49,732 nt of DNA from Lachnospiraceae bacterium (lineage in GTDB: Bacteria > Bacillota > Clostridia > Lachnospirales > Lachnospiraceae). Every line of letters begins with the position of its first letter. Position 1 is the stretch's first letter. The translations under genes were made by a program, and so were the position numbers. Positions 1 through 49,732 of the stretch are shown piece after piece. The notes below the pieces were generated by a model that saw only the letters and a list, made by a program, of their open reading frames with translations, made no database searches and had not been told where the DNA came from. The stretch covers positions 1 to 49,732 of the forward strand of contig JAGCUO010000068.1 of assembly GCA_017962825.1 (NCBI GenBank). Direction: 5' to 3'.

Positions 1-7
1 AAAAAAT

Positions 8-43
8 TTAAGCGTCCCCATTGTCAGAAACGTCACCATTGGT
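8..43. repeat. Partial REP-like repeat at window edge
   Basis: The stretch carries GCGTCCCCATTGTCAGAA followed by a second ACGTCACCATTGG unit. It matches the right half of the longer repeat at 23791-23893, and the left half would lie outside the window. It sits downstream of the thioredoxin gene, which is transcribed toward it. Confidence 0.6.
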
Positions 44-85
44 CTAACATATGTTAACTGAGCTTCTCAGCAGCGCCCTTTTTTA

Positions 86-403
86 TCATAATGCACTTTT
101 CAGCATGCCCTCAAGCTTAGCCTTGGCCATCGCTCCGAGTCCCTGCTCCACAACTTTGCCGTTCTTGATGACTACGAAGTTGGGGATACTCATAACTCCG
201 AACTGCTCCGCAAGGGCCTGCTCCTGATCTACGTTGATCTTGCAGACCTTAGCCTTGCCTTCGTAGCTTTCAGCAAGCTCCGCAACAACCGGTCCCATCA
301 TCTTGCAGGGTCCGCACCAGTCAGCATAAAAATCGATCAGTACGGGCACATCGCTCTTCATAACTTCCGTTTCAAAATTCTCACTTGTAAACTTATATTC
401 CAT
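86..403 (-). CDS. trxA: Thioredoxin
   Basis: A 105-aa cytoplasmic thiol-disulfide oxidoreductase that reduces protein disulfides and is normally recycled by thioredoxin reductase, which is not in the window. The active site FYADWCGPCKM lies near residues 25-35. The cis-proline motif (MSIPNF) and the C-terminal glycine region (KNGKVVEQ) are present, so the fold is complete and of usual length. The start at MEYKF was chosen because GGAGGAG lies 7 bases upstream; the reading frame extends 18 codons further without a ribosome site. It is transcribed divergently from an HxlR regulator, which may control it. Confidence 0.95.
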   Translation of the reverse strand: MEYKFTSENFETEVMKSDVPVLIDFYADWCGPCKMMGPVVAELAESYEGKAKVCKINVDQEQALAEQFGVMSIPNFVVIKNGKVVEQGLGAMAKAKLEGMLKSAL

Positions 404-535
404 TTGTTTTCTCCTCCGGTAATTGGTTAAGATCCAGTCACAACTTGAACTTTTCAACTGATAAGTTTATTATAGGTGGTACGGAAAATATATCAAGTAC
501 GCAATATTTATTAACCTGGTAAGGAAAAACTGACT

Positions 536-871
536 ATGAGTAAAAAAGAGCCTTTATGCGATAACCTTGCCGGTGAAGGATGCGGTCTCAAGAAGATCAT
601 TGACATCATCGGCGGCAAATGGAAGATCATGATCCTGTGCATTATTGACAAGGAAGAAGTTGTAAGATACGGCGATCTCAAGCGTGCGGTATTCGGTATT
701 ACAAACACCATGCTTGCCCAGTCACTTAAAGAACTTGAAAGTGACGGACTTGTCCTTAGAAAACAATACGACGAAATGCCGGTACGAGTTGAGTATTCTC
801 TTTCCAAAAAGGCCAAGTCACTCATACCGATACTTCTTGAATTGAAAAAATGGGGGGAGAAAAATATCTGA
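536..871 (+). CDS. HxlR-family winged-helix transcriptional regulator
   Basis: A 111-aa single-domain DNA-binding protein of the HxlR/MarR-like family. Family marks are the opening CGLKKIIDIIGGKWKIMIL, the helix-turn-helix with RYGDLKRAVFGITNTMLAQSL, and the wing VRVEYSLS. HxlR members such as YodB and HypR sense thiol stress through an N-terminal cysteine. Here Cys8, Cys16 and Cys35 are available, and the gene is back-to-back with thioredoxin, so redox sensing is a reasonable inference. The ribosome site is weak (AAGGAAAAA). The next gene starts 1 base after the stop, so the two are probably co-transcribed. Confidence 0.85.
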   Translation: MSKKEPLCDNLAGEGCGLKKIIDIIGGKWKIMILCIIDKEEVVRYGDLKRAVFGITNTMLAQSLKELESDGLVLRKQYDEMPVRVEYSLSKKAKSLIPILLELKKWGEKNI

Positions 872-872
872 T

Positions 873-1376
873 ATGAAGAAAAGAACATCCATAGATGCCA
901 AATTATTTGTAGGCGCATTATTTGCATTCATAGGAGCTGTGTTTGCGGTATGCGGAATACTCCTGTACTTTTTGGGAGACGCAAGTCACGTAAGCGGATC
1001 ATCTGCAGATCCACGTAAAAATTTCATGATGCTCTGCGGAATGTTTATCTTCATGGGGCTTATTTTTGCAATTGTTGGAGGCAGCCTTTTCGTAAAGGAA
1101 TTCCGCCTTGTACGCAGAAAGAATGCTCTCATGGAAACCGGCCGCAAGATATTTGCTGTCGTCACCGGGGTATTTGAAGATGAATCAATTCGGATCAATA
1201 ACCGTCATCCTTACTATGCGGTCTGTCAGTACGAAGATCCCTATTCGGGTGAAAAACAGTTCTATGATACAAGAAGTTACGACACGGATCTGACTCACAC
1301 CATCGGAAGAACAGTTGCAGTTTATATAGACCAGAGTAATCCTGAGCTTTACTTTGTGGATTACGATCCGAGATGA
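873..1376 (+). CDS. Two-helix membrane protein, DUF3592-like
   Basis: A 167-aa protein with two hydrophobic helices (about residues 12-34 and 50-73). A soluble C-terminal domain follows, with alternating beta-strand pattern (FAVVTGVFED, YYAVCQYEDP, VAVYIDQSNPELYFVD). That arrangement is typical of DUF3592-type proteins of unknown function. It starts immediately after the HxlR gene and overlaps its ribosome-site region (GGGGGAGAAAAATATCTGAT), so it is likely in the same transcript. No enzymatic residues are recognisable, and family assignment is by pattern only. Confidence 0.6.
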   Translation: MKKRTSIDAKLFVGALFAFIGAVFAVCGILLYFLGDASHVSGSSADPRKNFMMLCGMFIFMGLIFAIVGGSLFVKEFRLVRRKNALMETGRKIFAVVTGVFEDESIRINNRHPYYAVCQYEDPYSGEKQFYDTRSYDTDLTHTIGRTVAVYIDQSNPELYFVDYDPR

Positions 1377-1385
1377 ATCAGTGGA

Positions 1386-1442
1386 GTCAGTGGGGACGGA
1401 GATATTTGTGTGACAATGGTGGGACGCCCTCCATTGTCATTT
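1386..1442. repeat. REP-like palindromic repeat (degenerate copy)
   Basis: GTCAGTGGGGACGG on the left and a TGACAATGGTGGGACG/CCATTGTCAT pair on the right mark a decayed member of the TGACAnTGGGGACG family. It lies between the membrane protein and the signalling operon and could help end transcription. Confidence 0.5.
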
Positions 1443-1556
1443 TCTTATAACTATCGTTATAATGATGTTGCACAATTAAAATTCAGATTTTTCTGTTTCT
1501 ATATTTATAACGTTTTCTGTATAATATTTGGGAGGGGATGATTATTGGAGAATGGT

Positions 1557-1730
1557 ATGACATTACTTGGTATCCCCTTTTCTGAAAATCATAAATCTTT
1601 ATATTCTGCGATTATTCTTAGTGGGATAAGTGCTCTCTGTTCTTCGTGTTCCCTGTTATCAGATTGTAAGTTAAAGCGATATGTTTATGCATATTTTCTT
1701 ATAAATATGCCTATCGCCGGGGTGGACTGA
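1557..1730 (+). CDS. Small Cys-containing hydrophobic protein preceding the two-component genes
   Basis: A 57-aa ORF, or 61 aa if TTG at 1545 is used. GGAG lies 6 bases before the ATG at 1557, and a GGGAGGGG lies before the TTG. Residues about 12-30 form one hydrophobic segment that ends in a cluster of three cysteines (CSSC then SDC), followed by a basic KLKR and an aromatic tail. Its stop lies 1 base before the start of the LytTR regulator, which suggests translational coupling. It lacks the amphipathic helix and charged tail of a normal AgrD pheromone. Function is unknown; a signal-peptide precursor, a small membrane regulator or a remnant are all possible. Confidence 0.45.
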   Translation: MTLLGIPFSENHKSLYSAIILSGISALCSSCSLLSDCKLKRYVYAYFLINMPIAGVD

Positions 1731-1731
1731 A

Positions 1732-2436
1732 ATGCTTATTAACGTTGCAATTTGTGATGATGAAAAGATAGTAAGTGATGATCTTCGTTCCAAGATCACA
1801 CGGATTCGAAGCGATTATTGCATTGATATATATAACAAAAGTGGGGATATCTTAGGCAAAGCCGATAAGTATGATATTATTTTCCTTGATATAGAAATGC
1901 CGGAAATAGACGGAATGAATCTATCCGTTATGCTAAGAGATCAGGGTTACAGAGGCTTTATAGTATTTCTGACCAGTCATATGGAGTTCATGCAAAAAGC
2001 CTTCAAGGTTAAGGCATTCCGATACCTTGGAAAGCCGGTTAATCCTGAGGAGCTGGAAGAGACTATTAACGGTGCCGAGAAGGAAATTCTTGGCAGGAAG
2101 AGCATAGTCATTTCCGATTACGGTGCGGATCGTAAGATATTTGCAGAAGATATCTTTTACCTGAAAGCAGACGGCAATAATACGATCATAAGGCTTGAAA
2201 AGGAGAAGATAACCACAGGTAAAACCCTGAAGTCTTTTCTGGATGATCTGGGTACCTCGATGTTATATCAGGTGCACAAGTCCTATGTAGTATCTTTCAA
2301 GCATATGAAGATAATAGACGGAGATACCATATATTTCCAGGGGATTGATGATGAGATTCCTGTGGCCAGGAGAAGGATTCCTGCGGTAAAAAAGGCTTTT
2401 TATTCATTTGTTCGAGAAAATGCAAAACCTATATAG
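1732..2436 (+). CDS. LytTR-family response regulator
   Basis: A 234-aa transcription factor. The N-terminal receiver domain (about residues 1-120) shows the acidic pair D9-D10, the phosphoacceptor D53 in FLDIEMP, the switch Thr in FLTSH and the conserved lysine in YLGKPV. The C-terminal LytTR DNA-binding domain (about 135-230) has EDIFYLKADGNNT, QVHKSYVVSF and VARRRIPAVKKAF, as in AgrA/ComE-type activators. LytTR proteins bind two roughly 9-bp direct repeats spaced about two helical turns. Such a repeat occurs upstream of the precursor and of the 15-aa peptide gene. It is followed 10 bases later by its presumed kinase. Confidence 0.93.
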   Translation: MLINVAICDDEKIVSDDLRSKITRIRSDYCIDIYNKSGDILGKADKYDIIFLDIEMPEIDGMNLSVMLRDQGYRGFIVFLTSHMEFMQKAFKVKAFRYLGKPVNPEELEETINGAEKEILGRKSIVISDYGADRKIFAEDIFYLKADGNNTIIRLEKEKITTGKTLKSFLDDLGTSMLYQVHKSYVVSFKHMKIIDGDTIYFQGIDDEIPVARRRIPAVKKAFYSFVRENAKPI

Positions 2437-2446
2437 GTGAGGAGAG

Positions 2447-3712
2447 ATGAAGGAAGTATTTATTGGCGGGCTTTACTATGCCATTGAATTTTTGAAAGTA
2501 TGGCTGGTATCCCAGGGGATTTTTGGAATTAAGATCCGAAAGAGCATTCGTTACGGGTTCCTGCTATCACTGATCGTTATGGTGGTAAATCCCTGGTACG
2601 ATATCGTTAATGACAATCCCATCGTATACATGATCATCATGTATATAGCGTTCTTTCTTTCTCTTGAGAAGAAAAAGCACGTAGGCTGGATTATTGTCAT
2701 TAATATCGGTATATCCATTGTAGATGTTCTTATATCCTGTGTCGCGGTATTCTTTAATCCGTCATTTAAGGAAAGTATAGTTTCGGAACCTTTCCTGACG
2801 GTTACTTTTAATCTTCTTTCCTTTGGTATCTTTGCCCTTATTTATTTATACAAAAACAGGAAGATGCTGCATAAAGGGATTTCCCTTCCGACGGATGATG
2901 CTTTTATCTATATTGTTATATGCATTACTTTGCTGATACTGATTGCTCCGGTTCAGCTCAGGATCCTTGGCATGTTAAAGGAATGGAGCATGCTGTCATC
3001 TGTCTTATCGGGCATCTTGCTCATCTTCTCCGTAGTTATCCTTCGCATCAAAAGACAGCATGAGCTGATGCGAATGGAGAAGGATATGATGATGGAGGTA
3101 CTTGATACTCAAAAGAGATATTATCTGAATATGCTTAAGAACGAGGAAGAAACCAAGGCATTCAGACACGATATCAAGGAGTATCTGTTCTGTATTCAGA
3201 CGCTTCATAACAATAAACAGTACGATCAGCTGGATAACTACCTGCAGCAGATGATGGACCGTGCGGAAGGATTTAGTCCTCGTTTTTCTACGGGAAATGA
3301 TTATGTGAACATGATCCTTAATGACATGGTTTCCCAATATGAAGATGTTAATATTGAACTTAACGGTAAATTTCCTCCGATCAAACTGGAGGATATAGAT
3401 GTTTGTTCTTTATTCTATAATCTGCTGAAGAATTCGTTTGAAGCCGTTCAGGAAGTTGATAATAAAGAGATCAGGATGAACATAAAGCTTCAGGGGCTTA
3501 ATCTGATCGTAGAACTGATCAATCCATATAATCATATCTCTCTTGATGGGAAGGGCGGTTATAAAACTACCAAAGAAGGTAAAAACCACGGATATGGTCT
3601 GAAGAATATCAAAAGGTGTATCAAGAAATACAATGGTGAGTATACAGCCAGTTCCAAGGATGGAGTATTCAGGACAGAAATCCTCTTACCTGACGCAATA
3701 GTTAATACTTAA
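2447..3712 (+). CDS. AgrC-like (HPK10) sensor histidine kinase
   Basis: A 421-aa membrane kinase. Residues 1 to about 205 contain roughly six hydrophobic helices, the usual AgrC/ComD peptide-sensing module. A cytoplasmic linker leads to the phosphoacceptor His241 in FRHDIKEY. It is followed by a GHKL ATPase with the N-box NLLKNSFEAV (about residue 325) and a G-box HGYGLKNIK near the end. Kinases of this class usually detect a secreted peptide and phosphorylate the adjacent LytTR regulator. No AgrB-type processing protease is nearby, so the ligand is not obvious; the 15-aa peptide at 16879 is one candidate. The gene begins after GTGAGGAGAG and ends before a strong terminator. Confidence 0.93.
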   Translation: MKEVFIGGLYYAIEFLKVWLVSQGIFGIKIRKSIRYGFLLSLIVMVVNPWYDIVNDNPIVYMIIMYIAFFLSLEKKKHVGWIIVINIGISIVDVLISCVAVFFNPSFKESIVSEPFLTVTFNLLSFGIFALIYLYKNRKMLHKGISLPTDDAFIYIVICITLLILIAPVQLRILGMLKEWSMLSSVLSGILLIFSVVILRIKRQHELMRMEKDMMMEVLDTQKRYYLNMLKNEEETKAFRHDIKEYLFCIQTLHNNKQYDQLDNYLQQMMDRAEGFSPRFSTGNDYVNMILNDMVSQYEDVNIELNGKFPPIKLEDIDVCSLFYNLLKNSFEAVQEVDNKEIRMNIKLQGLNLIVELINPYNHISLDGKGGYKTTKEGKNHGYGLKNIKRCIKKYNGEYTASSKDGVFRTEILLPDAIVNT

Positions 3713-3728
3713 GATCGGAGTGACAAAA

Positions 3729-3764
3729 AACTGCTTTACAGTTTGACTGTAAAGCAGTTTTTTT
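3729..3764 (+). terminator. Rho-independent terminator after the kinase gene
   Basis: An 11-bp perfect stem (CTGCTTTACAG / CTGTAAAGCAG) with a short TTTGA loop is followed by seven T. It insulates the signalling operon from the precursor promoter just downstream. Confidence 0.93.
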
Positions 3765-3779
3765 GTTGTTCTGATGAAC

Positions 3780-3831
3780 GGTATAAAACTCGTGATGAGT
3801 GGCATTGAGACGTGATTATGCGGATGATACT
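3780..3831 (+). promoter_or_regulatory. LytTR-type promoter of the thiopeptide precursor
   Basis: GGTATAAA at 3780 and GTGATGAGTGGCATT ending at 3806 form a block. Within it GGTAT (3780) and GGCAT (3801) are a direct repeat 21 bp apart, about two helical turns, as LytTR regulators require. The presumed -10 GATACT starts at 3826, 46 bp from the start of the block. The -35 region is poor, so activator dependence is expected. The block at 16797 matches at 23 of 27 positions with exactly the same 46-bp distance. The leader downstream contains the inverted repeat AATCGAT-aaa-ATCGATT (3853-3869). Confidence 0.72.
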
Positions 3832-3900
3832 GTTTATATGTAAGATCGACAGAATCGATAAAATCGATTTATTCAAAATACAAATCAGGAGGAATTTTTT

Positions 3901-4056
3901 ATGGAAAACAACAAGAATGAACTTTTCGAAGGTTTTGAAGAAGTAGAAGTACTCGAAGTTAATGAAGCTACCGCACTTCCCGAGACCGGCGCATCCAGCG
4001 TTGTAAGCTCTTGCCAGAGCAGCTCTTGCTGCGGATCATCTTCTTGCTGCGGCTAA
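3901..4056 (+). CDS. Thiopeptide precursor peptide (lactazole-like)
   Basis: A 51-aa peptide with an excellent ribosome site (AGGAGG, 8 bases upstream). The acidic leader (residues 1-31) contains LFEGFEEVEVLEV and ends in ALPETGA, the usual thiopeptide cleavage context (compare ALPENGA of lactazole LazA as I remember it). The predicted 20-residue core starts at Ser32 and reads SSVVSSCQ, then SSSCCG twice: ten Ser, five Cys and no Thr. Cysteines would become thiazoles, some serines dehydroalanines or oxazoles. Ser1 and a core serine near position 11 could form the central pyridine. The core departs from the classical S-C-x-x-C pattern. It is alone between its promoter and two hairpins, then the LanB gene. 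Confidence 0.9.
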   Translation: MENNKNELFEGFEEVEVLEVNEATALPETGASSVVSSCQSSSCCGSSSCCG

Positions 4057-4123
4057 TATAGTTTCTGTAATCATTTAATTTCTTTTCACCTAACTTATTT
4101 GAATAAATCGTTTTATAGATCCG

Positions 4124-4173
4124 GCCAAAAAACTTTTGGCTGTAAAGCGCCTGTACCGCACATGCGGTACAGG
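4124..4173 (+). other. Two consecutive intercistronic hairpins after the precursor gene
   Basis: The first is GCCAAAA-aac-TTTTGGC (4124-4140). The second, stronger one is CCTGTACCGC-acat-GCGGTACAGG (4150-4173), a perfect 10-bp stem without a following T-run. Between a precursor and its modifying enzymes such structures usually stabilise the upstream message or permit partial read-through, giving more precursor than enzyme. They are not typical full terminators. Confidence 0.7.
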
Positions 4174-4217
4174 TAATCTGTACCAAGCATCAGTACCTTG
4201 ATCCGGGAGAGTAAGAG

Positions 4218-6797
4218 ATGAAATATGTTGAATTACCGCTTTTGATGGTAAGAGAAAACAGTGTTAAAACCGGCAATCTTTACAAAATGCAGGCTGAGAA
4301 AACTATTTCAGCTTATTTTGATTATTTGAAAAATACTGACATATTTAACGAAAGCTCGGAGAAGATTACGGATGAGATTGAAAGATGCGTTAAGAAATAC
4401 TATGACGATAATCAGGCCGACTGTAAGAAACTCATAGAGTTAAAACGAGATATTTTTAACAAAAGATACACAAGGTTAGATAAATATAAGTATTTGCTTG
4501 ATAAGTTCGAAGGCCTGGACGAGACGAAAGATTACTTCATCAAATACGAGACTCTCGTAAAGATGAGGAATGATATAAAGGTTTTCTATGATGAGGAATA
4601 TAACAGGGCACGTCAGATCCTTTGGGATGAGTGGAACAGTATATCAAACCTTACGTGTGGACTGATCAATTACGAAGAAAACCTCTTTAATAAATTAAAA
4701 GACTATCTGGCTAAACCTTCTTCCGGTCATAATAACAAGATCAAAAAGCTCGACAATACACTTTTAAAAATCTATACAAGAGCGGTCTTAAAACCCAGTC
4801 CTTTTTCTACCTTTTGCGGAATAAGGATGGAAGTTGATGATATCGGAACAGAAGGGCCGGAATTCCGTAAAGAAAGCATCATTCAGATCAATTATGTTCA
4901 TGTATTAAGGATCTGGGAATTGCTCTCTCGTAGTGATGAGGTAAAAAAGAAACTTCATTACAGGATCAATTATTCCATGAGAAAAGATGGTGATTCCTAT
5001 TCGGTATCAAAGCTCCTTGATATGTCGGAAGAGAACGGGAAATTATATGAGGGAAAAACAATCCTTGTCAGGATCTCCGAAAGTGCATTGCTTAACAAGC
5101 TGTATGAACTGAGGAGCTTTAAAGGCACTTATTCGTACGATGAACTTCTTGAAAAGCTGGGCATGAACGGAAACGAAGAAGTGATCCCCTGCCTTGTAGA
5201 AAAAAAGCTCGTAGACGTCTGCGAAAAGCTTGATGAGATTCCCAAAGGAATCATTCCTTCCTTTATCAGGAAAATGGATGAATGGGGGCTCACAGGCATT
5301 GAACGTGTTAAGGAAGTTATTTCGGCATTTGAGAAGATTGATACAGACATAAGATCGGCAGCTTCCGAAACGGATTGGGAGAAGAGGAACAGACATCTGT
5401 CGATCGTGCGTCAGGATCTGGATGCTATCTATAAAAGCTTCGGAAGAGATAAATGGTGTGAGAAAAATCTGATATATGAGGACTATATATCCCATGAAAT
5501 CAGCAAGAGGGATTTTATTATATCAGGGGATAACAGGAAAACACTGGAACTCATTACACAGCTGAATCTTCTCTTTGATGTAAACGCCAGGACGCAGTCC
5601 ATGTTTGCCGAAAAGTTTATCGGCAAATACGGAAAAGAAAGCGTCCATACATCCGATCCTACTCTTATAAGCATGATAATCGATTCCAATAAGAATTATA
5701 ACTACATGTGGGACAATAACATGCTGGTTAAGAGCAGGGATGAAGATCCGGAGATCGTTAAGCGGATGGATGCTCTGAAAGCACGTGTGATCGATTATCT
5801 GAGAACTCAGGTTTCAGGCTGTGACAGCTGCTGCTTAAAGCTTGATACGGAATTTTTTAAAGGGGTTGTAAACGAAATACCTGAAGAGATAAAGAACCGC
5901 AAGAAATCCTTTGATTACTTCCTGCAACAGACTGAGGATGGCCTTGTTATCAATAATGTATATTCCGGCTACATGATGTATTACAGCAGATTCCTTCAGT
6001 ACTTTCCGGAACTGTGGACCAGTAATGAGTTTAATACCTATCTGGATACGGTCTTTGACGGAAGCGAAAAGGTCTGTGATATGCGTATAGCAAGCGGATT
6101 TAACGGAAATATCAGACCTCAGATAACGGAATATGAATTAATTCTTCCCTCTCAGCAAAATACACATGAGACATCTATAGATTACAGGGAATGTTATTAC
6201 AAATATGACGAATCGGAAAAGCGTGTAAAGCTTCATCATGACAGTATCGGAGATTTTACAACGATCTCAATGGGAAGTCTGATGCCGCTTTATCTTCCGG
6301 GTATCACCGGTCTTTTACACAGTATATTTGTAAACTCACTTGCTTTTAAGGATATTAATAAGCTCGAAATTAAAAAAGGGGAAGAAATAGTTCATTTTCC
6401 AAGAGTGTATATAGATGACATTGTAATCTGCAGACAAAGCTGGCGAATCCCCAATGCAACATTTGAACAGATAGTAGGCGGTGCTGAGGATGCCTGCGAG
6501 CTTTTCTGCAATATCAACAGATGGATCCGAGAGAGAAATATTCCTTCGAAAGTATTTGTCAGAAAAGATCTTCAGAAGGATATGTCGGAAATATTCCTGG
6601 GTAAAGCCGATGGAAAGAATCTTGATATGGCCGCAAGAAAACCTCAATTCATTGATTTCTGCAATCCGTTATCGATCCAGCTTCTTGTGAAGATGTGTTC
6701 GGACGGACATGATTTCATCGTGGAAGAGGCGTATCCCGATTATTCGGGTGATGACTGCTACGTCAGGGAAGGTGTATATGAACTGAGCTACGTATAA
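4218..6797 (+). CDS. Split LanB-type dehydratase, glutamylation subunit (TbtB/LazB-like)
   Basis: An 859-aa cytoplasmic enzyme of the lantibiotic dehydratase N-terminal family. These enzymes use glutamyl-tRNA(Glu) to glutamylate serine or threonine side chains of the precursor, the first half of dehydroalanine formation. The signature basic/proline segment IYTRAVLKPSPFSTFCGIR is near residues 186-204. The length fits a stand-alone glutamylation domain without the SpaB_C elimination domain, as in thiopeptide and goadsporin clusters. Elimination would be done by the protein at 12716. A GGGAG site lies 8 bases before the ATG. It is the first enzyme gene of a tightly packed operon running to 16784. 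Confidence 0.93.
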   Translation: MKYVELPLLMVRENSVKTGNLYKMQAEKTISAYFDYLKNTDIFNESSEKITDEIERCVKKYYDDNQADCKKLIELKRDIFNKRYTRLDKYKYLLDKFEGLDETKDYFIKYETLVKMRNDIKVFYDEEYNRARQILWDEWNSISNLTCGLINYEENLFNKLKDYLAKPSSGHNNKIKKLDNTLLKIYTRAVLKPSPFSTFCGIRMEVDDIGTEGPEFRKESIIQINYVHVLRIWELLSRSDEVKKKLHYRINYSMRKDGDSYSVSKLLDMSEENGKLYEGKTILVRISESALLNKLYELRSFKGTYSYDELLEKLGMNGNEEVIPCLVEKKLVDVCEKLDEIPKGIIPSFIRKMDEWGLTGIERVKEVISAFEKIDTDIRSAASETDWEKRNRHLSIVRQDLDAIYKSFGRDKWCEKNLIYEDYISHEISKRDFIISGDNRKTLELITQLNLLFDVNARTQSMFAEKFIGKYGKESVHTSDPTLISMIIDSNKNYNYMWDNNMLVKSRDEDPEIVKRMDALKARVIDYLRTQVSGCDSCCLKLDTEFFKGVVNEIPEEIKNRKKSFDYFLQQTEDGLVINNVYSGYMMYYSRFLQYFPELWTSNEFNTYLDTVFDGSEKVCDMRIASGFNGNIRPQITEYELILPSQQNTHETSIDYRECYYKYDESEKRVKLHHDSIGDFTTISMGSLMPLYLPGITGLLHSIFVNSLAFKDINKLEIKKGEEIVHFPRVYIDDIVICRQSWRIPNATFEQIVGGAEDACELFCNINRWIRERNIPSKVFVRKDLQKDMSEIFLGKADGKNLDMAARKPQFIDFCNPLSIQLLVKMCSDGHDFIVEEAYPDYSGDDCYVREGVYELSYV

Positions 6798-6807
6798 GGT
6801 GGATGGC

Positions 6808-7884
6808 ATGATAGAAAACAGATTACGTTTGTTTTATTACACAAAAGAAGATAATAAGCGGAAGCTGATGACCGCACTTTCCGAAATATTGTTAGATGAT
6901 AAGTATAAAGATATTGACTGGTATATCAAGCGTGACTGGAGATACGGGCCCAATATAGGTATCTATTCATATCCCAAAGAGGGAATGAAGGACCTTGAAA
7001 CAGAGTTCTATGAAGCTATTAAGACACGAGCAATGGACTTTTGGAAGAAAACAAGGTCGAAGGTAGAATGCCCCGATGAAGAAGTGTTAAAACAGCTTAA
7101 TCAGCTTGAAACAAACGGTGCTGAATCAGACGATTCATTCCTTCCGATCGAAAAGAATAAGACATGTAAGATCGATCAAGTTGAAGAAAAGCATATAGAC
7201 ATGTTCTCGGTAGAAGAAGAGTATAGCCTATACCGCATAAAGAGATGTGAAGTGGCTTGTCTGTTGCTCAGAACCATACGGGTATTAAACGGACTTGATG
7301 AAGCAGATCAATATAAGATGCTTGTCTGTATATATGCCAAACTTGCCGAGTGTTATCCGAACGCGGGACTTTTAAACGGTTGTATATCGTTCAAATCTCA
7401 CATAACGGGCTTTCTGGCCAATAAAGACAGAAGAGTCGGCGGCATAAAACTTCGATTCGAAAGTATTTATGATCAGATGAAACCCGGTCTGGAAGAACTT
7501 TACAGTAATGACTTTGTGATCGACGAGCAAAAGGAGCTGATAGAAGACTGGTCTGTGTTTTTCAGAAGTTTTATTGAATCAATTAAGTACGATGAAAAGA
7601 TCAAGAAAACCATTATGAAGAACGGAAAGTTTTCGGAAAAGTCCGTACAGGCATTACTTAATTATTCGGACTTTCATTACAAATGGGTCGGAAGAAAGAG
7701 CTTTACCGATTTTTTCTATTCCGATGCATTCTACAAATACAGGTTATCTGTTAATTTCTTCTATCTGCTACTGCCCACAATGGGAATAGGTCCCATCGGA
7801 AAACATCTGTGTTGCTATCTTGTCACCAGATTGGTTGAAGAAAGTAACGATATACGTCTGATGGATATGATTGCTGAAGCTTGA
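6808..7884 (+). CDS. SpaB_C-superfamily protein, probable pyridine synthase (TbtD/LazC-like)
   Basis: A 358-aa protein. The segment DWYIKRDWRYGPNIGIYS near residues 40-57 resembles the strand-loop of thiopeptide-type biosynthesis proteins. The C-terminal NFFYLLLPTMGIGPIGK fits the family's terminal helix. It is more divergent than the protein at 12716. In thiopeptide clusters the divergent copy is the [4+2] cycloaddition enzyme, which joins two dehydroalanines into the pyridine and releases the leader. Its position straight after the glutamylation gene matches lazC. ATG 6808 is preferred (GGTGG 5 bases upstream); GTG 6799 is an in-frame alternative. The role is inferred; an elimination role cannot be excluded. 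Confidence 0.72.
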   Translation: MIENRLRLFYYTKEDNKRKLMTALSEILLDDKYKDIDWYIKRDWRYGPNIGIYSYPKEGMKDLETEFYEAIKTRAMDFWKKTRSKVECPDEEVLKQLNQLETNGAESDDSFLPIEKNKTCKIDQVEEKHIDMFSVEEEYSLYRIKRCEVACLLLRTIRVLNGLDEADQYKMLVCIYAKLAECYPNAGLLNGCISFKSHITGFLANKDRRVGGIKLRFESIYDQMKPGLEELYSNDFVIDEQKELIEDWSVFFRSFIESIKYDEKIKKTIMKNGKFSEKSVQALLNYSDFHYKWVGRKSFTDFFYSDAFYKYRLSVNFFYLLLPTMGIGPIGKHLCCYLVTRLVEESNDIRLMDMIAEA

Positions 7885-7914
7885 TGAAAGATTGGTTATT
7901 TAAGAGGTGACAAA

Positions 7915-9384
7915 GTGTATCTTGTTTACAAGAATAACATCCAAATGTATCTGGTAAATGAAAACATTGTAATTAAGACATGGAATCGTTTCTTTACCCT
8001 GAAAGAAGACAAAGAAACTTTTGAGATGATCAAAAGAGTTATTAATGCCGTCAGGACTCCTGTCACATACGATAAGATCCTGAGCGCATTGGGTGATGAG
8101 AAGAAAAAGATCGACAAGGCGATTTCCGTCTTATTAAAGACCAATGTGATTATGGCAGCCGAGGATCCGTCACTTTTTGAAAACAAGTATTTATATCATT
8201 ACGAAAACCCGCTTTTGATCGTTGAGAATATGAAAAATAAGGCGGTGCAGGTAAAGGGTGTTCCCGAGGAAATCTGTAAGCTTTTGAAGGATGAGGGAAT
8301 GAAACTTTCCGATGAAGCAGGGGATTATGCTCTTGTATGGAACAGCGGATCGTTGGCGGATATCAGTGAGAGCGTTTTTGCAGGCAGAGCTGAGATGACA
8401 ATAGTCTGCGGTGTGGAAAACGGCACCTATTACATGATCATTGGAGATAAAAATACCAATGATATCAGAAAAGCCGGATATTATTTTAAAAATATAGAAT
8501 CTGAAAAGACCAATGACAATCAGAAGATAATCTTTAACGAAGTATTTGTTAATACCTGTATCAGGACTTTCTTCGCCGGCCGGGATTCCAATTTTATAAC
8601 CGTAAGTCCTGATCTGTCGGTTAAGAAAGAAACACTTAACTTTCTTCTGATCGAAGCTTCGAATAAAGAGAAGAAGATAACCGAAGATGTACTTTCCGGC
8701 GAGTCAAGGGAAGTCTCATATCCCGATTTTGATGTCTATGTTAATGATCTTCCCTTTGTAGGATATTTCGGAAGCATGAAACGGGATCAGTTCCCTGTCC
8801 CCAAGCAGGAGTTGTGGCTGATCGATAAGAGCGGGAATGTCACGGATAAGATTCTTTCCGCAGGTGATAAGTGTGAGACAGCAATGCTTAAATGCGCCGG
8901 AGATGCCTTGAATCGTTTTTTCGGAGAGAATTACCGAATATTCGACGATAAGAATACTTATTATTTCAATCTTCTGGCGGATAAGCTTTTCGAAACCGAT
9001 AATCTGCATTTCCCTTTGGAGTCGGGACTTGCCGAAGATGGAATTAAGATCAGTTGTTACATACACAGCATATTTAAGATCGGTAAGGTATTTGTCGGAA
9101 CCGGCGAAAAGAGAGTTTCTTTCAATAACTGCAGAGGAAATACTCTTAAGCAGGAAATCAGTTATGCACTGATCGAGATCGGATGTCCCGTTAACCGGGC
9201 CATTGATCTTTCGGAAAAGGTATCCGGATCTGTTACCGGATTAGATGAAGAACAGGATATCGAAGCACTGAATATGAGATTGTTGTCATACCTTACGGAT
9301 ATAGGCACAGGTGTTTACGAAGTATTTAATGAATACAGCGAGATGCTTCGAGAACAGGGCATATATCTGGGAAGACTTAAATAG
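7915..9384 (+). CDS. RRE/ocin-ThiF-like cyclodehydratase partner (LazD/TbtF-like)
   Basis: A 489-aa protein starting at GTG, with AGAGGTGA about 6 bases upstream. The N-terminal 80 residues look like a winged-helix recognition element (PVTYDKILSALGDEKKKIDKAISVLLKTN), the kind that binds RiPP leader peptides. The rest is weakly similar to ocin-ThiF-like proteins that present the precursor to the YcaO enzyme. No ATP-binding glycine loop and no CxxC zinc pairs are seen, so it is unlikely to be a catalytic E1. It lies directly upstream of the YcaO gene, as in laz and tbt clusters. The identification leans heavily on context. Confidence 0.65.
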   Translation: MYLVYKNNIQMYLVNENIVIKTWNRFFTLKEDKETFEMIKRVINAVRTPVTYDKILSALGDEKKKIDKAISVLLKTNVIMAAEDPSLFENKYLYHYENPLLIVENMKNKAVQVKGVPEEICKLLKDEGMKLSDEAGDYALVWNSGSLADISESVFAGRAEMTIVCGVENGTYYMIIGDKNTNDIRKAGYYFKNIESEKTNDNQKIIFNEVFVNTCIRTFFAGRDSNFITVSPDLSVKKETLNFLLIEASNKEKKITEDVLSGESREVSYPDFDVYVNDLPFVGYFGSMKRDQFPVPKQELWLIDKSGNVTDKILSAGDKCETAMLKCAGDALNRFFGENYRIFDDKNTYYFNLLADKLFETDNLHFPLESGLAEDGIKISCYIHSIFKIGKVFVGTGEKRVSFNNCRGNTLKQEISYALIEIGCPVNRAIDLSEKVSGSVTGLDEEQDIEALNMRLLSYLTDIGTGVYEVFNEYSEMLREQGIYLGRLK

Positions 9385-9391
9385 GAGAGTG

Positions 9392-11230
9392 ATGTTCCAA
9401 ATGTCTGGTAAGTATATAGATAAAAAGCAGCTGGATTGGGAAGGCCCCGTATTTATATCTTCTTATACCAAGGATTATTCCGATGAACTTATTGAGATGA
9501 TGGCGGGCGGAGAAGAAGTACTGCATATTCATTACGGATGTGATTATCTGGGGATCAGAATTGCAGGTACCTATAGTGATCAGGGTTGTTTTTACTGTTA
9601 CGAAAGACAATTTAATATAAACAATTCTCTCAGGATTGAAAAGTGTGAGTCATGCTTTTGCGAGGAAGGTGAGTTAAGCGATTCGCAAACGAGAGCACTG
9701 AATAGAATTGCCGGTGCGATAGTAAAGAGCCTGTCAGAGAACGAAGCAAACAGAAAATTCACATACTTCATCAGATATAAGGATTATTCCGTAAACAGGA
9801 TCAAGGTCAGGAAACTTGAAGACTGCAAATGCTGCGGATCCAAAGTCGATGATTATGCATGGATCCTCAATATGGATGAAGAGTTTTTTGAAGGTGAGGA
9901 CGGCTACAGAGTTCATAAAAATGTCAATTTGGATGCCATCAAGGATATGACATATAACAGAACTTCGGGACTGTTTCAGTACATATATAAGTATTACAGG
10001 AGTAATTACATTCCGATCATCTGCTCTGAGTTCAATGATGTTGTAACCGGAAGGAGGATAAGAAGCTTCGGAAGGAGTTTCAGTATGTCAGGGGTGGAAT
10101 CTTCTTCAATTCTTGAAGGCCTGGAGAGATATTCGGGAATGATCCCCCGAAAACGCCGCAGCATAGTACACGAAAGGTACAAGACGATTAAAGATACCGG
10201 GATCAATCCGGAGAAGTTTATTCTGAACACCGGACATGATATAGAAAAATTCGGACTCAAACGATACAGCTCTCAGAATAAATACAACTGGATATGGGCA
10301 TATTCATGGAATGATAAGAAGCCCGTTCTGATACCTGAACAAATTGCTTATTACGATGTAAATAAAGACTCTGCGGAAAAAAGATTCGTCTATGAAACCT
10401 CAAACGGAGCTTCCTTAGGCGGAAGCCGTCAGGAAGCAGTTTTATACGGTCTGTATGAGCTTATAGAAAGAGATGCATTTTTACTTGCCTGGTTTAACAG
10501 ATATAAGCCTGTAAAGATCTCTACAGAAAGTATCAGGAATGAAAAGATACTCGATACCATCCGCCTGGTTGAGATGAACGGATATAAGGTTCATATATTT
10601 GATATCACCACGGAAAACAGAGTTCCTGCGGTATGGGTGCTTCTGGAAAATCCCTCTCCGGATGCCGGGGTTAGAAGCTACTCTGCAGCAGGTGCACATA
10701 CCAATCCTTATAAGGCTATTGAAGGCGGTTTGGTAGAAGCAATAACTTCCATGCCGATATATGAAAGTATTCTTCCCGAGCAGGCAGAAAGGGCACATCT
10801 GTTAAATAGAGATTTTTCGCAGGTGACCATGATGGAAGATCACGTGCTTATGTACAGTGTTCCGGAATCCTTCGAAAGACTCAGGTACCTGTTTGAGAAT
10901 GAGGTTTATAAGGACATAGATGAACTGTATCCGGAATGGGAAGAGGTAAAGGGAGAGAGGTCGCTTACCGTGATCTTAACTTCGATACTGGATCGGATCG
11001 CCCAATACCATCCCGATATCATATTTGTCGATCAGACTAATGATCTTATCGAAGGTCAAAATCTGTTCTGTGCAAAAGTGATCATTCCTACAATGCAGAA
11101 CATGTATTTCGGGGAACAGTTTAAGAGACTGAATGTAGAGCGTATACGATGGGGAGCAGTACAGGCAGGATGGAGAGATATACCGCTTGATGAAAAGGAT
11201 ATCAGTAATGTACCTCATCCGTTTCCTTAA
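9392..11230 (+). CDS. YcaO azoline-forming cyclodehydratase with Cys-rich N-terminal domain
   Basis: A 612-aa enzyme that uses ATP to cyclise Cys (and possibly Ser) of the core into azolines. YcaO ATP-binding signatures are GVESSSILEGLERYSG (from about residue 234) and ETSNGASLGGSRQE followed by LYELIERDAF (about 340-360). The protein ends in PHPFP, the C-terminal proline motif typical of azoline-forming YcaOs. The first 190 residues include GPVFISSY, GCFYCYER, CESCFC and CKCCGS, resembling the zinc-binding end of E1-like proteins, so this may be a reduced E1-YcaO fusion. ATG 9392 (4 bases after AGGAG) or ATG 9401 may be the start. It overlaps no neighbour and follows the RRE gene by 7 bases. 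Confidence 0.92.
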   Translation: MFQMSGKYIDKKQLDWEGPVFISSYTKDYSDELIEMMAGGEEVLHIHYGCDYLGIRIAGTYSDQGCFYCYERQFNINNSLRIEKCESCFCEEGELSDSQTRALNRIAGAIVKSLSENEANRKFTYFIRYKDYSVNRIKVRKLEDCKCCGSKVDDYAWILNMDEEFFEGEDGYRVHKNVNLDAIKDMTYNRTSGLFQYIYKYYRSNYIPIICSEFNDVVTGRRIRSFGRSFSMSGVESSSILEGLERYSGMIPRKRRSIVHERYKTIKDTGINPEKFILNTGHDIEKFGLKRYSSQNKYNWIWAYSWNDKKPVLIPEQIAYYDVNKDSAEKRFVYETSNGASLGGSRQEAVLYGLYELIERDAFLLAWFNRYKPVKISTESIRNEKILDTIRLVEMNGYKVHIFDITTENRVPAVWVLLENPSPDAGVRSYSAAGAHTNPYKAIEGGLVEAITSMPIYESILPEQAERAHLLNRDFSQVTMMEDHVLMYSVPESFERLRYLFENEVYKDIDELYPEWEEVKGERSLTVILTSILDRIAQYHPDIIFVDQTNDLIEGQNLFCAKVIIPTMQNMYFGEQFKRLNVERIRWGAVQAGWRDIPLDEKDISNVPHPFP

Positions 11231-11238
11231 AGGATGAA

Positions 11239-12723
11239 ATGATGAAAGATAGGATTACAGAACTTCTGGGTCAGGTTTCTTATAACAGATATGCTCTGGA
11301 GTACAAAAGGGATGATGATACATATGTATATCCGGTTATCACTCCGATGGACGGATGCGAGACGGAAGGGTTAAAACCGGGTTTTGATTATTTTAAGGAA
11401 AGTATGTATCCGCTTACCGAAAGATCATCCGAAACGGATCATCCGATCGAGGAGATTAGGGACTCCATCATACTCGGGACACACGGGATAACAAAGTATG
11501 AATACGATTCCCCATATAAGTTCCACAGACCTGTTCCTTCCGCAAGAGGGTTTCACCCTTGTGAATTATACATACTGTCGGAAGAAGGAGTTAAACGCTT
11601 TAATCCCGTGGAGAATGCTTACGATATTCTCGCTAAAAGTTCTAAGCAGCCCGGTGGTCATGAATTCGAGATTCTTGTTGCAGCCGATGATTGGAGACTG
11701 GGGAAGTACTATGGGAATTTTGCTTACGTTTTAAGTGCCCTTGATGCGGGGCACATAATCGGACAGATAAGCGTTCTTGCTTCCAAATACGGATGCTTTA
11801 CTCAGGTCTCATATGATGTTTCGACAGAGTATACAGATACTCTCTTCATTAAGTATTTAAAGGATCAGGGCCTTGTGGTATTTGCCGGTATAAAGGTCAG
11901 GAAGGATAAGAACTTTGGATCCGGTCTGTATGACTTTCCTGTTAGTGGCAGCAGAAGGATCCTGTACACAGAGCAGCGTAAGAAGCTTTTGCTGAGAAAT
12001 GAAATAGTGGAATTGCGTGAAGCCTGTGATGAGTCTCTTAATCCCAAGAGAATCCTTGCTCCGGAAAGCGACAAAGGGGACTTGGGAGAAATCCCGGGAA
12101 AAAGCATAGGTCATGTACTTAAGGAAAGAACATCGGCTCACAGTCACATCGGTTTAATGAGCATGGATGAGAGTGCAGGCCTTTCGGATAAGCTTGGAAG
12201 GACTGAGAAAGAACTGGCACATTATCTTAAGTTCAGCGGTATAGATAAATATACAAATATTTATATGTATCTAAACGCTGAAGACGTCGAATACGTCAGA
12301 GGCTATTACAAATACGACAACATTATAAAACGCTGGGTTAAAACCTGTGATGCGGATGACGGAGTTGCGGAATGGTACAGGATAATCCACGACAATCACG
12401 AGTTCCTGAATGTCGAAAGTATCCCGATGGTATTTTTCTCGAGTGCAAAGATAGATGTGATCGGAGAAGAATACGGAAACAGACTTATAGATGTCATGTA
12501 CATGCTTTCCGGAGAGATTGTACAGATAATATGTCTGCTCATGACCGGATTTGAATTCTTCTGCAGACCGATAAAGAACATTAACGAAGATAAGATCGAG
12601 GAAAAGCTTCGGATAAATAATTCAACCGAACGTATAACATATGCCGCACTTGCGGGTAAAGCAAACATTGTACAACGAGCTGCGGATACTTCGATATTTG
12701 ACGGGAGGCCCTTAAATGAATGA
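11239..12723 (+). CDS. Nitroreductase-fold azoline dehydrogenase (TbtE / LazF-dehydrogenase-like)
   Basis: A 494-aa protein, about twice the size of a single SagB-type domain. The first half carries the FMN-binding pattern RPVPSARGFHPCELYIL (about residues 96-112) and the helix ALDAGHIIGQISVLASKYG (about 167-185). The second half looks like a degenerate second nitroreductase domain. Such enzymes oxidise azolines to thiazoles or oxazoles using FMN. It begins 8 bases after the YcaO stop (two adjacent ATGs, 11239 or 11242) and its last 8 bases overlap the elimination gene. In lactazole, dehydrogenase and elimination functions are, as I recall, fused in LazF; here they are adjacent separate genes. 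Confidence 0.8.
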   Translation: MMKDRITELLGQVSYNRYALEYKRDDDTYVYPVITPMDGCETEGLKPGFDYFKESMYPLTERSSETDHPIEEIRDSIILGTHGITKYEYDSPYKFHRPVPSARGFHPCELYILSEEGVKRFNPVENAYDILAKSSKQPGGHEFEILVAADDWRLGKYYGNFAYVLSALDAGHIIGQISVLASKYGCFTQVSYDVSTEYTDTLFIKYLKDQGLVVFAGIKVRKDKNFGSGLYDFPVSGSRRILYTEQRKKLLLRNEIVELREACDESLNPKRILAPESDKGDLGEIPGKSIGHVLKERTSAHSHIGLMSMDESAGLSDKLGRTEKELAHYLKFSGIDKYTNIYMYLNAEDVEYVRGYYKYDNIIKRWVKTCDADDGVAEWYRIIHDNHEFLNVESIPMVFFSSAKIDVIGEEYGNRLIDVMYMLSGEIVQIICLLMTGFEFFCRPIKNINEDKIEEKLRINNSTERITYAALAGKANIVQRAADTSIFDGRPLNE

Positions 12724-13597
12724 ATGGCATTCTTACCACATATTCTTATTTGACGGTTTATTACAGGAAAAACTGATATGTGAATGCATCGCTCCTCTTA
12801 TGAAGGAATATCTGGAGAAAAAGGCGATTGAGAAGTGGTTCTTCATCAGATATTGGGAAGGCGGCCCCCATGTTCGTCTCAGATTCCTGGGAGGCGCAGA
12901 CGTAGAGGAGGAGATCACAGGCAGGATTAAACAGTTTGTCGATGAGAATAAGTCGGACCGCGTTCTTGCCAAAGAAGACTATTACAGGAACCATACTTTT
13001 GACGGAGAAGCCGTTGATAGAGATAAGCTCCCCTGGTACGAAAACAACAGCATTCATGCAATAGCTTATGAAAGGGAATATGAGAGATATGGCGGCGAGG
13101 TAACCATCCCTGTTTGTGAGAGTTTATTTATGAGCTCCAGTATTATGGCATCTGATCTGATTGCCGCTACAAGGAACAATATGGGACAGAGAATATCCAT
13201 AGCTCTTAACCTGGTAATAGTTTTCTTGTATGAGCTTGAGATAAAGCCCGAATATTTCTTCTTTTACTATAAAGATGTTTGGGACAAGTTTTTCAAATAT
13301 TCGGAGCTTGAAGGGAATTTCTTCGGAATTCTTAATGTCAGGAACCGTTTAAGCAGCATAGCGGAAGGGATGAGCAGTAACCCTCTATATGTTAAGTGGA
13401 TCGATATGATCTGCGGTGATGTTTCCACTCTGAAAGAAATATGGAAGGACAATCCCGAGAAGTTATATGGGATCGTAATATCCCTGGTACATATGTTTAA
13501 TAATCGTCTTGGGATAATCCCGGACATGGAGAGGCAGATATCTGCTCAGTTTACGAAGGAAGTTGAGGCAATGGGACATGCAATGGAGAATCGATAG
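12716..13597 (+). CDS. Thiopeptide-type SpaB_C protein, probable glutamate-elimination enzyme (TbtC-like)
   Basis: A 293-aa protein with clear SpaB_C/thiopeptide-domain marks: WHSYHIFLFDGLLQEKLI at the start, FFIRYWEGGPHVRLRF (about residues 42-57), EREYERYGG (about 118-126) and the terminal SLVHMFNNRLGI. These proteins remove glutamate from glutamylated Ser/Thr to leave dehydroalanine or dehydrobutyrine, completing the reaction begun by the LanB subunit. It is closer to the family consensus than the 6808 protein, hence the elimination assignment. GGGAGG lies 7 bases before the ATG, and the start overlaps the end of the dehydrogenase gene by 8 bases. Confidence 0.85.
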   Translation: MNEWHSYHIFLFDGLLQEKLICECIAPLMKEYLEKKAIEKWFFIRYWEGGPHVRLRFLGGADVEEEITGRIKQFVDENKSDRVLAKEDYYRNHTFDGEAVDRDKLPWYENNSIHAIAYEREYERYGGEVTIPVCESLFMSSSIMASDLIAATRNNMGQRISIALNLVIVFLYELEIKPEYFFFYYKDVWDKFFKYSELEGNFFGILNVRNRLSSIAEGMSSNPLYVKWIDMICGDVSTLKEIWKDNPEKLYGIVISLVHMFNNRLGIIPDMERQISAQFTKEVEAMGHAMENR

Positions 13598-13616
13598 AAG
13601 AGTCGCAGGTTCATAT

Positions 13617-14372
13617 ATGACCGATAAGATCTACCTTGCATATCACAGGGCTTCTATGATGGATGAGAAACTGGTATCGGTTCAGTCCCCCAATTCGGAG
13701 CAATATGTAGGACCTGTAGATCTTTCCGGATATGAATATATAGATCTTCCGGATATTCATGATATAGCAGATGACGCATGTGTTGATATCTTTGATGTAC
13801 TGAAAAATCGCAGGACTGTCAGATTATTTTCCAAAGACTATACCATGAGCTTTGAGGATTTTTGTAAATTCGTGCAGTTCAGCATGGGAAAGTCATTTGA
13901 AAATAACCACGACTGGACCTACAGAACATATCCTTCCGGCGGTTCCAGATATCCGGTTGATATATACGTTGTCCCGCAGAGGGTTGAGGGGCTGAAGGAA
14001 TTTGAAGTTTACAGACTCGATCAGCCCAATAACAGGCTCTATGACATGGGACGGACTGCCGGTAAGGAAGAGATCAAAAACGCAACATGTGCCACTAAGT
14101 ATGATTACCATGAATACATGGACAGTAATTTATTCATCTTTATGGTGTCTTCTTTTGAAAAAAGCACATGCAAGTACGGTCTTTTGGGATATAGGCTAAC
14201 CTTTCTTGAAGCCGGTCATATCGGGGAAAATCTTTCGCTTGTTGCAGAGAGAATGGGACTTGCAAGCGTACCATTGGGAGGCTTTTATGAAAGGAATATC
14301 AACTCTTTTCTGGGCGCGGATAAGTTTAATGAGACAACGCTTTACTATTATTTGGTAGGAGGGAAACGATGA
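13617..14372 (+). CDS. SagB-type FMN dehydrogenase (second azoline oxidase)
   Basis: A 251-aa nitroreductase-fold protein with a complete SagB pattern: NRRTVRLFSKDYTM, YPSGGSRYPVDIYVV, and GYRLTFLEAGHIGENLSLV continuing into MGLASVPLGGFYE. It should oxidise azolines to azoles. The cluster therefore encodes two dehydrogenases, this compact one and the double-size one at 11239. The start is uncertain: ATG 13617 is used here; ATG 13578 or TTG 13563 would overlap the upstream gene. It shares a 4-base ATGA overlap with the next gene, so the two are translated together. Confidence 0.9.
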   Translation: MTDKIYLAYHRASMMDEKLVSVQSPNSEQYVGPVDLSGYEYIDLPDIHDIADDACVDIFDVLKNRRTVRLFSKDYTMSFEDFCKFVQFSMGKSFENNHDWTYRTYPSGGSRYPVDIYVVPQRVEGLKEFEVYRLDQPNNRLYDMGRTAGKEEIKNATCATKYDYHEYMDSNLFIFMVSSFEKSTCKYGLLGYRLTFLEAGHIGENLSLVAERMGLASVPLGGFYERNINSFLGADKFNETTLYYYLVGGKR

Positions 14373-15295
14373 GTTATGTTTTCCTGAAAAAGCCATACGG
14401 GATCATAAGCGAAGATAACGAGGTTCAGATATACAATTACCTGACTCAGAGTATTGAAAAGACATATCGCTTTGCCGAGAAGGTCCCGAAAGGCTTCTTA
14501 AGCAGAGTGGCAATGTATCAGATAACAGATGCTGAAAAGCTCCTTTCAGAAAGCTCTGATTTTGAGAAAAGCTTCATCGCAAAACTGGTTAAGGAAAACA
14601 CATACGTTCATGTGGTAAATGAGATCACAGAAGAAATATCTCAGACCGAAACCATTATGTATGATGCGGATAAGATCGGAATGACTTACGCTAATTCCAA
14701 TGAAAAGAATGTAAGATACAAGGTTTATAAACATTTAAAGGACAATATGGAAAAGATCAGGATTGTAATAATCGGTTCGGGAATAATAAGTAACAAACTG
14801 GAAGGTGAATTAAAGTGTTTTCCTTTTAAAGAGATCATACATGTGGAGGATTGGTATGAATATAAGGGCGCTGATGAAGGTGTTAACCAAGTTCACTATA
14901 TCTATGTTAGCGATAGTAACGATATTGATAAGCTTTACGACTTTGGGAGATATATGGCTGAAGGGAAGAGAACGTGGAGCCTCGTTGGAGTAAGCAGCGA
15001 TAACCTGATCATAGGACCCACATTTTATCCCGGACAGGTCGGGTGCGTTAAGTGTGGATTTGATAAAGAGTTTTTTGATAATAAATACAATCCCACTTCA
15101 TACGAAGCAAGTATCATTGCAGGAATATTTGCAAGCGATCTTTCCAGGATCATCGGCGATATGCCGGATGCCATAGTTGAGGATATATCGGTAACCATTG
15201 GCAGGGCATTTTGCATAAACCGCAGGACCCTTAACGGGGAGAGCGTAAATCTGAAGTATGACAGTAACTGTGATATCTGTGGGATCGGTAAATAG
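14369..15295 (+). CDS. E1/ThiF-like cyclodehydratase partner protein
   Basis: A 308-aa protein. Its central part has a Rossmann-like start (KIRIVIIGSGIISNKLEGEL, about residues 126-145). Then comes the zinc-site region GPTFYPGQVGCVKCGF and a terminal SNCDIC, giving the two CxxC pairs typical of TOMM E1-like proteins. Such proteins partner YcaO enzymes and often carry the leader-binding element. The cluster has another partner candidate at 7915 and Cys pairs inside the YcaO, so this is a second or divided E1 function. It overlaps the SagB-type gene by 4 bases. Confidence 0.78.
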   Translation: MSYVFLKKPYGIISEDNEVQIYNYLTQSIEKTYRFAEKVPKGFLSRVAMYQITDAEKLLSESSDFEKSFIAKLVKENTYVHVVNEITEEISQTETIMYDADKIGMTYANSNEKNVRYKVYKHLKDNMEKIRIVIIGSGIISNKLEGELKCFPFKEIIHVEDWYEYKGADEGVNQVHYIYVSDSNDIDKLYDFGRYMAEGKRTWSLVGVSSDNLIIGPTFYPGQVGCVKCGFDKEFFDNKYNPTSYEASIIAGIFASDLSRIIGDMPDAIVEDISVTIGRAFCINRRTLNGESVNLKYDSNCDICGIGK

Positions 15296-15316
15296 TTTAT
15301 TAAAGGGATGAAGATT

Positions 15317-16036
15317 ATGAATGCGATCGAATTGAAAAACGTAACCAAAAGCTATCCTAATATTGTTGCGGTAAGTGATGTGTCTTTTGACATTGCAGCC
15401 GGAAAAATCGTCGGGATCATCGGAGCTAACGGCGCCGGAAAAACAACAATGCTTGAAATGATGATGGGTATCCGCAAAGCCACCAAGGGCGAAATAAAAG
15501 TCCTGGGAATGGATATAGACAAAAATTGTCAGGACGTTAAAAGCAGAATCGGTGTTTTGCTACAGGAACAGTGTGTGTATAAGAATGCTAAGGTATCAGA
15601 ACTTTTCGAATTTTTCCATGACTTATATGAAAGTCCCCTGGATATAGATCAGGTTCTGGATATCGTAAATTTACAGGACTATAAAAAGGTCAGGGTAAAA
15701 AGACTATCCGGAGGATTAAAGCAGCGAGTTGCCTTAGGGATAGCTCTGATCAACAATCCCGACATCATCTTCCTGGATGAGCCAACAACCGGACTTGATC
15801 CTGAGGCAAGAAGAGCACTGTGGAAGGCAATCCTCAATTTTAAAAAGGATAACAAAACCGTTCTCCTGTCATCCCATTATATGGATGAAGTCCAGCGTTA
15901 CTGTGATGAGGTGATCATCGTAAAAGGCGGCAAAGTAATAAGGAAGAATACTCCCGATAATCTCGTGGATGAATTGGGAGAGGGCAAGACCATGGAAGAT
16001 GTATATATGTATCATGCGGTAGGGGAGGCAATGTAA
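15317..16036 (+). CDS. ABC transporter ATP-binding protein (thiopeptide export/immunity)
   Basis: A 239-aa nucleotide-binding subunit. It has Walker A GANGAGKTT (about residue 40), signature RLSGGLKQR (about 135), Walker B IIFLDEPTTGLDP (about 155-167) and the H-loop SSHYMDE. It is the CcmA/NatA type that pairs with ABC-2 permeases. ATG 15317 is preferred because AAAGGG lies 9 bases upstream; ATG 15308 touches that site. It lacks a C39 peptidase, in line with leader removal by the cycloaddition enzyme. Its permease follows 1 base after the stop. Confidence 0.93.
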   Translation: MNAIELKNVTKSYPNIVAVSDVSFDIAAGKIVGIIGANGAGKTTMLEMMMGIRKATKGEIKVLGMDIDKNCQDVKSRIGVLLQEQCVYKNAKVSELFEFFHDLYESPLDIDQVLDIVNLQDYKKVRVKRLSGGLKQRVALGIALINNPDIIFLDEPTTGLDPEARRALWKAILNFKKDNKTVLLSSHYMDEVQRYCDEVIIVKGGKVIRKNTPDNLVDELGEGKTMEDVYMYHAVGEAM

Positions 16037-16037
16037 T

Positions 16038-16784
16038 ATGACAAGATCAATGAAATCCTATCTTAAAATTGAATCCATTCTCTTTTTCAGAGAACCTCTT
16101 CAGGTAATCTTTTCATTCTTCTTCCCTGCCGTAATGTTTTCAATATTTGCTTCGGCTTTTTCGGGAAATCTGGAAGGGTCGGAAGAATACTTTAACGCAT
16201 ACATACCGGGATATTTTACAACCGTCATTTATATCGTATCCATGTTTATGATCGGATATCAGATGGTTGCCGATAAAGAAGAAGGCGTTTATAAGAGACT
16301 CAAAGTTACACCCTTTAATATCAAGGATATATATAAGAGCATGGTCCTTAAGTCGGTCGTCCTTTGCACCATAGGAGGCCTGGAGGTTGTTCTCTTGGGT
16401 AAATTCGTATATCATGCCGAACTGACTACTCATTGGGGACAGTTCATAGCTGCATTTATCATAGGAAATGTTGTTGCCGTATGTTCGGGATTCGCAATCT
16501 TTGTACTTAGTAAAAGCTCAAAGCAGGCTTTGACGATCATCATCATTACTTTTTATCCCCTTGTCATGCTGGGAGATAATACATTTCCCCTGTCCATGAT
16601 GCCTGAATTTATCCGTAAGATTGCACCGATCATCGATCCTTTGTATCACCTTAACAGACTGATGAGGGGCGCCTGGGTCGGAGAACTTTTTTCCGAGAAG
16701 ATCAGTATCGTATACGTCTTCGTAACGATCATCGTTTTAGCCGGAATTTCCATAAAATACGATAAAACCGTTGATAATTTCTAA
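16038..16784 (+). CDS. ABC-2 type transporter permease
   Basis: A 248-aa membrane protein with about six hydrophobic segments, the first being PLQVIFSFFFPAVMFSIFASAF and the last near the C-terminus (IVYVFVTIIVLAGI). The ADKEEGVYKRLKVTP segment between helices two and three is a usual ABC-2 permease loop. GGGGAGG lies 8 bases before the ATG. With the preceding ATPase it would export the mature thiopeptide or give self-protection. It is the last gene of the operon that starts at 4218. No obvious resistance gene such as an L11 copy or an rRNA methylase is present. Confidence 0.9.
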   Translation: MTRSMKSYLKIESILFFREPLQVIFSFFFPAVMFSIFASAFSGNLEGSEEYFNAYIPGYFTTVIYIVSMFMIGYQMVADKEEGVYKRLKVTPFNIKDIYKSMVLKSVVLCTIGGLEVVLLGKFVYHAELTTHWGQFIAAFIIGNVVAVCSGFAIFVLSKSSKQALTIIIITFYPLVMLGDNTFPLSMMPEFIRKIAPIIDPLYHLNRLMRGAWVGELFSEKISIVYVFVTIIVLAGISIKYDKTVDNF

Positions 16785-16796
16785 AAAATGATATGC

Positions 16797-16848
16797 GGTA
16801 TAAATTTGGTGATGAGTGGTATTTATATACGCGTATTTAACTGATACG
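16797..16848 (+). promoter_or_regulatory. LytTR-type promoter of the 15-aa peptide gene
   Basis: GGTATAAA (16797) and GTGATGAGTGGTATT (ending 16823) repeat the element at 3780 with 4 mismatches in 27. GGTAT occurs at 16797 and 16818, 21 bp apart. The presumed -10 starts at GATAC 16843, 46 bp from the block start, exactly as at the precursor promoter. Between block and -10 the two sequences have diverged, so the conserved parts are probably under selection as the regulator site. Confidence 0.72.
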
Positions 16849-16878
16849 ATAAAGAAAAAAAAGAAAGGAGATTCCGAC

Positions 16879-16926
16879 ATGTACGTAGTCTGCGATGTAA
16901 GATGGATATGGTATTGGTGGGGCTGA
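16879..16926 (+). CDS. 15-aa Trp-rich peptide, co-regulated with the thiopeptide
   Basis: The frame encodes MYVVCDVRWIWYWWG: one Cys, two Tyr and four Trp in the last seven residues. AAAGGAG lies 8 bases upstream of the ATG. It has its own promoter, of the same kind as the thiopeptide precursor promoter, and a terminator 37 bases after its stop, so it is a complete one-gene transcription unit. It is not homologous to anything I can name. Possibilities are a leaderless pheromone for the AgrC-like kinase (Trp-Trp motifs occur in streptococcal ComS/XIP-type pheromones), a second product, or a membrane-active peptide. A Trp-operon leader is unlikely, as no antiterminator pairing or trp gene is seen. 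Confidence 0.6.
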   Translation: MYVVCDVRWIWYWWG

Positions 16927-16963
16927 TAAGCCGGACATGGTTCTGCATTGGTGGAACAAATCG

Positions 16964-17002
16964 AATCCGTTAACTTTCTATTGGGAAGTTAACGGATTTT
17001 TT
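16964..17002 (+). terminator. Terminator after the 15-aa peptide gene
   Basis: A perfect 13-bp stem, AATCCGTTAACTT / AAGTTAACGGATT, with a 9-base loop leads into a run of six T (16997-17002). It closes the RiPP region and separates it from the SNF2 gene. Confidence 0.92.
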
Positions 17003-17032
17003 GATATTATTGGGTCATCCGGTGGAGATAGT

Positions 17033-19213
17033 ATGGCGAGAATAATTTCAAAACAAGACACTGTATATTTATATAATGAAACAAACGCTCTTATGAACAG
17101 CCTGCGGGAGATCCTTAATCACCGCGAGGAGTACAAAAGAGCGGTTATTTCATGTACGGACGAACTTCTTAATTCGGAGGTTCTCAAGGTGCTAGAAGGA
17201 GTACCTGTTGATGAGTTAAACAGAAGCGGTGCGGGCCTCAGGGTCAAGTCTCTTAAGGACGCAGGCATTAACACCATTGCAGATACACTTACCGCGCCTA
17301 TAGGCAGACTGGTCAATGTAAACGGCATCAGTCCCGACGGCGCAAGGACCATCAAGAATATCTCTTTGAGCTTTGCCAATCAGGTTCGCACAGGTGTGAA
17401 AATAAAACTGAGTGCGGACGTTCAGACTCCTCAGACTTCCTCGCTTGTATGTTCGCTTTATCGATACGCCAAGGTCAGCCCGCTTTATGAAGAGGCGGTA
17501 AGACTGCTTGACAGGGATATGAATGCCGTTTATGAAGCTGTCGAACAACTTGCGCCTTTGAAGGGTACTGTCAGCTGGTTTTTTGCATCTAAAGCAAATA
17601 AGAAGATTGCGGAGAATGCGTATGCATATCTGTCCGATATGATGCGCGGCCCCTTTGGCCTGAACGGGAAAGATCTGGCCTTGGGCATGCAGGATATATT
17701 GGATCATTCGCAGCCTGCCGTCTGCTGGGAAGATTTCAAGAATAATTCCATCAGGTATTTTACGACTCTTGAAGAGGTATACCCCGGAGTTCTCGGAAAT
17801 CCCGATGATGTGTACGGACTTACGGAAGATCTTGCGGCGGAGATTGCCGGGGAAAGCTGCAAGCTGAGCGGCCTTAAGTGTACTCTCAGACGTTATCAGG
17901 AGTGGGGCGTTAAGTACATCCTTCACCAGAAGCGAGTTCTTCTCGGAGATGAAATGGGTCTTGGAAAAACAGTACAGGCCATCGCTTCAATGGTTGCACT
18001 CGTAAATGCCGGGGCAACTCATTTTGTGGTAGTTTGTCCCGCTTCCGTACTTGCAAACTGGTGCAGGGAGATAGTAAAGCATTCCGAGCTTTCCGTTATC
18101 AAGGTCCACGGCGCCGGAAGGGCTGATGCTCTCAGGCTGTGGAAAGCAGAGGGGGGAGTTGCGGTTACCACTTATGAAACGACAGGTCACTTTGATCTTG
18201 AGGATGACTTTACCTTCGACATGATGGTGGTTGATGAAGCACATTATATTAAGAATCCTCAGGCTGCCAGAACGAAAAATGTCAAAGAGATATGCGGACA
18301 TACGGAGCGTATTCTTTTCATGACGGGTACGGCTCTGGAAAACCGCGTGGATGAGATGATAGCTCTTATGGATATCCTGCAGCCGGAAGTAGCAAATTCC
18401 GTCAGGACCATGGCATTTATGTCCAATGCGCCTCAGTTCAGGAAGAAAGCCGCCCCTGTATATTATAGAAGAAAAAGAGAACAGGTCCTCGCTGAACTCC
18501 CGGATCTTATAGAGAACATGGAGTGGTGCCAGATGAATGCCCGGGAAGAAGAGGCTTACATCAGGACTCTTTGGTCAGGTAATCTGATGGCGGTAAGAAG
18601 AGTATCCTGGAATGTGGATGACCTGCAGTATTCGACGAAGGCACAGCGTTTGAAGGAGATAGTGGAAGAAGCACGGGATGACGACAGGAAGGTTATAGTG
18701 TTTTCTTTTTTCCTGGATACGCTTTCCAAGGTATGTGCTCTTCTGGGGGATGCATGTGTTGAGTCTATAAACGGATCGGTGCCGCCTGCAAGAAGACAGG
18801 AGATCATTGATGAATTCGATTCGGCGCCTGCGGGAAGTGTTTTGCCTGCACAGATCATGTCGGGCGGGACGGGACTTAACATTCAGTCCGCATCCGTTGT
18901 TGTAATATGCGAGCCTCAGTATAAACCTTCTACGGAAAACCAGGCGATCTCCAGAGCGTACAGAATGGGGCAGGCCAGAAACGTGCTTGTTTACAGGCTT
19001 ATGAGTGACGATACGGTTGATGAGAGGATACTGGAGATACTTACGAGAAAGCAGGCGGAGTTTGATGCTTTTGCGGACAGATCTGTAGCCGGAGACGATA
19101 CCATAGAGCTGGATGACGGCGCTATGGGTGACATAATCAAGGGTGAAATCGAGAGAATTAAGGCACTTAAAGGAAGCAGTGTGTTCGAAAAGGCGAAAAA
19201 TACGCAAATTTAA
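17033..19213 (+). CDS. SNF2-family DEAD/DEAH helicase-like ATPase
   Basis: A 726-aa protein. The N-terminal 270 residues hold a possible helix-hairpin-helix region (LKDAGINTIADTLT ... NVNGISPDGARTIKNI, about 65-105). This is followed by a complete SNF2 motor: LRRYQEWGVKYIL (Q-like motif), Walker A GDEMGLGKT (about 306-314), VVDEAH (about 399-404), MTGTALENR, and motif VI QAISRAYRMGQ. SNF2 ATPases translocate on duplex DNA to remodel bound proteins. ATG 17033 (GGTGGAG upstream) is chosen because the longer frame would read through the terminator. It stands alone before HU, and a defence or repair role is not indicated by neighbours. Confidence 0.9.
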   Translation: MARIISKQDTVYLYNETNALMNSLREILNHREEYKRAVISCTDELLNSEVLKVLEGVPVDELNRSGAGLRVKSLKDAGINTIADTLTAPIGRLVNVNGISPDGARTIKNISLSFANQVRTGVKIKLSADVQTPQTSSLVCSLYRYAKVSPLYEEAVRLLDRDMNAVYEAVEQLAPLKGTVSWFFASKANKKIAENAYAYLSDMMRGPFGLNGKDLALGMQDILDHSQPAVCWEDFKNNSIRYFTTLEEVYPGVLGNPDDVYGLTEDLAAEIAGESCKLSGLKCTLRRYQEWGVKYILHQKRVLLGDEMGLGKTVQAIASMVALVNAGATHFVVVCPASVLANWCREIVKHSELSVIKVHGAGRADALRLWKAEGGVAVTTYETTGHFDLEDDFTFDMMVVDEAHYIKNPQAARTKNVKEICGHTERILFMTGTALENRVDEMIALMDILQPEVANSVRTMAFMSNAPQFRKKAAPVYYRRKREQVLAELPDLIENMEWCQMNAREEEAYIRTLWSGNLMAVRRVSWNVDDLQYSTKAQRLKEIVEEARDDDRKVIVFSFFLDTLSKVCALLGDACVESINGSVPPARRQEIIDEFDSAPAGSVLPAQIMSGGTGLNIQSASVVVICEPQYKPSTENQAISRAYRMGQARNVLVYRLMSDDTVDERILEILTRKQAEFDAFADRSVAGDDTIELDDGAMGDIIKGEIERIKALKGSSVFEKAKNTQI

Positions 19214-19317
19214 GGTTTTGTTTTGGCTAAACTATTGATAAATACTGACTTTTGTGGTATTTTAACTATGTTGCGTAAGGCAACAAAATTAAACTGTTTT
19301 TTAGAGGAGAGATTCAA

Positions 19318-19602
19318 ATGAACAGAGTAGAATTAGTTGATGCAATCGCAAAAGAAGCAGGACTTACCAAGGTTGATGCTGACAAGGCTCTCAAGGCTTT
19401 CACCAACACCGTATCCAAGGAGCTTAAGAAGAAGGGTAAGGTTCAGCTTGTAGGCTTCGGTACCTTCGAGACCTCCAAGAGAGCAGCTCGTAAGGGCAAG
19501 AACCCTCAGACCGGCGAAGCTATCAAGATTCCTGCAGCTACCGTTCCTAAGTTCAAGGCAGGCAAGGCTCTTAAGGATCTTGTAAACGGCGCTAAGAAGT
19601 AA
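19318..19602 (+). CDS. hup: HU-family DNA-binding protein
   Basis: A 94-aa nucleoid protein that bends DNA as a dimer. It shows the full HU pattern: MNRVELVDAIAKEAGLTKVD at the start, VQLVGFGTFETSKRAARKGKNPQTGE forming the beta-arm, and the terminal PKFKAGKALKDLVN. AGAGGAGAG lies 6 bases before the ATG. The codon choice is strongly biased (AAG, GCT, CTT), as expected for an abundant protein. It is monocistronic, ending in a terminator. Confidence 0.96.
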   Translation: MNRVELVDAIAKEAGLTKVDADKALKAFTNTVSKELKKKGKVQLVGFGTFETSKRAARKGKNPQTGEAIKIPAATVPKFKAGKALKDLVNGAKK

Positions 19603-19618
19603 TTTTGAACTACCTTTA

Positions 19619-19647
19619 GGGACGAGGTTTTACCTCGTCCCTTTTTT
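19619..19647 (+). terminator. Terminator of the HU gene
   Basis: The 10-bp stem GGGACGAGGT / ACCTCGTCCC with loop TTT is followed by six T. Confidence 0.93.
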
Positions 19648-19651
19648 GCGC

Positions 19652-19839
19652 GAAGCAATGAGCCATGCGTCTGCACGCAGGCTGACGACCGACGGGAGCT
19701 TGCTCACGGCAGGTCGGAAGACTGCGTGCAGACATACGGCGAATGCCGCGACAGTGAGCGGCCGCAGGCCGTGAACCTGTCGGCATGGCTCAAGGTGTAA
19801 TCCTGACGACCGACGGGAGCTTGCTCACGGCAGGTCGGA
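19652..19839. repeat. Nested palindromic element with a 37-bp exact internal duplication
   Basis: Outer arms GAGCCATGC (from 19669) and GCATGGCTC (ending about 19792) enclose TCTGCACGCAG / CTGCGTGCAGA. They also enclose a CCGAC...GTCGG hairpin unit of 37 bp at 19682-19718. The same 37 bp occur again, unchanged, at 19803-19839, just outside the outer arm. It is GC-richer than the surroundings and abuts a REP-like repeat. No coding capacity is seen; it may be a non-autonomous mobile or structured element. Confidence 0.6.
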
Positions 19840-19841
19840 CG

Positions 19842-19908
19842 GTGACAATGGGGACGTACACCTCTGTCAGGAGGGGCTTCCTGACAGAGGTGTACGTCCC
19901 CGTGGTCA
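19842..19908. repeat. REP-like palindrome (GTCAGGA-loop type)
   Basis: GGTGACAATGGGGACGTACA and its mirrored partner TGTACGTCCCCGTGGTCA enclose CCTCTGTCAGGA...TCCTGACAGAGG, making a hairpin of more than 25 bp. It lies just upstream of the methyltransferase ribosome site. Confidence 0.85.
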
Positions 19909-19955
19909 GATTTAATAAACACGGCGCACGGGGGCAGATTGGAGGTACATGTATT

Positions 19956-20711
19956 ATGGCAACTGATGAAAGACTGGTATTTGATTCGATCCCTGAAAAG
20001 TTCGATAAGTGGAGGGTTAAGTATAATCCCGAGCTTTTCGATTATGTAACAAAGGTCAGCGGACTCGGGCCTGACAAGAGCTGTCTTGAGATAGGACCGG
20101 GAACGGGACAGGCGTCCGATTTTGCTATAGAAAGTGGATGCGACTACCTTGCAATAGAGCTCGGCGAGCATCTTGCAAATAAAATGAAAGAGAAGTATTC
20201 TTCGAAGCCTAATTTCCATATAGTGAATGCGGACTTTGAGACTTATGATTTCGGTGATAAGAAATTTGATCTGATCTACTCTGCGGCAACGATACAGTGG
20301 ATCAAAGAAGATGTGGCATATTCTAGAGTTTTTGATCTTCTTAAAGATGGTGGTATCCTTGCGATGATGCTTATGAGAAGCGATTACAAAACTCCGAATC
20401 CCGCTATGTATGAGGATATTCAGAAAGTATACGATAAGTACTTCGTGACCGATCAGCCCTATAATCAGAAATTTGATTATATGAACGGAAGCAGTTACGG
20501 TCTTACTTTTATAGAAGAAAAATCATTTCCCGGAAGACGTGAGTATGATGCGGATGAACATAACGAGTATCTCGGAACCCATTCAACTCATATTACACTG
20601 AAGGAAGAATATAAAGATCTGTTTTTTAACGGTGTAAGAGACGCGGTTATAAAACACGGTAATAAAGTAGTGTTTGAAGATCAGTACGTTGTTTATCTCT
20701 ATAAAAAATAA
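19956..20711 (+). CDS. Class I SAM-dependent methyltransferase
   Basis: A 251-aa cytoplasmic protein. Motif I is LEIGPGTGQASDF (about residues 41-53), followed by YLAIELGEHLANKMKEKY, NADFETYDF and FDLIYSAATIQWIKEDVAY, the usual order of SAM-binding motifs. The substrate is unknown; small-molecule methyltransferases of this type are common. The start ATG 19956 is supported by GGAGG 10 bases upstream; the open frame runs further upstream only through repeat DNA. It is flanked on both sides by REP-like palindromes and has no operon partner. Confidence 0.88.
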   Translation: MATDERLVFDSIPEKFDKWRVKYNPELFDYVTKVSGLGPDKSCLEIGPGTGQASDFAIESGCDYLAIELGEHLANKMKEKYSSKPNFHIVNADFETYDFGDKKFDLIYSAATIQWIKEDVAYSRVFDLLKDGGILAMMLMRSDYKTPNPAMYEDIQKVYDKYFVTDQPYNQKFDYMNGSSYGLTFIEEKSFPGRREYDADEHNEYLGTHSTHITLKEEYKDLFFNGVRDAVIKHGNKVVFEDQYVVYLYKK

Positions 20712-20716
20712 AGTAT

Positions 20717-20781
20717 GATAATGGGGACGTATCCCTTTTGGCAGGATGAATCTCCTGAAAAAGGGTACGTCCCCATTGGTA
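20717..20781. repeat. REP-like palindrome
   Basis: ATAATGGGGACGTATCCCTT and AAGGGTACGTCCCCATTGGT form the arms around a variant GGCAGGA...TCTCCTG centre. It lies between the methyltransferase gene and the convergent nuclease remnant, where it may work as a terminator in both directions. Confidence 0.8.
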
Positions 20782-20796
20782 TACATAAATGATCAA

Positions 20797-21433
20797 TTAA
20801 TGAGACAGGGGCCGGGAATATCTGAACCCCGCTTCGCTCATTTTCTTTTCAAATTCAGCAGGTGATATATCTAATTTTATTGCTGCTTTTTCTATGGGGA
20901 GATCACCATCCTGAACCAGGGAAAAAAGTGTTTCAATCCGGCCCTCAGCCTTACCTTCGGCTTTACCTTCAGCTATGCCTTCAGCCTTACCGCCGTTCCA
21001 TAAATAATCTGCGACTTCACACATGCTGGTTACCTCCTTTGTCTCAGGATTAGTAAGAATATCTTCGTATCTGTTTTTCTTTACCAAAGTATAACACAAT
21101 TGTTATTACAGGCACGATTTTTTTATTGTCTGATATCAGCTGACTTTTGTAAGACGCACCATCATATCCGATCACTCTGAATGGCATGAGCCTGTCAACG
21201 GATGTCTGGTTTTCTATGCCATATATTGCGAGCATTGCATCGCCGTCTATCCAATGTTTGGCAACATCTCTTTCTGACTCATGGATCCTCCCATCCTCAG
21301 CTTTATATTGTGAGTGTACACCGGCATTTACAAGAGAGTTTTCTTTTACGACTTCGCGTCTGTCAAAAAAGCCGAAGAATAGGGGCTTTTTCTTGAAAAA
21401 CGACACTTGTGTCGCAGAATTTGTGGTTGCCAT
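20797..21433 (-). pseudogene. Broken Rpn/YhgA-like PD-(D/E)XK nuclease
   Basis: Two frames on the minus strand together resemble one Rpn-family recombination-promoting nuclease (transposase_31/YhgA-like). The N-terminal part (21433 down to 21050, 127 aa) has GDAMLAIYGIENQTSVDRLMPFRV and VPVITIVLYFGKEKQ, the catalytic-core strands. The C-terminal part (21099 down to 20797) has EVADYLWNGGKAEGIAEG followed by the AEGKAEG repeats and the IEKAAIKLDISPAEF tail that end these proteins. The frames meet at a frameshift near 21060-21090, and the middle of the family (about 80-100 residues) appears deleted, so the gene is probably inactive. Confidence 0.75.
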
Positions 21434-21501
21434 TGTACGAAATTGACAATCAGCCTGACATTTCTTTTTTGATATATTTTATGTATACTTATATCATGAT
21501 C

Positions 21502-21553
21502 CTGACGCCCAAAGAGAATCGTACCCGATGGCCCCAAGCGGCCCCGGCGTCAG
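21502..21553 (+). ncRNA. Possible three-way-junction RNA in the leader of the ferredoxin-type AKR gene
   Basis: An 8-bp closing stem, CTGACGCC (21502-21509) / GGCGTCAG (21546-21553), encloses two small hairpins: ATCG-tacc-CGAT (21518-21529) and GGCC-ccaagc-GGCC (21530-21543). The translation start is at 21572, 18 bases after the structure, with the ribosome site in GAAGGGGTAGG. It resembles no riboswitch class I can name; a chance structure is possible. Confidence 0.35.
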
Positions 21554-21571
21554 ATAGAAGGGGTAGGCGAA

Positions 21572-22612
21572 ATGATCAGAAACATAACACTTGGAAGAAC
21601 CGGGATCACGGTTCCTCAGAACGGATTCGGGGCTTTGCCTGTTCAGAGAGTTTCAATTGAAGAAGCTGTTAAGATCCTCAGAAAAGCATACGACGGCGGT
21701 ATGAGGTTTTTTGATACCGCAAGAGCTTACAGTGACAGTGAGGAGAAGCTCGGTGAGGCTTTCGGAAACGGTTATGCAGACCGTGACAAGATCATAATCG
21801 CTACCAAAACTCCCGCCAAGACTCCGGAAGATTTTTGGAAGGATCTTGATACTTCGCTCGAGAAACTGAAGACTGGTTACATTGATATCTATCAGTTTCA
21901 TATGATGGGTGAGTGCTGGAAGCCCGGCGAAGAAAACGGAATGTATGAGTGCATGGTCCGCGCAAAGGAGCAGGGTAAGATCCGCTTTATAGGCGGAACG
22001 GCTCATAAACTGGGAGTTGCACGCGAGATTGCGGAGTGCGGTTTTTACGATACTCTTCAGTATCCCATGTCCTATCTCGCGGATGATAAGGAACTGGAAC
22101 TTATAGATATCTGTAACAAAAATGATGTGGGCCTCATCGCAATGAAGGGGCTTGCAGGCGGCCTTATCACCAACTCCAGGGCTGCAATGAGTTTTGTTTT
22201 GCAGTATGACGGAATCGTGCCCATCTGGGGAATTCAAAAAGAATCCGAGCTGGACGAATGGCTTTCCTATATGGAAAATCCTCCCATGATGGATGAGGAG
22301 ATCAGAGCATTCATTAAGTACGAGCAGGATGAATTAAAAGGAGAATTTTGCAGAGGCTGCGGATATTGCATGCCCTGCAGTGTCGGAATTCAGATAAATC
22401 AGTGTAACCGCATGTCCCTTATGCTTCGCCGTGCCCCGAGTGCTTCCTGGCTCGGTGAGTATTGGCAGGTCGAAATGGAGAAAACAAAAAAATGCGTTGA
22501 GTGCGGAAAGTGCCTTCCAAAATGTCCTTACGGATTAAACATTCCGGAACTTCTGAAGAAGAATTATGAGGATTATCAGGAAGTACTTGCCGGAAACAGA
22601 AGTGTAGGATGA
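21572..22612 (+). CDS. Aldo-keto reductase with C-terminal 4Fe-4S ferredoxin domain
   Basis: A 346-aa two-domain protein. Residues 1-230 form an AKR barrel: FDTARAYSDSEEKLGEAF with the catalytic Asp/Tyr, IIATKTPAK with the Lys, and IYQFHMMG with the His. The C-terminus has cysteine clusters CRGCGYCMPC and CVECGKCLPKCPYGLNI that should bind iron-sulfur clusters. This arrangement is common in anaerobes, where electrons may pass between ferredoxin and the barrel cofactor; the substrate is unknown. AGGGG precedes the ATG, and a possible structured leader lies directly upstream. The TIR-domain gene follows 28 bases later. Confidence 0.92.
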   Translation: MIRNITLGRTGITVPQNGFGALPVQRVSIEEAVKILRKAYDGGMRFFDTARAYSDSEEKLGEAFGNGYADRDKIIIATKTPAKTPEDFWKDLDTSLEKLKTGYIDIYQFHMMGECWKPGEENGMYECMVRAKEQGKIRFIGGTAHKLGVAREIAECGFYDTLQYPMSYLADDKELELIDICNKNDVGLIAMKGLAGGLITNSRAAMSFVLQYDGIVPIWGIQKESELDEWLSYMENPPMMDEEIRAFIKYEQDELKGEFCRGCGYCMPCSVGIQINQCNRMSLMLRRAPSASWLGEYWQVEMEKTKKCVECGKCLPKCPYGLNIPELLKKNYEDYQEVLAGNRSVG

Positions 22613-22640
22613 CGGCCGGACCATTGGGGAAGAAAACATT

Positions 22641-23786
22641 ATGCATGATGTATTTATAAGCTACTCATCCAAAAATAAAAACGTTGCGGATGCTATCGTA
22701 TCCGACTTTGAGCAAAACGGGATAAGGTGCTGGTATGCGCCCAGAGATATCCGTCCCGGTGAAGAGTGGGTTACGGCTATTACCAAGGCTCTGGAGGTTT
22801 CCAAAGCCCTTGTTCTCATTTACACTGATGAGTCCAATAATTCCCGTCAGGTCATGAATGAGATCGCTGTGGCTTTCAACGCAGGGATCACCATCGTGCC
22901 ATTCAAGCTTTCCAACGAGCAGATGAACCGGGAACTGGAGTATTACCTCACAAGAGTCCACTGGCTTGATGCGGTATCCAAACCTCTGATGGAAAACATA
23001 GCGACGCTTCGTAATTATGTTTCTGTGATCATACTTGCCGGAAGCGGTGAGGCTCCCGCAGGTTTAAAACTCGGCGGAGCTTTTAAATCCGCATCTCCTC
23101 AAACAAAAAAAAGTATCATCTATGGATCCGTGGCAGTAGTCTTACTCATCTGTACATTGATCCTAAAAGCAGTGTTGGATAAAAGGCTGGAAGATCGAAT
23201 TGCTCAGGAGAGAGCCGAAATACTGACGGAGCATCCTGATTGGGTGGAAGAAGATGAAGAGCCTTTGCCCGTGGATGAATCCGCTTTATTATATGAAGAA
23301 GGACTGCTCTTTTATTCACAAAGTAATTACACCATGGCATATGACAGATACATCAAAGCATCCGATGCAGGCAGCAAAGAAGCCATGAAGGCTGTCGGTG
23401 ACATGTTGTATGAAGGCACCGGAGTGGAGATGGATGAAAAGAAAGCCGTGGAGTTTTATCTGAGAGCCGGCGGCTTTTCACGTCTGGAAGACGAGCCTTA
23501 CTTTGAAAGAGCCGAGGACGGTCTTTCCGATGAGGATATGTTTAACAGACTCGGTCTTTCATATTTCTATGAATATGATTATGACAGGGCGGCGTACTTT
23601 TTTATCCTGGGAGCGGAGGAATTTGACAGTGTAAATTGCATGGGCAATGCGGGAATCACCTATGAAAGTGCCATGGACTGGGAGAATGCTTATAAGTGGT
23701 ACAATGCCGCTATTGAGGCAGGACACCCGGATTCGGAGAGGTTTGAGAAGAAAGTTAAGCAGATGGAAGATGAGGGGTTGGTTTAA
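22641..23786 (+). CDS. TIR-domain membrane protein with Sel1/TPR-like repeats
   Basis: A 381-aa protein in three parts. Residues 1-130 are a TIR domain (VFISYSSKNKNVADAI, IRCWYAPRDIRPGEEW, LVLIYTDESNNSRQVMNEI). Residues about 155-175 are one membrane helix (SIIYGSVAVVLLICTLIL). The remaining extracytoplasmic or cytoplasmic part has Sel1-like repeats (AMKAVGDMLYEGTGVEMDEK, GNAGITYESAMDWENAYKW). Bacterial TIR domains either signal by NAD+ cleavage or scaffold proteins; this subtype, common in gut Firmicutes, is uncharacterised. No defence partner gene is adjacent. It may be co-transcribed with the AKR gene. Confidence 0.85.
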   Translation: MHDVFISYSSKNKNVADAIVSDFEQNGIRCWYAPRDIRPGEEWVTAITKALEVSKALVLIYTDESNNSRQVMNEIAVAFNAGITIVPFKLSNEQMNRELEYYLTRVHWLDAVSKPLMENIATLRNYVSVIILAGSGEAPAGLKLGGAFKSASPQTKKSIIYGSVAVVLLICTLILKAVLDKRLEDRIAQERAEILTEHPDWVEEDEEPLPVDESALLYEEGLLFYSQSNYTMAYDRYIKASDAGSKEAMKAVGDMLYEGTGVEMDEKKAVEFYLRAGGFSRLEDEPYFERAEDGLSDEDMFNRLGLSYFYEYDYDRAAYFFILGAEEFDSVNCMGNAGITYESAMDWENAYKWYNAAIEAGHPDSERFEKKVKQMEDEGLV

Positions 23787-23790
23787 TAGC

Positions 23791-23893
23791 AGGTGACAGT
23801 GGGGGACGTTTCTGACAATGGGGACGCTTCTGTTTTGTCACCAGGTGACAAAACAGAAGCGTCCCCATTGTCAGAAGCGTCCCAAATGTCATT
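23791..23893. repeat. REP-like palindrome, composite copy with GTCACC-centre
   Basis: The core hairpin GACAATGGGGACGCTTCTGT / ACAGAAGCGTCCCCATTGTC has the centre TTTGTCACCAGGTGACAAA. Outside it are extra half-units, GTGACAGTGGGGGACGTTTC on the left and AGAAGCGTCCCAAATGTCAT on the right, so this is a nested pair. It is the longest copy in the window. Confidence 0.85.
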
Positions 23894-23962
23894 TTATAGT
23901 ATATGTTATAATAAAGTTTGCGAGATACTCGCAAACTTTATTTTGATTATGGGGTTGTTAAA

Positions 23963-26038
23963 ATGAAACTTAAGAAGATCCTGGCGGGGCTGGCAGGAGC
24001 CGTGGTTTCCGCTACCGTTATGCCATTAATAATATCAATGACTGCCCGCGCCGCGGTTGAGATAAACGAAGCTAATTTCCCGGATCCTGTGTTCAGATCG
24101 GTGATAGCCGGTGCGGATTATGACAGGGACGGAAACGGTATTATAGATGATACCGAGATTGCATTGACCATAAATATTTACTGTGAAGGAATGGGTATCA
24201 CATCGGTTCAGGGAGTGGAGTATTTTACATCGCTTCAGGGACTTTGGTGTAAGGACAATTACATCTCTACCCTGGATGTTAGTAATCTTAAGAACCTTCA
24301 CGGAGTATGGTGCTCCGGTAATCTTTTTACGACGCTCGATTTTTCGGGAAATCCCGAGCTTGAGTGGGTGTACTGCTATGACTGTAACCTCACTTCCCTG
24401 AATGTTTCGAACAATCCAAAGATGGCGTATCTTGAGGTGAACACCAATCCTCTGACGACCCTTGATGTAAGTCACAATCCGCTCCTTGAGCATTTAACCT
24501 GCGGATCATGCGAGCTGACAAGCTTAAACCTTGGCAATAATCCAAATCTCACCCATCTTGACGCTTTCAGAAATCATCTTACTTCACTGGATGTCTCCGG
24601 ATGCCCCAAGCTTAAGCGTCTTGATATCTGGGACAATGCGGGTCTTGGAAGCATCAACGTCAGTGCAAATACCGGCCTTCAGTATTACAACTGTGCAAAT
24701 AACGATGTGGTCTCGATCGATGTGACCCATAACCCGGAGCTTCAAAAGCTCATCTGCAGTTACAACGATATCGTAACCCTGGACCTGACTCATAATCCCA
24801 AGCTGGTTTATCTGGACTGTGCATGCAATAACATCGCATCACTTAATCTGTCGGGAAACCCTCAGCTTTATTTTCTCCAGGCATTTACGAATCCTTTTAC
24901 CACGCTGGATATAGGCTCCAATCCGCTTCTTATACAGACCTATCAGACAGGTGTAAAAAAGAACGAATCAGCCGTCTGTCAGGGTCACTCCTGGACTCTT
25001 GATTACGGAGGGGATACGTCCACGGGCGGAGACAATATCTACTTTATTTGTTTTGACGACAAGGTTACATTATCCTCAATTCCCGCTGCGGGAACAGGCA
25101 CGGATGCTGGAAGTGATGCGGCAACAAACGGCCCGAACATTCCCTACGATCCGAACCTTGTCACTAGGGAAATGGTACTTCAGACTCTTTATGTAAGGGA
25201 AGGAAGTCCCTCGGTTGCGGGTATGACCACCCGATTTACCGATGTGGCACAGGGATCTTACTACGAAAATGCTATTATATGGGGAGAGGCCAATTCCATC
25301 GCCGTCGGAACTCCATATATATCATCCGCAACATTCGGAGTGGGTAAGACCGTAACCAGGCAGGATCTTTTGCTCATGCTCATGAGATACTCCGAGTATA
25401 AGGGATACAAGAGAGCGATTGATTTCGGAAGATCCGATGATTACCTTGATTATTACGATATAGATTATTATGCGTGGGAGGCCGTTACCTGGTCAGCAAC
25501 ATGGCATATCATGGAGGGGATAGGAGAACCGGGGGCTCCCAAAACCGAACAGAAAATAGATCCTCACGGTACCGTGACAAGAACCGATCTGATAACGGTT
25601 TTGAACAGGCTCATGGAAGTTAACGGTATATCGAATGCGAGCTTTACCATTCCCGAAACCGCAGGTGTTCCTGCGGCGGGCAGAAGCGGAGATGTTATGC
25701 CTGCTGAACAGGGAGAAACTTCCGGAACTGATGAGACTTCGGATGAGCAGAGCCTAACGCCTGGTGAAACGGTTGCAGATACCGGTGCGGATACCGGCGC
25801 GGATGTTCAGGATGAAAATACTGATGAAGCTTTAGAGGATACCGAAATATCCGCATCTGAAGAAATAGAGTATGAACCGGAGACGACGGATCAGCCTGAA
25901 GAATATTCGGAGGCAGGAGATGCATCTGAATCCGGTGATAAAAGTTCGAGTACTAAGCCTTTTATACTGTTCCTGTTAATAGGTGTGATCGTCTGCATCG
26001 CAGTCTATATCGCACTTCGCAAACGAGGAGGGCACTGA
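23963..26038 (+). CDS. Surface LRR protein with SLH-like repeats and C-terminal membrane anchor
   Basis: A 691-aa exported protein. It has a signal peptide (MKLKKILAGLAGAVVSATV to TARA|A). A calcium-loop sequence DYDRDGNGIIDDTE follows near residue 51. About twelve leucine-rich-repeat units of the LDVSNNPKLxxLxCxxNxLTS type follow (about 85-320). Two SLH-like segments (TREMVLQTLYVREG, FTDVAQGSYYENAIIWGEAN; then VTRQDLLLMLMRYSEY) lead to an acidic Thr/Glu-rich linker. A membrane helix FILFLLIGVIVCIAVYIAL and a basic tail end the protein. The last base of its stop codon is the first base of the next gene's ATG, so it is coupled to the hybrid kinase and may be its ligand-binding or accessory partner. 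Confidence 0.85.
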   Translation: MKLKKILAGLAGAVVSATVMPLIISMTARAAVEINEANFPDPVFRSVIAGADYDRDGNGIIDDTEIALTINIYCEGMGITSVQGVEYFTSLQGLWCKDNYISTLDVSNLKNLHGVWCSGNLFTTLDFSGNPELEWVYCYDCNLTSLNVSNNPKMAYLEVNTNPLTTLDVSHNPLLEHLTCGSCELTSLNLGNNPNLTHLDAFRNHLTSLDVSGCPKLKRLDIWDNAGLGSINVSANTGLQYYNCANNDVVSIDVTHNPELQKLICSYNDIVTLDLTHNPKLVYLDCACNNIASLNLSGNPQLYFLQAFTNPFTTLDIGSNPLLIQTYQTGVKKNESAVCQGHSWTLDYGGDTSTGGDNIYFICFDDKVTLSSIPAAGTGTDAGSDAATNGPNIPYDPNLVTREMVLQTLYVREGSPSVAGMTTRFTDVAQGSYYENAIIWGEANSIAVGTPYISSATFGVGKTVTRQDLLLMLMRYSEYKGYKRAIDFGRSDDYLDYYDIDYYAWEAVTWSATWHIMEGIGEPGAPKTEQKIDPHGTVTRTDLITVLNRLMEVNGISNASFTIPETAGVPAAGRSGDVMPAEQGETSGTDETSDEQSLTPGETVADTGADTGADVQDENTDEALEDTEISASEEIEYEPETTDQPEEYSEAGDASESGDKSSSTKPFILFLLIGVIVCIAVYIALRKRGGH

Positions 26039-29000
26039 TGGGTTTAAGTATCGCTTTCGGAATATCGATCCTTCTGGTTATTTTTTCCGTGATAATGAGT
26101 TTGCGGGAAAAACATAAGAATGTGGGATTTATCATAACGTCATGTGTACTTGTTATATGTGATGTCATGTGCATTTTAACTCTGTTAAGCGATACTGCCG
26201 ATCAGGCAAGGATATACCTTGTTTCATATTATATTGTCTACGGATGGCTTTTTTTCGGAGCTCTGCTTACCGTACTTCTGACCCATTCCAAGAAGATCTA
26301 TCTTTCTCTTTTTATTCCGGAAGCCATCATATGCATTGTTCAATCTGCATTTACTATTCCCAATTATTATACTGACGCCTTCTCCGTAATATCCACCAAG
26401 GAAGTATTCGGAAGTGTATACTGGGTCCTTGATATTAACTGGGATTCCAAGTTCTGGCTCATTGCCCGTCTTTACAGGGATTGCTGTTACTTAAATGCGG
26501 GAATAATCTTTATAGCAATGACATATATTCTCCTGCATGTGCCCCGGGTTTTCAGACCCAAGTATTATGTTCTTATGATTATGCAGGGCTCAATGTTCAT
26601 GTTCGTTCTTTTATCTTTTACACTAAGGTGGCCTGTCTGGCTTCAGACTCTTGTGATGAACATCATTTGTTACATGACGTTCTATTATGTCTTCCTGTAT
26701 TCCGACTTTAAACTGCGTGAATCCGTTGTAAAAGATTTCGCCAATCAGATGACGGACGGTCTTGCAATCTACAACAAATATAATGATCTGATCTTTGTTA
26801 ACGACAGACTCAAAAATGTCGTGACAGCCATGAGTCTTAAAAATATAGAGAGGATGGAGGCCATAGATGAGTGGGCCTCTTCGCGTGAGACGATTGAAAA
26901 TATAGAGGTCATTCCATATGTAAACGGAGATCTGAAATATTATTACACTCTCAAAAAAAACATCGTAGGGCAGGGGGACAGTTACGCCGGAACTGCCTAT
27001 ATTTTCCATGATTGCACCGAATCCATTAACAGATTGAAATTGATGGAGGAAGTAAATTCCGAGCTGGAAAGGACTGCCAGGATGAAGGCGGACTTTCTTG
27101 CCAACATGAGCCATGAGCTCAGAACCCCCATGAATGCCGTCATCGGTCTTGCGGAGATCGCACTTCGCGAAAAAGAAATCCCTTCGAATGTCAGGGATTG
27201 CCTTAAACAGATCAATTCATCGGGAAGAAATCTTCTCAATATAATCAATGATGTTCTTGATTTTTCCAAGATCGATTCAGGAAAAATGGAGATCATACCT
27301 GAAAAGTATGAACCCTTATCCGAGGTCAATGATATCTCTCATATCCTGCAGACAAGGATCGGGGATAAGAATATCGACTTCTTTTTTATCGTCGATACAA
27401 ATCTTCCCCATGCGCTTTACGGCGACTGTATGAGGATCAGACAGGTTCTCATAAATCTTGCCAACAATGCCATCAAGTTTACGGAGTACGGCATGGTTCG
27501 CGTGGAACTGACATGCCATGAACTTGATGAAGATATGATGGAACTTGAATTTCATATCATAGATACGGGACGGGGTATCAAGAAGGAAGACCTGGATAAG
27601 CTCTTTGTTTCTTTTCAACAGGTTGATACCAAAAGAAACCGCTCTGTGGAAGGAACGGGTCTCGGGCTTGCCATTTCCAAAAAGTATGTTGAAGCAATGG
27701 GAGGCAGCATAGGTGTTACCAGTGAATACGGTAAGGGTTCCGATTTCTGGTTTAAGATCCCTCAGAAGGTTGTTAACGGGGCAAGGGATCTTGTGGTGGA
27801 TAATGCCTCCGATAAGTACGCATACTGTCTGAATGAAAATCTTGTCATGACTGATGAGTTTGCTCTTGAGATGAAGGCTTTCGGCATGGAGGGAAAGGTG
27901 ATCTCTTCCCTTAAATCCTATGAACCTACGGGTAAGGAAGAATTTCTTCTTTTCATTAAGGAATATTACAATGATGAGCTCAAAAGTTTTTTGGATGAGC
28001 ATTCGGATGTTCACGGTATTATTTTGGAATCTTATGATTCCGTATTCAAGCCGGACAGGCCCAATCTCAGCGTTATAAAGAAGCCATTGACCACTCTTGC
28101 CATGGTTCTTGCCCTTAACGGAAAGACCATAGAAGACCTGCACTTTAACGGAAGAGAGGCAAAGTATGTCAAATTTACCGCACCGGATGCCAAGGTTCTC
28201 ATAGTCGATGACAATACCATCAACCTTTCCATCGCAGTGGGACTTTTGGAGCCTCTGAAGGTTAAATGTGAAGTAGCCCAGTCCGGAAGAGAGGCCATAG
28301 ATAAGGTGCGTGAGAATCAGTACGATCTGATACTGATGGATCACATGATGCCGGAGATGGACGGCGTCGAAGCCTCCACGGAGATCAGAAGGACCATACC
28401 CGAAGCGGATTTTACCCCCATAATCGCCCTTACCGCCAATGTTCTGGAAGGCAGCAAGGAGCAGTTCCTCAAGGCCGGAATGGTTGATATGATCGCCAAG
28501 CCCATCGACATCAGGGACCTTAACATGAAGATGATAAAGTGGCTTCCCAATTATCTGATCCATGAGGAAAAAGAGGAGGAAGCCAAGGCGGAAGAAGGCG
28601 CTGCAGAGACCGTAAGAGAAGAGGAGCTCTACGACTGTCTGGACTGCGAAAAGGCCATAAAGGGGCTTGGTACGGTGGCTCTTTTTAAGAAGGTGGTTGA
28701 GGACTATTACAGGAACGGACGCGATACTCTTGAAGTTATAAAGCATGCCCTTGAAGAGAGGGATTTTGACACCTATGCCATCAAAACCCACTCCCTTAAG
28801 AGTACTTCCCGCCAGATAGGCGCAACCGAGCTGGGTGATTATGCCGAGAAGCTTGAAAAGGCGGGGAAGGAATCGGATGAAAAAGAGATCGCCAAGTATC
28901 ATGATGAGACCATGGCCATGTTTGAAGAGCTGCTTTCATCCCTTTCCAAGTATTTTGAAGGAGATAAAGGGGGAGATGAGGGAAAGCCGCCCATAACGGG

Positions 29001-29211
29001 TGAAAAGATAGAGGAGATCTTCGGAAAACTGTCGGAAGCCTGCGATGTTCTGGATATGGACGCCATGGAGGAATGCGCTGCGGAGCTGGGAAGGTTTTCT
29101 TTTGACGAGGGGGTCAAAGAGATAATAGGTGAGCTGATATCCGCCATAGGAAGTGTGGATCCGGACTCCGTGACGGAACTTATGGCTAAATACAGGGAGG
29201 AACTTACTTAA
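26038..29211 (+). CDS. Hybrid sensor histidine kinase (7TM-PAS-HisKA-HATPase-REC-Hpt)
   Basis: A 1057-aa phosphorelay kinase. About seven hydrophobic helices occupy residues 1-225, followed by a PAS-like region (DGLAIYNKYNDLIFVN, about 240-330). The phosphoacceptor His359 is in FLANMSHELRTP. ATPase boxes are NLANNAIKFTEYG, DTGRGIKKEDL and GTGLGLAISK. A receiver domain has VLIVDDN and phosphoacceptor Asp768 in LMDHMMPEMDG. A C-terminal Hpt domain has His918 in IKTHSLKSTSRQIG. All relay residues are present, so it can pass phosphate His-Asp-His to an unlinked regulator. The 1-base overlap with the LRR/SLH surface protein suggests the two form a sensing unit. Confidence 0.95.
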   Translation: MGLSIAFGISILLVIFSVIMSLREKHKNVGFIITSCVLVICDVMCILTLLSDTADQARIYLVSYYIVYGWLFFGALLTVLLTHSKKIYLSLFIPEAIICIVQSAFTIPNYYTDAFSVISTKEVFGSVYWVLDINWDSKFWLIARLYRDCCYLNAGIIFIAMTYILLHVPRVFRPKYYVLMIMQGSMFMFVLLSFTLRWPVWLQTLVMNIICYMTFYYVFLYSDFKLRESVVKDFANQMTDGLAIYNKYNDLIFVNDRLKNVVTAMSLKNIERMEAIDEWASSRETIENIEVIPYVNGDLKYYYTLKKNIVGQGDSYAGTAYIFHDCTESINRLKLMEEVNSELERTARMKADFLANMSHELRTPMNAVIGLAEIALREKEIPSNVRDCLKQINSSGRNLLNIINDVLDFSKIDSGKMEIIPEKYEPLSEVNDISHILQTRIGDKNIDFFFIVDTNLPHALYGDCMRIRQVLINLANNAIKFTEYGMVRVELTCHELDEDMMELEFHIIDTGRGIKKEDLDKLFVSFQQVDTKRNRSVEGTGLGLAISKKYVEAMGGSIGVTSEYGKGSDFWFKIPQKVVNGARDLVVDNASDKYAYCLNENLVMTDEFALEMKAFGMEGKVISSLKSYEPTGKEEFLLFIKEYYNDELKSFLDEHSDVHGIILESYDSVFKPDRPNLSVIKKPLTTLAMVLALNGKTIEDLHFNGREAKYVKFTAPDAKVLIVDDNTINLSIAVGLLEPLKVKCEVAQSGREAIDKVRENQYDLILMDHMMPEMDGVEASTEIRRTIPEADFTPIIALTANVLEGSKEQFLKAGMVDMIAKPIDIRDLNMKMIKWLPNYLIHEEKEEEAKAEEGAAETVREEELYDCLDCEKAIKGLGTVALFKKVVEDYYRNGRDTLEVIKHALEERDFDTYAIKTHSLKSTSRQIGATELGDYAEKLEKAGKESDEKEIAKYHDETMAMFEELLSSLSKYFEGDKGGDEGKPPITGEKIEEIFGKLSEACDVLDMDAMEECAAELGRFSFDEGVKEIIGELISAIGSVDPDSVTELMAKYREELT

Positions 29212-29319
29212 CAATTATTAATTATTTATTAAAATTCTAATGGTACAAAGGGATAGGTTCTGTTATAATAGGTTCTGGTATTTTTTTTAATCTATTTCTC
29301 ATAGGGGAGGAGTTAAGTA

Positions 29320-30366
29320 ATGGATTTTAAAGAACTGGTTGAATATGCCAAAAAGAGCGATTGCTCCGATATTCACATTACTGTAGGTACCAACTTAGCT
29401 ATCAGAAGATACGGCGAACTTGAGATCCTCGAGCCCGCACCTTCTGCAGAAGAATCCAGAAACATGATCTTCTCCATCCTTAATCAGGAGCAGGTTGAGA
29501 AGGTATCCGGCGGAAGCGACCTGGACGTAGGTGTAATGCTTTGGGACGGTACCAGGATCAGGGCAAATGTTTATCATCAGAGAAACAATCTTGCCTGCAG
29601 TATCCGTATTCTCAACCAGTTTGTTCCTTCTTTTGAGGAGCTGGGACTCCCTGACGTCTGCAGAGAGCTTGCAGAGATGCCCAGAGGACTGGTTCTTGTA
29701 ACAGGTCCCACCGGTTCCGGTAAATCCACAACCCTCGCTTCGATGGTTGAATATATCAATAAGAAAACTTCAAGACATATCCTTACAATTGAGGATCCTA
29801 TCGAGTATGTATATCCTCACAACAAGGCTATGATCCATCAGAGAGAGGTCGGAAGAGACGTAACAAGCTTTGCAACCGCACTTCGTTCCGCAATGCGTGA
29901 AGATCCCGATATCATCCTTGTAGGAGAGATGCGTGACTTCGAGACCATTTCCGCAGCTATCACCGCAGCTGAGACAGGACACCTGGTTCTTTCAACTCTG
30001 CATACCACCAGTGCCGCACAGACCGTAGAGCGTATCATCGACGCCACTCCTCTTGACGGACAGGATCAGATCAGAACTCAGTTCGCAAACGTTATCAGAG
30101 GCGTTATCACCCAGACCCTTATTCCTACTGCCGATATGGACGGAAGATGCTGTGCAACCGAGATCATGCTGGGAACTCCCGCCATCGCAAACCTGATCCG
30201 TGATAAGAAGACTATTCAGATCCCTTCACTTATCCAGGCAGGAAGAAGCAGTGGAATGCACCTTCTTAACGATGACCTTGCATCTCTCGTCGGACGAGGA
30301 AGAATTTCAAGAGAAGATGCTCTTTGGGTATCCAACGATCCTACAGCACTCGAGAAGATGTGCTAA
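29320..30366 (+). CDS. pilT: PilT-type twitching motility / pilus retraction ATPase
   Basis: A 348-aa hexameric ATPase of the type IV pilus system. The N-terminal domain (about residues 1-100) shows DIHITVGTNLAIRRYGEL. The ATPase core has Walker A GPTGSGKST (129-137), the Asp box TIEDPIEYV, Walker B DPDIILVGEMRD, and the His box GHLVLSTLHTTSAAQT. The length matches PilT rather than the larger PilB. No other pilus genes lie next to it, so it is a stand-alone copy here. It may serve pilus retraction with components elsewhere. GGGGAGGAG precedes the ATG by 7 bases. Confidence 0.93.
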   Translation: MDFKELVEYAKKSDCSDIHITVGTNLAIRRYGELEILEPAPSAEESRNMIFSILNQEQVEKVSGGSDLDVGVMLWDGTRIRANVYHQRNNLACSIRILNQFVPSFEELGLPDVCRELAEMPRGLVLVTGPTGSGKSTTLASMVEYINKKTSRHILTIEDPIEYVYPHNKAMIHQREVGRDVTSFATALRSAMREDPDIILVGEMRDFETISAAITAAETGHLVLSTLHTTSAAQTVERIIDATPLDGQDQIRTQFANVIRGVITQTLIPTADMDGRCCATEIMLGTPAIANLIRDKKTIQIPSLIQAGRSSGMHLLNDDLASLVGRGRISREDALWVSNDPTALEKMC

Positions 30367-30381
30367 TTAAATAAGATATAA

Positions 30382-30449
30382 GTGACCGTGGGGACGTCCC
30401 CCTTTGTCAGGAAGACCCTCCTGACAAAGGGGTACGTCCCCACTGTCAC
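30382..30449. repeat. REP-like palindrome (GTCAGGA-loop type)
   Basis: The arms GTGACCGTGGGGACG and CGTCCCCACTGTCAC enclose CCCTTTGTCAGGA / TCCTGACAAAGGG. It lies 15 bases after pilT and directly before the tandem-box promoter of the TraX gene, so it may end pilT transcription. Confidence 0.88.
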
Positions 30450-30450
30450 A

Positions 30451-30506
30451 TTTAAAGGAAATTTAAAGAAAGTATAAAAGTCCTTAATCTGATTATTTGT
30501 TATGCT
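30451..30506 (+). promoter_or_regulatory. Tandem-box promoter of the TraX gene (regulon member A)
   Basis: TTTAAAGGAA and TTTAAAGAAA form an 11-bp-spaced direct repeat. CTTAATC follows and TATGCT, the presumed -10, is at 30501. From the second box to the -10 the spacing equals that of the copies before both lipoprotein genes and vanZ. Confidence 0.65.
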
Positions 30507-30542
30507 CTATTGGAACTATGTAGCAAACGAATGGAGGCCTGT

Positions 30543-31331
30543 ATGAAAAAAGGACTTGATGCATACAAAATAAAACTGATAGCTCTGGTATTCATGATAC
30601 TTGATCATTTGAAATCATATCTGGGCTATCCGACTACCGAATATCTTAACTGGCCCGAATGGCCGCAATTTATCGGTATGATCACCAGATTTGTTTCACC
30701 CCTCTTTTTATATCTGATGATCGAAGGCTTTTATCACACAAGAAGTCGCGGGAGATACCTGACCAGGTTATTTACTGCCGGGGTTATCATGATGGCAGGT
30801 AATGTAACTATAAATTACCTGTTCCTTAATGCAAAGGGACATACTGATGAGATCGGCTTTCGATCTTTGATACAGGGCCATGATATTTTCCTGACACTTG
30901 CATTTATATTTGCTATCGTTTGGTGTCTTGAGAATCTGAAAGATCGTAAGAATATTTTTAGGAACATTATTCTTATAGCTGTCTTTGCATTCTTCTGTTT
31001 ATTTAATGAAGGCGGAACATTCCTGCTTCCAATGTCATTTATTATCTGGTTCTTCCGTGAAAAGAAAAAAACAATGTGCCTCGGCATCCTTGTTTTCGCC
31101 TTACTGCTTCTGTTAAAAGCATTAGTCACATATGATCCGGGTTCCGTTGTTTCGTTTTATTCATATATTTGCTTTGACGATCAGTGGGCAATGGCTGCTG
31201 TAATTCCTTTTATACTCCTGTATAACGGAGAAAGAGGAAAAAACACACCTGTTACCAAGTACATGTTTTACGTGATCTATCCCGTACATTTGTGGGCTTT
31301 GATGATCGCAAGATATATGATCACACCTTAA
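30543..31331 (+). CDS. TraX-family integral membrane acyltransferase-like protein
   Basis: A 262-aa protein with about eight membrane helices. The family opening LDAYKIKLIALVFMILDHL and the ITRFVSPLFLYLMIEGFYHTR segment are typical of TraX-like proteins, named after the F-pilin acetylase. In Firmicutes they are thought to acylate envelope molecules. GGAGG lies 5 bases before the ATG. It stands alone between two REP-like palindromes and is driven by the same kind of tandem-box promoter as the next two genes and vanZ. An envelope-modification role is therefore likely but unproven. Confidence 0.85.
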   Translation: MKKGLDAYKIKLIALVFMILDHLKSYLGYPTTEYLNWPEWPQFIGMITRFVSPLFLYLMIEGFYHTRSRGRYLTRLFTAGVIMMAGNVTINYLFLNAKGHTDEIGFRSLIQGHDIFLTLAFIFAIVWCLENLKDRKNIFRNIILIAVFAFFCLFNEGGTFLLPMSFIIWFFREKKKTMCLGILVFALLLLLKALVTYDPGSVVSFYSYICFDDQWAMAAVIPFILLYNGERGKNTPVTKYMFYVIYPVHLWALMIARYMITP

Positions 31332-31341
31332 AGTGGCAGTG

Positions 31342-31410
31342 GTGACAGTGGGGACTTACCCATTTGTCAGGAAGAACCTCATGACAAAGGGGTACGTCCC
31401 CACTGTCACC
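31342..31410. repeat. REP-like palindrome (GTCAGGA-loop type)
   Basis: GTGACAGTGGGGAC and GTCCCCACTGTCAC form the outer arms. The centre TTTGTCAGGAAGAACCTCATGACAAA is the same as at 30382 with a few changes. It lies just after the TraX gene. Confidence 0.85.
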
Positions 31411-31424
31411 TGATATAATATAAT

Positions 31425-31479
31425 CTTAAAGAAACTTAAAGAAAGCATAATGATATTTAATGTGATTATCTGTTATAGT
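31425..31479 (+). promoter_or_regulatory. Tandem-box promoter of lipoprotein 1 (regulon member B)
   Basis: CTTAAAGAAA occurs twice head to tail (31425-31444), followed by the degenerate boxes GCATAATGAT and TTTAATG. The -10 TATAGT is at 31474, 49 bp after the first box start. The predicted mRNA leader is about 135 bases and contains hairpins CAGATG/CATCTG (31485-31507) and GGATGC/GCATCC (31584-31605), the latter ending right before the AAGGAG ribosome site. Confidence 0.7.
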
Positions 31480-31620
31480 GTCTGCAGATGACAGACGGTT
31501 ACATCTGGCACAGTTGCTGCGGGGATGCGCACCCGGTTATCGGTCTCGGTGTCAGACCCCTGTCATCACCAAAAGGTTTTAAAGGATGCGGACAGTTTAG
31601 CATCCGGTAAGGAGTGTATT

Positions 31621-32469
31621 ATGAAAAAAAATATTTTGATATCTATGTCACTGTTGATGGTGATTGGAATCACCGCATGTGGAAATGCAAATGTAAATGT
31701 TTCCGATAATAATATTGAAATCCCCGAGATAACCGCTGAACCCATAACCGACCGGGATGATGCGGACAGCGATTATGAAGATCCCCTTCCCGCTATAGAA
31801 GATGACGGATTAGACGCTCCTGATGTTGTTACGGATGAAGAGGCACTTGATGCTGTTATAAGCTTTATGTCTTCGACACAGCCTGAAGTTATAAGCAATG
31901 ATGATTACACAGAGTATTTTATTGTTGAATCAAGTACCCCTGAGCAGATCGTAGTTCTTTACAGATCATATACCGCTTCTCAGACCAGATTCTACATCGA
32001 CCGTGCTACCGGTGAAACAAAAGTAACCGAGCTTGTTCCCGGTATTATCGATGAAGAAACCGAAACAGGAGAAGAATTTAACATCAAAAACTATATCGGG
32101 GATGGGGATATAGCTGCAGCTCCTGCATATTCCGATGATTCTCTTATGAATTACATCTGGTACACCGCTTCCATAATAACTGATAAGGATGGTAATTCCC
32201 GTCCTGAATGGGAAGTTCGTTTCGCAGAAGATGCCATTGAGTACGGATATGATGAAGATGACAAATTTGTTCTGGATCATTCCGATAAGATATGTTCCAT
32301 AGATCAGTTTTCAGAGCACGGATTTATCGTACAGGCTGAGACCGCAAACGGTGTTCAGTATACCTATCGTACCGCTGAGGATGATGAAACGATTCTTGAG
32401 TATTACGGAACTTGGGATGAATCCAAGTATGCCGATAATTACAGCGGAAGCGCTTCACTTTTCAGATAA
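31621..32469 (+). CDS. Lipoprotein of unknown function (paralog 1)
   Basis: A 282-aa secreted lipoprotein. The signal peptide MKKNILISMSLLMVIGITAC ends in the lipobox ITAC, with lipidation at Cys20. An acidic linker (about residues 25-70) precedes a folded domain with EEALDAVISFM and FYIDRATGETKVTEL, and a tail ending EYYGTWDESKYADNYSGSASL. It is a paralog of the next gene, with the same order of segments. AAGGAG precedes the ATG. Function is unknown; the beta-rich pattern is weakly PepSY/DUF-like. The shared tandem-box promoter points to joint regulation with TraX, the next paralog and VanZ. Confidence 0.8.
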   Translation: MKKNILISMSLLMVIGITACGNANVNVSDNNIEIPEITAEPITDRDDADSDYEDPLPAIEDDGLDAPDVVTDEEALDAVISFMSSTQPEVISNDDYTEYFIVESSTPEQIVVLYRSYTASQTRFYIDRATGETKVTELVPGIIDEETETGEEFNIKNYIGDGDIAAAPAYSDDSLMNYIWYTASIITDKDGNSRPEWEVRFAEDAIEYGYDEDDKFVLDHSDKICSIDQFSEHGFIVQAETANGVQYTYRTAEDDETILEYYGTWDESKYADNYSGSASLFR

Positions 32470-32483
32470 ATTCTTTTCTAACA

Positions 32484-32580
32484 TATGACAATAGGGACGC
32501 TTCATTTTTGTCACCGGGTGACAGAAATGAAGCGTCCCTATTGACTTATGTGACAAAAATTAAGCGTCTTTATTGTCATA
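32484..32580. repeat. REP-like palindrome (GTCACC-centre type) with extra half-unit
   Basis: GACAATAGGGACGCTTCATT and AATGAAGCGTCCCTATTGAC form the arms around TTTTGTCACCGGGTGACAG. A further half-copy, TGACAAAAATTAAGCGTC, follows. It lies between the two lipoprotein genes. Confidence 0.85.
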
Positions 32581-32595
32581 TATACATAAAGTAAT

Positions 32596-32650
32596 CTTAA
32601 AGAAACTTAAAGAAAACGTAATGATACTTAATGTGATTATCTGTTATAGT
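32596..32650 (+). promoter_or_regulatory. Tandem-box promoter of lipoprotein 2 (regulon member C)
   Basis: CTTAAAGAAA twice (32596-32615), ACGTAATGAT, then CTTAATG. The -10 TATAGT is at 32645, 49 bp from the first box. It is nearly identical to member B over 55 bp. Confidence 0.7.
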
Positions 32651-32725
32651 GCCTACATGGTAAGAATTGCTTCTTGCCATTTGCTTCGAAGCATTAAAGC
32701 AAAAGAACCAAAAAGGAGTACCACT

Positions 32726-33562
32726 ATGAAAAAACAAATCGTAACATTGTCACTTATGTTGGCCATCGGCCTTGCAGGATGCGGAAATGCAACCAATAAT
32801 ACCGCAGAGATCCCCGAAGGCATGGCTCTTGATGTAGAGGAACTTACCATTGATACCGAATCTGTAGCGGAAGAAGATTCCGTGATCGATGAAACTGTTT
32901 CTGATGGTGAGAACACCGGAAACCTTACGGAAGAACAGGCTCTTACTGCAGTTAAGAATTATTGTTACTCTATTGATCCTTCTATTGAGAAGATGGATCA
33001 GTCCGGTAAAAATGAGGTTTCTTTTGATATTGAATCCAGCAGCGATGAAGAGATCGTTGTTCTTTTTAAGGCTAATACCGGAGAGGAAGCAAGATTCTAT
33101 GTAGATCCTGTTTCCGGTGATGCTACCATTACATCCTTTATTCCCGGTGAAGACACTCAGGAGGAGACTATTGATGAGATAGCTCATTTAAGAGACTACC
33201 TTAACGGCAAGGTTGAATCTGCCGGTTCCGTATCTCTTGAGGGAATGTGGATGACCGCTTCCATGGTGCCCGATGCTGACGGTGAAGTTGCCCCCGAATG
33301 GTATGTTGAATTCGCCGGTGAAGTAATTAATTACGGACATATGGTAGACGATGAGTTTGTAGTGGATCACTCCGATGAGGTAGAGTGTCAGGCTGCTGAT
33401 TCAGAGGGCAACGTTATGGTCCAGGCAGAAACTGCGGACGGAATTCAGTACACTTATATGATCAGCTCATCCGATAAGGATGTTCTTGAGTATTATGAGT
33501 CCTGGAACGAGGATGAATTCGATTCAACTTACAGCGGAAGCGGATCCCTCACCAGAAGATAA
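32726..33562 (+). CDS. Lipoprotein of unknown function (paralog 2)
   Basis: A 278-aa secreted lipoprotein. The signal peptide MKKQIVTLSLMLAIGLAGC ends in the lipobox LAGC (Cys19). The acidic linker, the TEEQALTAVKNYCYS and ARFYVDPVSGDATITSF segments, and the end LEYYESWNEDEFDSTYSGSGSL parallel the preceding gene throughout. The two probably arose by tandem duplication that included the promoter. AAAAAGGAG precedes the ATG. It ends shortly before a terminator. No catalytic motif was recognised. Confidence 0.8.
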   Translation: MKKQIVTLSLMLAIGLAGCGNATNNTAEIPEGMALDVEELTIDTESVAEEDSVIDETVSDGENTGNLTEEQALTAVKNYCYSIDPSIEKMDQSGKNEVSFDIESSSDEEIVVLFKANTGEEARFYVDPVSGDATITSFIPGEDTQEETIDEIAHLRDYLNGKVESAGSVSLEGMWMTASMVPDADGEVAPEWYVEFAGEVINYGHMVDDEFVVDHSDEVECQAADSEGNVMVQAETADGIQYTYMISSSDKDVLEYYESWNEDEFDSTYSGSGSLTRR

Positions 33563-33586
33563 TTTTTTGAAAACCGAATAAAAAAT

Positions 33587-33628
33587 GGGCAATACATTCC
33601 AATTTTTCGGAAGTATTGCCCTTCTTTT
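33587..33628 (+). terminator. Terminator after lipoprotein 2
   Basis: The stem GGGCAATACATTCC / GGAAGTATTGCCC has one mismatch and is followed by TTCTTTTT. Its sequence is closely related to the terminator at 44513. Confidence 0.88.
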
Positions 33629-33687
33629 TGCTATAGAATCTAAAATGATCACAGGGGATGTTCATAGTTACTCACAGGAGGGTACAA

Positions 33688-34536
33688 ATGGATAAAAACA
33701 GTACATACAAGCTTTCTAACGGTGTCGAGATTCCTGTCATAGGCTTCGGAATGTGGCAGACTCCCGATGACAAGACCGGAGTTAATGCGGTAGTAAGCGC
33801 CATAAACGCCGGATATAAACACATCGATACGGCAGTTATCTACGGAAACGAAGACTGTGTAGGCAAGGGAATCAAGCTTGCCGGTGCAGATAGAAAGGAT
33901 CTTTTCCTTACCACCAAGATCTGGAACGATGCACACAGCTATGACGGAGTAATGAAGTCGTTCGATGAATCTCTTAAGAAGATGCAGACAGATTACGTGG
34001 ATCTTCTTCTGATCCACTGGCCCAATCCAATAGCAATAAGAGACAGATGGGCTGAGGCAAATGCTGATACCTGGAGAGCGATGGAAGACCTCTACGAAGC
34101 AGGTAAGGTAAGAGCCATCGGTATCAGTAATTTCCGCCGCCATCATATCGATGCACTTCTTAAAACAGCGAAGATCGCACCTATGGTAAACCAGACCAAG
34201 CTCTGCCCCGGGGAAACTCAGGAAGATGTAGTTTCATACAGCAGAGAAAAGGGAATGCTCCTGGAAGCATACAGCCCTCTTGGAACCGGTCAGATATTCG
34301 AAGTCCGCGAGATGAAAGCTCTCGCAGCAAAATATAACAGAAGTATTGCTCAGGTCTGCATAAGATGGAGTCTTCAGATGGGATATCTTCCTCTTCCCAA
34401 GTCGGTAACTCCTTCCAGGATCGAAGAGAATCTGAATGTATTTGACTTCGAACTTGATGAAGCGGATGTTAAACTTCTTGCGGGACTCAGCGGTTGCGCA
34501 GGATACGCAAGTGATCCCGATACAAGAACGTTTTAA
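33688..34536 (+). CDS. Aldo-keto reductase (2,5-diketo-D-gluconate reductase-like)
   Basis: A 282-aa NADPH-dependent oxidoreductase with a standard AKR barrel. The tetrad can be placed in HIDTAVIYGNED (Asp, Tyr), LFLTTKIWND (Lys) and DLLLIHWPNP (His). The cofactor end KSVTPSRIEENLNVFDFEL is also standard. The substrate is probably a small sugar-derived or other aldehyde and cannot be fixed from sequence. AGGAGGG lies 6 bases before the ATG at MDKNSTYK; an in-frame ATG 30 bases upstream lacks a ribosome site. It is monocistronic with a terminator. Confidence 0.93.
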   Translation: MDKNSTYKLSNGVEIPVIGFGMWQTPDDKTGVNAVVSAINAGYKHIDTAVIYGNEDCVGKGIKLAGADRKDLFLTTKIWNDAHSYDGVMKSFDESLKKMQTDYVDLLLIHWPNPIAIRDRWAEANADTWRAMEDLYEAGKVRAIGISNFRRHHIDALLKTAKIAPMVNQTKLCPGETQEDVVSYSREKGMLLEAYSPLGTGQIFEVREMKALAAKYNRSIAQVCIRWSLQMGYLPLPKSVTPSRIEENLNVFDFELDEADVKLLAGLSGCAGYASDPDTRTF

Positions 34537-34544
34537 TGTCATAT

Positions 34545-34594
34545 GGTGAGCATGGAAAGCCAAGGGGTTGTGGCTTTTCCGGCTCACCTTTTTT
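34545..34594 (+). terminator. Terminator between AKR and GH3 genes
   Basis: A long two-part stem, GGTGAGC-at-GGAAAGCC and GGCTTTTCC-g-GCTCACC, is followed by TTTTTT. Confidence 0.92.
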
Positions 34595-34624
34595 ATTTTT
34601 TTCGGATCTGAGAGGAATTTTTAA

Positions 34625-37600
34625 ATGGGTATTTCTGAAATTGAAGCAAGGATAGATAGGATCTTAAGTGAGCTGACCACGGACGAAAAGCTTCATATGC
34701 TCGCTTCGGGTTCGGGTGGAGTAGAGCGCCTCGGTATACCTGATTGCACACTTGGAGGAGAAGCAGCTCACGGAGTTGTGGGAAGGTCATGGAGAGAAGG
34801 GGAGATAGTTAAAGATACAACCACATCTTTTCCACAGCCCATCGGTATGAGTTCTTCATGGGATAAAAAGGCAATCCATGAAGCGGGCAAAGTAACAGGC
34901 AAAGAAGCAAAGATTATTTTTAACAACAGATCCCATGGCGGATTATCCAGATGGGCGCCCACGGTGGATCTTTTAAGGGATCCCAGATGGGGCAGAAATG
35001 AAGAGGCATACGGAGAAGATCCTGTGCAGGTAGGTGCCATGGCTTCCGAGTATGTAAGGGGTATGCAGGGTGATGACAAAGATCACCTTATGACAGCTTC
35101 CACCTTGAAACATTTCTACTCCAATAATACGGAGATAGGAAGGGGATGGAAGAATTCAAGCATCAGTCCCCGAAATAAATTTGAACTTTATGTCGAACCC
35201 TTCAGACGCTGCATAGAAGACGGCGGTGCTGAGGGCGTTATGACTGCATATAATCGTATTAACGGAGTTCTCGGTCTTTTTAATGATGAGGTAGATAATC
35301 TTCTGAAAAAAGAATTCGGACTTACCCATGCCGTATCCGACGGCGGCGCAATGGAACTTTCTGCAGCATTTGCCCACGCTACATCCATGGATGCCGAGAC
35401 CATTGCAAAGTCTGTAAAAGCAGGTGTGGATGCAATGAGCGGATGGCCTGATGGAGTTTATGCGGGAGCAAAGGAAGCGTATGAACTTGGTATCCTTACG
35501 GAAGAGGATATTGATAAGGCTATCAGAAATGTTTATAGGACTAAGATCAGACTGGGACTGTTTGAAGAGCGTAATGAAGATCTCGGAGAGCTTTGCAGTG
35601 AAGAGGCTTCAAAGGTATGCAAAGATCTGACTGACAGATCCCTTGTTCTTCTTAAAAACGAAGGTGCGCTTCCCATGCAGGAATCTGATCTTAAGGATAC
35701 GGTTCTCATCGGACCCGTGGGAGATAAGTGGTACAAGGACTGGTATGCGGGCGAGACTCCTTACGAAGTATCACTTCTTGACGGATTGAAAGAATACGCA
35801 CCCGATTTAAAATATGTGGATGCATGTGACAGGATTGTCATAAAATTCGGGGATAGATACTTAAGTGAAGACGAAGAGGGACGAGTTGTTTTATCGGATA
35901 CTCCGGTGACTTATGTATTGGAAGACTGGGGTGAAGGATCCTATACCATCAGGAATGATGCAACGGGAAAATATCTTCAGACACATCTTGTATCCGAAGC
36001 TGTTGAAGGAATAGCAGTTGCCGAGGAAGCAGGCGCATCTAAAGCTTCCATAACCGGTAAAGTCTATGCGGATTCAGAATGGATCTTCAGCTGGTTTGAT
36101 CTTGAAGTGTTCAGGATGGATAAGACTTCTTCCGGAATCGTAATGCGCGACCGCTTCGGAAACAGACTCTATGCGGATAAGGATGGATGCCTTGTCTCCG
36201 CACCTGAAAATGTTCCGGGTCTTGATCCCATAACTTTCGAAACAGAGGTTGTAAGATGTGGAATTGATGAGGCTGTAGATGCTGCTAAGAATGCAGGTAA
36301 GGTTATCCTGGCTCTTGGACATAACCCCATGGTTAATGCCAAGGAAGAGATCGACAGGGAAACCATTGAATTCATTCCTTATCAGCAGAAGCTTTTCAAT
36401 GAGATATATAAAGTAGAGCCCGAAACTGTGGTTGTACTCATGAGTGATTATCCGTATGCATTTAATGAGATCAATGAAAAAGCAGCGGCAATACTCTGGT
36501 CTTCAACAGGTTCACAGTGCATGGGTTCGTCCATAGCAGATGCTATCATCGGTAAGGTTCATCCTGCAGGAAGACTTACACAGACATGGTACAAGTCCGA
36601 TGCCGATCTTCCATCCATCGATAATTATGACATCATCGGAAAAGAAAGAACCTACAGATATTTTAAAGGCGATGTGTTATATCCCTTCGGATACGGACTG
36701 ACATACGGAAAATTTAAATACAGTGATCTGAAAGTTACCGCATCCGTGAATGTAAATAATTCTGATGAGAAATGTTCATCCAAGTTTTCCAAGGTATACA
36801 ACACGGTTAAGAAAGCAGGGACAATTACTGTAGAGCTCACTGTTACAAATGAAGGCTTGCTTATATCCGATGAAGTGGTTCAGATCTATGTAAAGGCGCC
36901 CTCAGGAAGATGTAAGAAACCGGTTAAACAGCTCATCGGATTTGAAAGAGTAAGAGACATCGCACCCGGCGAAGCGCGCAAGGTAACGATTACCATCCCT
37001 GCCAGAGAACTTGCTTATTATGAGGTGATCGGCGAATCACTTATCATCGAAAACGGTAAGTATGAATTCTTCGCAGGTTCATCAAGTGATGACATTGCTG
37101 TATCCGAAGTGATAGAGATAGAAGGTGTAACCCCCGGACTTCGTGATATGAAGTGCAGGATCAAGGCAGATCATTATGATACGCAGTCAGGTTCACAGAT
37201 AGTAGAAGGCTTATATGGCTTCAGCGCGCTGATGGCAGAAGGACCTAATGTATATGATCCTCGCATGGACGGACGCTTTACCGCTACATACGATAGTTGC
37301 CTTATTTCACAGGATGCCGAGAAGTTTAGAATTCACGGATATGCTTCAGAGAATGCAACCGTCAGGATATTTATAGATGATAAAAAGGCGGGAGAGATAA
37401 CTCTTAATACAAGAGATTATGAAACTAAGCCTTCAGAAACAAGGAACCATATGCCCAGAGCGGAGGAGTGTGAAGCTCTTCATAAGAGATCAAGAACTCT
37501 TATGTGGGCAGATATTCTTATCCCTCTTGATAAAGATGTGATCGACGGACTTGATCCTAAAGAAGGTCATTCAATCAGTATCGAGGCAGAAGGACCCTTT

Positions 37601-37636
37601 AAGTACGATTGGTTTATGATAAAAAATAAAGTGTGA
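34625..37636 (+). CDS. Glycoside hydrolase family 3 (beta-glucosidase/xylosidase type), multidomain
   Basis: A 1003-aa cytoplasmic enzyme (no signal peptide) that cleaves terminal beta-linked sugars from oligosaccharides. The N-terminal barrel has RWAPTVDLLRDPRWGRNEEA, KHFYSNN, VMTAYNRING and the nucleophile Asp239 in AVSDGGAM. A segment at about residues 405-540 (YVLEDWGEGSYTIRNDATGKY, RMDKTSSGIVMRDRFGNRLY) looks like an inserted beta-trefoil-type carbohydrate-binding module. The second GH3 domain (ILALGHNP) follows. Then come a fibronectin-like domain (VTNEGLLISDEVVQIYVKAP) and a C-terminal beta-sandwich that may bind sugar. GAGAGGA precedes the ATG. It pairs loosely with the nitroreductase that follows 19 bases later. 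Confidence 0.93.
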   Translation: MGISEIEARIDRILSELTTDEKLHMLASGSGGVERLGIPDCTLGGEAAHGVVGRSWREGEIVKDTTTSFPQPIGMSSSWDKKAIHEAGKVTGKEAKIIFNNRSHGGLSRWAPTVDLLRDPRWGRNEEAYGEDPVQVGAMASEYVRGMQGDDKDHLMTASTLKHFYSNNTEIGRGWKNSSISPRNKFELYVEPFRRCIEDGGAEGVMTAYNRINGVLGLFNDEVDNLLKKEFGLTHAVSDGGAMELSAAFAHATSMDAETIAKSVKAGVDAMSGWPDGVYAGAKEAYELGILTEEDIDKAIRNVYRTKIRLGLFEERNEDLGELCSEEASKVCKDLTDRSLVLLKNEGALPMQESDLKDTVLIGPVGDKWYKDWYAGETPYEVSLLDGLKEYAPDLKYVDACDRIVIKFGDRYLSEDEEGRVVLSDTPVTYVLEDWGEGSYTIRNDATGKYLQTHLVSEAVEGIAVAEEAGASKASITGKVYADSEWIFSWFDLEVFRMDKTSSGIVMRDRFGNRLYADKDGCLVSAPENVPGLDPITFETEVVRCGIDEAVDAAKNAGKVILALGHNPMVNAKEEIDRETIEFIPYQQKLFNEIYKVEPETVVVLMSDYPYAFNEINEKAAAILWSSTGSQCMGSSIADAIIGKVHPAGRLTQTWYKSDADLPSIDNYDIIGKERTYRYFKGDVLYPFGYGLTYGKFKYSDLKVTASVNVNNSDEKCSSKFSKVYNTVKKAGTITVELTVTNEGLLISDEVVQIYVKAPSGRCKKPVKQLIGFERVRDIAPGEARKVTITIPARELAYYEVIGESLIIENGKYEFFAGSSSDDIAVSEVIEIEGVTPGLRDMKCRIKADHYDTQSGSQIVEGLYGFSALMAEGPNVYDPRMDGRFTATYDSCLISQDAEKFRIHGYASENATVRIFIDDKKAGEITLNTRDYETKPSETRNHMPRAEECEALHKRSRTLMWADILIPLDKDVIDGLDPKEGHSISIEAEGPFKYDWFMIKNKV

Positions 37637-37655
37637 TACCGAAAGGAGAATTAAA

Positions 37656-38180
37656 ATGAACGAAACACTCAAAATACTTGAAACAAGAAGAAGCTGCAGA
37701 AATTTTAAGCCCGATATGATCTCTAAAGAAGATCTTGAGGCTATCGTTAAAGCAGGAACCTATGCACCCACCGGAATGGGCAAGCAGAGCCCCATCATCA
37801 TCGCTGTAACCGACAAGGCTACCCGTGATGAGATATCTGAAGCCAACAGAAAGATTGGCGGATGGGGCGAAGGTTTTGATCCCTTCTACGGCGCTCCCGT
37901 AATCCTCATAGTTCTGGCAAATAAGGAAGTAGGCACCTACCTCTATGACGGATCTCTGGTAATGGGCAATCTCATGAATGCTGCCGAGAGTCTCGGAGTA
38001 AACAGCATCTGGATCCACAGAGCAAAAGAAGAGTTTGAGTCAGACTTCGGCAAGAACCTCTTAAAGAAGCTCGGCATCGAAGGTGACTTCGAAGGTATCG
38101 GCCACTGCGCACTCGGCTATGCCGCAGAGCCTGTTAAAGAGCCCGTTCCCAGAAAAGAAAACTACGTATATTACGTATAA
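37656..38180 (+). CDS. Nitroreductase-family FMN oxidoreductase
   Basis: A 174-aa compact nitroreductase. RRSCRNFKPDMISKEDLEAI with the FMN phosphate-binding arginines, the loop APTGMGKQSPIIIAV, and LVMGNLMNAAESLGVNSIWIH all match the family. These flavoproteins reduce quinones, nitro compounds or similar acceptors with NAD(P)H. AAAGGAG lies 7 bases before the ATG. It may be transcribed with the GH3 gene, from which 19 bases separate it. It has no terminator of the usual kind; the repeat array starts about 110 bases downstream. Confidence 0.92.
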   Translation: MNETLKILETRRSCRNFKPDMISKEDLEAIVKAGTYAPTGMGKQSPIIIAVTDKATRDEISEANRKIGGWGEGFDPFYGAPVILIVLANKEVGTYLYDGSLVMGNLMNAAESLGVNSIWIHRAKEEFESDFGKNLLKKLGIEGDFEGIGHCALGYAAEPVKEPVPRKENYVYYV

Positions 38181-38299
38181 TTCAATTACATCATAGTGAA
38201 GTGTAATTTCATCATTTATTTGTAATTGATGTAGATGAATAATGGTTTCTTTGTGGGACTGATGAATGCTTAAAGCATCGGAAAGCATAGGATTCATGA

Positions 38300-38610
38300 A
38301 TTTTGATGCCCGGAAAGCCCTAAAAGGTGGACTCGGGCGTCGAAAAAAGGGAAATCGAATAATTCCGATGCCCGGGAAGCTCAATAAGGGTGGGTTCGGG
38401 CATCGAAAAAGAGGAACTTGAATAATTCCGATGCCCGGGAAGCTCAATAAGGGTGGGTTCGGGCATCGAAAAAGAGGAACTTGAATAATTCCGATGCACG
38501 GAAAGCTCAATAAGGGTGCTTTCAGGCATCGAAAAAGAGGAACTTGAATAATTCCGATGCACGGAAAGCTCGATAAGGGTGCTTTTAGGCATCGAAAAAA
38601 GCCAGAGTGT
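38300..38610. repeat. 63-bp tandem repeat array of hairpins (about 5 units)
   Basis: Unit starts (TTCCGATGC) fall at 38363, 38426, 38489 and 38552, exactly 63 bases apart, with a decayed unit before (about 38301) and a remnant after (about 38612). Each unit contains the inverted repeat CGATGCCCGG...CCGGGCATCG or a variant CGATGCACGG, so each can form its own hairpin. Two middle units are identical and outer ones diverge. The 3-base multiple gives an open minus-strand frame with 21-residue repeats, but it has no ribosome site. The 680 bases between the nitroreductase and the next gene hold nothing else but a GC-rich hairpin (38689-38713). Confidence 0.85.
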
Positions 38611-38688
38611 GTAAGTTTCGATGCTCAGCCGATGTTGTAGTTGTTGGCGCGGTAAATTCAGTCTAATGAATACAAAATCACTTTAATC

Positions 38689-38713
38689 AGGCGGAGCGCT
38701 AAGCTCCGCCTGA
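38689..38713. other. GC-rich hairpin without T-run
   Basis: AGGCGGAGC-gctaa-GCTCCGCCT forms a perfect 9-bp stem, or 10 bp counting the outer C and G. It is not followed by a T-run, so it is at best a weak terminator at the end of the repeat region. Confidence 0.5.
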
Positions 38714-38860
38714 TGTCATATTTATAGTTTATGGATTGTTATTGGTAAGCTTTAGAAGCACTTGAAATTCATAGACTCTAATGGTAGATGGAATCGTGAA
38801 ATAAAACAGAAATAAGCGTATAATTATACGTGGTTGTTTCAAGACTGTGAGGCTCCCAAT

Positions 38861-40276
38861 ATGGCTATCTGGAATCCCTGGCACGGGTGTACAAAACTTA
38901 GCCCCGGATGTGCAAATTGTTATGTGTACAGAAGGGATGAGAGTATCGGTAAAGATGCATCAGTTGTTACTAAGACAGGTGATTATGATCTTCCGGTTAA
39001 GAAAAACAGGAAAGGTGAGTATAAACTTACTCCTGCAGACGGCACCGTTTATGCCTGTATGACATCTGACTTCTTCCTGGATATTGCCGATGAGTGGCGT
39101 CAGGGAGTCTGGGATATGATAAGGGAAAGACGTGATCTTAATTTCTTTATCATAACCAAGAGGATAGACCGTTTTGAAGAGTGCAAACCTGCCGATTGGG
39201 GTGACGGTTGGGATCATGTGGCCATTTGCAGTACTTGCGAGAATCAGGACAGAGCAGATTACAGAATTCCGTTTCTTTTGAATGCTCCGATCAAACACAG
39301 ATTTGTTGCTTCGGAGCCGATGCTTGAAGAGATACATATAGAAAAATATCTTGAGACCGGACTTATCGAAAAAGTAGTATGCGGAGGTGAATCCGGTTCC
39401 AAGGCAAGACCCTGCGATTTCGAATGGATCAGGGAAATGCGAAAGCAGTGTGTTGAATATAATGTGGAGTTTTTCTTTAAACAGACCGGTGCGGTATTTA
39501 TCAAAGACGGTAAGACATATCACATAGAAAGAAAGTATCAGGGATCTCAGGCAAGAAAGGCAAAGATGGATTATATTCCGGGGGGGGTAAAAATGGCTGA
39601 AGTGATCAAGATAAATGATAAGACCTGGCGTATAGAAGACGGGATGGTTCGGTTTTTACTTTTTTGCGGAGATGAAAAGGCTGCACTGATTGATACCGGA
39701 ATGAATGTGCCTGAAGCAAGGAGTATTGCGGAAGGGCTGACGGATCTTCCAATCATTCTGATCAATACTCATGCCGATCGTGATCATATATCGGGGAATG
39801 CGGCTTTTGATGAAGTATATATGAGCCCTGCCGAGGAAGAGAATTATCGTGAGGCCGGTGGTAGCGCGAAGCTGATTCCTGTCCGTGAGGGTGATGTGAT
39901 CGAACTGGGTGATCGCCCGCTTAGAATAATCGATAATCCCGGACATACACCGGGCAGCATAGCTATTCTGGATGAAAAATACAGAGTTCTGATCAGCGGA
40001 GATTCTATCCAGGACGGAAACATATTTATGTTCGGAAAGTTCAGAAATATAGATGTCTATATTGAGAGCCTTAAGAAGCTTTCCAAATGGGATGGAACAT
40101 ATGATGAGATCTATCCCATGCACGGAACTTTCCCTGTTAAGCCCGAGCTTATTCCTAAGCTCATTGAAGGAGCAGAGCAGATCAGAGACGGTAAAGCTAC
40201 GGGACAGCCTGTAGATATGTTCGGAAATCCCGTGAATCTGTATAAGTTCGATTATGCAGGATTTTTGTGCGATTAA
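38861..40276 (+). CDS. DUF5131 (Gp37/Gp68-like) protein fused in frame to a metallo-beta-lactamase-fold hydrolase
   Basis: A 471-aa reading. Residues 1 to about 240 are a DUF5131 protein: MAIWNPWHGCTKLSPGCANCYVYRR has the typical Cys cluster, and later ICSTCENQ, VASEPMLE and VVCGGESGSKARPC are family marks. Residues from about 245 form an MBL hydrolase with NTHADRDHISG, GHTPGSIA, ISGDS and MHG metal sites. The parts meet at a run of eight G (39580-39587). Losing one G makes TAA exactly there, with the remaining G-run then serving as ribosome site for ATG 39593. I know of no functional reason for fusion. A sequence error, a phase-variable tract or two genes are all possible. Confidence 0.75.
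   Translation: MAIWNPWHGCTKLSPGCANCYVYRRDESIGKDASVVTKTGDYDLPVKKNRKGEYKLTPADGTVYACMTSDFFLDIADEWRQGVWDMIRERRDLNFFIITKRIDRFEECKPADWGDGWDHVAICSTCENQDRADYRIPFLLNAPIKHRFVASEPMLEEIHIEKYLETGLIEKVVCGGESGSKARPCDFEWIREMRKQCVEYNVEFFFKQTGAVFIKDGKTYHIERKYQGSQARKAKMDYIPGGVKMAEVIKINDKTWRIEDGMVRFLLFCGDEKAALIDTGMNVPEARSIAEGLTDLPIILINTHADRDHISGNAAFDEVYMSPAEEENYREAGGSAKLIPVREGDVIELGDRPLRIIDNPGHTPGSIAILDEKYRVLISGDSIQDGNIFMFGKFRNIDVYIESLKKLSKWDGTYDEIYPMHGTFPVKPELIPKLIEGAEQIRDGKATGQPVDMFGNPVNLYKFDYAGFLCD
39580..39587 (+). other. Eight-G homopolymer at the DUF5131/MBL junction
   Basis: CC-GGGGGGGG-TAAAAATGG: with eight G the frame continues into MBL (P-G-G-V-K-M); with seven G it reads P-G-G-stop. The tract is 5 bases upstream of ATG 39593, so it can also act as Shine-Dalgarno. 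Confidence 0.8.
39593..40276 (+). CDS. MBL-fold hydrolase as separate gene (alternative reading)
   Basis: If the DUF5131 frame ends at the G-tract, ATG 39593 starts a complete 227-aa metallo-hydrolase opening MAEVIKINDKTWRIEDGMVR, which looks like a natural MBL N-terminus. It carries the metal-binding HADRDH, the GHTPGS and SGDS motifs and a final MHG. The domain is full length, so it could be translated by itself from the G-run ribosome site even when the fusion is also made. The substrate is unknown; glyoxalase II-like or related thioester hydrolysis is common in this group. Confidence 0.5.
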   Translation: MAEVIKINDKTWRIEDGMVRFLLFCGDEKAALIDTGMNVPEARSIAEGLTDLPIILINTHADRDHISGNAAFDEVYMSPAEEENYREAGGSAKLIPVREGDVIELGDRPLRIIDNPGHTPGSIAILDEKYRVLISGDSIQDGNIFMFGKFRNIDVYIESLKKLSKWDGTYDEIYPMHGTFPVKPELIPKLIEGAEQIRDGKATGQPVDMFGNPVNLYKFDYAGFLCD

Positions 40277-40320
40277 AGTTTGAATATTTAATGAAGTGAT
40301 AGGGTTGGTATTTCCATACA

Positions 40321-40737
40321 ATGATGTTATTTGCAGTCAAAATAGTATTTCAGGTTGCACTTTGGATATGGTTTCTGGGGTGTACAACAACATATAAAAT
40401 CGGAAAATACAAACTTGTCGAAGGCATGGGCATAAAAAGTGCAGAGTTTGTTACGTTGTGTCTGTATAGCTTAGGGCTTATCACTTATTATTTTATTAGC
40501 TCAATCGGAAAATGGATATTGCTGTCCATATTGATCCTTTGGTTAGTGGTACAATTCTTTTGTCACTGGTATTATACGATTTTCGGTGCTTCAGAACAGA
40601 AACTCAAGGGATACAATGAGTGCTTCAAAAACACGGTACATGTTTTTCCTATAAGTGACACCAGACTTGTTCCTGATCTGTATCATATCGTTCAACATAT
40701 ATTGATGCTGTTAAACGTTGTATTATGTTTGGTCTGA
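40321..40737 (+). CDS. Small integral membrane protein of unknown function
   Basis: A 138-aa protein with about four hydrophobic helices (first VKIVFQVALWIWFLGC, last HIVQHILMLLNVVLCLV) and little else. The ribosome site is poor, and either of two adjacent ATGs may be used. The stop overlaps the beginning region of the ThpR gene, whose ATG is 11 bases further. No family recognised. Its open frame, membrane pattern and close junction argue for a real gene, with moderate certainty. Confidence 0.6.
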   Translation: MMLFAVKIVFQVALWIWFLGCTTTYKIGKYKLVEGMGIKSAEFVTLCLYSLGLITYYFISSIGKWILLSILILWLVVQFFCHWYYTIFGASEQKLKGYNECFKNTVHVFPISDTRLVPDLYHIVQHILMLLNVVLCLV

Positions 40738-40747
40738 TGAAGAAAAA

Positions 40748-41251
40748 ATGAGATTATTTATCGCTATACAATTTGATCCTGAAATTATTGATTCCTTATC
40801 CGAGTTTCAGAATGAACTTCGTGAAGAAGGAGTGACGGGTAACTTCACATCTGCGGAGAACCTGCATTTAACTCTTTCTTTTATCGGAGATTATAATGAT
40901 CCGGATGCGGTGCTTGATGCAATGGAGGAATCAGATTTCAGACCTTTTGATATAAGTCTTGACGGAGTGGGACATTTCGGAGATCTGTTCTGGATAGGAC
41001 TTGCGGACAATCCTGCTTTGCATGCTTATGTAAAGAGACTGAGACATTGTCTTGCGGATGCGGGTATTCCTTTTGACAAGAAACGTTTCTCGCCTCATAT
41101 CACTTTGGTGCGAAAAATCGGATATAAGTACGGGGACGAGATTCCGGTATATCATGTGCCGAAGGGAAAGATGAAGGTTGAGAGTATTTCACTCATGCGT
41201 TCCGACAGAGGAAAGCACGGAATGATCTACACCGAGATTGGATCTGTCTGA
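40748..41251 (+). CDS. thpR: RNA 2',3'-cyclic phosphodiesterase (ThpR/LigT)
   Basis: A 167-aa member of the 2H phosphoesterase family, which opens 2',3'-cyclic phosphates on RNA ends. Both HxT motifs are present: HLTLSFIGDY (about residue 38) and HITLVRKI (about residue 117), in the usual spacing. MRLFIAIQF is the typical start of the family. The start ATG 40748 follows GAAGAAAA; an upstream frame extension of 10 codons lacks support. The antiporter gene follows 14 bases later with a good ribosome site. Confidence 0.9.
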   Translation: MRLFIAIQFDPEIIDSLSEFQNELREEGVTGNFTSAENLHLTLSFIGDYNDPDAVLDAMEESDFRPFDISLDGVGHFGDLFWIGLADNPALHAYVKRLRHCLADAGIPFDKKRFSPHITLVRKIGYKYGDEIPVYHVPKGKMKVESISLMRSDRGKHGMIYTEIGSV

Positions 41252-41265
41252 TAAGGAGACGAATC

Positions 41266-42519
41266 ATGAGACTTGCTACTCTTTCTGAAAAAGAGATCAT
41301 CATAACTCTTATTGCTCTGGCACTTTTGCTTCTTTCGGCATTTGTGTTCGGAAGCCTTATGGAACTTATCAAGGGACCGAGAGTAGTCGGAGAGATCCTT
41401 GGCGGAATGATCATTGGAGGAAGCTGCCTTTTCCTTCTTATGCCGGAGATGTCGACGAAGATCTTTTTTGCGTATGCTGAAGAAGGAAAGGTATTAAATA
41501 TCTTCTATCAGCTGGGTCTGATATTTCTGATGTTTCTATCCGGATACAATACGGACATCAGGGTGGATAAGTCCAATGCGAAGACCATAAGTCTTGTTTT
41601 TGTGGGAGCAACATTTCTTCCCATGATAGGAAGCATTCCTTTCTTCGGGATGTTTGAAGAGTATTTTAAGGGTCCTGCCGGAAACGAATTATCCTACAAA
41701 CTTGTTTTTGCCATAGGAGTTGCTATCACCTCCATTCCTGTCATATCGAAGATATTTTTTGATATGGGGATCATGAACAAAGCGTTTTCAAACACGGTAC
41801 TTACCGTGTCGACTTTCCAGGATCTATGCCTGTGGATCCTTTTAAATGTGGCAACGAGAATTGCACAATCCGGAGAGATTAAGCTTGCCGAGATGATCGT
41901 GATAGTTATCGTGACCATAGGAATATTTGCAGCTATTGCAATTATCTCTAGATTCATCAGGCAGGTTAAGAGTCAGTGGAAGGCAAACACTTTCTATTCG
42001 ATCTCTTTTGCGGTGCTGATGTTTACATGCGGTCTTTTATATATGATTGGTATCAACATCATGTATTCCGCATTTGTGGTGGGATATCTGATAAAGGCCA
42101 TATTCGGAACGGAAGAGACGGTTAAGACGAGAATGCATTTCCTGGAAAACATAGCGTTTTCATTTTTCATTCCAATCTATTTTGCACTTGTGGGAATTCA
42201 GTTAAATGTGATTCATGATTTTTCAATTGCGAGATTTGCTTTGTTTTTCGTGATCGCGTTTGGACTAGAGTTTGTCGGAACCTTTGCTCTTCTTATGTTC
42301 TCGGGACTGAAGATGAGTACGAGGATGAACTTTGCCATAACAATGAATGCAAGAGGCGGCCCGGGTATCGTACTGGCGACGGTTGCGTATTCGTATGAGA
42401 TCATCAGCCTGGAGTTTTTCACGGTGCTGATACTTACCACGATGGTCAGCTCTATGATCGCAGGATATTATCTGAGGCTTCAGCAAAAAAGGGATGCCAA
42501 AGTATTTGATGAATTGTGA
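41266..42519 (+). CDS. Cation:proton antiporter (CPA2 / KefB-like)
   Basis: A 417-aa membrane protein with about twelve helices. KGPRVVGEILGGMIIGG in helix 2, LIFLMFLSGYNTDIRV, and AIGVAITSIPVISKIFFDMG with the unwound-helix region all match the monovalent cation/H+ antiporter-2 family. MNARGGPGIVLATVAYSYEI is also a family match. No cytoplasmic TrkA domain follows, so it is a bare transporter probably exchanging Na+ or K+ for protons. AAGGAGACG precedes the ATG. The next gene starts 11 bases after the stop. Confidence 0.9.
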   Translation: MRLATLSEKEIIITLIALALLLLSAFVFGSLMELIKGPRVVGEILGGMIIGGSCLFLLMPEMSTKIFFAYAEEGKVLNIFYQLGLIFLMFLSGYNTDIRVDKSNAKTISLVFVGATFLPMIGSIPFFGMFEEYFKGPAGNELSYKLVFAIGVAITSIPVISKIFFDMGIMNKAFSNTVLTVSTFQDLCLWILLNVATRIAQSGEIKLAEMIVIVIVTIGIFAAIAIISRFIRQVKSQWKANTFYSISFAVLMFTCGLLYMIGINIMYSAFVVGYLIKAIFGTEETVKTRMHFLENIAFSFFIPIYFALVGIQLNVIHDFSIARFALFFVIAFGLEFVGTFALLMFSGLKMSTRMNFAITMNARGGPGIVLATVAYSYEIISLEFFTVLILTTMVSSMIAGYYLRLQQKRDAKVFDEL

Positions 42520-42530
42520 GGAAGTTGAAA

Positions 42531-43076
42531 ATGGAGTTGTTTAACGGAAGACCGGAGAGCATAGAGGGAAGGCTTGAAAGAGAAATCAGGACATACGATT
42601 ATCTGGATGAGCTTGGAATTGAATATATGAGAACGGATCATGACAGAGCGGATAATATGGAAGCCTGCAATGAGATAGATGCGGTTCTCGGTGTTATCAT
42701 TTGCAAGAATCTGTTCCTTTGTAACAGGCAAAAGACAGCTTTTTATCTGCTGATGATGCCGGGGGATAAGAAGTTTAAGACTAAAGAATTATCCTCACAG
42801 ATAAATTCCGCAAGACTTTCTTTTGCAGATCCCGAGGATATGCTGAAATACCTTGATATTGAACCCGGCGCGGTAAGCGTCATGGGGCTGATGAATGATA
42901 AAGGCTGCAGCGTACAGCTTCTTATTGATGAAGATGTGCTTGTGGGTGAATATCTCGGGTGTCATCCCTGTGTATGCACTTCATCCCTTAAGATAAAGAC
43001 TGCCGATGTTATCGGAAAGTTCCTGCCTGCTACGGGACATGATTTCAGGAAGGTGCACCTGGTCGGGGAGGATTGA
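42531..43076 (+). CDS. YbaK/ProX-type prolyl-tRNA deacylase
   Basis: A 181-aa editing enzyme that hydrolyses mischarged Ala-tRNA(Pro) (or a related species) in trans. The YbaK-fold segments AVLGVIICKNLFLCNRQKT with the catalytic lysine and FYLLMMPGDKKFKTKEL are present. So are LDIEPGAVSVMGLMNDKG and GCHPCVCTSSLKI, as in ProX/ProXp-ala proteins. GAGGAAG lies 6 bases before ATG 42531; a 5-codon longer form would overlap the antiporter stop. Next comes a GNAT gene one base after the stop. Confidence 0.88.
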   Translation: MELFNGRPESIEGRLEREIRTYDYLDELGIEYMRTDHDRADNMEACNEIDAVLGVIICKNLFLCNRQKTAFYLLMMPGDKKFKTKELSSQINSARLSFADPEDMLKYLDIEPGAVSVMGLMNDKGCSVQLLIDEDVLVGEYLGCHPCVCTSSLKIKTADVIGKFLPATGHDFRKVHLVGED

Positions 43077-43077
43077 C

Positions 43078-43551
43078 ATGATATACAGAGAGATCAGGGA
43101 ATCGGATAATGCGGCTATTGCTTCACTGATAAGGCGTACTCTTGAAGAGCATAACCTCGATATACCCGGGACGGCATATTATGACGAAGGCCTGGACAGT
43201 TTCAGTAAGCTCTACGGACGCCCCGATGCAAGGTACTATGTAATGGAAGATGATAACGGCAGAGTTGTCGGAGGAATAGGCTTCAGCGCTTTCGATAAGA
43301 TGGAGGAAACCGCCGAACTGCAAAAGCTGTATCTTGATAAGTCGGTATCGGGTTCCGGACTTGGTTATGAGATGATCTCATGTGTTGAAAAAAGAATGAA
43401 GGAAGCGGGCTTTAAGAAGTCGTATCTGGAGACTCATGACAATCTCGCCGCTGCAATCCACATATATATTAAGAGCGGATATGAGGAGATAGAAAGACCT
43501 TCTTTTGTTGGTCACAGTGCCATGAACAGATTTTTCGTCAAGGATATTTAA
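43078..43551 (+). CDS. GNAT-family N-acetyltransferase
   Basis: A 157-aa acetyl-CoA-dependent transferase. YYVMEDDNGRVVGGIGFSAF and AELQKLYLDKSVSGSGLGYEMI contain the acetyl-CoA-binding motif A (V-S-G-S-G-L-G). SYLETHDNLAAAIHIYIKSGYEE is motif B. The substrate cannot be told. GGGGAGG lies 6 bases before the ATG, and the gene starts 1 base after the ProX stop, so they are coupled. Confidence 0.9.
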   Translation: MIYREIRESDNAAIASLIRRTLEEHNLDIPGTAYYDEGLDSFSKLYGRPDARYYVMEDDNGRVVGGIGFSAFDKMEETAELQKLYLDKSVSGSGLGYEMISCVEKRMKEAGFKKSYLETHDNLAAAIHIYIKSGYEEIERPSFVGHSAMNRFFVKDI

Positions 43552-43566
43552 TCGGACTTTGTAATT

Positions 43567-44298
43567 ATGCCGGATAAAAATATAGAATTGTATATCAAAG
43601 GTCTCTGCATCGACTGGAATAAGATCGGGGGCAGGAGTTATCTCAGAGGGATTGAATCTATAGCCGGAATGGAGGAGTTTTCTTTTCACAGACCCGTGAC
43701 ATTTTTCGTGGGAGAAAACGGAAGCGGAAAATCAACACTCTTGGAAGCAATTGCGGTTTCCTACGGCTTTAATCCCGAAGGAGGAACAAAGAATTACAAT
43801 TTCTCCACTTATGATTCCCATTCCGAGCTGTGCGATGCAATGAGACTTATCAGAGGTATTAAAAGACCACGCTTTGAGTATTTCCTGAGGGCGGAGAGCT
43901 TCTATAATGTGGCGACGGCTGAGGATGAATACAGCAGGGGACCCGGCGGAGTGCCAATGCATTTTCATGAAAAATCTCATGGAGAGAGTTTTCTGGCTCT
44001 TGCGCAAAACAGCTTTAAGGGAAACGGATTGTATTTGCTGGACGAGCCTGAAGCTGCGCTTTCACCGCAAAGGCAGCTGACACTTCTGATCGAGATCGAC
44101 AGGTGCGTAAAGGACGGAGCACAGTTTATAATCGTTTCTCATTCTCCGATCCTGCTTGGTTATCCGGAGGCGGAGATACTCAGTTTTGATAACGGACTGA
44201 TCCAAGCGTGCGAGTATGAAGAAACAGATTCTTATCGTGTGACTGAAATGTTTATAAACAGCAGGGTGCATATTCTAAAAAGGCTTCTGGAGGAGTAA
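43567..44298 (+). CDS. AAA/ABC-type ATPase (single-domain, putative)
   Basis: A 243-aa ATPase with Walker A VGENGSGKSTLLEAI (about residues 54-68). A signature-like HGESFLALAQNSF, Walker B GLYLLDEPEAALSP and a terminal VSHSPILLGYP H-loop complete it. These features mark the compact AAA_21/AAA_23 group, related to RecF/SMC-type heads and ABC ATPases. No transporter or nuclease neighbour suggests its job. It follows the GNAT gene by 15 bases with only a weak ribosome site and is probably in the same transcript. Confidence 0.85.
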   Translation: MPDKNIELYIKGLCIDWNKIGGRSYLRGIESIAGMEEFSFHRPVTFFVGENGSGKSTLLEAIAVSYGFNPEGGTKNYNFSTYDSHSELCDAMRLIRGIKRPRFEYFLRAESFYNVATAEDEYSRGPGGVPMHFHEKSHGESFLALAQNSFKGNGLYLLDEPEAALSPQRQLTLLIEIDRCVKDGAQFIIVSHSPILLGYPEAEILSFDNGLIQACEYEETDSYRVTEMFINSRVHILKRLLEE

Positions 44299-44316
44299 AG
44301 CCGGAGAGGTAAACAT

Positions 44317-44490
44317 ATGGAAACATTTTATTACGAAGTTGTGAGTATAGAGGGCGATTATGCCAATCTGAAGAGGACGGATGAGGAGTCCGATGATCTG
44401 AAACTGGTCGCAAGGGCGCTTCTTCCCGCAGAGATTGTGGAGGGAAGCAAGCTCAAATACGAGTGGATGCAGTACGAACTTATAGGCTGA
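44317..44490 (+). CDS. Small conserved-looking acidic protein
   Basis: A 57-aa ORF: METFYYEVVSIEGDYANLKR opens it and KYEWMQYELIG ends it. GGAGAGG lies 7 bases before the ATG, and it starts 18 bases after the ATPase stop. The pattern of alternating hydrophobics (YYEVVSIEGDYANL ... ARALLPAEIVEGSKLKYE) fits a small beta-barrel. A terminator follows 22 bases after the stop, so it is the last gene of this operon. Function unknown. Confidence 0.7.
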   Translation: METFYYEVVSIEGDYANLKRTDEESDDLKLVARALLPAEIVEGSKLKYEWMQYELIG

Positions 44491-44512
44491 TCTTTGTTTT
44501 ATTCAAAAAAAT

Positions 44513-44553
44513 GGGCAATACTTTTCAATTATTCGGAAGTATTGTCTTTTTTT
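44513..44553 (+). terminator. Terminator of the antiporter-to-ATPase operon
   Basis: The stem GGGCAATAC...GTATTGTC is followed by TTTTTTT. Loop and arms (AATTATTCGGAAG) resemble the terminator at 33587. Confidence 0.88.
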
Positions 44554-44627
44554 ATGCTTTAATATAATGATGTGGGGGTGTTGCCTATCAGACACGTCAA
44601 CTGTGACAGCGTTAATAAGGAGGTAAA

Positions 44628-45554
44628 ATGAAAAACATAAATATTGTTAACGGACCTCAGAATGTTTCAGTCATAGTACAGGGATGCATGAGAATGACTG
44701 ATCTTGATAAGGAGGCAGCCGCAAAGGTAATCCGTACTGCCTATGATTGTGGTATCAATTTCTTTGATCACGCTACCTGTTACGGTAACGGAGTCGCAGA
44801 AGAGCGCTTTGCTGAGGCTTTTCCCCTTACCGGTATCAAGAGAGAGGATATTTATATACAGAGTAAGTGCGGGCTTTGTTTTGACAGAAATGAATTTGAC
44901 TGGACCCGCGAAAACATCCTTTCAAGTGTTGATGACAGTTTGAGAAGACTGAATGTAGAGTATTTGGATGCACTTCTTCTTCACAGACCGGATGTGCTCT
45001 TTGATCCCGAGGAAGTTGCGCAAAGCTTTGATGAACTGGAGAAAGCGGGAAAGGTACGCCACTTCGGCGTCAGCAATCTGGTTCCCATGCAGATCGAACT
45101 CCTTAAAAAGTATGTAAAGCAGCCTCTTGTGATCAATCAGGTTCAGCTGTCTTTAGAGCAGTCACAGCTCATCGATCAGGCTCTTTATATGAACAATAAA
45201 ACCACCGAGTATTCCATAAATCGTGACGGAAATGTCCTTGATTATTGCAGGCTTAAGGATATGACGATTCAGGCCTGGTCACCTCTTCAGTTCGGAATGT
45301 TCGGCGGATCCTTTATCGCCAATCCCAAGTTCCCCGAGCTTAATGCGGCACTTGAAAAGTTTGCGCAGAGGGAAGGCGTCACCAGATCGGCTATCGCCAT
45401 TGCCTGGATCCTTCGTCATCCCGCCAAGATGCAGGCAATCATCGGAACCATGAATCCCGAGCGTATCAGGGATATCTGTGAATCTGCGAGAGTAGAGCTG
45501 TCACATCATGACTGGTACGAGCTTTACATGGCTGCAGGCAAGTTCCTGCCTTGA
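44628..45554 (+). CDS. Aldo-keto reductase (YdhF-like)
   Basis: A 308-aa oxidoreductase. FFDHATCYGNGVAEERFAEA replaces the usual DTA-x-x-Y with DHATCY, as in the YdhF group. IYIQSKCGL carries the Lys and DALLLHRPDVLFDPEEVA the His. WSPLQFGMFGG and IIGTMNPERI are cofactor-binding parts. The substrate is unknown. AAGGAGG lies 4 bases before the ATG. It is transcribed alone and is followed by a decayed chemoreceptor fragment. Confidence 0.92.
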   Translation: MKNINIVNGPQNVSVIVQGCMRMTDLDKEAAAKVIRTAYDCGINFFDHATCYGNGVAEERFAEAFPLTGIKREDIYIQSKCGLCFDRNEFDWTRENILSSVDDSLRRLNVEYLDALLLHRPDVLFDPEEVAQSFDELEKAGKVRHFGVSNLVPMQIELLKKYVKQPLVINQVQLSLEQSQLIDQALYMNNKTTEYSINRDGNVLDYCRLKDMTIQAWSPLQFGMFGGSFIANPKFPELNAALEKFAQREGVTRSAIAIAWILRHPAKMQAIIGTMNPERIRDICESARVELSHHDWYELYMAAGKFLP

Positions 45555-45586
45555 CCGGGTTTTACCGATCGAATGACTGTGGGTAG

Positions 45587-45709
45587 ATCTCGGGTAACTC
45601 CACGGATGCCGATACCATTAACAGCATAGCCGATCATACCAACCTTCTGTCACTCAATGCTTCCATCGAAGCTGCAAGAGCCGGTGAAGCCGGAAGAGGA
45701 TTCACTTAA
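45587..45709 (+). pseudogene. Methyl-accepting chemotaxis protein fragment
   Basis: An in-frame stretch of 40 codons encodes [20 protein letters not shown] followed by [10 protein letters not shown] and a stop. It is the highly conserved signalling tip of chemoreceptors (usual form ...[18 protein letters not shown]). No start codon, sensor domain or remaining coiled coil is present, so it is a remnant. It lies between the AKR gene and a convergent terminator. Confidence 0.85.
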
Positions 45710-45756
45710 GAACATGGTTTATAATTTTGAACTGAAGAAATAATAATTTATACATT

Positions 45757-45809
45757 AAAAGACGCTTCCTGTTTTTCATCCCGGATGAAAAATGAGAAGC
45801 GTCTTTTTT
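45757..45809. terminator. Bidirectional terminator between AKR and vanZ
   Basis: AAAAGACGCTTC and GAAGCGTCTTTTTT form the outer stem and TTTTTCATCC / GGATGAAAAA the inner one. T-runs exist on both strands, serving the two convergent genes. Confidence 0.9.
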
Positions 45810-45813
45810 GATA

Positions 45814-46344
45814 TTAAAGGAAAATTATAAATAATGATGTGGTCGTTGAAATGACCATGGATACAAATAAAAGTGTTCCCGATTCCAGTATGATACCGAT
45901 CGTATTGATCAGTGTCAGTCTGCGTGATGCAAGTACTCTTCCCAGGAAGACGTAAAGGCACATGCCCAGGAAACCGCCTGCGGTATTGGTAATGACATCG
46001 GTTATATCCGTCGCACCGATCGCAAAGAGCAACTGGATAAATTCATAGGATATGCTGAGTATCATAACGGCCTTAAGGCCTGAGAACAGGTTATGTGTTT
46101 TATTGGTAGCGGTAAAATAGAATCCCGCGGGTATGAAAACCAAAACGTTAAACAATACCTCTCTAAGGTGGGTAGTAGATTCCGTCTTATAGTAGAAGGG
46201 AATCAGATTTATCCCACGCATATGAGGTATCATTTTAGGATCTACCGCAAGCTTAAAGAGCACCAGCCATGTCAGGAACAGCAGGTAGATCGTAAATACC
46301 GTGTAGGTTATTATCTTCTCCGTTTTGTTTTTATATGTGTTCAT
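45814..46344 (-). CDS. vanZ: VanZ-family membrane protein
   Basis: A 176-aa protein with about four to five membrane helices and VanZ marks: INLIPFYYKT, LREVLFNVLVFIPAGF, SYEFIQLLFAIGATDITDVITNTAGGFLG. VanZ in enterococci gives low-level teicoplanin resistance; relatives in Firmicutes are linked to lipoglycopeptide tolerance. ATG 46344 lies only 6 bases after the -10 TATAGT (46356-46351), so the transcript would begin at or next to the start codon and be leaderless; no ribosome site is seen. It carries the tandem-box promoter shared with TraX and the two lipoprotein genes. Confidence 0.88.
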   Translation of the reverse strand: MNTYKNKTEKIITYTVFTIYLLFLTWLVLFKLAVDPKMIPHMRGINLIPFYYKTESTTHLREVLFNVLVFIPAGFYFTATNKTHNLFSGLKAVMILSISYEFIQLLFAIGATDITDVITNTAGGFLGMCLYVFLGRVLASRRLTLINTIGIILESGTLLFVSMVISTTTSLFIIFL

Positions 46345-46350
46345 ATTCTG

Positions 46351-46405
46351 ACTATAGCAGAGGTACGGTTTAAGTATTATTACGCCTTATTTAAATTTCT
46401 TTAAG
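46351..46405 (-). promoter_or_regulatory. Tandem-box promoter of vanZ (regulon member D)
   Basis: Read on the minus strand: CTTAAAGAAA, TTTAAATAAG, GCGTAATAAT, then CTTAAAC, with TATAGT exactly 49 bp after the first box start, as in members B and C. The sequence between boxes and -10 differs, so the conserved parts are probably functional. Confidence 0.68.
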
Positions 46406-46419
46406 ATTTTATTAGGGTT

Positions 46420-46480
46420 ACAGTGGGGACTCTTCATTTTTGTCACCGGGTGACAAAAATGAAGCGTCCCCACTGTCACC
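46420..46480. repeat. REP-like palindrome (GTCACC-centre type)
   Basis: TACAGTGGGGACTCTTCATT and AATGAAGCGTCCCCACTGTC enclose TTTGTCACCGGGTGACAAA. It lies between divergent vanZ and the MutS-like genes, just upstream of the vanZ tandem boxes. Confidence 0.88.
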
Positions 46481-46554
46481 CAATCCTCTTGTAATTCCCC
46501 TGCATGATGCGATAGAATGGTATTTGCGTGGGGCATTAACGGGGACAAAACAAA

Positions 46555-48057
46555 ATGAACGAACAATTCAGTATTCTCTATCTGTACGATCTGAACCGTG
46601 ATCCTGAGGATATTCCCGCATTTTATCAGGATCTGAATCTTGTCCGTATCCTGGACAGGATATCTCTTAAGTGGGGTAAGAATGTCCGCAAATTCTACAG
46701 GCGCTTTTCTGTATGTTCCAATGAAGAACTGTATCGCAGGGCAATATATGGCGATATCAAGAAAGAACCTGTCTACAACGCTCTCATTACTTTCGTAGAA
46801 AATTTGGACGAAGCGCACAAACTGCGCGAGGAAAAAGAAAAAGCAACCTATCCTGAACAAAAGCAGGTTTGGCATATCAGGGAGATTGTTTCTTATTGTG
46901 ATGCTTACGAGAAATTGGATAAAGCCTTATCTGATGCGAAACTTGAATCTGAAGGAATGACAGAACTTCACAAGATCATTTCCGAGGTTCTTGACTCCGA
47001 ATACAGAAAGCTTCACACCGAGGCACTTGAAGTATTTAATGAGATCAGCAAACTCAGGTTTACTTTAACTTACGATAAGGACAGGATATCCGTCGCCATC
47101 GGCACCGTCCCGGGGGAGGGTGCATATGAAGAGATGATGAGAACTAAGTCCGGCCGCGAGATCAAGCATTTTAACAATCCCTTTGTATCCGAGACCAGAC
47201 TTACGGAGATCGAGTATCAGTGCATAGAGATAATAATGAAAAAGAAACCCGAGCTCTTCGCTAGGATCAGGACATTATCCGAAGACAATTCGGATTATGA
47301 AAAACCGGTGCTGGCTCGTTTTGAAGAAGAGCTGATATTCTTCCTGTCATACTGCGACCTGCAGCATGATATGCAAAAAGAAGGCTATGCATTTACCACT
47401 CCGGAAAGAACCGAAAACGGCATCATGAGCGCGGAGGGTCTCTACGATCTTGCACTTGCCATTGCAAATCTGGGTACGGACAAGGAAGTTATATCAAATG
47501 ATTTTAAATTGGATCAGGGAGAAAGATTCTTTGTTTTGACGGGACCCAATCAGGGCGGTAAGACCACTTTTGCCAGAAGCCTCGGTCAGCTGGTATTTTT
47601 TTCGCGAATGGGACTGGATGTTCCTGCAAGGTCGGCAAATGTTCCGTATTTCCCGGATATACAGTCGCACTTCTCCGTGGAAGAAAGTGTTGAAACCGGA
47701 TTCGGTAAATTAAAAGAAGAACTGTCACGTCTGTCTCCCATGATGAGAGATAACGAACGCGGAAGCTTTGTGGTGATAAATGAACTCTTTACCACGGCCG
47801 CAAGTTACGACGCGCTTATCATGGGAAAGCGTGTACTTAAGCATTTCATAGAGCTTGACTGCATGGGTATATATGTAACGCATCTTAAAGAACTTGCAGA
47901 TGAGCAGGAGGGAGTAGTAAGTCTCAGGGCGATGCTGGATGATAAGAGGATGCAGACCTATGAGATCAAAAGAGGTGAAGCGGAGGATATACCCTGCGCG
48001 GAAAATCTGGTAAACAAACATAGGTTGACCTACTCACAGCTTAAGGAGCGCTTATGA
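46555..48057 (+). CDS. MutS-like ATPase, first of an overlapping pair
   Basis: A 500-aa protein. The C-terminal half is a MutS domain V ATPase: Walker A GPNQGGKTTFARS (from about residue 330), then FSVEESVETGFGKLKEEL, Walker B SFVVINELFTTAASYDAL and the H-motif YVTHLKELAD. The N-terminal part is alpha-helical (clamp-like); the mismatch-binding domain with its Phe-x-Glu is missing, so it is not a classic MutS. Relatives are DNA mismatch repair protein-like ATPases of Clostridia. Its stop overlaps the next start by 4 bases (ATGA). The ribosome site is weak. Confidence 0.85.
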   Translation: MNEQFSILYLYDLNRDPEDIPAFYQDLNLVRILDRISLKWGKNVRKFYRRFSVCSNEELYRRAIYGDIKKEPVYNALITFVENLDEAHKLREEKEKATYPEQKQVWHIREIVSYCDAYEKLDKALSDAKLESEGMTELHKIISEVLDSEYRKLHTEALEVFNEISKLRFTLTYDKDRISVAIGTVPGEGAYEEMMRTKSGREIKHFNNPFVSETRLTEIEYQCIEIIMKKKPELFARIRTLSEDNSDYEKPVLARFEEELIFFLSYCDLQHDMQKEGYAFTTPERTENGIMSAEGLYDLALAIANLGTDKEVISNDFKLDQGERFFVLTGPNQGGKTTFARSLGQLVFFSRMGLDVPARSANVPYFPDIQSHFSVEESVETGFGKLKEELSRLSPMMRDNERGSFVVINELFTTAASYDALIMGKRVLKHFIELDCMGIYVTHLKELADEQEGVVSLRAMLDDKRMQTYEIKRGEAEDIPCAENLVNKHRLTYSQLKERL

Positions 48058-49682
48058 AAGTCTGTTTATTATACGAAGATGTAGAGCGTAACAATCGCGA
48101 AAAGTATTATGATACCGCAAGTATCATTAAAGATCTGGGACTTAAATCCATATTTGATGCGGCATCCAAGAAACTTATCTACGGACGCGACGGACACCTT
48201 GTGAAAGCTGACGATCCCGATCAGTATCTTCAGGAGACCTTGAAGGCCGTCATGATGACACCGCTTTATACGTGGGAAGAGATCTCCTTCAGACAGGAGA
48301 TGATCAAAGACTGTCTGGAACACGAGGATCTTACCCGTTCTCTTTATGTAGTGAGCAGAGATATGCTCCGCAGATGGAGTGAACTCGGAAGAGTTCCTTC
48401 GGAAACTTTCCAGCAGGGAAATCCTGCGGCGAAGCTTTTAAATGAGATCCTGGTGCTTGAACTTTTCATGAATTCACTTTCCAGGGTTAAGGAGCTTCTG
48501 ACAGAGGCGGATGATCTTAAGGCCAAAGGATTTATATCCCTGAAAAAAGAATTCCTGGAGAAGTATTCGGAAGACCGCGAGCTGTATGTTAAGAGCGTAC
48601 TGGAAGATATTTCTTTTTATACCGATTCAATCTCCGAAGGTGAAGAGGACCGTAAGACCGTAACGAGACCCAGGATCGTATTGGAGTGTGGTCTTGAGGA
48701 CGGATTAAAGTTCTCCTCCATGAAACTTGAAGAGATTTCTACGGAAAAAACCAAGTATTATAAACCGGGAAGCACCATAGCTCTGTTTAAGGATATTGTT
48801 GAAGCAAGGACTCCGGATTCATTTTCGGCGGTAAATGATATTCGCATAGCTGAACAGACGAAAACTTTGGAAGTGACGGTGGTCGGGTATCTTGCGGATG
48901 AGCTGAAAGCTTTCATGGAAGAGTTCAACACATTCTTCGACAGGCTCAAATACCAGATGGGATTTTATCTGGCAACGGTTCAACTGGTCCGCCAGCTTGA
49001 GAGATTTGAACTTGAGTGGTGCTATCCTACGGTATGTGAAAGGAATAATCTCGAATTCGAAGAGTTAAAAGAATGCGTCATGGGCATGGGTATTCAGACT
49101 AAGGTAGTCGGAAATACCTGTTCATTTGAGAAAAAAGATCTTCTTATCGTAACGGGTGCAAATCAGGGCGGAAAGTCCACATTCTTAAGAAGTATCGGTA
49201 TCGCTCAGGTTATGCTGCAGTGTGGTCTTCCCGTTACTGCAAAGTCCTTTTCCAGCGGACTGTTTCCCAAGATATTTGTTCACTTCACCAGAAGGGAAGA
49301 TTCTGAAATGAACAGCGGAAGACTGGATGAGGAGCTGGGCCGTATGAGCAAGATCGTTGACGAGATAGGGGATGATTCCCTGATCCTTCTTAACGAATCC
49401 TTTGCGACTACCACGGAAAAGGAAGGCTCCGTGATCGCATATGACATCATAAAGGCGCTGAGTGAAGCCGGCGTGAGGATTTTGACTGTAACGCATCTTT
49501 TATCTTTTGCAAGACGCATTTACGAAGAAAGCAGGGAAAAGCCTGAACCGGCAATAGAGTTTCTGACCGCCGAGCGTCTGGAGGACGGTACCAGAACTTT
49601 CAAGATGATCAGACATGAGCCGGAACTTACTTCATTCGGACTTGACTTGTACGAAGAAATTGTCGGCAAGCATGAATCATAA
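48054..49682 (+). CDS. MutS-like ATPase, second of the pair
   Basis: A 542-aa paralog of the preceding protein with Walker A GANQGGKSTFLRS (from about residue 368). FTRREDSEMNSGRLDEELGRM matches the MutS signature loop, Walker B is SLILLNESFATTTEKEGS, and VTHLLSFARRI closes the domain. A helical lever and clamp-like region precedes. As MutS ATPases work as dimers, two different subunits from overlapping genes suggest a heterodimer, by analogy with eukaryotic MutS pairs. The role in mismatch repair, recombination or another DNA process is not fixed. The window ends 50 bases after the stop in a REP-like repeat. Confidence 0.87.
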   Translation: MKVCLLYEDVERNNREKYYDTASIIKDLGLKSIFDAASKKLIYGRDGHLVKADDPDQYLQETLKAVMMTPLYTWEEISFRQEMIKDCLEHEDLTRSLYVVSRDMLRRWSELGRVPSETFQQGNPAAKLLNEILVLELFMNSLSRVKELLTEADDLKAKGFISLKKEFLEKYSEDRELYVKSVLEDISFYTDSISEGEEDRKTVTRPRIVLECGLEDGLKFSSMKLEEISTEKTKYYKPGSTIALFKDIVEARTPDSFSAVNDIRIAEQTKTLEVTVVGYLADELKAFMEEFNTFFDRLKYQMGFYLATVQLVRQLERFELEWCYPTVCERNNLEFEELKECVMGMGIQTKVVGNTCSFEKKDLLIVTGANQGGKSTFLRSIGIAQVMLQCGLPVTAKSFSSGLFPKIFVHFTRREDSEMNSGRLDEELGRMSKIVDEIGDDSLILLNESFATTTEKEGSVIAYDIIKALSEAGVRILTVTHLLSFARRIYEESREKPEPAIEFLTAERLEDGTRTFKMIRHEPELTSFGLDLYEEIVGKHES

Positions 49683-49686
49683 GAAT

Positions 49687-49732
49687 GTGACGGTGGGGAC
49701 GCTTCATTTTTGTCACCGGGTGACAAAAATGA
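49687..49732. repeat. REP-like palindrome, cut by window end
   Basis: GTGACGGTGGGGACGCTTCA followed by TTTTTGTCACCGGGTGACAA matches the left arm and centre of the 46420 copy. The right arm would continue beyond the window. Confidence 0.85.

Follow-up and report, generated by a model that had tools for sequence, protein, structure and literature searches.

Does a clostridium of the gut or rumen type carry the complete genetic equipment for a thiopeptide, a cyclic peptide belonging to a class with antibiotics among its members, and to which of the known families would such a compound belong? The question is raised by a locus on a 49,732-nucleotide stretch of DNA from a Lachnospiraceae bacterium (hereafter the window; contig JAGCUO010000068.1), for which a preliminary description had proposed a complete, lactazole-like thiopeptide cluster. 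Most of the thiopeptides characterised so far are products of actinomycetes and Bacillales. The completeness of the cluster is confirmed: it is intact at 3901-16784, with every gene present and open at approximately the coordinates first proposed, in a single same-strand run holding separate glutamylation and elimination proteins, a YcaO protein and dehydrogenases. A precursor, a YcaO protein with an azoline dehydrogenase, a split LanB and a [4+2] pyridine synthase are all encoded, and the thiopeptide assignment is supported further by profile matches, by similarity to PbtD/TbtD and by at least 28 other distinct loci that carry a gene of the same pyridine synthase type (C). We consider it very likely that a thiopeptide is produced and exported by means of this cluster; its relationship to lactazole is a more complicated matter.

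The island, its host and its regulators

The cluster lies within a 15.7-kb island (1370..17023, unstranded) that has no match in the fetched stretches of two congeners, G299 and G312. In blastn against G299, positions 92-1369 and much of 17024-42401 match, with nothing in between, and both flanks are native to the genus. The GC content of the island is 0.401, against 0.431-0.449 in right-flank windows of equal length, and only the window genome among the 31 genomes of the genus examined contains the cluster. The gene set was probably acquired by this gut-type clostridium. Given that the completeness of the source metagenome-assembled genome (MAG) is 81 % and that the left flank is inverted relative to a congener, there may be a join artefact at one island border. 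Positions 1300-1760 and 16701-17000 share no repeat with a common word longer than 8 bases, and no tRNA genes were found in the window. The proposed placement of the host in Lachnospiraceae is supported indirectly, in that the nearest YcaO protein (among the best 80 of 492 loci from a YcaO-alignment scan of genome contigs) belongs to a Pseudobutyrivibrio MAG and an HU protein matches a Butyrivibrio replicon at 81 %.

All genes and other features of the island described below are on the forward strand. The precursor gene is preceded by a LytTR response regulator (1732..2436; PF00072 1.2e-16, PF04397 4.7e-14) and an AgrC-type GHKL sensor kinase (2447..3712; PF14501 9e-20; AgrC model 2.9e-6, far under its cut-off). 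Two-component control had been anticipated, and an Agr-type pair is indeed present, but it occupies 1732-3712, just outside the start originally assigned to the cluster. Regulators similar to the LytTR protein (E <= 1e-4) occur in 6 of the 28 distinct C-bearing loci, and 8 of these loci have a sensor or a regulator that resembles the one here. Between the regulators and the precursor gene, a consensus scan found a terminator-like hairpin (3725..3763; 18 pairs, T run), which is only suggestive of a terminator because the region holds seven such sites where chance alone would give 9.4. No family match at E <= 0.1 was obtained for the small frames 1410-1541, 1545-1730 and 3812-3946, and therefore no agrD-like gene was recognised.

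We propose that the LytTR/GHKL pair would turn on the precursor gene. The adjoining pair, together with a counterpart of the sensor or the regulator in 8 of the 28 loci, could also be taken to mean that the product is a signal sensed by the Agr-type proteins and not an antibiotic, a reading with which the lack of any L11 copy or methyltransferase (Pfam and NCBIfam, 13 genes at 1732-16784) is consistent. Nevertheless, we regard a signalling product as unlikely, as Agr-type pairs also regulate bacteriocins. Moreover, feces extracts of mice carrying the Lachnospiraceae strain UBA3401, which has a thiopeptide cluster, suppressed the growth of C. difficile, an effect that the accessible part of the report describes at the level of the extract and without demonstrating the thiopeptide itself as its cause (PMC11352710). 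The biological role of the product encoded in the window is probably the inhibition of competing Gram-positives, although lactazole is reported to be inactive.

Biosynthetic enzymes and the proposed route

The first enzyme gene, B (4218..6797), encodes a tRNA-Glu-dependent glutamylation enzyme of the LazB/TbtB type, equivalent to the N-terminal half of LanB, with a moderate match only to Lant_dehydr_N (PF04738, 1.1e-10) and an hhalign value of 92 % against the LazB type. LazB itself is reported not to use the tRNA-Glu/GluRS of E. coli (PMC7210931). It is followed by C (6799..7884; start uncertain), which had been described as a divergent SpaB_C protein and which, with no relevant Pfam match, proved to be of the TbtD/PbtD/LazC [4+2] pyridine synthase type (NF045556, 2.4e-24; PDB PbtD, 2e-5, or 3.5e-10 with a profile). 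Its 86 bits on NF045556 fall under the 325-bit equivalog cut-off, which is not decisive because C proteins of the lactazole type (141-146 bits) and of the micrococcin type (61 bits) also fall short on the same model. Ser200 and Tyr322, which match the corresponding residues of PbtD, are invariant across 22 aligned C sequences, the latter at the position that varies between Tyr, Phe and Ala among three deposited PbtD sequences, and Arg315, Asn319 and an FH pair are likewise kept.

Downstream of C, the gene in the LazD position, D (7915..9384), encodes a YcaO partner that resembles Bacillota D proteins (hhalign 92 %). The suggestion that D is an RRE/E1-like protein was not confirmed, as it matches no Pfam family at E <= 1 and, among NCBIfam models, only two irrelevant ones, weakly. 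E (9311..11230; true start possibly further downstream) is a YcaO cyclodehydratase with a C-terminal PHPFP motif (PF02624 1.1e-62, TIGR03604 3.5e-82), and F1 (11239..12723) a TclN-like dehydrogenase of the SagB type (TIGR03605 4.7e-13, below cut-off; hhalign 95.9 % against TclN-position proteins of two plasmid clusters). The glutamate-elimination enzyme F2, of the SpaB_C type (12716..13597; PF14028 1.7e-42, TIGR03891 2.1e-27), and the SagB-type azoline dehydrogenase F3 (13563..14372; start uncertain; TIGR03605 9.8e-31) come next. An accessory protein with CxxC pairs, G (14369..15295), matches TIGR03882 (TOMM leader-binding protein) at 1.5e-4, below cut-off, and Bacillota G proteins at 97.1 % by hhalign; neither G nor the separate extra dehydrogenase F1 appeared in the preliminary description. 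The run closes with the expected ABC exporter, composed of an ATPase (15308..16036; PF00005 4.7e-32) and an ABC-2 permease (16038..16784; PF01061 4.2e-15). Profiles built from two or three relatives alone, with the window excluded, recovered nine of ten window proteins (B, C, E, F1, F2, F3, G, ATPase and permease), missing D.

From these homologies a route to the product can be proposed. The leader of precursor A would be bound by partner proteins (D, G or E itself, the last through its N-terminal region), and E would convert the core cysteines, and some serines, to azolines, which F1 and/or F3 would oxidise to azoles. B would load the remaining serines with glutamate from Glu-tRNA, and F2 would eliminate the glutamate to leave dehydroalanine. 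Two dehydroalanines would then be joined by C into a pyridine in a formal [4+2] reaction that closes the ring and expels the leader, and the ABC/permease pair would export the product.

The lactazole comparison, the precursor core and the ring

Lactazole is the best-studied relative by gene order, and one reading of the cluster places it in the lactazole family proper, with a lactazole-like product. Much of the resemblance stands. The order A-B-C-D-E-(F2F3) is that of lactazole-type clusters on three Streptomyces plasmids, the leader ends in ALPETGA where the precursors of those plasmids have ALPENGA, and C and E are homologous to their lactazole counterparts. The fused bifunctional LazF is absent, but its two halves are represented by separate genes, as had been proposed, F2 corresponding to positions 13-302 (hhalign 99.8 %) and F3 to positions 373-571 (98.6 %) of LazF-type fusions. 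The tree of C is less conclusive. The protein is 46 % identical to that of Pseudobutyrivibrio and at most 24 % identical to all others in the tree; in a first tree, without the Pseudobutyrivibrio sequence, it stood alone on a long branch without a supported position, and with that sequence added the two pair with support of 100/100. A weak split (66/71) places this pair on the same side as lactazole, while the lactazole rows cluster among themselves (100/98), apart from the window. The AU test does not reject a single clade of C and the lactazole group (p 0.056), and the free tree does not show one.

Several other observations weigh against membership of that family. In the YcaO tree, which had been suggested as a check, E is placed in a group of Bacillota sequences that is separate from the lactazole one, and a single clade with five lactazole-type rows is rejected (AU p 0.00068). 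D has no similarity to LazD, the hhalign value of 0.1 % being as low as that of an unrelated control (0.2 %), and F1 and G are additional to the lactazole set. The precursor A (3901..4056; 51 aa; core (S)SVVSSCQSSSCCGSSSCCG) matches PF19409 (8.4e-14), NF033400 (1.1e-15) and TIGR03892 (1.3e-7), each over its curated cut-off. Both ALPETGA and SCQSSSCC are present in it as described, but the core runs in a different register from that of lactazole: Trp2 is missing, and Ser11-Cys12-Cys13 stands opposite lactazole Ser11-Ser12-Cys13, so that the resemblance sets a Cys, and not a Ser, opposite the ring-closing Ser12. The lactazole ring is 32-membered and closed at Ser12, according to the part of the source available (PMC7210931). 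Overall, we think it distinctly improbable that the cluster belongs to the lactazole family proper. Less probable still is a linear, goadsporin-like azole/dehydroalanine peptide following loss of the ring-closing activity of C, since this protein, although strongly diverged from all but the Pseudobutyrivibrio one and under the curated cut-off, retains Ser200, Tyr322 and the other residues named above, and the precursor pattern is common to clusters with C proteins of up to 278 bits.

For the thiopeptide that we favour, the site of ring closure was approached through an alignment of A with 18 other precursors. Nineteen of the 28 distinct C-bearing loci gave a precursor of the pattern, of which 18 were used; left out of the count were L034 and L036, which share their contigs with L056 and L062; L094, whose core duplicates that of L095; surplus copies within a single locus; a further, shorter candidate from Hathewaya whose core differs; and a candidate from Nonomuraea (L098) that shows a different pattern. 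The search patterns used found no such precursor in the other 9 of the 28 loci, including L049, L050, L054, L055, L058, L090, L103 and L106; some precursor-negative loci are cut by contig ends. Ser15-x-Ser17-Cys18 (x = Ser, Thr or Cys) is conserved in 18 of the 19 family precursors, the remaining one having Thr18, and Ser-x-Ser-Cys is the pattern that lactazole requires around its closing serine. At the first candidate site, Ser, Thr or Cys precedes Ser11 in 17 of the 19. The ring would be either 26-membered with a nine-residue tail (Ser2-Ser11) or 44-membered (Ser2-Ser17). Closure at the second SSSCC repeat, giving the 44-membered macrocycle, is a possibility that we raise only tentatively; it would exceed any natural thiopeptide ring that we know of, and the whole Bacillota, proteobacterial and actinomycete precursor group would then form an uncharacterised class of large-ring thiopeptides. 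Either closure would make for an unusual product. For five thiazoles, one pyridine, a lost leader and 0-3 oxazoles, the calculated [M+H]+, which varies with the number of Dha, would be about 1454 to 1586 for a core beginning at Ser2 and about 1523 to 1673 for one beginning at Ser1; applied to micrococcin P1, the formula yields 1143.21. Between A and B lies a structured RNA (4057..4217; folding of 4054-4220, -45.1 kcal/mol, z -3.88), the main stem of which is not followed by a T run and which is possibly an expression divider.

Relatives and known systems

Close relatives were sought with C in genome contigs and plasmids and with E in phages, and none was found; E retrieved 92 plasmid records, all below 60 % identity. 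Related operons are present in Pseudobutyrivibrio, Ruminococcus, Hathewaya, Enterococcus, Lysinibacillus and further taxa, and precursors of the same pattern accompany related clusters in other Bacillota, two Gammaproteobacteria and one actinomycete. A single clade of the YcaO proteins of the window, Pseudobutyrivibrio, G131, Gracilibacillus and R. flavefaciens is neither demonstrated nor rejected (AU p 0.066). The C-like match in G064 comes from a frame of 42 aa that faces other frames and was taken as chance, and G104 holds a different locus that is similar only in part. We found no characterised product for the precursor group, and the core of the window precursor, and with it the peptide, looks new. 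A complete operon in a gut- or rumen-type clostridium opens access to this group, with relatives both among rumen MAGs and among named strains, namely of Lysinibacillus, Enterococcus termitis and Hathewaya; such compounds could shape competition among anaerobic gut communities.

Among known systems, the nearest is that of the Pseudobutyrivibrio sp. MAG RGIG7529 (L044, L147). It has the same B, C, D, E, F1, F2, F3, G, ATPase and permease, with identities over matched parts of 51, 46, 30, 64, 46, 51, 59, 39, 68 and 69 %, respectively, but is divided between two contigs, its B and E are incomplete, and its precursor was not found in that assembly. The Th1 cluster of Carnobacterium divergens, whose product is given as uncharacterised, has a related precursor pattern, IPETTASSGSTSCSASSTCGSTSCCGSC, in the available part of its description (PMC7409045). 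The Th1 core is shared by Enterococcus termitis and Lysinibacillus and is one Gly longer in Hathewaya; these loci possess B-G, ATPase and permease as in the window but, unlike it, have C before B and ABC/permease before D, and the Th1-type cores and leaders differ from those of the window precursor. The micrococcin-type cluster of Macrococcoides pBac115 (L127) encodes TclN-, TclL- and TclM-position proteins related to F1, F2 and C and has a similar ring-closing region (C-S-C-C, against S-S-C-C in the window precursor), whereas its leader is different, it carries its own L11 copy and its YcaO protein belongs to another group; a single YcaO clade of the window with two micrococcin/thiocillin rows is rejected (AU p 0.012). 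Finally, a thiopeptide cluster is not new for Lachnospiraceae, as that of mouse UBA3401, with a YcaO protein and an ABC transporter, is already published (PMC11352710). Compared by description, from the accessible part of that report, the two share thiopeptide genes in what is likely the same bacterial family, whereas the UBA3401 YcaO gene is said to sit at the cluster end, unlike that of the window (PMC11352710). Systems of this kind have been described before, and the window holds a further thiopeptide cluster with a new core.

Gene set and predicted pyridine synthase

Thirteen genes on one strand occupy 1732-16784 of the window, in the order LytTR regulator, Agr-type sensor kinase, A, B, C, D, E, F1, F2, F3, G, ABC ATPase and permease. 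The precursor, A, matches three curated thiopeptide-precursor models above cut-off. Family profile searches place B as the glutamylation half and F2 as the elimination half of a split LanB, and F3 as a SagB-type dehydrogenase, with a weak match of the same kind for F1; E is a YcaO protein with the C-terminal end PHPFP. A strongly folded RNA (4054-4220; z -3.88) lies between the precursor and B. No T run follows its main stem, and it may leave the transcript of the precursor more plentiful than that of the enzymes.

C, the predicted pyridine synthase, has no relevant Pfam match; the TbtD/PbtD pyridine-synthase model recognises it at 2.4e-24, and searches of the PDB find PbtD at 2e-5 with C as a single sequence and 3.5e-10 with a four-member profile. 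Its 86 bits on the pyridine-synthase model lie under the 325-bit cut-off, as do, on the same model, the 141-146 bits of lactazole-type C proteins (Hamadaea included) and the 61 bits of the micrococcin one. S200 and Y322 are invariant across 22 aligned C proteins, and F292, H293, R315 and N319 almost so. It is at the Tyr322 site that three deposited PbtD sequences diverge (one has Tyr, one Phe, one Ala), and we read these deposits as engineered active-site variants.

Precursor core and ring size

Nineteen precursors could be aligned gap-free over 20 core positions, numbered from the residue after ETGA, ETAA or ETTA. Ser2, Ser11, Cys13, Ser15 and Ser17 are invariant in all 19; Cys18 occurs in 18, and the remaining precursor has Thr in its place. 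Four of the 19 have Thr at position 1, so the alignment speaks for Ser2 as the probable first ring residue; pyritides, too, begin Ser-Gly, given that Gly2 is described as kept in their variants (PMC9247985). Position 3 is Gly in every precursor save that of the window, which has Val.

Two closures are compatible with the alignment. Closure between Ser2 and Ser11 is our tentative first choice, and would give a ring of ten residues and 26 members with a nine-residue tail. The micrococcin ring is also 26-membered. Closure between Ser2 and Ser17, predicted to yield a 44-membered ring of sixteen residues with a short tail, is less likely. The residues that lactazole is stated to require near the point of closure are Ser10, Ser11, Ser12 and Cys13 (PMC7210931); Ser15-x-Ser17-Cys18 fits this need in 18/19 precursors, while at the other site position 10 is Tyr in two of the 19. 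What probability remains falls to rings based on Ser1 or otherwise built.

Relatives and genomic setting

A YcaO-alignment scan over 84,980 species genomes gave 492 loci, of which the best 80 were kept. Together with genomes G131 and G512, these hold a C-type gene in 29 loci, 28 of them distinct, one Hathewaya contig having been counted twice. A regulator or kinase resembling the window's accompanies 8 of these 28, many of which are incomplete. Closest among the best 80 is Pseudobutyrivibrio sp. RGIG7529, a MAG from water-buffalo omasum, where all of the genes B through permease are present, whole or partial, on two contigs at 30-69 % identity; E, too, is nearest to the YcaO of a Pseudobutyrivibrio MAG among these 80. 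When profiles were made from only two or three relatives, the window excluded, they recovered nine of ten window enzymes and transporters, D being the one missed; in profile comparison D and G do match their respective Bacillota families, at 92 and 97 %. In G131, G is immediately followed by another YcaO-like gene, the shorter of the two (L033 5448-7094; 548 aa), which has no counterpart in the window and is a possible source of additional modification. G104, of the same family, carries a distinct locus (L035 2079-10194) with LanB-, SpaB_C-, C-like and SagB-like genes, its YcaO only a 123-aa C-terminal piece in the frames called; it may represent a different class of RiPP or a cluster in decay. 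In Hathewaya (L036 19176-19334), the main precursor gene is adjoined by another small precursor-like gene, the core of which differs (TTSGCSACSTCGSSIGY).

YcaO of this type occurs in the window's genome alone among 31 of the genus (own included). C is matched at E <= 0.001 in 5 of 299 sampled family genomes (own included), with full clusters in the window, G131 and G254, and the pyridine-synthase model in 2 of 391 of a class-level sample, own included. Fetched stretches of the congener G299 match 92-1369 and much of 17024-42401 (67-88 % over longer pieces) and leave 1370-17023 without a match. GC is 0.401 within this island, against 0.431-0.449 in right-flank windows of equal length. The left flank (1-1376) is inverted relative to G299; therefore the island lies at a rearrangement border and marks its breakpoint. 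We read the island as gained horizontally, an assembly join being less likely; no border repeat (no shared word >8 bases between 1300-1760 and 16701-17000) and no tRNA in the window was found. The gene that lies immediately upstream of the helicase in G299 is also present in genome G312. Consecutive genes at 22641-29211 (a TIR-domain protein, a leucine-rich-repeat protein and a hybrid sensor kinase that has receiver and Hpt domains) are native, since they are matched in G299. An HU protein encoded at 19318 shares 81 and 79 % identity with those of two Butyrivibrio proteoclasticus replicons, the top of 2614 matching plasmid records; this and the nearest YcaO make a Lachnospiraceae host likely. 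Two neighbouring genes at 46555-49682 each encode a MutS domain V.

Comparison with known thiopeptide systems

A thiopeptide cluster in Lachnospiraceae is already published: UBA3401 carries one, and feces of carrier mice are described as protective against C. difficile (PMC11352710). The Hungate1000 rumen collection is credited with eleven thiopeptide clusters, a collection-wide count by a broad rule (PMC13289728), and a 2014 survey, independent of Lachnospiraceae, named a Clostridium cellulovorans cluster (PMC4289311). The core common to Enterococcus termitis and Lysinibacillus is that of Th1, reported from Carnobacterium (PMC7409045), and among 508 annotated thiopeptide clusters 251 are stated to be lactazole-like (PMC7210931). 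The window's core string SSCQSSSCC had no occurrence in a text search of mostly freely available papers. The kind is therefore known and this member new: we call it a new core in a known system type.

Three Streptomyces plasmids carry clusters with the precursor ALPENGASWGSCSCQGSSSCA and A-F in lactazole order, allowing direct comparison with lactazole-type enzymes. In profile comparison, E, C and B match the LazE, LazC and LazB types (100, 96.7 and 92.2 %). F2 corresponds to one half of fused LazF and F3 to the other (99.8 and 98.6 %), which bears out the preliminary description of LazF as split into two genes. None of the three Streptomyces clusters has a separate gene corresponding to F1, which matches proteins in the TclN position of two plasmid clusters (95.9 %). 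D, by contrast, has no detectable kinship with LazD (0.1 %; unrelated control 0.2 %). In a midpoint-rooted YcaO tree of 45 rows, the window pairs with Pseudobutyrivibrio (100/100) within a 27-row Bacillota group (100/99), and the five lactazole-type rows group by themselves (100/100); a clade of the window with the lactazole rows was rejected (p 0.00068), as was one with micrococcin and lactocillin-like rows (p 0.012). In the C tree the window again pairs with Pseudobutyrivibrio (100/100) rather than the lactazole rows, a weak split (66/71) places window and lactazole rows on one side, and constraining them as one clade is not rejected (p 0.056). The reading of a pathway that works in the manner of lactazole biosynthesis thus holds; that of a lactazole cluster proper fails on the YcaO, D and fused-LazF comparisons.
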